Shown here in pieces: positions 1 through 64,000 of a DNA stretch of 64,000 bases. This stretch comes from Ianthella basta (taxonomy: Eukaryota; Porifera; Demospongiae; Verongiida; Ianthellidae). The notes beneath the pieces are model-generated. The model had not been told where the DNA came from, ran no database searches, and saw only the letters and a list, made by a program, of their open reading frames with translations. Where the stretch lies: positions 9,552,915 to 9,616,914 of the forward strand of contig OZ025870.1 in NCBI GenBank assembly GCA_964019415.1, read 5' to 3'. Numbering within the stretch: position 1 is the stretch's first letter; each line of letters opens with the position of its first letter. The translations under genes and the position numbers were made by a program.

Positions 1-1884
1 ATCCAACATCCAGGCAGCTCCAGCCCACCATCCCTGTTGAGGGAGGGGTGGTTCAGCCTGATGTGGATTGCCTCCTTGAGCATCAGTTCTTTGGAGGTCC
101 TGGCTTGGTCGATCACTGTTGTCTCCTCCCATTTGATTGGATAGTGGTTCTCCCACGCATGTTCTGCAAGGGCTGACTTCTCCAGTGTCCCCTTCTGACA
201 GGCATCCTGGTGCTCTTTCATTCTTGTCTCGAGCCTCCTCAGTGTCTCCCCAATGTAGATCTCGCCACAGCTGCATGGGACTTGATACACCACCTTGGAC
301 TTCTTCTCCAGCGCCAGTGTGTCCTTCACCTTGGTTAGCATGGAACGTAGAGACAGTCCAGACTTGAAGACAACCTTCATGCCGAACTTCCTACAGACCC
401 GTCTGATGTCCTCACTGACTCCTTCTGTGTAGGGAAGCATCACCAGTGGGGGTCTGCGTCCCTCCTCCGGCAGTGGCTCCTCAGTGGTCTCCACATCTCG
501 CCTGGAAGGAATGGATGAGGAGCGGATGAAGTTACTGGGGTAACCATTCTGTCTCAGCACCTCGGTGAGGTGACACTCTTCCTTCTGTAAGTCCTCCTGC
601 CTGGTGGTGATGCTCCTTGCTCTGTCGTACAGACATCTGACCAGCCCTCTTTTGACGTGAGATGGATGGTGGGACCGGAAGTCCAGGTACCGGTCCGTGT
701 GTGTGGGCTTCCTGTAGACAGTGACATCCAAGTTGCCATCATCTTTCCTCTGGAGCAGGGCGTCAAGAAAGGGGAGGCTCCCTTCCTTCTCCACTTCCAC
801 AGTGAACTTGATGGATGGCCGCACACTGTTGAGGTGGCTCAGGAGTCCTTCCATTGTGCCCTTCTTCACGATGCAGCAGGTGTCATCCACGTACCTCTTC
901 CAGAGCCGGGGCTTGGTTGGGGCGGACCTGAGTGCCAGTTCTTCGAAGAACTCCATGTACAGGTTCGCCACCACTGCTGAGACAGGGGAACCCATTGCTG
1001 CACCTTCCCGTTGCTCATAGAACTCTCCTCCGTAGCAGAAATAGGTGGACTTCAAGCACATCTCAAGCAGTTCTGCAACCCTGTCAGGAGAGAGAGTGGT
1101 CCTGTTCACCAGCGTTTCATCCCTTCGCAGTCTGTCATGAATGACCTGAACTGCCTCGTCGATGGGCACGTTGGTGAACAGGGAGGATACGTCAAAGCTG
1201 ACCAGCATCTCGTCCTCCTCAACCCTCAGGTCTGACATCACCTCCACAAAGTGCTTGGAGTTCTTCACATGTGAGTCCGTCTTGCCTGCCAAGGGAGAGA
1301 TGAGAGAGGCGATGTGTTTGGAGAGTTGGTAAGAAGGGACCCCAATGCATGAGACAATGGGTCTGAGAGGAACTTATGCCTTGTTGATCTTCGGGAGGCC
1401 GTATATCCTGGGAGGTTGGCTGCCGGATGGCCTGAGCTGGTGGTATAGATGCCCTGTGATCTCTCCATCCTTCTCCAGCCCCTTCAGTCTTCGACTCAGC
1501 CTTCCCTCCTGGGTAGCAGTAGGGTCCTTCTTCAGTCGTTTGTAGGTGGCTGTATCCAACATCCCTCTCATCTTCCTGTCGTAGTCCTCTCTCAATATCA
1601 TCACTGTGGCGTTACCCTTGTCAGCCGGCAGGATCACTTCATCCTCCAGGCTTCTTAGCTCCTTCAGGGCCTTCCTCTGCTCCTTGGTCAGGTTGTCCTT
1701 CGGAGGCTTGGCATGCCTAAGGATCCCACATACCCTTCCCCGGAGATCCTCAGCATCTTCTTCACTCAGCTGCCTTGCTCCTTCCTCTACTGCAGCTATG
1801 GTGTCTACCACCGGAAGCTTGGTTGGAGCTGGTGCAAAGTTCAGTCCCAGCTTCAGTACGTCCTCCTGTGGTTTGGAAAGTGAG
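1..1884 (-). mobile_element. Penelope-like retroelement (RT + GIY-YIG), 5'-truncated and broken
   Basis: Read on the minus strand, one frame runs from about 1884 to the window edge and is interrupted only by a TAA at 1374-1376. The order is that of a Penelope-like element. First comes an N-terminal conserved segment ending in GLNFAPAP (about 1825-1850). The reverse-transcriptase core follows, with LPADKGNATV, YGLPKIN, MGSPVSAVVANLYMEFFEEL and the catalytic YVDD at 882-893. A GIY-YIG endonuclease comes last, with VYQVPCSCGEIYIGE around 245-290 followed by R..EH. These elements copy RNA into DNA at a nick made by the GIY-YIG domain. The left end lies outside the window. The frame meets stops above 1884, so the 5' end is truncated. 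The premature stop makes this copy non-functional unless it is read through. Confidence 0.85.
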
Positions 1885-1936
1885 CGATCTCAAGTCGATT
1901 ACAATACATATCTGTCTGTGTCTTTGTCCATGTCCT

Positions 1937-2102
1937 CCCCCCCCCCCCCCTACATCCATCATGCGAGTGAGCTTCATTCCTGTCGTCCTTACTCTCCAGA
2001 CAACAATTACTGCTGCAACCCTAGTATGTTTACATGTATGAGAGGCTTTCCCCACCATTGCATTGCCCCCCCCCCCCCCCCCCCCCCACCCCCACGCCCC
2101 CC
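1937..2102. repeat. Poly-C tracts
   Basis: There are two long homopolymer C runs, one of 14 at 1937-1950 and one of 22 at 2066-2087. The second is followed by a C-rich stretch to about 2102. They lie between the retroelement and the first exon of the CARD gene. Their exact lengths are likely to be polymorphic or misassembled. No gene was seen between 1885 and 2366. Confidence 0.8.
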
Positions 2103-2366
2103 ATTTCTATTCAATGTAGCTAGCTAATCTCAAATTTTCTCTGGACTTCAACAATTTTTACACAATTTGGCTATCTATAGCTAATAATTCAATTGGCATT
2201 TGCACAATCACGTGCACCCACTATATGACATATTGTGTGTCCCGAAGAACAGAGCTTAGCTACATGTTTCTACTCGATCACATGAACGCTCAGCCATGTT
2301 ATGCATTGCCCTGCCCACTTCTTCGGTACTAGTGATCAGTTCCCGGAAGTGGGTTTTGTTATCGAA

Positions 2367-4579
2367 ATGGCCGGAGACATGACAGCCTCAGAAACCCCCG
2401 CGCAAAAAGCCCTGAGGAAGGCGAATGCGCAATTAGTCCGCGACTTAGTCCCTGGTGACACTTACAACGACTTGTTCTCTATGGGATATTTGTCGGCACC
2501 TCAGTTGGAAGAAATTCGAGGTCTGGCGGACCAGAAGAAGCACTCTCGTGCCAATGAAGAAATAGTTTCGGCAATGATGAAGCGCAGTGACGCTGAGATT
2601 GTGGCCTTCTGTGAACTTCTGTACAAGAAACAACAAAGAAAATGTGGAGAGGCATTGCTCAAAGGTAAGGGCTCTGGTTTGGTTAGCCAGTTAGCTACAT
2701 TCCTATAGTCACTCAATAGCTTCTTGTTGGCAGACGAATAGCTATCCTCTCTAGCATTCTTAGCAACGGGAAAGAGTGGGCCAACTCTTGGTCCGCGCGA
2801 TCGACTCCCTAGTTATGCTGTTTGGCGAGGAAGAGCTACCCATGAACATACAGCGACTCGTCTGACCATAGACCGAACTTTATGTGGTCTGAGTTAGTGG
2901 TTAGCTACACAGCTATGTAACGATCAGCCCTGGTGAACAGCTCTTCTAGATCAACTCCACAGATTACATGTCTATAATTATTATATTCACTATAATTATG
3001 TATACTTTGGTACACAGTCTATTTCAAGTTAAATGTACTAAGACGTATTATTATAATATAATTGCTGTTTCTGTCTGTACTGCCTATTAGTCTTTTCTTG
3101 TTCCACCCCTTTGCCACTGTTTATCACGCTAGTAAACACTCATGCAGTAAGAATTCGGTAGCAGTAGGTTTCAATTACAACGAATTTGTTGAAATCACGT
3201 CCAAATAGATGCCTGGGCCTTTTATTCCAAAGATCTTTGACCTAGCCTCTATTTGAGCCTGGCTTCTATATACTCGAGCCCAGTTTCTATTAAAGCTGGT
3301 AAGCCATTTCTCCTATCTAATGTCTGTAAAACACATGGCTGCCCGTCAAGATCCACATTAATTGCACTGTGGTCGATTTGTACCTCCACAGTGCATATCA
3401 GCTGTCAGAAAGGTCTTTATGTGAATTTCTGACTAGCGTCAGTTCTAGCTTTACTTATACTTTGCAGGAATCGGTCCCAGATCATTCTTGAATATTTATG
3501 CTACATCAAAGGTTATACTGCAGTGTTTGCTCACGATTACTTATGGCCAACTTTGCCCATTCTCATTTTGCACACAATCAAAGGAGGTGGGATGGCATAG
3601 TGTGCTTCTTGGTACATAGTCGTCATTGTCCTAGCTGTATGTATTATTTTACGTGCTGATGAAGGCTTATAATAATTATATTTCACCATTATAATAAAAT
3701 TTGTGTGACAAACGTGTGGACCAATGTTATATATATATTATATAATACTGTACTCTAACAGTGCAGTAATTGTGTAAATGCTTTTCTGGGGTATTTCATG
3801 CATGTACTTTCCTTTTGATGCATGCAGCACTGAAAATGGAGAAAGCCGAAGGATTGTCAGGCATTTCAACTGTACCAGTGGTAGCTCATCGTACACCACA
3901 ATACTATCCCCAGTTAGATGAAATGGACGATCACCTCATACACCTAATGACAAAGATCAAAGAAGTGACTAAAGATCGCGAGGATGTCAAATTTATTTGC
4001 AATCGCCTTCTGTCATCAATGCAACGTATAGAGAAAGTGGATGCAAAACAGGCTATCTCCCGTCTGACCTCACCAAAATGCACAAGTGCAGAAGCCATTG
4101 ATCTCATGCAGCAATTCATTGATTACCTGGATTGCAGGCTGCTTAGTAGGCTTATTCGTGCTTTGAAGAGTGAAACACTGAAGGTTGAGTGGGACATATT
4201 TCGTCAGAAGCTTGGTGATGCCTGCAGGAAGAGCCTGCATGCTTGCAAGAGCAGTCTAAAGGATTATACTTCGCCTCGCAATGGGATTACCGTGGGGTTG
4301 CAGACTACCTTTGTGGCATCTGATTTGCAAATCCGAAAAATACTAGAAGTACAGCAATTTCTGTGTAATGAAATGGGCCTAGAAGAGAGTGATTTCCAAG
4401 GATTCGCCTGCAGTGTTGTGACACTATTTTTTGCTGTTTTGCGCGCTCGCTTGCCATTCCTTCTCAGCAAGTTTTCACGCCATCACAATGCACTGGAGGA
4501 CATTGGAATTGCAGTGGTGTATGTACCAGGAGAGTTCATCTATGATGTACAGCTAGACCACGAACACCTTTACTCGCAG
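2367..4579 (+). CDS. CARD-domain protein, exons 1-2 (N-terminal part of a probable CARD/coiled-coil/KH gene)
   Basis: Exon 1 is 2367-2664, ending AAAG|gtaagg. Exon 2 is 3828-4579, starting after tgcatgcag and ending CTCGCAG|gtaagt. Exon 1 ends in phase 1 and exon 2 restores the frame as GCA-CTG-AAA, giving LLKALKMEK; exon 2 ends in phase 0. I chose ATG 2367 because it has a good context (cgaaATGG) and starts just before the domain; an upstream in-frame ATG exists at 2301. Residues about 10-95 look like a CARD, a six-helix death-fold interaction module: LVRDLVPGDTYNDLFSMGYL, then QLEEIRGLAD, IVSAMMKR and AFCELLYKKQ. Exon 2 encodes about 250 residues of mostly helical sequence that I do not recognise. 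CARDs recruit partners by CARD-CARD contact in cytosolic signalling complexes. The phase-0 end matches the phase-0 coiled-coil exons from 13620 onward, so I infer one gene, but an intervening exon or a separate gene is possible. Confidence 0.65.
2665..3827 (+). other. Intron 1 of the CARD gene
   Basis: AT-rich sequence between a gtaagg donor and a tgcatgcag acceptor. I see no coding exon, TIR element or RNA gene in it, only short AT microsatellites such as the one near 3730. Confidence 0.6.
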
Positions 4580-4611
4580 GTAAGTCTTCGTTTTCAGGGC
4601 GCCAATGGTGC

Positions 4612-5200
4612 ACCTATATATTATATAATTTTTGAGCTTAGGTATTCATTCTGCGAAGTGCTCCCACGAGCAACGGCGCATGGACACCAAACTTTCCCAG
4701 ATTACGGACGCCACACCCGGTCTCGATCTAAGGGGGGTGACGTGCACAAAAAGGCCCCTGCCGAGGAGCGCGTGGCAAAAAACCTCCAAACGAGCGTCCG
4801 CCATATTGGATTTATGGAGAAAATATATGGTTTTCCACGCACGCTCCTATGCTGCCAATACAAAAGAAGAACCCCAACCGTTGTTCACGAACTCCACCTG
4901 TGAACGTCGACGAAAAGCGCCCAAACGTTCCCAGCAGTGGCACGCTGTACCTCACATCAATATAAGATGGTAGATGTGCTAAAATAAGCTGCTGCCGAGG
5001 AGCGCGGGGCCAAAACCCAGGATGAACCGACCGTCGGCCATCTTGGATCTGCGATAAACGTACAGGACCTCTCTACAGGACGCACTAGACCCCCCTACAG
5101 GAAGCACTTTACAGTTTACCCTCCTATAGCATACAGGGCCTGCCGAAGGCGGGGGCCTTGCAGCTAATATTATATAATTTTTGAGCTTAAGTATTCATAT
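4612..5200. repeat. Direct repeats of about 35 bp flanking the left arm of the foldback element
   Basis: The stretch at 4612-4648 (tattatataatttttgag, then gcttaggtattcat) recurs at 5164-5200 with about two changes. The two copies bracket the roughly 515-bp left arm of the inverted pair. This is either an unusually long target-site duplication or a local duplication made together with the insertion. Confidence 0.55.
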
Positions 5201-6345
5201 GGCTTTACATGCTTGATATTTGTATTAAAAATGTCATTGCATTTGGCGATGCTCAAGTTGTTTTTCACAAAACTTAGAACCGTTTTACTAGTGTTTCATC
5301 ATCTTGTAATCAAATGAAATGTGTTCATGAATTTGTGTTAATAAGGTGATACTGATAGAGAGCCTAAAGAGGTACTCCTCTGCAATTACAGCTCCCAAAT
5401 ATCGCGGACGGACATAAAATGGCCATGTTTGACATTCTCTGTTTGCTAAGCTCATAATCCTCTTTCTTCATGCTATCTATTTTTAGGGGCTGCCTGCCGC
5501 AGCCCCTATGTTGCTTTCAAATTGACATTTTTGTATGGCTTCATGATACAGATATAAAATTATATAGATACTAGCGGACAGACCTGCCCTTCGTGCAGGT
5601 CTCTCCGCGTGCTCGGCGTATGCCAGCTGGTCGGACACAGGCTGGTAATGCCATTGCTACTCAGGCCCCAGCTAGAAATGCACTGGCTAGTCATGCATGT
5701 TCTGGCAAAGGATAGTCCAGGCTGGCCTGGTGATGTCAGTGTGACTGACCTAGCTACCATGTGTGCATGCAAATTTACATTGAAGATCACCGTAGACAAA
5801 CAACGGATAGTTGTAAGAAGCTGATGGTTTCTGTGTGTGAGACAACCCCCTTTCCTTTTTCTCAGCTTCGGTATTGCGCTAGCTTGGATGTAATCCTCGC
5901 ACCTGCGCGAACGTCTAGGATACGGCATACTTTCTTCCAAGATCCAAGATGGCCGACGGTCGGTTCATCCTGGGTTATCGCCGCGCGCTCCTTGGCAGCA
6001 GCTTATTTTAGCATGCCTACCACCTTAGATTGATGTGAGGTACAGCGTGCCATGGCTGGGAACGTTTGGGCACGTTTCGTGGACGTTCGCGGGAGGAGTT
6101 CACGAACAACGGTTGGGGTTCTTCTTTTGTATTGGCAGCATAGGAGCGTGCGCAGATAACCGTATAATTTCTCTGTAACTCCAAGATGGCGGACGGTCGT
6201 TTGGAGGTTTTTCGCCGCGCACTCCTCGGCAGGTGCTTTTTCACGCACGTCGCCCCCTTTAGATTGAGACTGGGTGTGGCGTCCGTAATCTGGGAAAGTT
6301 TGGTGTCCATGCGCCGTTGCTCACGGGAGGAGTTCGCGAACAACC
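4650..6345. repeat. Inverted-repeat pair (foldback-type) with arms of about 400 bp
   Basis: The arm at about 4650-5060 is repeated in reverse complement at about 5930-6345. Landmarks present in both arms are the GCGCATGGACACCAAACTTT block, CCAATACAAAAGAAGAACCCC, and CCGACCGTCGGCCATCTTGGAT. Each arm itself consists of two diverged units of about 200 bp that share gaggagcgcg and a tgttcacgaac-like block. The loop of about 870 bp shows no clear gene. I found no transposase, so this is probably a non-autonomous foldback element in the intron after exon 2. Confidence 0.65.
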
Positions 6346-6605
6346 GTTCTGCTCAATCCTTCTTTATATATATAGATATATTATAATTATAGTACGCAAA
6401 ACTACGGTTGTACGTCAATGCTTACATATATTGAATGTATTGGGCAAAGTATTGGGGTATGAGGAATATATATTGTTGGCCATTTTATTCGTCCAGAAGT
6501 GGACCGTGTGCGAGACCAAGGAACTTTCAAAACCAGCTTCTAAATGTTGTCTTATAGCGAACTTTGGACGTTCTCTTCCGTCTCTGATCATAGAACAGAC
6601 TCCGA

Positions 6606-6961
6606 CTTCTTTCCTTACCATGTGTAGTTTCGAACGTTATCTTTCATTTGTGTCACCATGGTACATAGACCATCTTAATTAGCATTTCCGAGTGTCACCG
6701 ATTAGTTTGTGCCCGGTGTGGAAGTTTCAAAGGAGGCTCTGAATAGAGCCCGCCCACATCGGTATATAAGGAGGGAATTGATCAGTGGCTGTTGGCGGTG
6801 ACCAATGACCCGGCTGCTAAACGGTCGGCTAAAGATCTGGAGGTTGCTGGTGCTGGTCCGGTTCACTGCCATTTTTCCCTTCCCCTTCTTTCCTTACCAT
6901 GTGTAGTTTCGAACGTTATCTTTCATTCGTGTCACCATGGTACATAGACCATCTTAATTAG
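6606..6961 (+). repeat. 77-bp near-perfect direct repeat, period 279
   Basis: A 77-bp block at 6606-6682 (cttctttccttaccatgtg through catcttaattag) recurs at 6885-6961 with one mismatch seen. The 202 bp between the copies hold a TATA-like tatataagg at about 6763. The arrangement resembles the short terminal direct repeats of a small LTR-type relic or a simple segment duplication. No reading frame lies inside. Confidence 0.7.
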
Positions 6962-7970
6962 AAGACTCCTACAGCACTTCTGGCCAACAGGCAAGGAGAC
7001 AACTTTGAGACAGCACCCAACAGGTCATCGACTTCACCCTGCATCTTCGATAATGGCCACGCCTGCCTCGGAGAACTTCACTCCGCCGCCTGGTACACAT
7101 GACAGGAGTAACGTAGAAACTAGTGAGCGCCACGATTTGTACATGCTAACGGTTTTCAACAGTCTGTAGCATTTAAAAGCTTAGCGTGCACAGTTGCCCT
7201 TCTAAATGCTCTTCAGAACCTAGCCCACGCATACTGCACTGTAGCAAACTACATATGTAGCTTTTGCCATAACAGAACACTAGCTACTCTCGTGACTGTG
7301 TGTTCCTTGATACATTATGTTTCTGTAAGTTCTCATTGTGAATGCATGGGCTGTAAGCAGTCGTGTGTCTATCTGCTGGAGAATTCTCTGTGCTTGTGTG
7401 TGTGGTCTTAAAATAGCGGCACAAAGGAAGATATTGGAGCAACTTGCTTTGTCAGTCAAAGCAAACAGGTAAGATCCAACCACTGCTGTAGGTCCTCTGT
7501 GAAATGCAGTCTGCTTGAAGATCTGTAGCAAAAGAAAGCAGTTCTTAAACCGTGCCAATTACTAAGATGAGTAAACTTGTCATTTGCAATTACATGTTTA
7601 CATATTTATGATGATTAAACTCGTCATTCGCATCTAAAGGGTTAATGTAATCATGACGTAGTGGAGCCCAGTTGGCTCAATGTACAATACTCCTTGCATA
7701 CCTTGGCCATTTTGTACTAATTAAGAACTACCGCTTACATCATAGGTAGACGGACCACTTGGCCACGTCCACAAAGTTTCATGGTGAAGTGAGCCTGCAT
7801 GACTCATTTAAACTGTCACGTCTTAGCAGGGCCCAGTTGGTTGAATACAACTCACCTTGCATATCTTGGCAAGTTTGTCTCTAATTAAATATATTGTTAA
7901 TGCCCTAGGAAGATGGACCACCTGGCTTTGTCTACCAAGTTTCCTGATAAAGTGAAGCCAGCTGCATTAA

Positions 7971-8547
7971 CTCATTAGTCCCGAATGACGCATATATGTC
8001 AAAACGTTACTTTTCTCTGGCTACGAGCAGTCCACAGCAGCGTCACTTTCACAGAACTTGCAGCAGTATCAGAGCCTTCCTTTGGCATACCTATCTCATT
8101 TCCTGATCTCGCAAGCTGCGTGAAACAAACTGCTTTACTTTGCGAGCAATAATATGCAACGTTTCCTGCTTGTATTTTAAGCTTCGGTACGTGTGTGCTG
8201 GCATGAATTGGTGTAGGAAGAACTCCACATCTTCCTGTGATACTGAACCAAGCAGCAAATGTTCATCGTCATGGTTTGGGGCTGAGAACAGGGGTCGGAC
8301 AATACGAATGTTTGCATGCCTGTTCACAGGAGTCACGAACGCGTGTGAAGAGTTTGGATTGTGCATGAGAATGCTGTCGACTGTTCTGGACTACTTCTTG
8401 AAATAGAGCATTCCTCCTACGTCGCCGTTTGGGTGAAGAAATGGCCTAAAAGCGTGAAACACGACATGTCAAATTTCTTTGTATGCACAGCCGTTTAAAT
8501 TTTGGAAGTGGGAGCTGGCGCGCAATTTATACTTCAAGACTAATGGG
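7971..8547. mobile_element. piggyBac-like MITE, family B copy 1
   Basis: A 577-bp element flanked by TTAA on both sides (7967-7970 and 8548-8551). It begins CTCATTAGTCCCGAATGACG and ends AGACTAATGGG, so its ends are inverted repeats of the form CCCATTAGTC. A TTAA target with CCC...GGG ends is the signature of piggyBac-type elements. It has no transposase, so it is non-autonomous. A second copy lies at 35380-36019. Confidence 0.75.
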
Positions 8548-8657
8548 TTAATATACAAGCACAGCTCTATATCATTATATTCTCCTTACAGAAAGTGTTA
8601 TTCTATGCACATTTCTATTGCAACTTTCCGGCTCCTTGTACTAGGATGAATGCCTAA

Positions 8658-8870
8658 TTAACCCATTTGCCCTGGAAATTATATCTTGTGCCTTCACTTG
8701 AGTTGTGCAATTAAAATGGCGGCACACAAGAAGATAAAAGTGCCTAATGTTTTGGCACACTTTGCTACTGTCTGTAACTTAACGCTGAAGGAGTGCGCTA
8801 CTTTACGATGTCTTCGTGGATGGTCCACAGTACGACTTGGTCGTCTTCCAGACTCTGCACTAAGGTAAAG
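8658..8870. repeat. Half-element with TTAACCCATTTG end (possible TTAA-target relic)
   Basis: A TTAA at 8658-8661 is followed by CCCATTTGCCCTGG and then by an aaaatggcggcacacaag block. The end resembles the TTAACCCATTAG ends of families B and C. I could not find the matching right end, so this is a weak call. Confidence 0.3.
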
Positions 8871-9301
8871 GCTACAGTGAGGAAGACACTGAACTCAGCC
8901 AACATTGGTACCCGCTCAGTGTATCTCCGGTCCAAACAACCTAGCTGAAGTCTGATACCATTGCAAACAAGGATGTGTATCCTCTTTTGGCTTGTGGAAG
9001 CCTCTGTGTGCAAACCTGTGCTGTATCAGTTCAGTAACAGATAATTGTTTAAGTCTTCCCTCATGAATAAAAATTGGAATACTACATACAGATATGCTTA
9101 TACCTCTACTATAGAAATATTTCTAATTTTGCTGCGGAACAGTTACTACTGACAGTTCACAGGTGATTTCAACCAGTGAAGTCAATATTTTAGGGTATGG
9201 TTTTGCACATTTTTGTGTCCTATCACAACCAATTAAGTTTGAGAAATAGGCTAGTTCTCCTAATACCAGTTTGATCCAACAGGGTATTGATCAAAGGTTA
9301 A

Positions 9302-10579
9302 TCACTGGATATTACGTCTGACCTACCAACTACACCAGTATTGGTGTCTCACTTGGCAGGGGGCACTGTGCACAATGCCTCAGTCGTGATGACTGTAGCC
9401 TCCTTGTCTGTTTCTGTTGAAACCACAAGTGTTTAACTTGTGGTGGATACAGAAGCAGTCAGTCATCCAACCATTAACCATCAGTACGCCACATGCATGT
9501 GGGACATATCCAGTCCGTTTAAATAAGGCGAACCTTGAGGTATTCACGCCTTAAAGTGTGAAATTCCTATGTTGCCATGACTACGCTCTCGCTGCATGTG
9601 ATGTGCGCGTGATTCGAGAGGATTGAGAAATTGAACGTCATATCCGACGGTGACAAGAAACAAAATGTAAAAAGACAAAAAGAAGTTTTGGTAAGAGGGA
9701 AACAGTGCTGATGTCTTCATCGTTCTCAAACTTTGAAGGGATCGACGTTTCAAGCCTTTATACAGAGGAATCTTGCACTTCAAACTCGGCGAACGTTGAA
9801 TGACATCATGTGCTTGCTTCCGTTTTATACTCCATATATGGTTTGTCACGAGAACGTCATGTGATGCACTCGGCAAAGAGGCTTTCCTGCCATTGCTTTC
9901 ACAATCCGCCGTTGTCGAAATTGCTGAGACAATTTCTTGGCCAGATAAAGATTGAAATGGTTAGCCAAGTGAGTTTTCTAACTTTTCCATGAGGGATTAT
10001 GCTTTGCGCCTTTCCTATCTAGAGTTAGGTGACCCGAACTTTCTTCAATAAACAAGTAGTTGCTGTTTTCTTGCTATAAGTTCTCAGTAGATTGGTTGAT
10101 CAACTAATCCCTAATGCAAAAGTTAGATAGTACTGTTGCGCACCCAATGATGCTGTTCTTTACCCGCTGTGCCCTTCCATTGATTTCGACATCGCCATTT
10201 ACTGCTATTTTGGTGGCTTCGTAATTGTCGCTATAACTCGATTAAAGAAAGTATTATTAACAACGCTTATGCACAGAGTTATAGAAGAGTTCTTTGTCTG
10301 TACTTTGGTATTTGTCTCGGTCTGATCCAGCTGAGCCTGTAGGAGATATAAGCAAAAATGCGAAGGACAAAATCGGCTGCGCATTGTTTACATAGCCATG
10401 TCCCACATGCGCACTGATGAGCCCCAATTAGGGCGAAACACCTGTCTGTGGCTCTTCCATCTTTGTTGGATGACTGGGGGAGGCGATCACTGGTTGCCAA
10501 CCAATAGGGCTTCGTGCCCCCCTACCAACTGAGACACTAATACTGGTGTAGTTGGTAGGTCAGGCGTAATATTCAGTGA
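9302..10579. mobile_element. 1.28-kb TIR element in TTAA, carrying a hammerhead ribozyme
   Basis: The left end (9302 onward, TCACTGGATATTACG then CTACACCAGTATTGGTGTCTC) is repeated in reverse complement at the right end (to 10579, from about 10514), giving terminal inverted repeats of about 65-70 bp with a few mismatches. TTAA stands at both borders (9298-9301 and 10580-10583). The interior has only short frames that I do not recognise, for example a 110-residue minus-strand frame at 9544-9876, so the element is non-autonomous or decayed. A hammerhead-type ribozyme sequence lies near the right end. Part of the interior (10280-10400) recurs inverted at 11400-11530. Confidence 0.75.
10409..10450 (+). 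ncRNA. Hammerhead ribozyme (type I, two-base-pair stem III)
   Basis: All conserved core positions are present and in order. CTGATGA is at 10414-10420. Stem II is GCCC (10421-10424) with loop CAATTA and GGGC (10431-10434). GAAA is at 10435-10438. Stem III is A-C (10438-10439) paired with G-T (10444-10445) around loop ACCT. The cleavage triplet GTC is at 10444-10446. Stem I pairs CGCA (10410-10413) with TGTG (10447-10450), including one G-U wobble. The predicted cut is after C10446. Small hammerheads with very short stem III are known in animal retroelements and retrozymes, where they work best as dimers. Here the ribozyme sits inside a TIR element. Confidence 0.75.
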
Positions 10580-11019
10580 TTAACCTTCAATCTATTGCCT
10601 CGCAGTGGCTAACTGCAAAAGCAATTCCCCTTTGAGGGTATTGATCACATTGCCATGGTAATGGGCATCTAAACGAAGTTTCTAAGCGTCGTACACTCCT
10701 CAGCTGTAGTTATGCGCTGTGGTCTATTTTGTCCAGCCATGTTCTACTTTGATATGCAGCGTTTGCGCCTATGATCTAAATACCACTTTTAGAGCATGGG
10801 CGTGACTTAGGCCTGTGGTCTATATATAGCAATGAAACTGCAGCTGTGATAACAATTTTTAGCTAACGCCACATAATACAATACACCATGCTTATTTATT
10901 TTGTCAAGAAACAGCAACATTATGGCTACACTATCTGCTGCCGGCTCCTCGCCAATCATTTGGAATCTACAACTCTTTAATGTTGATCAATTGCTGTCTA
11001 TGAACAATTTGGCTACTTT

Positions 11020-11650
11020 GCACTCGGGCGCTTTGCGCCCTCGTGCGTCATGGTCTTAATCTTAGAGACACCTCTTGGTCAAAATTTAACTATTACTTAT
11101 AACCTTGCCAATGTTTTGATAGATGCTCTGGTCTTCCTCAGAGCAAAAGTAAAGTAGCTAGCATCCAGGGTTCTATCTGGGATGCAATTTTTAGTGCATG
11201 GACACTGGGGTGATATGGGGGTCTGTGGGCATGCCCTCGATGAAAATTATGCAATGCTCAATATGTTGGCAAGATTTCAAGCTGGTATTTAGAGAACTAA
11301 CCCCTTTCTCGTGCCTACGTCATCTGAAAGGCCCTCACTTTGCAACCAAGTTTAATTGCTGTTTCACCACATGTGCACAATTTCTTGGCTGTGAACGCAT
11401 GTGAGTTATGGCTATGTAAACAATGCGGCTGCTGCGCGTGGCTGATTTTGACCTTCGTACTTTGGCTTGGTTCTCATACTTGCTCAGCTGGATTAGAGCG
11501 AGACTAGTACTAAACAAAAGGCAAAGAACCCCTCTATTAAACTGTGGACGATTCATGTTAACAATCCCTTCCGACATCGAGATATACGGGCGAACACGAA
11601 GTGATCGTAAAAGCAGTAAAAGCCCATGTGGTAATCGGCGGAAAGTCACA
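11020..11650. repeat. Diverged inverted copy of the ribozyme-element interior
   Basis: The stretch 11400-11530 (ggctatgtaaacaatgcgg, ccttcgtactttggctt, gctcagctggattagagcgag, ggcaaagaacccctctat) matches the reverse complement of 10280-10400. The region corresponding to the hammerhead is decayed: on the minus strand a GGTGAAACAGC remnant is left but CTGATGA is lost. A cgggcgctttgcgccc hairpin motif at about 11033, shared with the palindrome at 34135, lies beside it. Confidence 0.5.
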
Positions 11651-12555
11651 GCCGGCAGAAAACGGTTTCATCTGATGCGCATTAGCACTATCTAACTTGT
11701 CCATGTGGCATAAGTTGTTAAACCATTCTGCTCTGGAGTTATCATAAGATAACTTCGACTAACAGTTGGTGCTAAAAATATCAGCTCGCATAACTCCAGC
11801 TAGGAACAATGGGTAGCATTATGCCACATGGAAAGGCTAGAAAATCTACTTGTCTAACCGTTTTCCATGTTGATCTCGACGAGAAAGCATCGCAACGATT
11901 ACCACACATTGATTTCCTGACTGCACTGGCCAAAAGCCCTCCGTACTCGTGATAACACGTGATATCCCCTTGACATTTCCAGAAAATGTCCGACGGTGCT
12001 GTGATTCGTCGTGCTATTCGGCGGTTATACTAAAACGTTTTTGATCAGAGCTGCAAGGTAAGGCTATCGCCGTATTTGAGCACGTTTCTAGCTGCAAGAT
12101 ACCCTATTTTGAAAAGATTTCGGCCTCAGGCACCTATCTGATCACATGCTTGTCACGTGCCAACGCTGGCATTACCATGGCAACACAGGAATTCACACCT
12201 TCATGTGTCATATTACCTGATGTAAACAAATCTGGACATAACCCACATGCGAATGTACAGAAACTTTAGCATTCAGCAAATTTCTAGGCTCTACCATTAG
12301 GACTTTCTATGCCATCACTGAAGAATAGCTGATTGAACCTTCTCTACTGCAGCAGCTGCTATACTTACAGTATTGAAGGGATTTGTAGAAGAATTGATGC
12401 TGTGACCAGTGTTAAATAAAATGGCAATTGGTATCTGGGATAACTTAAGCAATGCTTGTGATAACTAGGTGATTCTCAAGCTACTGTGACCGAAGAGTGA
12501 AGTTGTTCTCTATTGCAGTTCAGAGTGGGGAGAAAAATTTTTAAGGTAACATTAA

Positions 12556-13081
12556 CCCATTAGGACCCAATTTCGAACTTCGCGCTCATGTACTGTGAGC
12601 CCAGCTTAAAAATGGCGGCTACGTACAAGCCCCGTACTCTAGCTTTTCCATGGCTTTCCTGGCTTTCTTTGCTCAAAATGTTGACATTGGGTGTTGCATT
12701 CCATGGGGCTGTTTCTTAGAAGAGCTATGGGATGTTCATGGTCCAGCTCTAGATTCTTCGCAAGCGTGCAGCCGAAGAAGACGAGAACGGTAAGTGAACA
12801 CTTGTATTTTGCTTGCTGGCACTTCTATGACCCAGAAAAGGATCTAGGAGCCGCTCTAGCTGCAGGACTATTTGTTCAACAACCGACTGCGTTTGTTCGC
12901 AAAATGTTCGGCGCTTGATTGCGTGGTAAGAGACGACCAGAAGAGACGGTGAGAGTCCGAAATGATGGCCAAATGACTACTAGGCGTGCTGTGAAAAGTT
13001 CGTACCATTCCTCGGTTCTTGGCAGCCAAACGAAAGGAAAGTTCGTCTTGACGCAAATCTGCGTCATTGGGCCCTAATGGG
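12556..13081. mobile_element. piggyBac-like MITE, family C copy 1
   Basis: A 526-bp element between TTAA 12552-12555 and TTAA 13082-13085. The left end is CCCATTAGGACCCAA and the right end is TTGGGCCCTAATGGG, so the terminal inverted repeats match. An internal block, ccagcttaaaaatggcggct, is shared with copy 2 at 15374. No transposase is encoded; the short frames inside are incidental. Confidence 0.8.
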
Positions 13082-13619
13082 TTAACCATACAGCAGGAAA
13101 TAAAACCCAGGACCTACGCAGTACTGTGGAGTTTCAGCCACCAAGCTGTTATCCGGTAGTGACTATTTACCCTTCCTCTTCATATTATTGGTCACCGTTT
13201 GGCTGCCATGCTCAGCCACAGCCCCATTCTGTTAAAGCTCTGTGCAAAGTGTTGATATGGTCTCCCCGGCCTGTCCTGGGTTCGATCACCGGTTGTGTGG
13301 CTCACATTCCTGCTCGTATCCTATGATGGCCATTTTCTAATTATTGTTCCTGTTGACTTCCAGTTATTACCAGACTTGATTCGCTGTCGCTCTATGCGGG
13401 TTATTATAGAATAATCATCTATCACCAGCTATTATTTGATTTTTAGCCAGCGTAAGACTAGCTGTAGCAGTAACATTGTTGCTGTGGCCATCGGGGACAG
13501 CATTGGAAGGGAAGGCATCGGGTGCGATGGAAGAGAAGCTTGCTGAATGCAGGCTTGTCTGCTAGTGGTAATATGCATATGTCATTTTCATGTTCCTTGG
13601 ATATTTATTTTGCATTCAG

Positions 13620-16600
13620 GATGATGTGTGCCAAGATCAAGGAATGCTACAAGAAGTGAAGAAGATGTTCACAGACATGAAATCTGGGCTGCTAACTTTG
13701 CAAAAGCAAGTCACTGAGAGCATGCACAGTCAAACGGCCCATTTTCAGAAGAGAGAGTTATACCAGCAGGATAAAATCCAGCTCCAAGAGCAAGTATCCA
13801 AACTGATTGACAAAAATTTGGCCAGCCAAGTGAGTAACAATATTAATATCCTTCATGCAACCAGTTGTGAATCCAATAATATGCACCAGCATATAAAATT
13901 ATGGGTTTACCCCTTCATGTAAAAGGTGATCCTCAATCTGTAGTTCTATAAGTCAGTGTTACATATGCCGGATTAAGACAACGTTTGATTGCTTTCCCCT
14001 AATAATCGCAGGATGCTGTAGAGGTTCATAGTTGAGCTGAATCATGGGTATCTATTGTATTTAAGAATGCACACAACTCAATGGATGTAATCTGCAATTA
14101 ATTTGTATGTATATACAATTTTGCTCTGCTCAAGATTATTCTAAATTTATTTAATCATTGATTATTGCATGCATTATTGTAATTGTGCATACTTACATTG
14201 GTATTTCAATTTTAGATCTTTGAAGAAGTGTGCATGCATTATGTATCATTGAAAGTTCAAATCATTGCAGAGTATGTTGGATGTTTTCATTTTCTGAAGG
14301 ATATGTCAGCTGCCATGAGTAAACTGGAAACTCTTGCTGAAGAGCTGGAAGTGCTCTCCAAAAGAATTCAGTTAGAGTCCTTGAGTGAAACTATTGAAGA
14401 GCTCCACAAGTTTAAGGACACCTTTGCAGAAGTACGTAAGGGTTTTACTTTAGGAGTACCGTATGTTCTCTAATTTCCAGCTGTTTGGATTGCAAAACAT
14501 GTGAATAGGGGCATAGATAGATAGCAGAGGGTGATATTTAGAATTTCAATCATTAGAATAGGAGACGAATATTTGGAAATCACATTATAGAGGTGCTTCT
14601 TGCAGAGAGTTCAGTGATTACCTTCAAGTTGATGGCGCAAACAGTGATGTGTGCTACAATTTATGACTTTTGGATGCTTGCATTCACCGAAGAATTCATC
14701 ATACGGCAGAAGCATGGCAACTATAATGATGAGACTCATGTGAATCAAGGGACAGCAGTTGAACTGAGCAGTCGATGAGTGTAAAATGATTCCTGCTGTG
14801 AATGGTAGATACCATGACTGCAGCATGCCTGTGATGGCTCGTTAGAGATCACAACAAGGAATTGGAATACGTCGTTCTTTGTCATCAATTAAAAACCAAG
14901 CACAACGCATTGGAGCAGGTGATGAATAATTGGACGGATGAACAATTAAAGTACATATGGTAGATATAATAATTAATCACCAGAAAATATTATTGCAAAA
15001 TCAATGGTTATGACATTCTCCAGGGTGTGCACTGTATCTGCTCTAAACATTTGTCACTCCTCAGGTCAAATGTTTGTTGATAAATTGGTGCCATTAGAGT
15101 TGGGCTAGAGAAGACTGACAAAGGTGTTAAATCAGTAGTATCTTTAAACAAACTTAAAGAAAAATCAGCTTAGTAGAATGCTTTCATAAGGGGCATTCCT
15201 ACTTACCACTTCCAAATTGATAGTGCAATCAGCAATTGCAGGCTACCGCATCTTGCGATCTCTGATGTTCATTGTCATGCCAACTGAATGAAAATGAGCA
15301 TGTAGTAAGGGCTAATAGACAAAAAAAAACAAAGATGGCAACGAGCTTGCTTAGTTCCTTGCTTTGTTCTTAACCCATTAGGACCAAATTTCAAACTTCG
15401 CGCTCGTGTACTGTGAGCCCAGCTTAAAAATGGCGGCTACGTACAAACCCGTACTTTTGCTTTCCCGTGGCTTCCTGGCTTTCCTCGCACAAAATGTTGA
15501 CATTGGGTGTTGCATTCTATGGTGCTGTTTCTTAGAAAGGCTATGGGGTGTTCAGGGCCCAGCTCTAGATTCTTTGTAAGCGTGTGCTGCCGAAGAAGAC
15601 GAGAACAGTAAGCGAACGCTTGTATTTTACTTGCTGGCACTTCTGTGACCCAGAACAGAACCTAGGAGCCACTCTAGCTGCTGGACTATTTGTTCAACAG
15701 CCGACTGCATTCGTTCTCGTCGCTACGTAGTACGTGGTAGCTTTCTGGTCACACACCAAAATGGTGCGTAACTTCGCAAAACGTTCGGCGCTTGATTGCG
15801 TGGCGCGAGAACGACCAGCAGAGACGGCGAGAGTCCGAAATGATGGCCAAATGACTAGTAGGCGTGCTGTGAAAAGTTAGTACCATTCCTCCGTTCTTGG
15901 CAGCCAAACGAAGGCAAAGTTCGTTTTGACGCAAATCTGCATCATAGGGCCTTAAGCGCATACAAATATTTGACGCAAATTTGCGTCTTTGGGCCCTAAT
16001 GGGTTAAGCTGTAACAGCCATATTGCAGCTAGTCTCATGTAGCCAGACCACCATTTTGGTCGCGTGCAGACTCCCCCCTCCCAAAAGACGGTCTGGGGGC
16101 TAACTCCCTCTTTTTTGTTATGGCAGTCCACTGGAAGTTTGGACCGTTGGTAATTGATGAGCCCATATTTGGCCGTGAGGTTAACCAATCGCCACGTCCG
16201 TCAGTTCAAGGTTGCCGTCATTCACAGAAAGCAGCACGCAGACGGAATCATCTTATCCGCATTCCTTAGCCCTGTCTGCAATGTGGATAATGTCTTTAGT
16301 CGTCCCATCTCTCCTGCGAGTAGATGTATGAAGCTCCTTACCCTATTTTGTTGCACGTGCACATAGAAATCGACTTCTAGCACGTTCCCTCCAGTTCCGA
16401 GTGCAGTTACAGCTGTCGTTGCAATACGGTGATAGGGACTGTGAATAAGACAATTCTGACTGCGTACTGCTTTTGGTGAACGTTGGCAACTTCGAACTGA
16501 CAGACATGGCGATTGGTTGACTTCGCGGCCAAATATGGACTCATCAATTACCAACAATCCAAACTTCCGGTGGACTGCCATAACAAAAAAGAGGGAGTTA

Positions 16601-19600
16601 GTCCCCAGATTCTCTTTTGGGAGGACGGAGTCTGCGCGTGACCAATATGGTGGTCTGGCTACGTGAGACTATATTGCATCCACTTCTGGCATATTATTTG
16701 AGCTCTATCTTGAAAATCATAAAAATTAGAGCCCAATGGTGGAAAGAGGAAGGCAGTAAGTTTGGCATTAGAGTGCACTTGGATGGATGATTTTATGCAA
16801 GCTATGAAGTAATGTATATCAATTGCAGTGGATATGGTGGCTAAAAGTTTATGCTTGACTGTTGTGCTTACTAAGTACCCACCCTTAAGCAGGGTTCCAA
16901 GCCTATCATTGAAATTTAACATTTACGAATCAAATTAAAGCTGTCATTTTGACAGCACTCCTGCATGAGCTAGTCAAACTAGCTCTCTCCATTAATGTAC
17001 CTGAGCACCAAAGTTTCATATGTCAATTCATTTCAATTATCTAAAAGATTCCACCAGCAAAGGTGCTAACTACCTTAATTTCGTCACTCCATCCCCAAGC
17101 GATGATATAAACTCATCTACATTTAAATAATTGGAGAAGATTGGTAGGCAAGTGAAGGAATTCATGTGCATATTCAATCATATCAAGATCATACCTTTGT
17201 ATCTCTGAAGTCTGTTTTATATATACCTTAAAGCATTTTCTTAATGGATCAATTGCTCCAGTTAACGTTCAATTTTACACTAAGATGTTAATACTGGATA
17301 CAGCTGCGGAAAGCACTAAATGCCGGAAATGGGTCCTAAGATCACAGAAATAAGCTTTTCGTTTCGGGCAGTGGTGCATTTTGCACTGATGCATGCAAAG
17401 ATATTGGAGTTCTTAATACATTTCATCACACAGAGTTTACATCCAGTAATAATATTATCATATTTTTGATACTTGTTGCAATTAGATTAGATGTTGGTCA
17501 TGGTACACATATATTTTGTCAGCTTAACTGTTATTCTATTTTCTATGCAAAGCGGTTTTTGTATCTATTATAGTGCATGTGTTTGCATTTATTTCATTAG
17601 AATGCAGATGAACTGACTGAGAAGATGGACAAGCACCAACTTGCCATTGGAGGGGAAGTGCAGGCAATGAAAGAACTTATTGTAAGTTGATGTAATAGCC
17701 ATGTTGTTCACCTTGTCTGCCTGATAGCTCTCCTGCTGTCCGTATGGATACCTTACTGTAGATACTGTACTCAAGAATGTGCCTTTCAAAGTAACTAGAT
17801 TGCCAATGTAGGCGAATACATAGTTTGTGGGCAATACGTAGCAGATTATTCAACAACTGAATGCAGGACGTTTCGGCCCGAAGGCCTTCGTCAGCTGTGT
17901 ACAAAACGTGTACATTGGATTGCCAATGCTGGGTTCCCAACTTTCTTTATTGACGTGGCACCTTATAATAGCAGCAACAACTCGCAAACTAAAGGCGGTC
18001 CTTTGCCAATTATAAATGGCCTCCGCCAACTTTTGTTCGCTCGTCATGTTCTTCTATTAAGTAATCATGTTCAGCAAGCTGGCCAATTTACTTTTCAATG
18101 ACGTTGCTTCTGAAAACCTTGCCCTGACGAAACATTCGAAGATATATGGACAGTGATGTCTTGTCTATGGTCAGTAAACATTACCACAGTAACTTAATTT
18201 CACAGCAACAGAAAATTAAAGTCTTGTGCTACATAAGTCAGGCATTCTCCTCCAATTGTGATTTAGGCCTTGGGCTTGCTTAGGTAATGCCGCAACATTG
18301 ACCAAAATTCTCGATTTTTACTAGAATTTTGACACTTATGTTGCTTAAATCAAACTGATACCTGAAAAGAACTCTTAAACTCACCTCATACAGCTGTACA
18401 GTAGCATTTCTAACATCTATCCCTTCACAACAATGCCCTTTCTGGCTAACCATCATGATTAGTTTGTTCCAAATGCAAAGCCTCCTCGTTGCCAGATGTA
18501 ACAATCCAATCAAGTGTTCATGATGTATGCATAGCTACTCATGAACACAACATGTAGCTGCACATCCATGGTATAATGCACAAACACTCCTATCTGTCTG
18601 TAACATACAAATATACCAGGCTGTGTATACATTCAACACTACATAATTACATTTGTACAAGTGTTGTGCTAATGTCCTTAAAACTGTTTTGGAATTTTGT
18701 AGGAGGGCACCACTTTGCGGCTAAGTTTGAAGGAAAGCAGAGGTGCTGTTCCCAATGTAGAGAAGACAGAGGTAGAGCAATTAAGTCAAATGGCAACTTC
18801 CGATGTGCTTGAGGTAGCAGATCCCAGTTGGCGTGCATCTACAGTCCTGCAGCAGAAGCTCACTGAAGTAGTGGATACACAGACACAGGTTATTGGTAGT
18901 GCTGTGAATTTTCTTCTGCTTCTTGTTCATTCCTTATACAAGTTGGGCCAATGGCTTAAAATCTTAAGTAGCTGGTAGCGGTCATGCTGGGGATGCTCTT
19001 ATGCTGTTGTGGATTACATAGTTCTATGTTTTGCAAGACAGTAATTATACATTTACATACTTTATGCTGCCATTCCATAGTTGCTTTCTGCACAAAGGAA
19101 GGAAATGGAAGATCGGCATCAATTTTTCCTAGACCAGTATGAAAAACTGATGGAGGAGCACCACCTTAAGTTTGAAGCCGAACTCAAGCAGCTTCAAGAT
19201 TTCAAGGTGTGTACTTTATACCTTCTTCGATAATAATTCTGCCACACTGTGGATTGCAGTCTGATGATTCTTTTTTCAGATTGGTGCATGATTGCACTTA
19301 GAAATGTTCAGTATGCACCAGGAACATAACTGCTGTAAAATAGCAGTAATCTGGATCAATAATGTGTGACTAGTGTTTATAACAAAGCTCTGAAACTGGA
19401 CAGCTGAGTGCTTGTCTTGACTAATGATTGTATTTACGTATGTGTACATGTTCATATAGGTCACACTCAGGAAGTCAATTAGTGCAATGCTATGGGAATG
19501 CAATTAGAATGGTGTTGGCTCCATGGCTCCAATCTGTGATAGCATTTGTTTACGTGGGGTCATTTCTGATGCACTTCCAGAGGTGTATAGCATGCAATTC

Positions 19601-22600
19601 TATTAGGCCCTCCTGGGCAACAGCGACTTAGATGTTTGGATACGAGGACAGAACAAATTCAGATTTTGTTTAAGGTAGACAGTTTTTGTGATTTTGCCGG
19701 CTGGCTTTGGCCACAGCCTGTGTTACACATGCCTTTCAACAGCATTCAAACTAATATTGCCAATAGAAAAAACTCCAATGTCCTACATGTCCCTGTAAAG
19801 AGTTTTAGATAGCATTTATATACATTAGAACGCTTTTGGACAATAATGGTGCAAATTGACACCGTTTTGACTTACTGCTTACACAAATGATGACAATGCG
19901 CTAGTGAAAATTGATGAAGATCATATCCAAATCTACTGTTGAAGGTGGACACTTACAAAATGGGGCCACAATAATTCTTCATGTAAACAGCAAAATTGAT
20001 CGTGTGACTGAAAATGACATGTGCCCTTGTCAACAAACACTTGGTTTTACATAGTCTACAGTCACATAATTGCCATATGCTTGTAATCATCACATTGTTT
20101 CTGAGGTTTCCGGTTTTGATGTACGAAAAGATGTGTATAGAAACATGTAAACGGTGCAGTATAAAGATGATTCGAAAACGGTTGTTTCCAAAGATGTTTT
20201 CGTGTAAATGCCGCCTTAATTACACCTTACACAAGCTGGTTTACTTTGCCTAGTATGTGATGATCCTCAGTTGGTTTACAGTTATTCTGATAATGACCTA
20301 CAAGGACATTGAGTCAGTTTAGACTAGTTTGAACAATACATGCAACAAAGTAGCTTCAGGACATTTTAACTTTCAAAGTCTTGTCGACTAAATAATTATG
20401 TACATGATTGTCAGGGTCATAGAAAAACAGCTTTGGTCATAATGGTACTAGTGTGCTTGGTAATGTCTTAATTCACTGCCCTTTCATTACCTTGGCTGAC
20501 TAATGACTTACAAAGACCTTTCTGGGCTTCCGCCAATGATCTATGTATGCTTGTGCAAATGTTGTAGCACACATTGAGACCTACACATAGCATTATCTAG
20601 ACATTGACATGTTTGTAAATTGGTAGTTAATGGCATTAATGTACTATAATTAATTTTGAAACAATTTTTGGATGGACTGTCAGTATGAATGAGTAAGTGA
20701 ATGTTCGTATTTTCTTGATGATGGCCAATTCAGCTCCATCATCCATTCCAAGCCCACTCCACCTCAGTCTTGATCCTCAAATGCACTTATTCGTTGCTCT
20801 CAGGATGATTAAGTACATCCAGCTAGATCTGTACCCACCCCATCACCTTGACCTTACTATGTGTCTTCTGACACTTGCTTGACAGCATAACATTATCTAT
20901 CAATTAATATATGTGAGCGGATCTGACAAAAGGGCCCAATTGTTGCTATGTATGAAGTGTCACTGCAGAGTAATGTTTTCAGTAAATTCGGATTATTGCA
21001 TCTTTCATACCTGTGGTATTGTCCCAACACCTTGGCTAAGTTTGAAACCTGTAGTCCTTTCATGTGCTTCAAAACCAGGAAGAATAGTTACACCATCACC
21101 ATGTTAACAAATATAATAACAGAATGGTAATGGGCCATTTACTCATAATTGCACTGAGCATATTTTCATTCTTTAAGCGAGTGTATCTTTGGAACAGGAG
21201 CAGCTATTGAAGTGTAACAAAGTGCAACAAGAGCTCATCTATACTGTGCTTCCACCAGTTCCACTAACTCAAAATCGACAAATAGCTACAGGTGGGCCTT
21301 TTTTTCAAATAAGCTCACAAATTTAGCTGTCATGAAATATACTCTTTGTATGCAGTCCACATTGTTTGCTGAGTTGCATGCACACATAGAGGGTGAAATA
21401 AAGAAGCAAAAAGATGGTCTTCAGGTGAGTGTTGACTTATTGACACATGTTTGTAGGACGCCACTCCTATAGAATTGTATTATAAATTATGTGAAAATTT
21501 TGAAGTTGTATACACAGAGTACAGTGTGTGTGCCAAGTTTTCCATAACGAGACGCTATGCATCCTATGTGCTATATGTTTCCAGTTTGAAGTGCCTTCCA
21601 AGTTTCAGCGTATTATTATTGGACCGCGAGGGCAGAATATAAAGAGAATCGAGGCCAAAACTGGTGTGTTCAACATCAGGATTGTCCCTGGACCAAGGGA
21701 GGTATGTAGTATTGTGTGATTTGTCTTTCTTCATTTATTGGCTTTTCAATTGGTGATAATTATTATAGTACCACAAAATGCATTATGGTATTGCCTTAAT
21801 CACATAGGTTTGTGGCATATTACTCGAGTGCATGCCTTCAATTGGTTTCAATTAATTATTTGCTGTTGCATCCTCAACTCTGTAGCATTTTCTAACTTCA
21901 ACTTGCATACGTCCTGAAGTTTAGCTAGTGTATGGCTGATAATTTTGGAAGGTGATTATTTTGGCAGGTCGCTGAAGTTATGACAACTGACAGAATGTTT
22001 GTAAGACTTATACCATAATGATATTCATACACATCCACAAATTCTTCAACACACAAAGGCATTTCAAGCCTGCTGCAGGTTGAACTGCTGATCGATGCTC
22101 AGCCACTGCACGTGAGCAGACACACAATTATGGCTACTGCAGCAATGTCGAAACAGAGAACAGGCTGCCAAAATCTTTCTGCCTAAGTAACCAACAGTTA
22201 CTATACAATATCACTGTCAGTCGTTATGGCAGCTACATACACGATGCTATTGGTTTGGGTTGTTTTCCTTGCACTGACAAGCTAAGAAAGCTCTTCTCCT
22301 GCCTTTGGTGCCAAACGTATTTAGAAATGTGGTGTCCTCATATACATGCAGCTGTTGATAGTGAACTTGTTCCATTCCATGGATTAACCTATAGGCCTGG
22401 TGCATCCAGCTGCAATCCTTGTAATATAATATTGATCCAATACTGATTTTGCAATAATAATGACATTTGGCTGAAGAAATATTGGTGCATTACTCTAAGA
22501 AACAGCCAACCCTCCAAAGTAAATTCGTTGCCAAAATTTCTGATCATGAGGTATTTTTATATTTCCCTATTATTATTATTCCTCCAATGAATGAATGAAG

Positions 22601-24358
22601 AGGAAAAAATCACACCATGCACCATCTCACCATGGCTCTTTAATGTGTTTATCGACAGTGTGATGAGGGAGGCAAGAAGGCAGTTTCTGAGGGAGGTGAA
22701 GTTGTCAACTGGTGATGTAGGGCTACTCCTTTTTGCGGATGACATGGTGGTAATGGCAGAATCAGTGGAAGGGCTACAGCACAATTTACAGGTGATGAGT
22801 GATGTGCTGAGCAGGTGGGAGCTGAGGGTGAATTGGAGAAAGACTAAAGTGATGAGGATTGCAAGGAAGAGAGAGGAATGTGTAGTCAAAATTGATGAAG
22901 AGGTAATAGAACAGGTAGATGCAATGAAGTACTTGGGTGTGATGATTAGTAGTGATGGGAGAATGGAGAAGGAAGTAGAGGCAAGGATTGGGGGTGCAAC
23001 ACGGGTGATCGGAGGGTTGAATGATGTAGTACTGAGAAGGAAGGAATTGAGCAGGAGCACTAAGCTGAAAGTAGTGAATGCCACAGTGATGCCAACATTA
23101 TTGTACGGTTGTGAGACGTGGACTCTATCTAAGCAGCAGCAACTGAAAGTGCAGGCCACCCAGATGAAGGTGTTGAGGCAGATCAAAGGTGTGACTAGGT
23201 TGGATCGGATGAGAAATGTAGACATTAGGGAGAAGTTGAGACAAGAAAGTGTTTTGGATGCAGTGAAGAGAAGGCAGGAGAACTGGAGGGTTAGACTGGA
23301 AGAAATGAGCAATGAGAGGTTAACAAAGAAAGTTTTTGTGGAGAGATGGAGGGGAAGAGACCAAGAGGAAGACCACGCTCAAGATGGACAGATAATTTTA
23401 AATAGCTTCTATATCGTATAACTAACTACTTGCCATGCTAACATATCAGTGTATAAGTATAGGGATGACCTCCAGTATTGGAGATGTATCCATTTTGGTT
23501 ATTGAATTGAATTGAATTGAATTATTATTCCTCACTTGGTGTGGAAGTGTGTTTATAATTGAAATGAACACAATCATCATGGGTGGCCAATTTCAGATTA
23601 TATCCCAGTGATCCTTACAATGGTTTGAGAAACTTTGGAGTTTAGAGTGCATTGTTAGAGCACCTAGTGAAACGTTGGAGCTGGAACTCATTGGTAGGTA
23701 AGCTAGTAGTCCAATGCTATCTCGTTCAAACAGGATCTTCCATGCTGACAAGTAGTGTATATGTTTGGCCATTATTTGTTCCAAGAATGTGCTTATGCAA
23801 TATGCATGCATGTCAGACATGTTGAAGCTGTGTATATAAAGAGATAGAAACTGCATGTGCATGGGCACCCTCCAAGTGAATTGTTGCTAATATTGCAATA
23901 AGCGGCTGAGACTGAGCTGAAATATTGTATATTGTACATACTGTCTGGAAAATTGATGTGAAGAGTGATGTTTAATTATTTGAAAACCAGGATAATAATA
24001 GCAGTTAGAAATTGTTTGGGTGGCAAAGCTTTTAGAGAGAATCCAGACAAAAGATCTTGATTTAATGTTTTTGTGTGCAATAATTATATATATTGGGACT
24101 GATAGTATGACAGAAGTTGTAGGAACATTGCCATATGGTGTACGTACGGTGGCAAAGCACACATGCAACTCTGATGTGTGAAATTAACTACTACAGGCTA
24201 TTAAATATTTTTGATATATTAATTTCAATATATATGTAAGTATGAATAAGCCATGCCTCATTTTGCACACCCAGGATGTTGGTCTTGTCACAATGATTGG
24301 AGATAACCGACGATGCGAGGCAGCAAAGAAAGAAATCAAAATCCTAGTGGCAAAGACA
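13620..24358 (+). CDS. Coiled-coil and KH-domain exons (middle of the probable CARD-KH gene)
   Basis: Eight exons, all starting and ending in phase 0: 13620-13829, 14300-14431, 17601-17681, 18703-18888, 19081-19206, 21356-21424, 21585-21701 and 24275-24358. Each has an AG acceptor and a GT donor; the gttatt donor at 18889 is weak. The first six encode charged, heptad-rich sequence (DDVCQDQGMLQEVKKMF, KLETLAEELEVLSKRIQLES, EMEDRHQFFLDQYEKLMEEH, HAHIEGEIKKQKDGLQ), which I read as a coiled coil for oligomerisation. The last two join into a type I KH domain: FEVPSKFQRIIIGPRGQNIK with the GxxG loop GPRG, then IEAKTGVFNIRIV and VTMIGDNRRCEAAKKEI. KH domains bind short single-stranded RNA or DNA. 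The chain continues in phase into exon 29490. Introns are enlarged by transposons. Confidence 0.75.
15374..16003. mobile_element. piggyBac-like MITE, family C copy 2
   Basis: A 630-bp element between TTAA 15370-15373 and TTAA 16004-16007, with ends CCCATTAGGACCAAA and GGGCCCTAATGGG. It shares most of its interior with the copy at 12556-13081. It carries an extra stretch near its right end where the tgacgcaaatttgcgtc motif is duplicated. It is inserted inside the family E element. Confidence 0.8.
16028..16670. mobile_element. Foldback element with TIRs of about 170 bp and an 8-bp target duplication
   Basis: The two ends are long inverted repeats: AGTCTCAtGTAGCCAGACCA and onward at the left (16031-16200) matches the reverse complement of about 16500-16670. 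The flanks carry the 8-bp direct repeat ATATTGCA (16020-16027 and 16671-16678). An 8-bp duplication fits the hAT or P-type target-site length. No transposase was seen in the roughly 300-bp centre. Confidence 0.75.
17866..17895 (-). ncRNA. Hammerhead-like motif of Penelope-element type
   Basis: On the minus strand CTGACGA (17894-17888) is followed by A, then stem GGCC-TTCG-GGCC, then GAAA (17874-17871) and CGTC. The CGTC supplies both a two-base-pair stem III (AC with GT) and the GTC cleavage triplet. The single extra A before stem II departs from the strict consensus. Motifs of this form are known at the ends of Penelope-like elements. Decayed versions lie at 44853-44882 and 60423-60453. Confidence 0.5.
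20912..21318. mobile_element. MITE family A, copy 1
   Basis: About 407 bp with imperfect terminal inverted repeats (GTGAGCGGATCTGACAAAAG at the left, TTTTCAAATAAGCTCAC at the right). The interior is shared with copies at 36421-36834 (opposite orientation) and 47114-47520 (same orientation), including attgtcccaacacc and ggagcagctattgaag. It lies in the intron just before exon 21356 of the KH gene. Confidence 0.7.
22585..23520 (+). mobile_element. 5'-truncated LINE (non-LTR RT) with target-site duplication
   Basis: A frame of 276 residues (22591-23421) encodes the second half of a non-LTR reverse transcriptase. It starts abruptly at CTISPWLFNVFIDSVMREAR, contains the catalytic FADD (LLLFADDMVVMAES), WELRVNWRKTKVM, VDAMKYLGVMISSDG and TVMPTLLYGCETWTLS, and ends with a C-terminal LEEMSNERLTKKVF-type tail. 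The 3' end is a short (ATTGA)n repeat (about 23500-23520). The 13-bp direct repeat ATTATTATTCCTC flanks the insertion (22572-22584 and 23521-23533), the hallmark of target-primed reverse transcription. The copy cannot move by itself because the endonuclease and the first RT blocks are missing. Confidence 0.85.
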
Positions 24359-24461
24359 GTGAGTGCAAGTTTACTCTTTGTTCATATATTTATATATTAT
24401 GACGATATGATGGAGATTCCATTATTAATATTGTTATTTGCATTATTTATATTTTAATTAA

Positions 24462-25881
24462 AGGTCCACTGTCACGGTTATACAAGTTGCCTTTATATGA
24501 TAGATAATCGTCTAAAACCACCGAAAATCGCTGTTAGAGCGCTTCGAAATTCCCTGGTAGAGCGATAATGGCTCACTTCCAGAAAATCGGCCGAAGAAAT
24601 CCACCATATTGCTGTGACGTCACAGTAGGCTTGCCGTACACTTGTGTCTATGCTTGAACGTGTCACACGCCGTGTGGGAAGACAATCGCCGACTGGCTAT
24701 TCGCGTCCCTCTTGCTGATGAACTCGCCCGGATGCATCACAAATGCGTTGCTGGAGGATGTAGTAGGGCCTATCTATGGTGGAGTCAACGGTTGCTGCTT
24801 CATTTCACAAAGAGCGATAGTCTGAAGAAGCGGTGGCCAGCAGCTGTTGGCAGGTCTTTCTGTGCTTGGTAAGACTCTCCCGTACGTTAGAGCGCCTTTC
24901 GGATTGCGACTGATGCCCTACCTGCCATTTCGCTGTTTCTTGGTGTAAGTATTCTAGCAACAACCACTTTGCTCACTCTTAGTACATCCGTCAGAATCTG
25001 AATGGCGCTTTAACTTACAGGAGAGTCTTTCCTAGCACAAAGAAAGCCAATCGAGAAGACGACAAATCGCTGCAAAGGACGAAAGGGTGAGTAGTAGCTT
25101 TAGGATGACGAAAAAGGCGTCCCAGGGCCATTTCGATGCCCCACCTCCTGGTGTTCTGCACAGCCGTTCTCGGTAGAGAGCAGGGGACGGTTTTCCTCTG
25201 AATCTTTTGCTGTGACCAGAGCTTGTGTGTGCCCTACTACCTGGCAAGTAGGAGTGGAGAGATGCTTACATCTCGCGATGTGCGAGCCAGTAACCTGAAA
25301 TACGTGCCAAGTGCTCCGAAATGTTTTCGGCACACTTCGTATTTCAGCTGTTACGCCTTGTAGGAGGTGACAAATCAGCTCTAGGCTAGTGTACCCTCTG
25401 TTTCGTATGCTCTTGTAACAGTCCAAGAATGGTGCGAATCGGCGTTTGTAGGGCTGAGGATGGGTGTCACCCTATTATTGGTCGTGACGCAAAATTGATG
25501 TCGTGCCGTACGGCTGCGCAACCCGCATGCCCAGATCTATTTCAGAATCAGCAGGGGTATCTCCTTCATTGTCTCAAGAAGTTTCGCCTTCATCTTAAGA
25601 TTAAGACTCGCAGGAGATAACGATTTCTTGTTCAGTCCGTTGCCTGGCCTACTCTCCTCCATACTTGTGCAAACATTCCGGAGCCTACTATGACGTCACG
25701 ACGTTTTAGCATTGCTGCCACCGGAAGACCGGAAACGCCCACGCATAATTGGACTTTTTGCAACTTTGCGCCCTCGTAACTCCCCCATCGTGAGGCAGAG
25801 CACACTGAAATGGGTATCATTGAAGATGTTTCACAAAGCACTATCAATATAAAAATTTTAAAAAAATGCGACAGTGGACCT
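24462..25881. mobile_element. Kolobok-like TTAA element with THAP remnant
   Basis: The ends AGGTCCACTGTC (24462) and GACAGTGGACCT (to 25881) are perfect inverted repeats of 12 bp, each bordered by TTAA (24458-24461 and 25882-25885). On the plus strand, around 24730-24868, a frame reads HHKCVAGGCSRA, then LLLHFTKSDSLKKRWPAAV. This resembles the start of a THAP zinc finger (C-x4-C, then a FHxFPKD-like segment and W). TTAA targets together with THAP domains are features of Kolobok transposases. No DDE region is visible in the 1.4 kb, so this is a deletion derivative. Confidence 0.6.
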
Positions 25882-27288
25882 TTAAAGTGACGAAAGAGCA
25901 TACACAGAGCAGGGGCTGCTCAGCCAATAGAAAGGCTTACTTGTTACTAATAACACTATTATGGTGATAGTTATCTACAAAACAGATGGGTATATATAAT
26001 GCTAAGTGATTACAGCATGGTACAAAAGTTATTAATACGCTAGAGGATTAACATAGTGACTGTGATAATAGAATTAACTATACATGATTTGCTGTCTATG
26101 TGAGTAGAACCAATGAGGAAGTTTACAATGTTGTTATCATAGTTTCACAGAGTATTAAACTTAATGTTGTTTTGTAAGGGCATTTAATTTGGGAGAGTAT
26201 GTCTGAGATAGAGGAACAGTGGTTGTAAAGTTGCAATCTAAGATCATTAATAGCTGGACAGATGGCTAAAAAGTGTGACTGGTCCTCCACCTTTCACCTT
26301 CCGCACAACCGACACTCCTTTTCCCTGTACTGAATGTGGGAATACCACCTCATTTCCATTGCCAATGGGAGACAGCCCATACGCAGGCTAGCCATCAAAC
26401 TCCTCTTCCCAACTGTTCTAATAGTAAGCACATACCTCTTTGTCTGTGCTTCTCTTCAAAGGGAAATCTTCGCCCTGACTCCGATTTGGTTCTAATTTCA
26501 TTGACTTTATCTCTCCAGTCTTCTATAAGCAGAGAAAGCAAATTGCAAAGCATGTTTGCAGCTTACTGATCTATGTATGCAATCAAGTTTTGGTGTAAAA
26601 TGATTGTGGTCTTCTTGCATATTCTGTAGTAATTTCTTTGTTGAGTAAGCCCTTCCTACTAGGTGGCATGATTCTGTAACAATAATGTGATTTAATCAAT
26701 TTGGTGACATTTTGCTTATAGCCTCAGGAAGAATCTGACACAGGTGGTTATTACAGACATTGGATGCCAGCCCATGTCTCCTAATAGTTTAGTAATCGTT
26801 TATCTCTGCCCATACCTAAATAGGTTCTCATTAAATTATTTTGAATTTTGGATTATCTGGATGGAATTATTTACAGCCTGATTGAAGAGACAGCACAGGG
26901 GTATACATTTGGGGGGAGGGTCTTGCCGTAACCTTGCCCCATTCTCCTCCCTTGCAATTTAAGCCACATGTCAACAGAGTATTGCACAACTTTACATCAA
27001 ATATTGCCTACCGTAATTCTTGGATCCTCAATGTTGCCCCCCCCCACTCCCCGTGAACAATTATCTAAATGCAGCAGAACATCTCCCAAGGACAAGGTAT
27101 GCACTTAACATAAGAGCTTACCTACCTATTGCACAACTTAAAGAAATAGCATAATCGCCTGAAGATTATATGTATAGGTGCTTAGCATGGTATGTAGCGA
27201 GTTATCTCTTATAAGGCATGCCCTGCGCATGCTCCACTTCAGCAATGACACATAATATAGAGGTAAATTATTAGTGTATACTCCATAG

Positions 27289-27603
27289 CACTGGTCTTTG
27301 TAAAAGGAATGCATCCCTGCCCTGCATGTGGTTACCTTAGGCACTCCATTTTTCCATTCCTAAGACATACTAGGATGCATTTAAGGCACGTATATTATGG
27401 TTGTCCCACTGTCGCACTGGTCTGTGTAAAAAGAATGCATCCCTACCCTGTAGTATTTGAGTATCCAGGCATGTGTCATTCCTTTTCCGCACCTCAGAAA
27501 GCATTGGGTGTAGTTACCTTAGGCACTCTTTTTCTCCATTCCTAAGACGTATTAAGATGCATTTAAGACATGTATATCATGGCTGTCCCACTGTCACACT
27601 GGC
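27289..27603 (+). repeat. Local direct duplication
   Basis: A block of about 90 bp (gttaccttaggcactcc through ctgtcgcactgg, 27332-27420) recurs at 27512-27602. A shorter block (gcactggtctttgtaaaa, then gaatgcatccct) occurs at about 27289 and again at 27414. The unequal spacings (180 and 125 bp) show overlapping duplications. Confidence 0.7.
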
Positions 27604-27804
27604 CAAGTGCTTGCTGTTCATACGGCACTTGTGCATGAACAATTCCTGCACTATTTTGTGCCTAGATCAATAATTTATCAGCAAGCGAATGTGTTCATAT
27701 ACAAAGGTTTTATATACGAATGCATTTTGTACACTCTTAACCTAATTCAAATTATTGCCGAGCCGAAAGGCAAGGCAAGTAATCGTGACGCATTGTCGTC
27801 CCCC

Positions 27805-27846
27805 GTTTGTATATATGTATGTATGTATATATGTATATATGTATAT
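27805..27846. repeat. Microsatellite (GTAT/TA-rich)
   Basis: A run of tgtatatatgtatg-type units. It is a simple repeat that creates spurious open frames on both strands. Confidence 0.8.
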
Positions 27847-29489
27847 CCGTCCCAGTCAACCCAAGACACCTAGATTGTGCAATAGCCCGGTGTTCTTCAT
27901 AGGAGCTCACGATAACAAAATGCTCTACTTGGCCACTATCGGCTACGAAACAGCTCAAAACTCAACGTCATTGCTGAACCCTGCATTCAGATTGTTGTTA
28001 ATGTCGCCCATTACTTCAGCGAGGGCTACACGCCTTTTGGCCATTCCGCCATATTGGCTGACGTCATTTGCCCCGCTCGGCTGGGAACACTTCCACTGTT
28101 TACTCGGGTAAAGCGATAGCGCGCACTGTGTTAGCACAGCACGGACAGACTTCCCTGCACAGCTCCAAATAGGTAGGTGTCGATTGCCAAGCTGCCATTC
28201 AGTGCTTCGTCTGGCTTGCTATCCCTTCTATCTGTCAGCCACTGAAAGCAGATTACAGTTCTATTGCCTAAAATGTACTGGCCAAGTTATGCTCATGGAC
28301 TGTACTTTACTGAAATATATAGCTAGCTATATACATTCAAGTGAGGCTGGTTGCATTTTAATGTATGCCCTAGTTATTATATGGCACAACTACGAGAATT
28401 ATCCAATGTAACTTATACAAACTTGGTCTTCAGCTTTGTCTGCTTGTATCAATTTCTGTCTTTCCTGGAATCAATCTGGTGTGATTTTACAGTTCCAGTA
28501 CATAGCAGGGCAGCTGGTACATTTAAATTGTTTCATCATGAGGACCAGATTGGGTTCAGGAGTGCTGTTTGAGTCTGCCACACAAACACTAAGTACCATT
28601 TGAATTCCCTATTTAGGCATCATGTTACCCCTCCACACAAAAATGGATCAAGTTAAATCTATAATGCATCCACTTGTACACTCTACAGACCATTTCCTCT
28701 TCCTGTCATTAAATATATATTGTGGAAAAGACAGGAAGATGGTCTGGTAGATTTGCCAGATGTCACTGTTCAAACCCCCAGGAGTCAGTGGGAGTGACAA
28801 AAGTTGGCAATGCATTGATACTCACTGACTATGGCTTAGTTGTGAACAAAGATGGCTCAAATACTGTTTCAATCGACAGCGGTTGTATGACAAGTGATTG
28901 ATTACTGAAGACTTGTAGCCACAAGAGATTGAAGGCCAGGAATAGCAGTGGCACATGATGCCGTTACAGACTGCTTTTATTGTTAGTGCTACGATTTGGC
29001 TTCCTACTCTGGTGAAACGCAGTGCTGCCACTGCCAGCACTACACTGTGCCTGCAGAGTGATTTAGTTTTTTAAGAGTAAATGATACATTAATTATTATA
29101 CTGTGCAACTGAATACAACAATATAGGCACACATGCGCACTACCCCTGATATACCAAAAGTGAGAATTAATTTGCTTAGATAAATTCAGTACAAGTAATA
29201 GTTGTGAGGGTCGCGAGTAGAAATTGGGGTTAGCGCACATTTGGCGATTCAAAGATTCTCCCGGATTTAGGTAGGCACAAGTAGTCTACATACTGTTAGC
29301 AAGTTTGAAGTGCATCTGAACTTCATTTGCCGAGAAATCGTCAGTTGAATGAACCATCCTCGCCATTTTATTTGTATACAGAGTATATAATATGATGGCG
29401 GCTTACCATTTGCGTACCTAGAATTTGGCTTCGTTTACCACAGTTTTGCTGTTTATCAGCAATATAGCAGTCGTCTTTGTGTTCTACAG

Positions 29490-32400
29490 TTGCAATGTGC
29501 CATTCAACAGATTGAAGACGGTATTTTAGAGCAAGACAACTTCAGACAGAGAGATGCGAGTGGCCTTCGGAATTACGAAGCGAAAAGTGAAGTATGCCAT
29601 CAAATGGCACAGTTATTGTTTCAAATAATGTAAAAGACATTATATATTGTTGCGCATTTGTTTAAATTGTTCGACAGAGTTGTTCAGTGCCACTTCTTGC
29701 TCTTTGAATGTTGCCGATTTTCGGCCGCCGTTTTTCAACTATGACGTTTTGCACTTACCTGCGATTTCTACTCGCGACTCTCACAGTTGGATAGTGATAT
29801 GTGAGTCTAATACATGACTACAAGTGTCATTTATCATTCGTGGATGTGGGCCTCAGCTGTGTTATAATGCTATTCTTCACCCTTGGCACTTATGCCTTGA
29901 TTGTGTAATGACCTAGCTGTCTAGACCTTATAGCTTATACTGCATTGTGTGATTTTATATGTGTGCTTATTTTAGACAGACTCTTGTTTGTGTCTTAGGT
30001 GCTATCCAGAGAGAAAAAGATGGCTATTGTAACAGCAGTGCAAGGAGACTTCACATTGTCTCTTGCTGAATACAAAGGGATTGTGCCAATCACATACCAG
30101 ACTGAATTGCACTTCCGGAGATTCTATTATCTAAAGCTGTGCCAGCCAGCAAAAACAAAGGCTAGTGAAACAGTCATGAGTTCTGCAGTATCAGAATTAT
30201 ACCTGCGTAGTGACAAGTGTATTTTGCGACAAGGTATTATGAATTCTTCAGCAATCATGTACAATAATTGTACACTTGCCTCTGGCCCGGTGCCAGTTTA
30301 TGTGCCAATTATAATTATGAAGCTATAATTTACTAAATTCAATCTTTCACAACACAACCACACATGAGTGAAAGGAGAAAATTTCTGACATTACATAGTA
30401 TATTATATTGCTCTAACAGGCCGTAAATGAAGACAATGGTGAGAAATATGCCGGCCAGGTGTCTGAAGTTCTGGATTGGAGCAAACTGAGGAACTATAGC
30501 ATCATGTCTTCACGTTTCCAGAATGCACTGGAAGAGACTCTGAAGTCTGGATCTATCCACATGGGAATGGAGGCAAGGCGAGTCATATTTTGCATTTTCA
30601 GATTTAAACAATTGTTTTTGTGTGATTGTATACATAGCACCAAATAGAATACACAATTTCTCAGGGATGTAGGAATGGCGTACTGAAAAATATTAATTAT
30701 GCAGAAACAAGGAAAGAGTATTTTACACGGTGGAGCATTTAACCATAGTACCTCCAAACAAGAGTGTTGCACTACATATCTATACATCCTTAAATGTTAG
30801 GTCAATGGTTAATGCTGCCATGTGTAATAATCCCTGCATGCTTAATAATAATAAGGTAATATTTTACAAGTTTTATCATTTTTAATAATATTTTATAGTT
30901 TCTGAACTTTGTATGCATGGAACATGAGCTCGGATATGGTGCAGCCCTCTTTCTGGAGTGACAACCAGCACCTAGGCTCTCGAAAAATGTGACGGAAATA
31001 TAGAGGTCTTTGTCTATGGGAGCAAGCACGTTTGTATGGAAGTATAAGTTTATTTCTAGATCGGACAGTTGGTACAAGCAACCAATCCTCCTGGGTAGCA
31101 TTGTTACTTATACAGTAATTGCGCTGTACTTTTCTTTTGTATTTTAGGATATAAACAACCACCACTATTCCTACATGAACAGCACAAGTGTGCTTATAAT
31201 TCAAAATACATTTTAGACGCGCTTTCTGATAAGGTGAAGGTTTATAACTCAGCCTCTGTCAGATGAATGAGTTGCGTGGTAAGCCCACAAAATTGTATCA
31301 ATTCTGTCTACACATTACATCAGCATCATAATTATAGAAGTATAGCATTTGTAAACCCTGCTGAAACCTAATTATGGGTCACATGTGTGCATTTACCATG
31401 ACAACAGCACTGCAGCTCAACCTATATGTTTACCATATTATGACATGTGTATTTTGCTTAGATTTGGCAAGATTTTCTTTAAGGCTGAGCGAAAGCTTAC
31501 AGCAGATGAACTTCATGCAGAATTCCCTGTGGCTGACGTCGAAAAGGATGGTCTAATCAATGTTTCAAAGCTTGCTATTGGCAGCTCACATTGGACTTTT
31601 GTTACAGCGTAAGTAGGGATGCTAAATTGTCAACTTGTAAGACTGTTATGTTGTGCAGAATGCGCATGTCTTAGCTTATAATTGCAGATATTCTAAGCAA
31701 GTTTTATACAGTGTCTGCATTACATATATAGTCTTCACTACAATATTGCATTTTTAAAATTTCATAAAAGCAAGTAAGCTTCACAAGTAGATAACTCAAC
31801 AAAATTGGCTTGTATAGGGGACCATTGCAATTGATGTATTGTATACTCTCCAGGCTTCCCACATCAAAGTTCAAAGTACCCGATCCCAAACTCCCCCTCA
31901 TATGGGAGTATGAAACATTGGATATCAATTTCACATACATTCCACAGGACCCTAAGGATGAGTATGTTCACTTTGTGCTGCACACGTACCGAGACAATAA
32001 GGGAGTCTTTCAGTTCGTAGACATGTGGCCAAAGTTGGGCAAGGACCTAGTGTTTGACTGTCTCTCACTTCATGGGTAGGTGTTTTCAAGCTGTCACCAA
32101 AACAGAAGCACAATAAGTAATTTGCCATTGTTCTATAGTGTCTGTATTGCTCTTTGAAATGAATTAACTTTGGGTGTGTGTCCATCAGATGTGTATGCTA
32201 TTGTGTCTCACTTCATAATATATAAATATAATATATATATATATACTCCGTTGCCGGGGCAACCGCCGGGATATAACTACAATAAGAAGCCGTTTTTGGG
32301 GTATAACTGCAATAAGAAGCTATATACTGCACAGGGGCGCTTAAATTCTGGTATCACTGCCCAAATATGGAAGTTGTTATTGATAACAACCAAGGTGTCA

Positions 32401-34701
32401 AATCACACCAAAGCACTTAACACAAAGCCTATAGCAATGAGGCAAGGTTAGGATGAAAGTATAAACACAAAACCAAGTTTGAGATAACAATGAAGCAAAA
32501 GGTTAAAAAGGAAACACAACACCAAGTTAACAATGCAGCTACAGGTTGCAGGTTAGCTACATGTCTTTTAGAAACTCTTGCACTTCATGTTCATCCAAGG
32601 TGAAGTCCAAAGTAGGAATAGGACGCAGAGGTGGCAGTGGTGGAAGCTGCTGGCCCATGTTTATGGTCACCGTGCATCCTTGCATGTTAAACATCGACTG
32701 CTGTGGTGAGCAAATGGGATTAGGCTGCAGATGCTGTATGTATCCCTGTTCATAAGAGTGATCTCTGCTTGCAGCCATTATGCCTGAAACCACTTGATGT
32801 TCGTGTTCAGTGGTGCGTTCATATGTTCTCAAAGCTGCCAAGCTTTTGTGCCCTGTCCTCTCCTGAATAATTTTTTCGGGAACATTGGCGCGAAATAGCT
32901 CACTAGCAGCTGTAGCTCTCAGGCTGTGGTTTGTCTTATTGCCTTTTATGCCTGCATCTTCGCACATTTTTGCGACCATTCGTGCCAGCTCATTTCTGCC
33001 AACTGGGGCGGTGCTGAACCAGGGGTCATCAGGGTTAGCAGGAATTGCTGCCAAAGGACGCAAATAGAAGTTGTCCCTTTCAAAGGCTTCTTTGGGGAGT
33101 TTTGAGAGATAGAGATCCAGAATACGCACATGGCATTTCTCTCCTGCCTCTGCAACTGCATAAATGGGAACAATTTTGTTGGGGATGTGCCTCTCGGAGA
33201 ACGTTCCTTTCTTGTTTTTTGATCCTGCTTCAGTGTACAAGTAGTGATCAGGGTTGTGCTCTCGAACAATCTGAGATATTGTGAGTCGTCTGTGCTCTTC
33301 ACCACCACGGAGGCAGAAGCTATTCCCATTCAAGTAGAAAACGGTATTCAAAAGGGACTTTGGTGAGGCTGTGCCCAGAACACCTGAGCTCCATAGGGTG
33401 CTCTCCTCCTCTTTGGTAAAGGTCTCAGCATGTTTAACGCTAGTACCAATATTTTGTGTGCGCAGATCTCTAAAAAGGCTGTCTAAAGCTTTGTGAAGCA
33501 CACTAAAGCGACGGTCTTTCTTATCCAAAAAGTTGGGGGTCTCTGCATTCTCCTCACGCATGTACCTGAGGATTCCCGTCAGTAGCTGGTACACAGTAGA
33601 GGGTGGGTATGGCCGTCCTGCAGTAGTCCTGGTCTCAGCAACGAAACGGGAAAGCCATATGCACAGGAGACTTGGATCCGTTGACTGCAGAACACCGTCA
33701 GGACATCTCTCCTCTTGTGCCCTCTCGCGCACTTCCCTCCATGATTCAAAATTATTGACTGCCCACTTGGTCATCTTCTCTGTATTTGCGGGCTTGTAGC
33801 CTTCTTTCAGCTTTTCAAATTCAGCCTCGGTTAGGAACTGAAAGCGTGGGTCATTCTCCTTGTCCTCGTCATTTTCGCGGCTTCTTTTAGACGTGTGAGG
33901 CTTGTCATCAGTGCTACGCTGCTTTCCCTTAGACTTCTTGAGTGTAAGACGTTTCTTCTGGGGAGGTGGACAATTCTCCTTACATTTTGGACAGTTAGTG
34001 TAGTCAGGACAAGAGCAATCTACGAAATCGTCCGTGCACAAGCAAAAGCAACCAGACGCCATCCTGATTACATCTAGAATCCCGCGCAAAGAGCGATAAA
34101 TAAAAGCAGCCCCGGCAACGGAGTATATATCACTTATACCACGGCGCTGAGGTGTATATGAATTTTAGACGCATGAGACCCGAGGGCGCAAAGCGCCCGA
34201 GGGCGAGTGCGTCTAAAATTCATATACACCTCAGCGCCGTGGTATAACTAATACATATACACTTCATGCATGTGCTTAGGCAACATTGTGCTCATACATA
34301 TCTCGCTTCTTAAATAGTCGCCTTGATCTAAGGCTTGTCCTGGACATAGCAGAAGAACCACATGAGATCAGTTACAGCGCAGTCACCAAACTTGGAAAGA
34401 CGATTTCTGCTGGGCTGGATGTCAAGTGAGATAGTAGAATTATTATGACGTAGTTACCTAATAGCATGCAATCATTTTTATACAGATGTTTCTGTGTAAT
34501 GTCTCACTTTCCAGCTAGAATCTTTGTATCATGAGCATTGCGGAAAATTGTGCCTGCTTGTCTTTGCATTATATCTGTATATAGTATAAATATAGTTAAA
34601 TTCTTTTAGAGCACAATGGTTATCCAGATATAAATACAAAGCTGCTCCCTTGAGGGATCATCTTGACAATGACACATTAATTGCAAACAAAGTAGATGAT
34701 G
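29490..34701 (+). CDS. Exons 29490-34701: C-terminal region of the KH-domain gene
   Basis: Seven exons continue the phase-0 chain from the KH domain: 29490-29591; 29999 to about 30289 (3' end uncertain); 30420-30577; 31462-31608; 31854-32075; 34318-34425; 34610-34701. From the third of these on, phases match exactly (2, 2, 2, 2, then 1). The intron after 30577 needs a GC donor (AAG|gcgagt), which joins GMEAR to FGKIFFKAERKL. The protein reads through LHFRRFYYLKLC, EVLDWSKLRNYSIMSSRFQN, FKVPDPKLPLIWEYETLDIN, YVHFVLHTYRDNKGVFQFVD and LDLRLVLDIAEEPHE, with mixed helix and strand. I do not recognise a domain; it looks like a conserved region that accompanies the KH domain. The acceptor exon 30420 needs a phase-0 donor. 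I took CCG|gtgcca at 30289, which is weak; an alternative is 30233, but that breaks the frame. A Crypton-type element sits in the intron between 32075 and 34318. Confidence 0.65.
32239..34130 (-). mobile_element. Crypton-type tyrosine-recombinase element with short inverted termini
   Basis: A 1.9-kb unit bounded by a 22-bp inverted repeat (core TACTCCGTTGCCGGGGC at 32244-32260, its complement at 34109-34125) that extends into flanking TA repeats. It contains a single intact gene on the minus strand. Cryptons move by a tyrosine recombinase and normally lack long terminal repeats, so the short inverted ends are noteworthy. It lies in an intron of the KH gene in opposite orientation. Confidence 0.7.
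32557..34062 (-). CDS. Crypton-like tyrosine recombinase (intact frame)
   Basis: An uninterrupted frame of about 501 residues from ATG 34062 (an upstream ATG at 34089 adds nine residues). The N-terminus is Cys-rich (CFCLCTDDFVDCSCPDYTNC and onward, possibly a metal-binding finger), followed by a basic linker, a helical core-binding region (PYPPSTVYQLLTGILRYMRE) and a catalytic domain. The expected tyrosine-recombinase residues can be placed: Arg in SFCLRGGEEHRRL, His-x-x-Arg in NHSLRATAASELF, His in ERTGHKSLAALR, and Tyr in LRTYERTTEHEH (codon about 32821). The pattern matches the DUF3504-type recombinases of Crypton elements and of domesticated vertebrate genes derived from them. The C-terminal 80 residues are Pro/Gln-rich. 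No stop or frameshift was seen, so the copy may be young or under selection. Confidence 0.75.
   Translation of the reverse strand: MASGCFCLCTDDFVDCSCPDYTNCPKCKENCPPPQKKRLTLKKSKGKQRSTDDKPHTSKRSRENDEDKENDPRFQFLTEAEFEKLKEGYKPANTEKMTKWAVNNFESWREVRERAQEERCPDGVLQSTDPSLLCIWLSRFVAETRTTAGRPYPPSTVYQLLTGILRYMREENAETPNFLDKKDRRFSVLHKALDSLFRDLRTQNIGTSVKHAETFTKEEESTLWSSGVLGTASPKSLLNTVFYLNGNSFCLRGGEEHRRLTISQIVREHNPDHYLYTEAGSKNKKGTFSERHIPNKIVPIYAVAEAGEKCHVRILDLYLSKLPKEAFERDNFYLRPLAAIPANPDDPWFSTAPVGRNELARMVAKMCEDAGIKGNKTNHSLRATAASELFRANVPEKIIQERTGHKSLAALRTYERTTEHEHQVVSGIMAASRDHSYEQGYIQHLQPNPICSPQQSMFNMQGCTVTINMGQQLPPLPPLRPIPTLDFTLDEHEVQEFLKDM
34135..34247. repeat. 113-bp near-complete palindrome with 40-bp perfect arms
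   Basis: The arm 34135-34174 (TTATACCACGGCGCTGAGG and onward, ending TTTTAGACGCA) is matched exactly in reverse complement by 34208-34247. The 33-bp centre holds a second hairpin, GGGCGCAAAGCGCCC. It begins four bases after the Crypton-type element ends. Related ggcgctttgcgccc pieces occur at about 11033, 25765, 39400 and 41756, so it is a short hairpin repeat family. Confidence 0.85.
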
Positions 34702-35379
34702 GTAAGATTATATTATAATCCTCACACTGGATACCTGTAAACATGCAATATATGTAGTATGGTAGGGAGGTCCATAGCCGATACAGTGCTCCACGCCTAA
34801 AGAGTAAACTGTTTGAATAACTGAGGGGTACAGTTGATTTGCACTAAAAGTAACACTTCAGTTCATCATTTCGGGTGTCTTTCGACACATTTCTGCTATA
34901 ACCTTTACACAGATAAACGCACAAAGGTGAAAACGGTCATTCCCATACTTAAGGGATAAAAATTAGACGCCATTTTTAATTACCGCACGCGCACGAAATG
35001 TTTGCATCACCACTGGTTCGGATTCCGCATCGCAACAACAGCTTCACCAAGCTGAAGAGAACGACAGTCTACTTCGTAAAGATGAATGCGCCCCTCAAAT
35101 TGGTAGTAAACGACAGAAGAATGATAATCTGCCAGTGCATCCGTCCACACAGCCATACTTGCTGGTCGCGTGAGTTGCGCAACAAGACATCATCATTGAC
35201 CCTGGGAGTAGAAAAGTTGCAAAATTCTCGCTGAAACAGCGTAACACTCTGTGTGGGCATGTGAGGACCTTTGCTACACAGTATCATTTGATTGTGCTAT
35301 CATTAACCTATTGAGGGAGCAACTTTCGTATCTTAACTCGCATTCTTGCGGCAATTAGGGAATATTTATTTTATGTTAA

Positions 35380-36019
35380 CCCATTAGTCCCGAATGATGC
35401 ATATATGCATCATTTGTTAGAATGCGGATAATCTCGAATGACGCATATATGCGTCATGGCGAAGTAGGCTCAGAAAACGTCGCTTTTCTCTGGCCACGAG
35501 TTGTCCACGGCAGCGTCTCTTTCACAGGACTTGCAGCAGTATCAGAGCCTTCCTTTGTCATACCTACCTCACTTCCTGTTCACGTAAGCTGCGCGAAACG
35601 AACTGCTTTATTTTGCGAGCAATATTATGCAGCGTTCTTGCTCGTATTATAAGCTTTGGTATGCATGCGCCGACGTGAATTGGTGTACGAAGAACTCCAC
35701 GTCTTCCTGCAATACTGAATCAAGCAGTAAATGTTCATCATCATGGTTTGAGGCTGAGAAAAGGGTCGGGGAATACGAATGTTTGCAAGCTTGCTCACAG
35801 GAGTCACGTACGAAGGCGAAGTGTCCGGAATGTGCCTGAGAATGCTGTCAAATATTCTGAACTAGTTCTTGAAACAGAGCATTCTTCCTACAACGCCGTT
35901 AGGGTGGAGAAATGGCTTTAAAGCATCAAAACACAGCATTGTGAATTTCTTTGTATGCGCAGCCATTTTTATTTCAGAAGTGGGAGCTGGCGCGCAATTT
36001 AAACCTCGAGACTAATGGG
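35380..36019. mobile_element. piggyBac-like MITE, family B copy 2
   Basis: A 640-bp element between TTAA 35376-35379 and TTAA 36020-36023, with ends CCCATTAGTCCCGAATGATG and GAGACTAATGGG. The subterminal palindrome GACGCATATATGCGTC is intact here. The interior aligns with 7971-8547 (cagcagtatcagagccttcc is shared). An extra segment of about 60 bp near the left end repeats the palindrome. Confidence 0.8.
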
Positions 36020-36420
36020 TTAAATAGCTAGCGCTTCTGACAGCAGCCAATTTCTTATGTTTCAGATGATTACCACTACCTGTTAATTGCGGACCTTACT
36101 ACTATCCTTTCATGAGGTTGTCCCTAAGAACAGTTTGTCACATTTTTTAATTAATAAGGTGGGCATATCATGTGACTCCTCCTCCCGCCTACGCAGTTTA
36201 CCTTTGTCCATTGGTGACTTCTTCCACAATATAAATTCTTAAACATCACCTAGTACCATGAAACAAGCCATTATTCACAGAAAAATATAGTTTACTCTAT
36301 AGGAGTAGAGCGCTGTACTTGTGACCGAGACAGTATATACTGAGATGCAAATCGCTGAGGTAAATATGAGTCCTCGATCGAGGTCGTATGAAGAGGCTAT
36401 GGACCGACATACCATACTAT

Positions 36421-36834
36421 ATGGAGCCAGTTTGACAAAAGGGGCCACTTGTCGCAATATTTCTTGATTTTGAGTTAGTGGTACTAGGTGAAAGCACAGT
36501 AGATGAGCTCTTCATTGCACTTTGTTGGACATCAATACCTGCTCCCCTTCCCGAGATATGCTCTCTCAAAGTATGAAAATACGCCCAGTGCAATTGTGAC
36601 AGCCTGTATGACCATTCCATTATTATATCCACAAACATAGCAACGGCATAACTATTCTTTCTGGTTTGAAGTGCAGGAAAGGACTATGGCATTCAAACTT
36701 GGCCAGGGTGTTGGGACGATACCACCGGTACAAAAGACGCAAGAATCCCGTCTTACTGAAAGCATCACATGGTTGCATGTTTTCGTCCGTAGTGACATTG
36801 CAACAAGTGGCCCCTTTTGTCAAATCTGCTCACA
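36421..36834. mobile_element. MITE family A, copy 2 (inverted relative to copies 1 and 3)
   Basis: About 414 bp with terminal inverted repeats of about 35 bp. The left end is GGAGCCAGTTTGACAAAAGG, then GGCCACTTGT; the right end is ACAAGTGGCCCCTTTTGTCA and onward to GCTCAC. The interior is the reverse complement of the copies at 20912 and 47114. Confidence 0.75.
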
Positions 36835-37459
36835 TATGTTATATGGTGAGTGTGCAACAGGAACGAACCTTTGCTAGAAAAATTGCAGCTTTATTGTCGA
36901 CGCCATTTGCATTCTGTAAGTGCCCACATTACATCACAGGCAGAAATGACACCATTTGCATTCATTAGATGCCTAGATGACGTCAGAGTACGCTTAAGGC
37001 TGAGCAACGGTGTGTCTTTTGGCAAGAGGTTGACCGATAGGATAGAAGAAGCGGAATTCAAGATAATGCACAGTCAGCAGTTTTGTTGTGGCTGACAAGG
37101 TGCTGCAGAGGTACAGAATAAGCTTGTTGTTGGAGAAGAAGACGATCTTTGATGCGCAAAACAATGCTGGAAGAGGCATTTCAATCACTTTGAGAGTGTT
37201 CTGTCGTACCTATTCACTCAAAGTCACTCAATGGATCGGCTTTGTGCCCATCTTCTACAGCATTATTTTGCCAAACAGAGACTAGCGCAGCGTTCAATGC
37301 TTAGAAGACACCCATTTATGTGGTTTGTTTAGGAAATCTTGTATGATTGACCTTACTTCATTCCTGTGTTTCTGAAGTGAGAGCACCCCTATATTTTTGC
37401 TGTTGCAGCCTCTTGGAAGCATAGGTGTCAACCGTCCCGATTTAGGAGGAACATGTCCC

Positions 37460-37545
37460 GCTTTGCCTGCAGATGTCCTGCTGTCCTGCTCTCACCCCTC
37501 AATGTCCTGCTGTCCTGCTCTCACCCCTCAATGTCCTGCTTTTGA
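37460..37545 (+). repeat. Short tandem repeat, unit about 30 bp
   Basis: The unit atgtcctgctgtcctgctct followed by cacccctca is present about 2.3 times, and each unit holds an inner gtcctgct repeat. No coding sequence overlaps it. Confidence 0.75.
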
Positions 37546-37589
37546 AGGGTTTCAGCTTAACTAAGAGATTACTGTTTTAATGGCAATCT

Positions 37590-37680
37590 GGGTGGTGGTG
37601 GTCTGGAGTATAAGGCACCAGACTCAAGATGATTATGGGATGTCCTAAGTTCAAGCCCAGATCACGACAGCAATTTTTCA
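37590..37680 (+). repeat. tRNA-Leu-like SINE head
   Basis: The stretch ataaggcaccagactcaag (about 37609-37628) matches the D-arm to anticodon region of tRNA-Leu(CAA) genes, and a box-B-like AGTTCAAGCCCAG follows at about 37650. The acceptor stem does not close and box A is weak, so this is a tRNA-derived repeat rather than a working tRNA gene. Confidence 0.4.
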
Positions 37681-37717
37681 GACCCTGACAAACATTATCA
37701 AATTGACCTTTCCAGCT

Positions 37718-38160
37718 CATCTGATACTGAGAAAAATATTTGTCCTGCTTTTTGAGCCAATGTTTCGCTTTTTCAGCAAATTTGTCACACCTTGGTGAAT
37801 TGCTAGGTTGACAGCTCCCATCGCTACGCAGCACTCAATGTCACGGCCACAGGGAAAACAGTAAAGCCGCGTAGCCTGACAGACTAAACAGTTCTCGGCG
37901 GTCCGTGTGGGTGGCTTTCCTGAACACAGTTGAGATGGAGCCATATGGACCCCGCTGAAGTAGCACATCCAATAATTGGAACTTGCCCTCTGACTCTACC
38001 TCAATCGTGAACTGTATGCTGGGTTCCACTCTGTTGAGGTGGTCCAAGAACTTCTGCACTTACGATGTCAGGAGTGCTGTGCATGTGTCGTCCATGTAAC
38101 GTTTTCTGAACCACAGGGGGACATCTGATACTCTTTTTCTCATTATTTTGTTAGGGATCC
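37718..38160 (-). mobile_element. Penelope-like retroelement fragment (second copy)
   Basis: On the minus strand: LWFRKRYMDDTCTALLTS with catalytic YMDD at 38087-38098, then a stop at 38060-38062, then VQKFLDHLNRVEPSIQFTIE, LLDVLLQR and RKATHTDRR. This is the palm and downstream region of a Penelope-type RT, homologous to 750-900 of the first element. The frame is then lost near 37960-37840. It is a dead fragment. Confidence 0.75.
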
Positions 38161-38513
38161 CCTGTACCCTGCATGCCATCCAGCTTACTCTTCACCTGTT
38201 ATCTCACCTGCATGCTGGCTTTCACACCTAAATTATCGCCATTCCCCATACATTGTACACTACATAAAGCGACTCCCCTTCTGTTTTGGCAATTATTGCT
38301 CAAAATTTGGCTAGTGATGTTCGGTAATAGTTTAAAGCATAATTATTGTTGTCACATGATGGATAAATCCATATCCATATCCATGTGTGTAGTGTACCAG
38401 CTTTATTGTGTAATATTATTTAGGACAATTATGATAATCATGTATGTAGTATGTATATTCATATGTATATAGGTTTGTGTGTTTGTTGTACCTTTTCTTG
38501 TTGTTACTCAGAG

Positions 38514-41500
38514 GTGGTGTAGTACTTTTGTCTGACGAATTACCAAAGGATGTGTATGAGGCGTTTAGGGTCTCCTTTGTGCGCCATGAATTGCAGAGGA
38601 TGTACCTCGCCAAGGATGAAGGACGTTGCTATTTGTTAGCACACTGCACAGTGGCAGAGTGCGACAGTCAGCAAAAGGAACTTGCTGATGATGCCAGGAA
38701 GTTTCCACTTGGAGAGCCACATCAGGAACTGGAGGTTTGCCAATATTCTTCATCTTATTATAATAAACGTAATGCACATTTTTGTTGTTCGGGATATACC
38801 ACTTCAATTCCATCTGGACTTAACATCATGAAACGTGGTAGGATTATAAAGAGGCGTAGTGAGTAACCTGTGAGTAACCTTGCCAAGCGAAATTTGGTTT
38901 ACAGTCGTTCCATCCAAGTTCTTACCGTCACCGGTCGCCATCATATTTAAGAGATATAGGGAGAAGATTGTGATTTGTTGTTCACTAACTCTTCCTTCAA
39001 TTTTTTTACCAATCTTCGCCAAACTTGGAATAGTATATCAAGGCAATATCAAGGGTGACCCAAGTTGGTTAGCGCCTTCGCCACTGAACTTCTTTAGACG
39101 AAATAGATTAACATCAGTAAAATTTGTATGCACAGAGTTTTATGGAGCGAGTCTACGGAATGCTACCAATCAAATGAGCAGTGTCGATTGATGAAACGTT
39201 CAAATTACCAACTGTAGACTGGGAACCCACCCGAATGGAGGGCATTCAGTAGTAATATTAATACCATGATTATTTAACCATTGTGGTTGGAAGGACAGTT
39301 TATGCTACTTATAATGTGCACTTTGCTTATAATTATATGACTGTAAAGATTTGTGATAGTTATAGTCCTCTTAGTGTGTGATATGATGCATAATGCAGCA
39401 CGAGGCCCAAGGGTGCAAAGCACCCACACAGGGTAGTTATAACATGAAACCGCCACTTTGGGTGAAAGGTGTAGATAACTACTAAATTTTGATCGTTAGC
39501 ACATTTTGAGGAAGAAGTATGTGATGTCATCAGTGACATCAGAAGGTGATGTCATATGATGTCATCATGTACATACACCAATCTCACACAATAACTGAAG
39601 CAGCAGGGCTGCCCACATTCACATTTTGCAGTAGCAGTATTACAGGAAAGGAAGAAGGATGAGAAGAAGACTAGCACTCAGTTAGAGTGCTTATACACAG
39701 ACCAGCACTCCACTAGAGTGCTTACACAACAGACAAGCACTTGGCTACAGTGCTCACACAACAGTCTTTGCCTAATGAAGTTATTCTCTGTATTCCAGTT
39801 TTTATCTACAGCAATTATCGAGTTGGTACTAAGTGCGCGTGGAGCGAGACAGCGTGTGGAATGAGAAAACGTTTGTAGAGTGAAGGAGCGCGTCGAATGA
39901 GACTGCGTGTTGAGTTACGTACGAAGCGCGTAGAGTGAGACAGCGCGTGGAGAGAGGCCATGCGCAGACTGAGGCTGCGTGTGGAGTTAGGCAGCGCGTG
40001 GAGTGAGACAGAGCGTGGATTGAGGTGTGCGATGAGTTAGGGAGCGTGTAGTGCGGCACACATGGATGCACCCCAACGTACCTTCATTAAATCATACTCT
40101 TCCAATTCTGTGGGCCTGACAACAATAACAGATACTGTCCTCGATCTGCTGCACTTCGGTTGACGAGCCGCGTCCTGACATCCCTTTAACACATTGCTAT
40201 TCGATAACTTATAGTGACGTTTGTTGACGTCATCACAATGGCCGGCTTGTTGCTCAGGGAATTTTGTATAAAAAAACGGCATACCTAGAGCTCCTTCTCG
40301 GTGAGTGTGCTGCGCATCATCGTGTTTAGTAGTAAATGTACCTTCATATTCGACTGAGAACAGAAGTGTACCGTAGTCTGTTTCAGAGAAAATTGCATTC
40401 GAACGTGTGAATTGTGGCAAATTTTCTACCGAAAAGGTGTTTTTCTTTATATTCTCTGCAAACAGACGCGTATATCCCCAGTTCTCAGTCAATTCTAAAG
40501 CTTTACATTCCCCTACATCTAACCAGCGCAACTACGCGTGCTTCAGGCGTCGTCTAGATATGCCGGTTGTGCTCTGAATGTCGGCGAGTATACCATTTTC
40601 AACACTATCAAACATCGTCATTCAAGCTTTTGCCGGTGCGCTGATCGACTTTTCTGATAAAGCTAAGATCATACTTTATTATCTTGCCAATCTTTATCCT
40701 TAGAGTCATTCAGAGAGCGAAAATATAACGTTTCAAAAAGGTGCAAAGTTAGCGGCTATATTAGCGGTTTCATGTTATAACTACCCTGTGCAAGGGCAAG
40801 TTCATACTAAGAGGACCAGTATAATTATAGTCCAAGGATATATGCTTGATGATGTAATCATGCTCGTACTAAATCTGCATTTCTGCAGCATATGGTTGTT
40901 CCTAAGGTATGTTATTAGGCCATAGCAATTGAATTTCCTGTTTCTCATCTCCCCCACCATATAATTCGTGGCAGAGGAGCTGGCTCAAAAAGATTGTATT
41001 TACATTATACTGAATCTGCATTGAATATTGCCTTTTGAAGCTTTGCAAAGCATGCACACACACTAATGTCTCGCATGCAGCCTGATGCAGCTTTGCTAGT
41101 GTTGTTTTATATAGAGACTGTATATGTCCTAGGATATCAATGAAGGAAAATAACATCATTGTTGTGTTTCCTGTATGGAAGCTCAAGGGTGGGGGTGACA
41201 ACAGCAAATTTTGTCACCCTGGCATTCTTTTATTATGCAATATGAAAAGCTGTGTAATTGTTATGCGTGTTTATTGTTGGTTGCCATGGCAATGACAAAA
41301 ACATCAAAGGAAAAGACTGGGGTATATATTGTATATACCCCAGCTAGCCGGGTTATAAATTTACCCGGAGCTCTGGGCTCTTATATTCAGCCAATCTGCT
41401 TCATGTCTAAAGTTTTCATTATTTTACAATTGTTGTCCACTTTTCACACCTTTTGCATCGAGCAGCTGCTGTCCACATTACATGCATCATTATCTCTATT

Positions 41501-42246
41501 ATCTCAGTATGCTCATGACACCCCATGATTGAGCATGATTTGCTTGTGTGCAGGCTATGTTCATGCTCTCATCTCTAAAACACTTACAGTGCCTGCCCAA
41601 AGACATCGAAATGACGGTTGCTGCGCTGAAACATCCTTCGCGTAGGCCTCATTGCAGTCGAAGTAGCTATGTAGTTTATACTAGTTCCTCTGGCCGCGGT
41701 GACAAGAGCAATGCTTCTACAAAAGAATCCTTCCCAGTTCTTGCGCATTCCTTCTGTTCGCGCCCTCGTGCCTCGTGAAATAAAGAGCATATAGGCCGGC
41801 TTAGCGTACTATAACTATAACTTATAATTTGCCTGACCGCCCCCATGGCTATAAAGCCAATAGGTATAGAGAAACAAGAAATTTTATTGCTATGGTTTTA
41901 ATGGAATTTAGTGATTGTATTTTGTTTCTTTCAAAGTCCAGTGGCCTCAACTGACAACAGTGGTCATTTATAGCTAATGCTATACATTCAGAGATGTTTA
42001 CTGTTACCAGCTAATTATGTTCCGTGTGTTTCCCACTATGATCAGCTGAAGAACTGCCAGTGGCTAGCTGACTTTTCCCACATGATTGGAGTAAACTGGA
42101 TGGAGCAGGTCACATCATTCGGATGTGATGTGTCTGACATTCATGTGGTTCCCAAACCAGTTGATGCCGCTACTGTGGTACAAGAGCTCAAGCACTTTGC
42201 TAAATATGCATTACAGATCGCACAGGGATGGGAAGAGCAGGAGTAA
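38514..42246 (+). CDS. Last exons of the KH-domain gene
   Basis: Exon 38514-38734 is entered in phase 1 from exon 34610-34701, provided the acceptor is cagag|GTGG rather than cag|AGGTGG, which would hit a stop. It encodes GGVVLLSDELPKDVYEAFRV, then FVRHELQRMYLAKDEG, and ends in phase 0 (CTGGAG|gtttgc). An exon of uncertain extent may follow at 41553 (AMFMLSSLKHLQ, phase 0). The terminal exon is 42046-42246 with acceptor atgatcag: LKNCQWLADFSHMIGVNWME, then HVVPKPVDAATVVQELKHF and GWEEQE, stop TAA 42244-42246. No poly(A) signal is obvious immediately downstream; attaaa occurs near 42362. The region belongs to the unrecognised C-terminal part. Confidence 0.55.
39660..40060 (+). repeat. Two minisatellite blocks inside element F
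   Basis: About 39672-39770 holds three units of roughly 38 bp built on agcactc...agagtgcttacacaacag. About 39835-40060 holds ten or more degenerate units of about 20 bp based on gcgcgtggagtgagacagc. No coding role is evident. Confidence 0.7.
40037..40531 (-). CDS. Hypothetical frame inside element F
   Basis: A 164-residue frame (MRWLDVGECKALELTENWGY at its start) is entirely within the TIR element and partly overlaps the minisatellite. I do not recognise any domain, signal peptide or membrane segment. Several scattered His and Cys residues are present but do not form a clear finger. It could be a transposon accessory protein or a chance frame. Confidence 0.25.
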   Translation of the reverse strand: MRWLDVGECKALELTENWGYTRLFAENIKKNTFSVENLPQFTRSNAIFSETDYGTLLFSVEYEGTFTTKHDDAQHTHREGALGMPFFYTKFPEQQAGHCDDVNKRHYKLSNSNVLKGCQDAARQPKCSRSRTVSVIVVRPTELEEYDLMKVRWGASMCAALHAP

Positions 42247-42882
42247 TGAATGTAGATCATCCATCACATCATGCTAACCATCTCAGGGAGATATAATTAT
42301 GCTCATACATATACTTTGTACTGTATGTTTTGTACCACAGGCACTTATTATTTTTGTAGGAATTAAACTCTGCCTATAATTATATAAAATCACTATTATT
42401 AGTCCAAGTACACATAAAGTAGGTATTATCCATTTACTACCATGAGGTGTGTCATCTACTCATGCAGTGACTTTATATTATTATTCAATACTACATAGGT
42501 ATTCCATCATACAATAGTGTTCTGTCGTGGTTTTGCCTGTGGTGTAAAAATGCAACATTAGTATAAATGTATACATATATACTATATAAGAATTCATGCA
42601 TGACATTAGTGACTGTTAGAGGTATTTATTTCAGACAGGCAGGTAAGTACCCTATAATTATAGTTTTTATAGACTTATAATAGGCATAATAATATTATTT
42701 TTATTTTTTTTATTTTTTATTTTTTTTTTGTTCAAAGATGAATCCATACTATTCAAAGGTAGATACAAGGCATGCCATATGGTATAATATTGTGTTTACA
42801 TGTAATAACTAATAACAGAGTCAAAGTAATTAATAGGCAGTGCACAGCACCACCTATGCAATGTCTGAATAGTAATTAATTG

Positions 42883-43240
42883 TCAAGTAAATTACATTGT
42901 TCCATGGTGCCCAGCACCGAGGCAGCGTTGCCTCTTTGTAGGGCAACTGATATCTGCTGGATCATGTGGCACCGGGACATCAAATCCCCTGTGACTCGAA
43001 TCAACCGCCTGCCCAGTTCAGTGAAGAATTCGCGAGCCCCTGAGCCAAACACACCAGATGTCTCGACCGCCAGTGGGGCCACATGGCGAGTCCTAGCCAG
43101 CTCCGCGTATTTTACAGTCTTCTTGGCCTCGGCTGCAGCCGCCACCGCTCCTGCCTCTCTTGTTGACAACACCATATGGGAGACTGCATAGGTGTCGGGG
43201 CAGGTCACATCCCAAACGAGGGTGCGACCTGCTTGCCATG
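42883..43240 (-). mobile_element. C-terminal fragment of a non-LTR retrotransposon polyprotein
   Basis: The minus-strand frame reads WQAGRTLVWDVTCPDTYAVS, then EAGAVAAAAEAKKTVKYAEL, FVPVAVET-like APLAVETSGVFGSGAREF, FTELGRRL and SVALQRGNAASVLGTM, and ends at 42876. This tail is recurrent at the C-terminus of LINE reverse transcriptases in invertebrates. The RT core itself is missing, and no target-site duplication was identified. Confidence 0.65.
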
Positions 43241-43733
43241 GAGTGATAATATTATTAATTTTACTTGAAAACTATAAAAATCTGTGTTTCTTCCAATTAA
43301 TTTGTTCATATATAGCTACCCATGACGTATAATTCATCTTCATGTATAACATTATAAAATGATATTTATACTGTGTGGAACAGCTATAATTATCAATTAT
43401 CCTAATACAGCCAGCATGGAATCCATACAGCATAGTTAATATAATGTATAGTAGAGGATCGAAATGTATGACTCAGATTCTAGACATACATAATTATGTA
43501 TTTTCTTCTTATTAAATATAACTGCATGAAAACTTGTGGTTAGTATAAAATATATATATCCTGACTATGAAATGAATGATGTAACTACACACTCTGCTTA
43601 TACAAGATCAGCACAAGAAGTTATGATTAAAACAGCTATGAGGAGTTTATGCAATGACAACATATATTATAAGTATGCAAATATGTGCAGCTAGTTCCAA
43701 TCAAACTAAGAAACTTCCCCAGTCTCTGGCAAT

Positions 43734-43943
43734 CTATGTTGCAGAATGCGAATTAATGGTTTCTTTGAGATCTTTGACATGACAGGACAGTGCAGATTGC
43801 ATGAGTTCTACCAGATCCCTCTGCATCAAGTTAGCACTACAACCTGTGCTTGCAAACTCACATCTTACGATCTCCTCATCACAACCGTTCTCCAGGTGCT
43901 GAGCAAGCTGACTTCTTCTCCAGGTCTTTCTCTCCTTACACAT
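43734..43943 (-). pseudogene. TRAF-type zinc-finger fragment
   Basis: The minus-strand frame contains SQLAQHLENGCDEEIVRCEF, then ASTGCSANLMQRDLVELM and CHVKDLKE. The spacing (H-x4-C, C-x6-C, then L..L) is that of a TRAF-type zinc finger, a module of TNF-receptor-associated factors. No RING, coiled coil or MATH domain, and no adjoining exon with matching phase, was found. The expected final His of the second finger appears as Leu-Met. It is likely a gene relic or one isolated exon. Confidence 0.45.
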
Positions 43944-44852
43944 GCGTTAATTGACAAAGAGCTGGTCAGTTGGCACATACCTTGTAGTGATGGAAGAACG
44001 GCTCTCTCTTTGTCCTCATGGCACTATACAGAATGGGCATTTCAATCGGGAATCCAAGCAGTTGCTTTGCATGTACTGTGCTAAATTCTCCCTTTCAGTT
44101 TGCACACCGCATCCACTAGGGCATCAGTTTGCACATCGTGCACACGCTTTAGTCATGATCACATTCATAATGATATGAAATCAATTGCCATATTTAATTA
44201 TGTTTAAATTGTATATGGCTCCAACCTCTTATCATGCGACTGGCCACATGAGCATGCAGTTACTGCATTGGTAAAGCCTTAGGCTTCAGTCAAATAAAAT
44301 CAAACGAATGCTGATTTCCGTTGCCATTATGTTTATACATTGGCAGCACAGTCCCATTCCCATACAGTGTCACTGTCCACAGTGAAGGCTCACACTAGCT
44401 ATAGTCAGTTACCAACCTGCAGCTCTAATTACATAATACCTTATTGCAATACCTCATCACATGACTGGCCATGGCCACGCGGTGAAACTATGTAAGTATG
44501 CTCATTTCAGTCCAATACATACCAACCTTCTGACTGACTGATTTGATTACTGTATGACCGCATGCTGACAGGAACATATGCATGCCTATGCAGTGGTGCA
44601 TCTGGATTGACTTGATACGGTAGCTTTATGTGCACATTCATCCTGAAGCACATGCAACTTTGGCTGCACTGGATGGCACTGGGATGGATGTGTATACATA
44701 TGTATGGGCAATGTGGAGCAATGGGAACACTATATAGCTAGCTAATGATTTATCACCCTATAGCTAGCTATGACATGATGATCATGCATGAATATACTTT
44801 TTAGCAAATAATTAGATGAGCAATACTGCAGCTTGAAGAAAGGAGGGTCACA

Positions 44853-44882
44853 GGACGTTTCGGCTCGAGAGCCTTTGTCAAC
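44853..44882 (-). repeat. Decayed hammerhead-like motif (Penelope type)
   Basis: On the minus strand TTGACAA, then AGGCTC/GAGCC stem, then GAAACGTCC. It aligns with 17866-17895, but the conserved CTGACGA has two substitutions, including loss of the catalytic G8, so cleavage is not expected. Confidence 0.45.
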
Positions 44883-45179
44883 TGCTACAGAACTCAGTCA
44901 CTATGCATGTATGCTCCTCAGCCACAATCTCGGATGAATGGTGTTATTCAACTGTATGCATACATGTTGCATGACATCTCAGTCATGCCATAATTACTGA
45001 CACTGGTTGCATTGCATAGCTAATAATTATTTGCTTTTTAATTACCATATGCATTCAGATCGACATGCAGCAGGTGAAGATACAAGCCATTTGAAGGGGG
45101 AGTTAAATCATGCGTGAGTCAGCATTAATTTGCCTAACTCGTGTAGCTAGCTGGGTCTGCTCGAGCTCAGAGTGGAGCT

Positions 45180-45250
45180 AGTTAAAATTAGCTAAATAGT
45201 TAGCTGGCTAGCTACCTTGCTGGCTATATATACCAAGTTTTAACTAGCTA
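45180..45250. repeat. AGCT-rich simple sequence
   Basis: Runs of gctagctagctggctagc. A second block is at 46978-47040. They are low-complexity and non-coding. Confidence 0.6.
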
Positions 45251-45859
45251 TAATCATATGGCAATCGCCGCGTGCATAACTATCTATTATGGCTGCCATG
45301 TATAATATATGTTTATATAGTATTCGTGCACGTTCCGAGGCATGCAGTCACGTGCTGGGAATGGGTGTGGCTGGCAACATGCAAGCTCGGCTGCGTCAAC
45401 AGAGTACTCATTGCGTGCATAGCTACTATATTAAGGTGTATCACGACCGTTAAATATTGTGTCACATGACCGACTACGCCCAGTTACTGAGCATACGGTC
45501 ACATGACTGGCAGCCCCAGTTTTCTTATAGTTTGCCAAGATTCCTCCAAACTAGCTATATAGCGCTAACTCGTCTTAAATCTGGGGCAGCAAACTAGCTA
45601 TATACCTAGCTGGAAGCAGCGCCATTATCGTCGAGGACCTTGGACAGTCTGCGAGTGTGCGCTGCCTTGCCAAGTTCATGCGTAAGGTGAGCTGCCTTGT
45701 TAGCCCTCTTCTTTTCTGATTGCGGCAATGCCCATTACTTGTCATAATTATATAGGGCGAACACTTGATCTATACAACCTCTGTTTTCTCCAAACCCATC
45801 TTGCTCTTAAATTACTGCCCCCTTACTGCTCGCTCTTAACTTAATGTTCAATACCAAAC

Positions 45860-46850
45860 GGAAACGGTACAGCACTGCATTCAGGGACTAGAGAGGATGC
45901 TGAGATAAGTAGGGTGGATGGAAGTGTGACAGAAGAGATTGAGGATATTTAGTCCTCATTACCAAACCATTTCCAGCCACCCCATCAGCCTGCAACCCTT
46001 CTTGTAGACCACTGCTCTCCTCCAATCCTTTGGGGCCTTACCAAACCCCATAACCATAATAACAACAATAATTATATCCACTTTCTTTAGCTCATTTCTG
46101 TCTTCAGCAACTCCACTTGAATCTCACACACACCTGGACTTCTTCCATTCTCCATCTTTCTCAGCTCTCTCGCCACTTCCTGAAGCTTAATATCCTCAAT
46201 CTCTTCTGTCACACTTCCACCCGCCCTACTTTTCTCAGCATCCTCTCTTTCCCTAAATGCAGTGCTGTAAAGTACCGCTTCCATGCATCTGTCCATGCAT
46301 GACCAGCTCCTCCTCGCACTATCATTCTATTCTCATCCTTCACTTTTCTGAATACCTCTTTTCTCCCCTTACCTCCCAAGCTTCTCACTTTCAACCATCA
46401 CTGTTTTTGCTCACCATGTGCAACTGCTTCCAACTCTCTACCAAGGTCACTCCACACTTCATTCTTAGCTCTCGTCACTACCTGCTTGGCCTCTCTTTGC
46501 TTCTACATATCTCTGCCTAGATTCAGTCGTTTCTACTTCCAACATCTTTCTGTATGCTTTTATCTTTGCAGCTACAGCGTTCTGCACTTCCTCATTCCAC
46601 CACTTTGTCCTTTTACCACCTCTCGTCTTCCTACTTACTCTACATGCACACTTCACTAGCCACCTCTACCAATGCCTCCTTCAATTCATTCCATACTATT
46701 GCCACTGAACTCACTGACAGTACCTGCATGCAGCTGCTATTCATGCTATTGCTATTTCTATGCAATATTTCTCTCAAATTTCCTTTCCATTTCATCTTCT
46801 CTTTTCCTGTCTTCTCTTCTTACTATATTGGACATAGTCAAGATTGATGT
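45860..46850 (-). mobile_element. LINE fragment (linker and first RT blocks) with an inverted duplication
   Basis: On the minus strand, frames in order read KTRGGKRTKWWNEEVQNAVA, AKIKAYRKMLEVETTES, RYFTALHLGKERML, IEDIKLQEVARELRKMENGR and SPGVCEIQVELLK. This is the region between the endonuclease and the RT of a LINE plus the first RT motifs, broken by several frameshifts. About 80 bp (46196-46275) recur in the opposite orientation at 45868-45950, so the left end folds back on itself. It could complement the 3' half at 22585-23520 as the same family. Confidence 0.7.
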
Positions 46851-47113
46851 ATGTTTTATAGCTTGTCATTATTATTGTAGTTAAGCTAGCTATCATTCCA
46901 TGATGTATCTGCATACTAATTGATTTACAGCCACTGATAAGTTAAACGTTGGTTATGTCTGAGTGTTGGATCAGCTTCATCTAGCTATAGCTATTAACTA
47001 GCTAGCTTTAAGTTAGCTAGATATATAGCTATAGCTATACAGTCATGGGCTGACAGTATACTATGTATACTCTATATACATCATGCATGCATGATGATTG
47101 TTTGCATGACGTA

Positions 47114-47520
47114 TGTGAGTGGATTCAAGGAAAGGGACCACTTCACGCTGTGTATAAAGTGTCGCTATCGGTGAAAACACGCAAACGAGTCGTGTTTCCA
47201 GTAAAGTCGGATTACGGCATCATACACACTTGTGGTATAGTCCCAACATCCTGACCAAGATTGAACCCCCTAGTCCTTTCTTGCGCTTCAAACCAAGAAG
47301 ACTAGCTACGCCGGATATAAAAATGGGAGGGTTACGGCGGTTTTCTCATAATTGCACCGAGCGTATTTTGTACTTTGAACGAGCGTAACTCAGGAATGGG
47401 AGCAGCTATTGAAGCGCAACAAAGTGCAACAGAGAGCCCATCAACTGTGCTGTGACTCAGTACCACTAACTCAAAATCGACCTTTAGCACGAAGTGGTCC
47501 CTTTTCTCAAATCCGCTAAT
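47114..47520. mobile_element. MITE family A, copy 3
   Basis: About 407 bp, from GTGAGTGGATTCAAGGAAAG to CCCTTTTCTCAAATCCGC. It is co-linear with the copy at 20912-21318 (shared ttgtggtatagtcccaaca, gggagcagctattgaag and ccactaactcaaaatcgac). It directly abuts the family E element. Confidence 0.75.
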
Positions 47521-47530
47521 ATACTCTATA

Positions 47531-48115
47531 TACGGTATTCGCTCTAAAAATTCGTCACCCCTAGTGCAGCAAAAATTTCGTCTTTTGAGGCAATTAGAGC
47601 TGGAATGGAGAAGACCATCGAAGGTGACGAATATTTAGAGTTTTCGGACGAAACATTAGAGCGCAGGCGAAACATTAGAGAGCTTTTCAGTATGGGCGTT
47701 CCTTGCTGAAATGGCCGCTTTCACGTTGACCGTGCGAACAGCAGTGCGAGGCTACCGTCCAAACGAGAAGGATCTGGGGCTATTCGCGATCGCTGAACTC
47801 CATTGTCGCACCAAAAGGAAAATGAACGACATACACACCATCGAGAAGGCTTATAGACGAACGGAACAATGCCAGAAGGACAAAGACAGCAGCGAGCGTT
47901 GTTGGCTTTGCTCCTAGGCTTTGTTCCTTGGCCGTCGCAGCCATATTGCAGGCATTTCCGACGAATATTTAGAACACTTCCTACTCATGATGAAAATTAG
48001 AGGCCAATGGCGGAAATTAGAGGGACAGGAAATTCGTCACCATTAGAGTAAACCTGAGCATATTTTTTTCCCCTGACGAAAATTAGAATGACGAATTTTT
48101 AGAGCGGATACGGTA
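47531..48115. mobile_element. TIR element family E, full-length copy
   Basis: 585 bp with terminal inverted repeats of about 25 bp: TACGGTATTCGCTCTAAAAA, then TTCGTCA at the left and TGACGAATTTTTAGAGCGGA, then TACGGTA at the right. The 68-residue frame inside (47711-47917) has no recognised domain. This copy is the reference that shows the one at 15031-16800 is interrupted. Confidence 0.75.
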
Positions 48116-49190
48116 CTCTACATTCATCATATACACAATTCCTGTTCATGGACAGAATTCTCCAAATCTCTTAGGGCAATGGAGTAACACGGCACCAGTA
48201 AATTGTTGCTTATATACTTAGTAACTAGTGTAGGAACAAAGAATATATATTATAATAGTTTGTGCATTCTCCAATTGTCAGTTTAAAACACTATGTACTG
48301 CTAAATTATTAGTGTAATCCTATGTCATAGAGACTATATGTGAGGCTCCAAGCGAAAATTGGTCTTAACTTATTATTATGCAACATGAGAAGTGGCCAAT
48401 AAACATAATTTTTCCTCGTTTCGTGCTGTATCCAGAATACCATAGCCTGCATGTTTAGCAACGAGGTTGGTAGCAAAATGGAGGCCAAAGAAAGATGAAG
48501 ACTGATGTTCGATTGAAGACTATCCATCACCAAGATACGGCCTGAAACTTGGAAGATGCATTGTGTTCGAGGATACTGCATCTGTTGCTGCAAAGAGAAT
48601 TTGAAGCTTTTGACCAAGAATATGCTATCTGCCTGATGAACACAGTCAAGACGATGGCTGGGGCCTGCCTTCTGGCCTGTTGTGTTGAAGAGGAGGGAAA
48701 CTTTCCTTCACCACTAGTGACAATCTTTGCAACATACTTCTTACGCAGCTTTTTACAAATTCAATCAGTGAGCCTGTTCTATTTATTGCTAGCTATCATT
48801 CTAGATTTTGCTAGTGGTAACTGCACTATGTAGAGAATAATTATTGTGTTGTTGTCATTGTTATGAATTCATATCACCAAAACAATCACTTTATGCATTT
48901 TTCCATGTTATAATGTATGTTACTCACATGTTGTTATTGTTGTGAATTATAAATTATCACCCACAGTCACAATTACTTTATCACATGTACTTATTCTCTC
49001 CCTTTGGTCCTCATTGATACCAGCCTTTAGCTGAAGGGGCTACTAGTAATAATAATATTAATAATAGTAATTTATTTATGGACAGTGCTTCTTTCAATAT
49101 AAATCAGTTTGAGTGTCTCTGACATTCCTCTTGAGATGTGCGCAGACAATTCGGCCAAGAAAAGTGCTTGAAACCGGCTTGTGCATACTT
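48116..49190. other. No gene recognised
   Basis: Short frames exist on both strands (for example a 94-residue plus-strand frame at 48549), but none shows a domain or convincing splice context. Confidence 0.4.
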
Positions 49191-49727
49191 TCACAGCGAG
49201 GCTTGTGGCAATGGGCAGTGCCTCAGCACAGCTTCAGCATCCTCTTCAAGACAGGCATCTGTAAGCCAAGCGGCAGGCAATGTGTCCAGAAAATGATGCC
49301 ACTTCTCATAAAGGAAGTCCAACACTAAATTGGTGATGACACTAAGCTCTGACACACTTCGTCCAAAGATGTCCTCCAAGTCTTCCAAACAGTTTGGATA
49401 AGCAAGCCTACGCAGTAAATTACACAGACCATCCAATCCAGTGCAACATGTCCTGTTACTTGCTACCAGTACCTCTGGAAGACCAAGAGCTGTTACAAGT
49501 CCAGGTGTGTGCATTTCAAATCTAAACCATGACTTGCACTGCTCTGACTTCAAACTTTTGAAATCTCTCTGCTTCCCATGTCTGGCACGTCTTTCAGCCC
49601 TCGCAGCATGCTCCCTCAGCCGTTTCTTCAATTCTGGGAGCACAATCAGGTCTTCCACATCGGAATCATTGTCTGAATCCAGCAAAGCCATCCACAATTC
49701 ATCCACCATACTCGTACCAGACGCCAT
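49191..49727 (-). pseudogene. PIF/Harbinger-type transposase, N-terminal fragment
   Basis: A frame of 178 residues from ATG 49727. After a basic stretch (KKRLREHAARAERRARHGKQ) it shows WFRFEMHTPGLVTALGLPEV, then GLDGLCNLLRRLAYPNCLED and LEDIFGRSVSELSVITNLVL. This is the helix-turn-helix-like region that precedes the DDE domain in Harbinger transposases and HARBI1. The catalytic DDE half is not found downstream, so the gene is truncated. Confidence 0.65.
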
Positions 49728-49769
49728 TGCGTGTACACCAACCATCGCTACGTAGCCGAGTGCTAACAA

Positions 49770-51226
49770 TGTTAAGCTAAAGCAAAAAATGTATTAATCG
49801 GCTCTGTGTTATGTGTGTTTATTACATAATGTTTCTACGCTGTGCTAAACCTCTCTAATATCATTAATATTCATAGCATATCACACAGCATAGTAGTGCT
49901 GCTTATAGGGATGGCAGGGGTTGTTTGTATGTTGTAATACAAATGAAAAGCAGTGCTACTCTTGAACAGGACCGAAAACCGAGAAACGAAGCTTCCCATG
50001 AGGAAGTGGGGACTGAACAGTGCACATAGCTAACCCTACTTCCCTGCGAAGGTGCACCTACATGTGCCTTCAATGTTTCCCATGTTTTGTCTTCTTCTTA
50101 CTCTTCTTCTTCATTTTCTTCTTCTTTGACAGCTGTAGCGCACGAACCAAAGGGACCAGGGAGAATATTTCTTGCACCATTTTGCATCAATTTGGCATTC
50201 AACCTACAAAGAAATGCAGCTGCATTTCTTTGTAGGTTGGAAGTGGGTGCAATGTTAGTGCAAAAGACGGCGCCTGCCACAACTCTGCTGTGCTGCTTGG
50301 CCAAGCGGGACGGATGTCATTTTCAAATTAATTAATTCAGCTGGATAAAACTGGTGTGACTGGTGCCATTGTGAGCAGCTGCATACAGCTTCCAGAGGCT
50401 CCTTCTCCCATTGTGTTGCACCACAGTTGAATTCTTCATCTTGCTCCATGACAAAATGCAGCTAATTTTATCAGGTGCTAGCTACACAAGGAAGTTAAAA
50501 TAGCTATATTGTGCATCTTAGCTCATGCATGCTCCATAAAAAGTGCAGAAACTAGACATAATAAAAATTCTCTACAATATAGTAAGGATGTAGAGATGGC
50601 ATAACAAGGACAGAAACAATTAAGTAATGGCTGTTACATAGTGGAGCATTAACCATTGTCCCTTTACATTCAAGGGTGTAGAACTATACGGTGTGACATT
50701 CTTGCATGCAGGAACCATGGTGCTCCACTATGTAACAACCTTTACTTGTTTCTGTCCTCCATGTCATGTCATGTCAGTCATTAATATCATTATGACTTTT
50801 GCAAGTTTATTAATTGTTCTTTCCTCAATAACAAGAATAGAAATAAAATTAACAGTTGCACCAAGAGTTGCATTTTGCAGAGTCACTGTACGTCATACTG
50901 TGAAATCACAAAATATTCAGTTTACCATTATGACTGTTTTTTGCTTGGAACCTCACATATACTGGCCTCGTAAGTAGGGCATTAGTGGATGGACAAACAT
51001 GTAGGCTACAACCCCTAGACATAGTATGTTCTTTAGCCTGGTCACCTGCCTATAGGCAAGCCCCTGAGTATGGCTACCTAACCTGGTTTTTAATTGACAT
51101 ATGACATACATTGAGAACTGATGATGTCACTGAGAATGGGTGTGTTGGTGGATGCATTGTCTCACTTGAGCATGAAACTCATACAGTTGTCTTTTATTTC
51201 CTCTACTCGTAAGGCATTTATTCAAA
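49770..51226. other. Intergenic, no gene recognised
   Basis: Apart from the perfect palindrome at 50200-50239, I see only short frames. The segment next to 51227 may include the promoter and 5' UTR of the ankyrin-Death gene, but no TATA box or upstream exon can be placed with confidence. Confidence 0.4.
50200..50239. repeat. 40-bp perfect palindrome
   Basis: CAACCTACAAAGAAATGCAG is followed immediately by its exact reverse complement, with no spacer. Looser inverted similarity (ttgcaccattttgc against gtgcaatgttagtgcaaaa) extends it to about 50170-50275. A zero-spacer palindrome of this length is prone to hairpin or cruciform formation. Confidence 0.9.
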
Positions 51227-54200
51227 ATGGACAGCAAGCAGAATGAAGAGTTTCACAGAATGATTAAAGTGTCTGTAAATGCATATTGGAAGCTAGTGGC
51301 TTTTGTGCTTAATCTGGCAGCCACCGATTTACCAACTCGTCTGTTTCATTTCATTGGATATGGACCTTTAGTGAACATTTCAGGACCTGATGGATGTACT
51401 CCTCTACACTCAGCTGCACGGAATGGACGCACAGTTATGGTTTTAGAGTTGATACGACGAGGAGCCGAGAAAGCTAAAGGTACTGGTAGTCGAAGTACAC
51501 CACTTCATCTAGCTGCACTTCGTCGTCATGCATTGACTGTGACAGCAATGCTTCAAGCAGGCTGTCCTGTGGATGCAGTGGATGGCAATGGTTTCAGTGT
51601 TTTGCATTATGCAATATTAGGTGGTGATATTGTAGTAATAAGGGAGATCTTGAGTTCAGGGTGCAACATTAATGCTAATGGTCATACTGGTCTTACTCCG
51701 CTACATCTAGCAGCAAGTAAAGGGGCAACAGAAGCAGCACTAGAATTGATTCAACATGGGGCCAAGCCAAACATAACTGCGGATGCAATTGGCACTCCAC
51801 TGCATCAGGCTGCAGCAGGTTGTCATATAGAAACTGTTAAGGCAATGTTGATGGCAGGCTGCTCTGTAAATGTGGCATCTGACAATGGTAACAATATTTT
51901 GCATACTGCAGCTCAGGGTGGCAGTGTGCCTGTGATCAGGATGGTGTATAATACAGGGAAATGTGACATTAATGAAGGAAACAAAAGTGGCTCAACTCCG
52001 ATGCACCTAGCAGCCATGCAAGGGAACACTGAGGCAACTATAGAGCTGATCAAACTAGGAGCAAATTTAGCCAAAGTTGCTGGTCGATGTGGTACACCAC
52101 TTCATCAAGCTGCAATGCATGGTCATGCAAACACTGTGAAAGCAATATTGAAGGCCGGCTGTCCTGTTGATGTGGTGGATAGCACTGGTGGTAGCGTTCT
52201 GCATGCGGCAGTCGAATGCGGCAATACTGAAGTGATCAGAGTGTTGTTTGACGCGGGCTGTGATGTTAACATGGTAGATGGAAATGGCCAGACACCTCTC
52301 CATTGTGCAGCAGAAGCAGGACATAGAGAAGCAGTTTTGGAACTAATCCAAATTGGTGCAAAGAAATCTATTGTTGATTACAATATTGGGACTCCACTTC
52401 ATTATGCTGCTGCATGTAGTCACTTGTTGACTGTGAAGGCAATGCTTAAAGCAGGCTGCCCTCTGGATGTGATGGCCATTGATGGATGCAGTGTTTTGCA
52501 TGCTGCAGCTCATGGTGGCAGCGTACCTATTATTAGGGTAGTATTGAATGAAGGTATATGTGACATTAACAAAGCATGTGATGGTGGTTTCACTCCACTG
52601 CACTTTGCAGCTGCAAAAGGAAACAGTGAAGCAGCGTTAGAATTGATCCGTGCAGGTGCAGATAAAGGAGTAGATGCTGGCTATGGATCTCCCCCAGCTC
52701 TGGAGTTGATCAATGAAGGCGCAGAGAGAGCTGTTGTTGCTGGTGCCTGTGGTACTCCGCTTCACCAAGCTGCATTGTATGGACATGCAGAAACTGTGAA
52801 AGCATTGTTGAAGGCAGGCTGCCCTGTAAATGCGGTGGATAGTGCTGGTGGAAGTGCTTTGCATGCCTCAGTTATAGGAGGCAGTACACAAGTGATTATA
52901 GAATTGCTTAACAAGGGAGGTTCTAATGTGAATTCATTGAACATGGAAGAGGAGAGTCCGTTACATTGGGCAGCAAGAATGGGGAAATCTGATATAGCAT
53001 TAGAACTTATCAGACATGGGGCAAGGAAGGACCTAGTTGCTGGCGTAAGAGGTACTGCTCTGCATCAAGCTGCTCAGTACCGCCATCTATCCACTGTGAG
53101 GACATTGCTAAAAGCAGGATGCCCTGTGGATGTTAAGTGCAGTAATGGGTTCAGTGTGTTGCACTCTGCAGCTGGAGGTGGCAATGTTGAGGTGATCCAG
53201 GAGTTAGGACATGTGTGTAATGTGAACATGGCAAACACTGATGGAATCACTCCATTACACATTGCTGCATGCCAGGGGCACACAGAAGCAGCTTTGAAGT
53301 TGATCCGGCTTGGTGCAGATTTGGTCACTGCTTCAGATACTGTAAGGCAACCAATTCATTTAGCTGCGTCTATGGGTAACATGTCTACTGTGAAAATGAT
53401 GCTGGATGAAGGTTGTGATGTAAACATGATCAGTTTGGGTACCAGTCTTTTGCATAATGCAGTTCGGAGTGGGAACATAGGTTTGATTGCTGAGTTGCAG
53501 GCTAGAAAGTGTGATGTGAATGTTCCTGATAGTGAAGGTGATTCTCCACTAGACTATGCAGCTTTGAAAGGGAGCTCAGATGTCATTCATCTATTAATCC
53601 AACATGGAGCGGATAAGCACGCAGCTGGGGGAAGCCTAGGAGGACCTGTTCAAGCAGCAGCAGCAACTGGCAACTGGTCTATAGTTGAGACACTGATGAA
53701 AGAAGGATTTTCTTTGGATGGATGTACCATTGATGGAAAGACAATAATGCATTTAGCAGCAATTGGAGGCAATGATAAATTGCTCAATATTTTGGCTGGA
53801 AGAGGCTTTAGTGTGTCACGGACAGATTATTATGGTCTAGCACCATTGCATTATGCTGCTGTATTCCAGCATGTTGAATGCCTCAAGGCCCTTCTGGATC
53901 TAGGAGTTAGTGCAGAGGTAAAAGCACCACTTCTTGGGACTGCTTTAGACATTGCTCTATCATATGGATGCGTAGATATTCACAATGCATTGCCTGTTAC
54001 TGTATCACAATATATGATTAGAGCAGACATGAGAGTCATTCTCTTTGATAAGTGTAAAAAACACAACTTCAGTCTGCACTGTCTGGACGTGTTTTCTGAA
54101 GAGGATAGTGCAATTCGTGCTTTTGAAATACTTTTGTTCAATACTCAAGATGACAGTAACATGCTACGAAATCCATGTATTCTGAAATCTCTGCTTTCCA

Positions 54201-56527
54201 GCTACGCAACACGTAAACTGGTGGACCTAAATAGGCTGGCATGTTTGGCAGCAGTACATGGAGATCTGGCAGTACTTGAATGCTTGAGTGAAGTACTCGC
54301 AGCTCCCACCAAGCCTGCTCTGGCAATTGATTACTTGAAACTTCTATTTCCAGTTCAATTTAGGAAGCCTGCAGCCAGCAGCATCCTTCAACAGGTATTG
54401 CCTGACTGCGCAATGTACCCTCTTTCATTAGCCATCATTGCAAGTGTATGTACGTCAGCAAGCTTTTCCCACATTTTGCTGGCATCCAGTAGCCAAAAAT
54501 ATGTTGAAGTGATTAAGCTGCTAACATCCAGTCTGCCCTACTGCCACTTTCTAAATGAACCTATGCTAAACGGACTAACTTCCTTAGACATAGCTGAAAA
54601 ACTTCAACTTCAAGAAGCAGTTGACATCATCAGCAATGCGGGAGGACAGCATGGTTTGTGGGCATCAATACCAAAGGAGATCCTGTCAAAACATGGGATG
54701 ACTATTCTCCAAGTCAACCATGACCTGAGGAAGCTACTACTTTTGGGCTCAAGTGGGAAACAGGCAGTGCAGGCAGCGCTTAGAGACCTGCCTCTAGTAC
54801 CAGAGACAAGTACATCTGAGCAGGGCACATCCACAGAGGAGTCACACCTCTCTCAATGCATGCTGCTGGACAGAAGACCAGATTTGAGTATAGTGGCCCT
54901 GCATGTCATTAATGCTGTAAATGCTGAACAGTGGTATCGCCTGGGAATTTCTCTAAAGATTTCCCAAGCAGTTCTCTCCCATATTTCGTCTACCCACTCT
55001 TCTTCCGAGAACAAGTATCTGAAGGTCCTCCAATGCTGGCTGCACCAGAACAAAGCAGTCAACTGGAGGACTCTCCTGGACATACTTGGTCATTTTGAGA
55101 CCAAGCACACAATTGATTGCTTAACACAAGATATTTTAGCAGCACAAGCTAATGAAGTGAGTTCACTAATTCTGCATAAATGCATATACGTATTTATACC
55201 TGCATTGTGATGCATACTGTTCATGGTCATATGCAATTAATTGATTTCAGTAGAACACATGCAATATTGTGTATAAGTAGCACAGTTCATTTCCATGTAT
55301 CCGTATGTTCTTCCCCACAGCTACATTGCACAGACTGGACAGAACAAACTCAGGGTATATCCAATCCTCTTTGTCTGGATACTATTGGTATGTTGATAAT
55401 TGTATTGGTTTGCCTGAAGTCAGTACAGCTTTCAACTGTTGTCTGTTCTGGTTATTGTAGATCTACCACATGTACCTCAGCCAGAAATGCCATTCTCTGT
55501 CCAGTCTTCAATTGTCCCCAAGCAACCGGAAGACTTCGGTGACTCGATATACTTCCATACAGATCAATGTGAGTGAAAATATTTTATGGCATGCATGCAT
55601 TTACCTTCACTATATATAACATCAGTTTGTATCTTTACCCATACTCAATACTGTACATGTCCATATTTGACACTTATTTTTTCAACCAGCCTGTTTAGCA
55701 TCCATCAGACATCACGCTCGTGACGTCTATTTAGGAATGTGCCCGGTTCAAAGTGGCATCTCCTATCTTAATGTATTAAGGTGCTTCGCGAAACTAGCCA
55801 AACAGCTGCTGCAAAGAACAATTAAAGGCCATGTATAGGCTTCTTTTGATGTACTGACAACGACAACGTATCCAAAGGCAACCTGGAGTTCACGTAAGAG
55901 AAAAGCGTCATAGGCTCCTCGTATCCCATTGTGTCTTCATATTATTCTTATTCTGTATCCCACTAAATGTTTGCGCACTCCTAGGTAACAATTTCCGACA
56001 ATTGGCTAATACATTGAATATTTGTAGCTGTTTCAATCTCTATTATAACTTTATGCGTATATATCTTGCAGTTGACTACATATTGTACTCTCATTGTAGC
56101 TTTTTTGCCCTACAAGTGTGCTACTGATGGAGAAGAAACAAGTACACTTACAATTAACCATCCAGCTGGTAAGAGCATTTGAGAGTGCTGTTGAATATAA
56201 TCAGATATATGGATGAATGCAGTTCTGTTCTTTGCTATGACAGATGTTATGCGAGTTCTGAAGCATCATGTTGATGCTCGCTGGAAGTATTTTGGCATCT
56301 TTCTTCATGTGGATTCTACACTAATAGATGCCATTCTCAAGCATAAATTTGCAAACCCTAGGGACTGCATGCTGGAACTTGTCAGTCAATGGGTGACTCA
56401 ACAGGAAGGAACTGGTGACCTCCCTCGCACATGGATGACTGTGGTAGAAGCAGTGAGGGACTCTGGGTTAACGCAACTGGCAAAGGAACTGGCAAAGAAA
56501 TTTGAGCTAACTCTGCCTCAGTTATAA
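51227..56527 (+). CDS. Ankyrin-repeat protein with two C-terminal Death domains
   Basis: Five exons: 51227-55156 (1310 codons, ends GAA|gtgagt), 55321-55387, 55461-55568, 56100-56168 and 56244-56527 (stop TAA). Phases 0, 1, 1, 1 agree at every junction. The large exon encodes about 26 ankyrin repeats (residues about 55-930; TPLHxAA and LLxxGA motifs), then a helical linker, then a Death domain near residues 1220-1305 (SIVALHVINAVNAEQWYRLG, QCWLHQNKAVNWRTLLDIL). The last exon encodes a second Death domain (MRVLKHHVDARWKYFGIFLH, MLELVSQWVTQQ, PRTWMTVVEAVRDSGLTQL). Ankyrin repeats bind protein partners and Death domains assemble death-fold signalling platforms, so a cytosolic adaptor or sensor is likely. 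No kinase, NACHT or membrane segment was seen. The start at 51227 is the first ATG of the open exon; an upstream exon cannot be excluded. Confidence 0.85.
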
Positions 56528-57705
56528 CTTTTGATAGAGTAAATGTAGGTTTGCTTTGTACTTTCAATCCATTTTTCTGCACTTGCATGTATCACATTAT
56601 ATTTCGTCTTCTATTTAAATGGACTGCATGCTCACAATGCAATGAATTTGTCCTCCTTTCGTAAATACAAAGCTAATTATAGTGCCTGTCACCATAATGC
56701 AGGTCACTATACCATTACAATACAAATAGACATTACAATACCGTGCATGTGCATGGGGCTTTTGAAATTGCTCAGGTTAATTAACTTGTCACAATAATTT
56801 TAATGTGCAGAATTATAATTATAATTATTATATTCATTTGCAAATATTAATGTCCCAATACATCCCCGCTGTTCCTAGTGCATGCCAATTAGGCTGTATA
56901 ATCATACCCTTTGGATTGAAGCAGTTTAGCCTTCACTGGTGACCCAGGCCTACAATAATTGCATTACAATTATTCTTTGTAAGTTACAGCCTCACATAAT
57001 CAGTGGTAGCCATATAGCTGTGCCTTCATAATCAATTCCACATCCCATCATGTCCCCTTTAGTGCAGGTATAATTATAGGACCAAAGGGCAACCCACATC
57101 CATTCTGATTAAATAGGTTATACGGTCATGTGCTAGGTATAGCCAAGCTCAGCGCTGTTCATGCAGCCAGCATGACATACATACGGTTATTCAAGTGTTC
57201 AATACCAAATCTAGTGGCATGTTTTCCACTTCAACTAAAGTAGTACTAAGATGTGGACATGGCTTCATTCATTAATTCGATGGCAATCAAATTCTGTATT
57301 GTGCATGCTAAACACTGAGCCAGATACATTTGTATGTACATAATGCATTTGGTTCTTATCAAACTTAACACCATAAGTCTTAGCAAAGTAGACATAGTTC
57401 CCACCATATTTCATGGAGTGCCTGGTCTTCCCAGAGTGGATTTTGGGTGTGCCCTATAATTAATGAAAATGATCGTAACTCTTTATTAAATTGTTCTCAT
57501 CTGATCTAACAGTAGCACTATTTCAGTTTCATTTCCATACAGAAAACTGTTTCAGTGCATCATTGTACACAGATTTGCGCTCAGGTGGTATGACCGCAGT
57601 AACAAACAGACCAACACGTGCACTGAACCGTATAAGCGGAACTAATATATGTAGTAGCAATCAACGATGTATTCTGATTGCTGTCCACAGTGAACATAAA
57701 GTGTG
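56528..57705. other. Intergenic, no gene recognised
   Basis: AT-rich sequence. From about 57520 it becomes similar to 61210-61400, which marks the upstream limit of the duplicated membrane-protein unit (probable 5' UTR or first intron, with a ctgtccacag acceptor-like site before the start codon). Confidence 0.5.
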
Positions 57706-59822
57706 ATGATGGTCTGTCCCAAGTTCATAAGCACTGTGTCAGAGTTAGCAGCTCTGGTCTCTTCCGCTGCTGGAATTGCTTCTGAGGGCTGTGTGAATTC
57801 TTTTACTGATTTTGAGAAAGCCACAATAACTAATAACTCGGCCAATGTGGATGCCTTGGTACATGCCTTCTACGAGGCTAACAGTGTCTTCCCACTATCA
57901 GTGCAAGTGGTCTACCACATGAACTCAAGCAATGGAACAGACATCATCATTTCAACTGACCCTAACTGTCCCCTGGGGGAGGAGATGTGGCTATGGGTAC
58001 CTTCACCTGTGTTCATCTTCATAAACCCTACTATGCTTAATGAGTATGCGCTATTCACTCTGAATTACTTCACTCCCTGGACACCGCGGCTGATGAACAT
58101 CACAGTACCAAGCATTTGTAACACAAATCTCAGTCACTTCAACTTCCTTAATGACCTAACAATGTGGGTGAGTTTTCTGTAGTGAGGAACTAGTCTTAAT
58201 ACAAGAATAGACGGATTGGTTGAATAATGACTGTGTAAATTACACATTCTATGGTTATACTTTAAGCTCTGAAGCTAGCATGACATTTTATGCTATATAC
58301 AGCGAACGAGTTCCTAAAACATTTCAGCTTTGATACTCTGTAATACTGGATTGCCATGTAGGCGATCACTACATACATGTGTGATGAATTGGGTTTCACA
58401 GTCTCCAGGCCTACAACTCTATTATATTATGCCTGAATGCATCGGCCCATGCCACACATGAAGTGGTTAAGTAAGTACCTCGTGGTTTAATCTTTCCATA
58501 TTACATATAATTATATATTCTATATATACATAGGCCATCTAGAATACAGCAGTGGAAGTACTATATATCCCTCATCCAATATAATGATAATTGGAAAATG
58601 AACACAATCACTATATCTCTTATTCATATGCAAACATGTGCACATGCAGATCCAGTTGTATGCTGCTGCTCAAATATCTAGCGAAGGTGGATATCTTGGA
58701 TATGTGCTCCGTGGGTGCTTAACTGACCCACAGATAACGGTGTATTCCGTCACTTTACACAATGGTGAGCAATGGCTGGAGATTCTAGCTAGTGCAATGC
58801 TAGCCATATCTACTCAGCAGGAAACTACTTTCTAACAGTCCTAATTCTTCTAATGAGTGTACATTTCCTTCACAAGCAAGGATCTACTTTAGCAAGCAAT
58901 TACCATGACAACACAGCAAAGTCTTCATTTTAACAACTATGGCATATTCTAGGGGTGTGTTACAGTGTCATTCCTGGGGAATATTCTTATGACTGTCCTT
59001 ACGTTAATGACTGAAATAGTGCACCTATCCTCTGGTGTGGCTACACACATTAGGGCTGGATGCATGGTGTTGGGTCTACTGGTGTTTGGAAAGTCAGTTA
59101 CACCGATTGTTGCCATTTATTATGGCAGGAAGTTCAGCTTTGCCATTCCGTCCCTCTTTCCATTACCATTTGCCATACTCTGCTGTTGCAATGGTGCCCA
59201 TGAGATGAGTAAGAAAATTGTGCGGTGTCTATCAATATGGAATTTACTTTTATTCCTTCTTCACATCTGTTGTCGCACAAGTGGTGTATTCCTAGCACTG
59301 CTTGGCAGACCACCCACTGTCATCTCCACCACTCCACCACCCTTCTATACACCCTTGTTGTCTTCTACTCTATGCACCTTCTTGCCATACTCTTTGCATT
59401 TACCAAACCTAAAGCAAAGAAGAAACAATCATTGAAGACAAAAGTTAACTGCTTCTATCTTCTATGAATTAGCTCAGATTCTTGTGTTTTTGGTTCTCTT
59501 CACAACCGCAGTTTGCTTTGGATTTCTGATTGGTTTTACTGGTGTCTTGGCCAACTACAGGACAGTACTGAATAGCCCCTACTCCACAGTTTCTGCTTTA
59601 ATTGCACCAACATTTCTCTTAGCATTTGGATGGACTCTGCAAAAGATTGGCTCCCAATGGCTTGAAAGCATGACAGGTCCAGCTTAATTAGCAGTGACTG
59701 AACAGCTACAGGAGCCTTTACTGCAGAAAGGAAACTCAAGAGATTGTGCTATGAGCAATAAAGACAGTGAACAACGTGTTTGTGAGAGGCATTCAACACT
59801 GTTGAGTGCCATTATGAAGTAA
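57706..59822 (+). pseudogene. Multi-pass membrane protein, upstream tandem copy, disrupted
   Basis: Same exon layout as the intact gene at 61407-63444: exon 1 57706-58167, exon 2 from 58651 to about 58860, exon 3 from 58966. Exon 2 has two extra bases relative to the intact copy between 58801 and 58850, which shifts the frame to a stop (QQETTF*). Exon 3 is frameshifted near 59330, after LLGRPPTVISTT, and again before FYELAQ-like sequence near 59465. A TAA at 59685-59687 replaces the Asp-Glu of the intact copy. A poly(A) signal AATAAA lies at 59839-59844. Exon 1 (signal-like MMVCPKFISTVSELAALVSS, then an ectodomain) is still intact, so a short secreted product is conceivable. Confidence 0.75.
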
Positions 59823-60422
59823 TTTAACAGCACCCCTCAATAAAGTGTGTTGTACTAACTTGAAACACGATATTTTTACACACTTCCAAGTTCTGTTTGT
59901 CACTAATTCATGCAAGTCACGTTTGATGATATTAATCTGATTACCATTCTCATTAGTAGCGCTAGCTATGTTTTAAGTAAGCAGCGCAATTTTATATACA
60001 GCTTCTGTGGAATCTGCATGCATGTCTAGGACAGCCACCAGTGGGCCAGGTAATACATACATGCATAATTTATGTTGTGGACAATAGAAGGCATGCATTA
60101 GTACCATTTTGCCTTAAAGACCTAACACAGTAACCATATCCTCTATTGTACATAAATACAAGATGTTCCATGGAATTCAGAGCCATCAATATTAAAAGTA
60201 ACTTAATGCATAACTGTACATACATCTGTGAAAGGAATGCAATATATCATATAATTTATATGCTTAAGCATGAAGTTATGACTGGCTGTTTTCTGTTGCT
60301 TGTTTGATCTTGGCAGCAGCAATTATAAGTGCAATGATAGACCAGCTCCACCAAAATGCCAGCCTCAAAGAAGATAGTAGGCTTGGCTAACGTTCAAGCA
60401 GTAACATAGCAGGAGACTGTTA

Positions 60423-60453
60423 CAGGACGTTTTGGCAGCGAGGGCCTTTATCA
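60423..60453 (-). repeat. Decayed hammerhead-like motif (Penelope type)
   Basis: On the minus strand TTGATAA, then AGGCCC...GCTGCC stem, then AAAACGTCC. It aligns with 17866-17895 and 44853-44882. The CTGACGA and GAAA core positions are mutated. Confidence 0.4.
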
Positions 60454-60689
60454 ACTGTATACAAATGTAGCAATGAAGATAAGTCTGACACTATGCAACA
60501 ATTCACGTAACAATGAGCTTCTACAACATCTGCAAAGATCTTGTGTTGGATGTTTCTACACATGGGAAGGAAGTGGCGAAGGACAACAGCTCCTGAATAA
60601 GCAAGTTTTCAAAGGAGAGAGTGTACTAGTGTTGTTGAACCTACTGTAAATTATACTAGGATTGGAGAACTCTAATGCAGTGGGCCTGT

Positions 60690-60960
60690 CATTCCATCCC
60701 TCTTCCAATAGTACCATTTGCCATCCTCTGTTGCAATGGTGCCCGTGAGATGAGTGTGAAAAGTTTGCAGCTTTTATTCCCTCTTCACATCTGTTGCCGC
60801 TCAAGTTTCGTATTCCTAGTACTGTTTGGCAGACCATTCTTCCACTGTCATCTCTACCACTCTTCTATACATCTTTACTATCTTCTACTGTGTGCCCTTC
60901 TTGCTATCCTCTTTGCATTCGCCAAAGAGAAGAAAAACAGCCATAGAGGGCAAAAGTCAG
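60690..60960 (+). pseudogene. Fragment of a third membrane-protein copy
   Basis: The stretch corresponds to the middle of exon 3 of the genes at 58966 and 62612: FAIPSL-, FAILCCNGAREM-, LFPLHICCRSSFVFLVLFGR- and LLCALLAILFAFAKEKK-coding pieces in more than one frame. The flanking parts of the gene are absent. Its position between the two larger copies suggests unequal exchange within a tandem array. Confidence 0.7.
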
Positions 60961-61104
60961 TGACATGTGTGTGTACTATATACACACTGTAACAGTAACA
61001 GTAACACGTATTAATTTTCGAGTTAAAAACTTGTGGAGCTGCTGCCCTAACTCAAAATACTTGCTTCCTTTGGTCGCTGTTCTGTCACTCTCCATACGTA
61101 GGTA

Positions 61105-61106
<2 letters not shown>

Positions 61107-61150
<44 letters not shown>
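61107..61150. repeat. (CA)22 microsatellite
   Basis: An uninterrupted 44-bp CA dinucleotide repeat about 250 bp upstream of the start codon of the intact membrane-protein gene. Confidence 0.95.
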
Positions 61151-61156
<6 letters not shown>

Positions 61157-61406
61157 TTTGCAACACCTCTTTGCTTAGTTTTTACGATTTCTATTATTCT
61201 ATTCACACCACTACAGTTTCAGTTCTATTTCCATATTGAAAGCTGTTTCAATGCATTATTGTCAACAGGTCTATGTTATGATCAGGTTATACGACCACAG
61301 TAACAAACAAACAATACCACTTGCACTGAATCATATAAAGTGGTATGACATAGCAGCAGCCAATAATGTATCCTGCTTGCTATCCACAGTGTACGTATAC
61401 TGTGTG

Positions 61407-63444
61407 ATGATGGCCTGTCCTAAGTTCATAAGCACTGTGTCAGTGTTAGCAGTTCTGATCTTGTCTGATGCTGGAATTGCTTCTGACAACTGCGTGAATT
61501 CTTTCAGTGATTTCAAGAAAGCCACAATAACTGACAACTCTACCAATGTGGATGCCTTGGTTAGTGTCTTCTACGAGGCTAACAGTGTCTTCCCACTATC
61601 AGTGCAAGTGGTCTACCACATGAATTCAAGCAATGGAACAGACATCATCATTTCTACTAACCCTAACTGTCCCCCGGGGAAGGAGATGTGGCTATGGATA
61701 CCTTCACCTGTATTCATCTTCATAAACCCAACCAGACTGAATTCGTATGCGCTATTCACTCTGAATTACTTCACTCCCTGGACACCGCGGCTGGTGAGCA
61801 TCACGGTACCAAGCATTTGTAACAAGAATTTCAGTTACTTCAACTTCCTTAATGACCTAACAATGAGGGTGAGTTTTCTGTAGTGAGGAAACAGTCTTAA
61901 CAGGAATAGACAGGTTGGGTAAAAATGACTGTGCAAACTACACGTTTTCAAGGTTATTTTAATTTTAAAGCAAGCATGGCAGCTGCAATTATAGTAAGCA
62001 TGTTATAAGCAGTGGATGGTATTCAACGTTGAAAACTTAGTATTCAGTAGATCACTGTGTACATTGGATTTTCACAGGCTCCAGCACTATCTCTATGTAT
62101 GCATGGATGTATTGGTCTATGCCATGCAGGCATGGAATAGGCAAGTACCTCTTGCTGTTATGGTTTTATTCTACGTAGATCATCTATATAATATAGCAGT
62201 GGCTACAGCCATTATGTGCTAAAAATTTATGATGATTACTGGGTATAATGATCGCAATCATTAGTTTCTTATTCATATGCAAACATGTGCACATGCAGAT
62301 CCAGTCGTATGCTGCAGCTCAAACATCCAGTGAACGTGGATATCTTGGGTATGTGCTCCATGGGTGCCATACTGACCCACAGAAAACGCTGTATACTGTC
62401 ACTTTACACAATGACAAGAAATGGCTGAATGCTTTAGCTGGTGTAATGCTATCTGTGTATGCAGTGGGAAACTTCTTTCTGATTGTCCTAGTACTTCTAG
62501 TGAGTGTGTAATTCCTTCGCAAGCAAGGATCTACTTTAGCAAGCAGTCACAATGACAGCACAGCAAAGTCTTCATTCAGCAACTATGGCATATTCTGGGG
62601 ATGTGTTACAGTGTCATTCCTGGGGAATGTTCTTATGACTGTCTTTACATTATTGACTGAAATAGTAAACTTATCCTCTGGTGTGTACGTTAACAGTGGC
62701 TGGATGGTGCTGAGTCAATTGGTATTTGGAACATCTACTACACTGATTGTTGCCATTTATCATGGCAGGAAGCTCAGCTTTGCCATTCCATCTATCTTCC
62801 TATTGCCATTTGCTATCCTCTGCTGTTGCAATGATGCCCATGAGATAAGTAAGAAAATTGTGCGGTGTCTTGCAATATGGAGTTTACTTCTATTCCTTCT
62901 TCATATCTGTTGCCGTGCAAGTTTTGTATTCCTAGCACTGCTTGGCAGGCCATCCACTGTCATTTCCGCCACACTGCTATATGTCCTTACCATCTTCTAC
63001 TCTGTGCACCTTCTTGCCATACTCTTTGCATTTACCAAAGCAAAGAAGAAACAACCATGGAGGATAAAAGTCACTTCTATCTTCCATGAATTTGCTCAGG
63101 TTCTTGTGTTTTTGGTCATATTCATAACCGCAGTTTGCTTTGGCACACTGATTGGTTTCGCCGGTGTCTTGGCCAACTACAGGACAGTACTGAATAGCCC
63201 CTACTCCACAGTTTCTGCTTTAGTTGCACCAACGTTTCTCTTTGCATTTGGATGGACTCTGCGAAAAATTGGCTCCCAATGGCTCGAAAGTGTGACAGGT
63301 CCTGATGAATTAGCAGTGACTGAACAGCTGCAGGAGCCTTTACTGCAGGAAGGAAACTCAAGAGATTGTGCTATGAGCGACAAAGATAGTGAACAACGTG
63401 TTCGCGAGAGACATTCAACACTGTTGAGTGCCATTATGCAGTAA
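61407..63444 (+). CDS. Putative multi-pass membrane protein with N-terminal ectodomain
   Basis: Three exons: 61407-61868 (ends AGG|gtgagt), 62299-62503 and 62612-63444. Exon 2 has two candidate donors. CTA|gtgagt gives an immediate frameshift, whereas CTAGTGA|gtgtgt keeps the frame (L-V-M-S-F-L), and the upstream copy supports the second because its first site reads atgagt. The product is about 498 residues: a hydrophobic start (MMACPKFISTVSVLAVLILS, signal peptide or anchor), an ectodomain of about 190 residues with several Cys and NxS/T sites (NSSN, NITV-like), a membrane segment closing exon 2 (FFLIVLVLL), then about six or seven further hydrophobic helices in exon 3, and a charged cytosolic tail (PLLQEGNSRD). 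I do not recognise the family; the topology recalls a receptor or transporter. ATG 61407 was chosen because it matches the start in the other copy. Confidence 0.7.
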
Positions 63445-63460
63445 TTTAACAGCACCCCTC

Positions 63461-63466
63461 AATAAA
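63461..63466 (+). promoter_or_regulatory. Poly(A) signal AATAAA
   Basis: AATAAA 17 bases after the stop codon of the intact membrane-protein gene, conserved at the same place in the upstream copy (59839-59844). Confidence 0.75.
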
Positions 63467-64000
63467 GTCTGCGTTGTACTAACTTGAAACACATTATTGG
63501 TACACAACTCCAAGTTCTGTTTGTCACTACTTCATGCAAATCAGGTTTAATGATATTCATGCCATTATAGTTTTCAATATTAATGCTACCTGTGTGTTAA
63601 TTAATTATAATAATTATAAGCAACCACAATTTCACGACTTAATTCTTGCATGTCATACTGTAACAATACAGTGTAACCTGCATGTCTGGGACAGCCACAT
63701 GCACCTATATAGCCCAATTCTAACTGACCTTTATAGACAGGTGTAGACTGCAATGTTTTAGTGCTATTAGGGGCCAGGCAGTCTGGTTGTTTTGAGAAGT
63801 GGCCATGTTCACCTAACACAGTGACCACTGGTTCGCACAGGTTCCACTGTGTTATATATGTTCAATCATCGCATCTTTTTCTGCCCTAAACTGAAACAAT
63901 ACTTTATATATAGCTAGTATGGACAAAATTGACTGGGTGAGACCATGCACTGAATGCATTAATATTATTCTATCAAACTTGCATGAGCCTCACCTTTTCC
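63467..64000. other. Intergenic, no gene recognised
   Basis: Downstream of the membrane-protein gene only short frames are present. The first 150 bases still resemble the region after the upstream copy (acttgaaacac, ccaagttctgtttgtcact), showing that the duplication unit extends past the poly(A) signal. Confidence 0.5.

Follow-up and report, generated by a model that had tools for sequence, protein, structure and literature searches.

In Adineta vaga, inserts of Penelope-like elements (PLEs) carry inverted pseudo-LTRs (pLTRs) of 181-218 bp and are accompanied by target-site duplications of 8-10 bp, which are lacking in some of the copies described in the extracts of the source cited here (PMC3846280). 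One of the inverted pLTRs may have a 31-bp tail at its 3' end, and capture of unrelated non-coding sequences between pLTRs, with target-site duplications around them, was also described (PMC3846280). In the anole PLE, known here from extracts as well, the ORF begins within the hammerhead ribozyme, and reverse transcription begins internally, downstream of the hammerhead (PMC11167929). The hammerhead cut lies 26 bp and the main start of reverse transcription 111-118 bp into the ORF, i.e. 85-92 bp apart, and the tail is attributed to the 30-40 bp that separate two start sites of reverse transcription (PMC11167929). According to the same extracts, the anole hammerhead cleaved only with protein present, and insertion in vitro did not depend on its cleavage (PMC11167929). 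Hammerheads are also described in two other kinds of animal repeats, the reports being again cited from extracts. Most classical animal type I hammerheads reside in retrozyme repeats of 170-400 nt (PMC7229834). Type I hammerheads, some of them working, are present in the W-elements of Schistosoma, for which target duplications and inner inverted repeats were reported and one family of which includes a piece of 317 bp that shares 81% identity with a DNA transposon (PMC8490949). In the extracts of PMC6431247 and PMC8490949, these schistosome W-elements are the nearest relative of the locus described below.

This locus lies in a 64-kb stretch of Ianthella basta DNA, hereafter the window. The reading favoured here, which has about an even chance of being right, is that 9294-10634 would be a non-coding and degenerate insert made by PLE machinery, with inverted pLTRs, ancestral hammerheads directed outward and a captured element with terminal inverted repeats (TIRs). 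This reading follows from analogy with the published inserts, which match the locus in their inverted arms, the outward direction of the hammerhead, the tail on one side, the short duplication and the capture of non-coding DNA. The hammerhead was recognised by direct reading, every expected part being present and in the correct order:

10408-10452, plus strand: type I hammerhead ribozyme motif, from RF00163 and a pattern scan, with predicted cleavage after C10446
10410-10413 and 10447-10450, plus strand: stem I, CGCA/TGTG, one pair being G.U, with G.G and U.C mismatches beyond
10414-10420, plus strand: hammerhead core CTGATGA
10421-10424 and 10431-10434, plus strand: stem II, GCCC/GGGC, with loop CAATTA
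10435-10437, plus strand: GAA
10438-10439 and 10444-10445, plus strand: stem III, AC/GT, with a possible third A-U pair
10446, plus strand: C17, the cleavage-site residue

The arrangement CUGANGA...GAA...NUH with three helices, stem I being open, is thus found at 10408-10452, and stem I is weak, with its one G.U pair followed by mismatches. The sequence-only reading of this DNA had named CTGATGA, a 4-bp stem II, GAAA, a 2-bp stem III, a GTC cleavage triplet and a stem I of four pairs, and all of them were confirmed in their order. With cmscan, all 45 positions of the RF00163 model (Hammerhead_1) aligned to 10408-10452 on the plus strand, with an E-value of 3.6e-5 for 280 bp searched, of 0.00042 for 3301 bp and of 0.0082 for the 64 kb against all 4227 Rfam families, but the score of 28.3 bits is under the curated gathering score of 34, and a scan of the 64-kb window at gathering level reported nothing. 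Up to an E-value of 5, six matches were listed for the whole window, and the one at 10408-10452 is the only match to a hammerhead family among them. The RAGATH-1 hammerhead model aligns weakly at the same site (20.3 bits for a gathering score of 56.3). Loop II of the motif reads CAAUUA for CAAAUA in the RF00163 consensus, and stem II reads GCCC/GGGC for GUCC/GGAC, a change from U-A to C-G that keeps the pairing. The near-consensus loop and the paired change, two features located outside the invariant core, speak for descent rather than accident.

As a control for the structural pattern, the whole window was shuffled 300 times with dinucleotides preserved and scanned on both strands. The real window contains a single match over both strands; the 300 shuffles yielded two motifs when stem I was required to have at least four pairs, i.e. 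about 0.007 per window, and four when at least three pairs were required. Across a large genome, such a pattern match could by itself still be due to chance. Stronger evidence than the pattern scan comes from the Rfam score, to which loop II and the stems contribute as well, and, judged by its sequence, the hammerhead at 10408-10452 is real. Four exact-pattern matches in collections of viral (three) and genome (one) contigs were rejected as due to chance, similarity stopping at 18-23 bp; both collections are non-animal, and scans with an exact pattern miss diverged relatives.

The folding of the motif was predicted with ViennaRNA. The minimum-energy fold of an 86-nt segment pairs GAGCC with GGCUC instead of forming the hammerhead, and the hammerhead fold was 4-13 kcal/mol less stable than the ensemble in 32 out of 32 segment choices. 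In a 45-nt test, the probability of the hammerhead fold was 2.5e-4 for the window sequence and 1.2e-4 for the Rfam consensus; in longer segments it ranged from 1.6e-6 to 3.6e-9 for the window sequence, the consensus having been run at 45 nt only. Folding was rejected as an activity test and is not used against activity, because the 45-nt test, in which the Rfam consensus fares no better, fails to separate good from bad hammerheads. The GAGCC/GGCUC trap predicted in the long context remains a point against activity. Given its weak stem I, we think that the right hammerhead, whose core is kept, would be a relic or at best a protein-assisted ribozyme.

The boundaries of the locus are marked by the following features:

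9281-9293: left copy of the 13-bp direct repeat AGGGTATTGATCA, a candidate target-site duplication, exactly matching the right copy
9294-9363, plus strand: left outer inverted repeat, starting with AAGGTTAATCACTG, identical at 65 of 70 positions to the reverse complement of 10518-10587
10518-10587, minus strand: right outer inverted repeat, 65/70 with 9294-9363
10588-10634, plus strand: one-sided extension ('tail') of 47 bp that separates the right inverted repeat from the right copy of AGGGTATTGATCA
10635-10647: right copy of AGGGTATTGATCA, exactly matching the left copy

The outer inverted repeat (65/70 bp, or 92.9% identity) runs 4 bp beyond each TTAA, as AAGG/CCTT, so that TTAA falls inside the repeat. 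Of the TTAA-flanked TIR element formerly seen at this place, the inverted ends stand, but the element is not cleanly bounded by TTAA. The left copy of AGGGTATTGATCA ends at the base directly before the left arm (9293/9294) and the right copy sits 47 bp outside the right arm; an extension exists beyond the right arm only, and in a short-word search 10589-10634 matched the remainder of the window over 12 bp at most. Exact copies of AGGGTATTGATCA in the 64-kb window are limited to these two, and a copy with one mismatch is located at 6772. The significance of the direct repeat was controlled by taking flank pairs from the same window and recording their longest shared word. At least 13 bp were shared by 0 of 19,371 pairs with 40-bp flanks, 0 of 19,330 with 80-bp flanks and 4 of 19,393 with 100-bp flanks, and 12 bases by 0, 3 and 16 pairs, respectively. 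To find the repeat, the right flank must extend to 68 bp past position 10579; with flanks of 60 bp, the longest word common to both is 5 bp. AGGGTATTGATCA is a candidate for the target-site duplication in the PLE reading. A competing boundary can be read directly, as TCAA immediately flanks AGG...CCT on both sides, and a 4-bp TCAA duplication with these slightly different ends is possible. Agreement over four bases arises by chance far more easily than a 13-bp repeat.

The piggyBac and Kolobok elements are TTAA-specific cut-and-paste transposons. An account of this kind, in which the locus would be a non-autonomous MITE-like DNA transposon with long imperfect TIRs carrying hammerheads and with TTAA or TCAA duplicated, is unlikely but deserves to be weighed first among the alternatives. 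Near either end, its ribozymes would cleave transcripts that lead outward. Such an element is suggested by the 70-bp outer inverted repeat and its 92.9% identity, by the palindromic TTAA at both ends, by the TCAA that adjoins AGG...CCT on either side, by the inverted homology that resumes inward up to the hammerhead and by the presence of other inverted-repeat elements in the window. If TTAA was duplicated, however, it is unexplained why the inverted repeat goes on with AAGG/CCTT and why a 13-bp repeat adjoins the left end; moreover, 9294-10634 contains no ORF of at least 150 codons, and the 64-kb window contains no second copy with these ends or arms. The TTAA model was demoted because of the 13-bp direct repeat, and the cut-and-paste premise of the sequence-only reading loses ground to a repeat that passes TTAA, to the direct repeat and to the 47-bp extension on the right side. 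That a whole family of cut-and-paste transposons would have working hammerheads in both TIRs, trimming outward transcripts, is highly doubtful.

Several other structures were observed in the window. Inverted-repeat structures at 4653-6337, 16030-16671 and 45868-46269 have arms of 398, 239 and 85 bp with 85-92% identity. On the minus strand, 32557-34164 is a tyrosine-recombinase ORF with DUF3504/QRICH1 matches that overlaps a near-palindrome of 135 bp (34124-34257); we presume that it may belong to a Crypton-like element. A frame of 1344 codons at 51176-55210 on the plus strand encodes many ankyrin repeats and has a Death-domain match under the Pfam cut-off, and a gene region of 2.4-2.5 kb is directly duplicated at 57521-59980 and 61217-63604 with 81% identity. 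The ankyrin frame with its Death-domain match, together with the tyrosine-recombinase and reverse transcriptase pieces, gives the window the look of animal DNA.

Within the locus, the left arm was compared with the hammerhead-bearing right arm, and a trace of the same neighbourhood was found there:

9460-9489, minus strand: remnant of the hammerhead neighbourhood in the left arm, colinear with 10465-10476 plus 10409-10419 of the right arm
9460-9471, minus strand: GTTGGATGACTG in the left arm, counterpart of 10465-10476
9479-9489, minus strand: GCGTACTGATG in the left arm, counterpart of 10409-10419

Read inward, the right arm presents GTTGGATGACTG at 10465-10476 and then GCGCACTGATG at 10409-10419, the latter made up of CTGATG and of the first stem I strand. 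The left-arm blocks GTTGGATGACTG and GCGTACTGATG follow the same order with a spacing of 7 nt versus 45 nt, and the left arm is devoid of the part from stem II through the cleavage site. In a local-alignment control outside the inner repeat, only the 12-mer GTTGGATGACTG was found, and its level of score was reached by 14 of 5000 shuffles and by 22 of 19,571 random pieces of the window. The control for two colinear blocks is stronger than that for the 12-mer: both blocks were passed by 15 of 127,910 start positions on the two strands (30 for the first block, 118 for the second). As 15 is the number of allowed offsets and the printed passing piece is the left arm, these starts would represent a single place, namely the left arm itself. 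Both arms probably once carried a hammerhead, since the left arm retains what appears to be the 5' edge of one, the rest being lost; the simplest account would be that the left arm suffered a deletion which begins right behind CTGATG and removes stem II and the cleavage site. Between the outer block and the inner blocks, the arms barely align (96 nt at 9364-9459 versus 41 nt at 10477-10517). The full arm length may be estimated at about 179-196 bp on the basis of the 70-bp outer block and of blocks of 12, 11 and 13 bp.

The sequence enclosed by the arms has a relative nearby:

9490-10410: interior with inner inverted ends GCATGTGGGACAT, by alignment a diverged relative of 11396-12254
11396-12254: stand-alone relative with ends CGCATGTG...CACATGCG, inverted relative to the interior, without outer arms or hammerhead

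The interior (about 9490-10410) is 68.8% identical to the minus strand of 11396-12254 over 491 columns and 67.0% over 582 columns, and their whole-length alignment reveals similar inverted ends, GCATGTGGG. The covariance scan of 9200-12500 produced no hammerhead match in 11396-12254, and the outer arms have no match there except at the inner end. No convincing duplication flanks this relative, the longest word shared by its flanks being 7 bp. A long internal hairpin is predicted at the corresponding place in both relatives (9955-10140 and 11690-11860; no shuffle control). The arms probably enclose a short TIR element of separate origin, which is found both on its own and in this enclosed form. 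A captured ribozyme had been one of the options of the sequence-only reading; capture probably went the other way round, as the interior matches a free-standing element without arms, and it is the interior, not the ribozyme, that looks captured.

Alternatively, the hammerhead could be a passenger fossil, brought in when a retrozyme or another hammerhead retroelement was inserted into a TIR element or underwent recombination with it. This is improbable. It would agree with the abundance of classical type I hammerheads in retrozyme repeats reported in the extracts of PMC7229834, and with an intact core in the right arm next to a decayed left arm. Opposed to it are the absence of any tandem unit and of any second hammerhead detected in 9200-12500, and the 5' edge of a hammerhead retained by the left arm in inverted register, which insertion into one arm would not give. 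A metazoan retrozyme was also rejected as the best description of the locus, which has one hammerhead and no tandem unit in or around it. Lastly, chance resemblance to a hammerhead is likewise improbable, for although the RF00163 score is under the gathering threshold, many loose-pattern matches are expected in a large genome at the shuffle rates of 2/300 and 4/300, stem I is weak and another structure is strongly preferred in the longer context, the E-value holds even across 4227 families, loop II is close to the consensus, the change in stem II keeps the pairing, and the motif lies in the terminal repeat of a mobile element, its usual setting.

In the favoured reading of a PLE-made insert, two inverted pLTRs would enclose an unrelated TIR element of short length, captured as a copy, and each pLTR would once have had a minimal, outward-facing hammerhead of type I close to its inner edge; a 13-bp target-site duplication would surround the insert, with a tail beyond one pLTR. 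A PLE protein supplied in trans would have made a nick in the target and copied a pLTR-containing RNA by reverse transcription, and a start internal to the template would have left the optional tail. The inverted arms may have resulted from template switching or self-priming, and the hammerhead would cut read-through transcripts between the pLTR and the downstream sequence. As in the anole PLE (PMC11167929), the extension is found downstream of the hammerhead. From the predicted cut it is 141 bp to the end of the arm and 188 bp to that of the insert. The sequence-only reading had also proposed a retrozyme-like unit with inverted ends, of which the retroelement part fits better than a TTAA element, the structure pointing to Penelope-type pLTRs and not to a retrozyme. 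The motif, the homology of the interior, the outer arms and the direct repeat with its extension on one side are observed, whereas mobilisation by a PLE, the full length of the arms, a pair of ancestral hammerheads, capture and any cleavage are inferred, and the arms are presumed to be pLTRs.

A gene of the PLE type is present at the edge of the window:

3-1373, minus strand: PLE-type gene with reverse transcriptase and GIY-YIG, cut by the window start

The reverse transcriptase (RVT_1) was matched at an E-value of 6.2e-7, just above the Pfam cut-off. GIY-YIG was matched above cut-off at 2.8e-5 when the last 110 residues were scanned alone and was unlisted when all 457 residues of the product were scanned. 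With reverse transcriptase and GIY-YIG in one gene, Penelope-type machinery is present, now or formerly, in this genome. The adjoining frame 1374-1889 on the minus strand has no Pfam match better than an E-value of 0.19, and the reverse transcriptase piece has no solved relative better than 0.65. The whole-window Rfam listing detected no hammerhead near 3-1889 on the minus strand, and comparison of the outer arms with the surroundings of this gene gave only short stretches at chance level. Inspection of three frames by eye revealed no PLE-like ORF start at the hammerhead of the locus; the longest open frame there has 41 codons, a length judged to be near chance.

Hammerheads in Penelope elements and the capture of foreign DNA by Penelope are both already published. 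If the favoured reading is true, the locus would add to the examples of unrelated DNA, in this instance an entire TIR element, copied by Penelope machinery between pLTRs that bear hammerheads, and it would illustrate how an insert of this kind can pass for a DNA transposon. Should it instead be a true DNA transposon, the hammerhead would be located in a class of elements for whose terminal repeats a limited literature search on TIRs, DNA transposons and MITEs gave no precedent in titles and abstract openings. Hammerheads at work in transposon TIRs would have a role outside RNA-mediated retroelements and RNA circles.

Compared with TTAA-specific transposons such as piggyBac and Kolobok, 9294-10634 is alike in having TTAA at both inverted ends, and differs in a repeat that runs past TTAA, in the absence of a long ORF and in a larger flanking direct repeat. 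The motif at 10408-10452 covers RF00163 in full length with all core positions and a loop II near the consensus, the two outer pairs of stem I being unpaired. PLE hammerheads are usually without helix III, whereas 10408-10452 has a short one of 2-3 pairs. With the metazoan non-LTR retrozymes described in the extracts of PMC7229834, the locus shares a type I hammerhead and a non-coding repeat, but it has a single hammerhead, an inverted instead of a tandem arrangement and a length of 1.34 kb instead of 170-400 nt. One hammerhead in an inverted arrangement provides no pair of cuts on the same strand from which one unit could make a circle. The Schistosoma W-elements are described as satellite-like, and they resemble 9294-10634 by description only; the extracts of that report do not state a hammerhead position in a terminal inverted repeat (PMC8490949). 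In contrast to PLEs, no reverse transcriptase or GIY-YIG is encoded inside 9294-10634, an absence also seen in trans-mobilised inserts. In Poseidon of Anolis, the hammerhead is placed at the pLTR/ORF start (PMC11167929, in extract), that of 9294-10634 in the right arm, and the distance from the cut site to the insert end is greater here than in the anole PLE. Both the direct repeat (13 bp) and the tail (47 bp) are longer than those given in the extracts on published PLEs. The likeness of 9294-10634 to PLEs is one of architecture, by published description and not by pLTR sequence, and in these terms the locus resembles Pen2/Pen3 of Adineta vaga, with inverted repeats of about 200 bp, a short duplication, a one-sided tail and captured non-coding DNA (PMC3846280, in extract).
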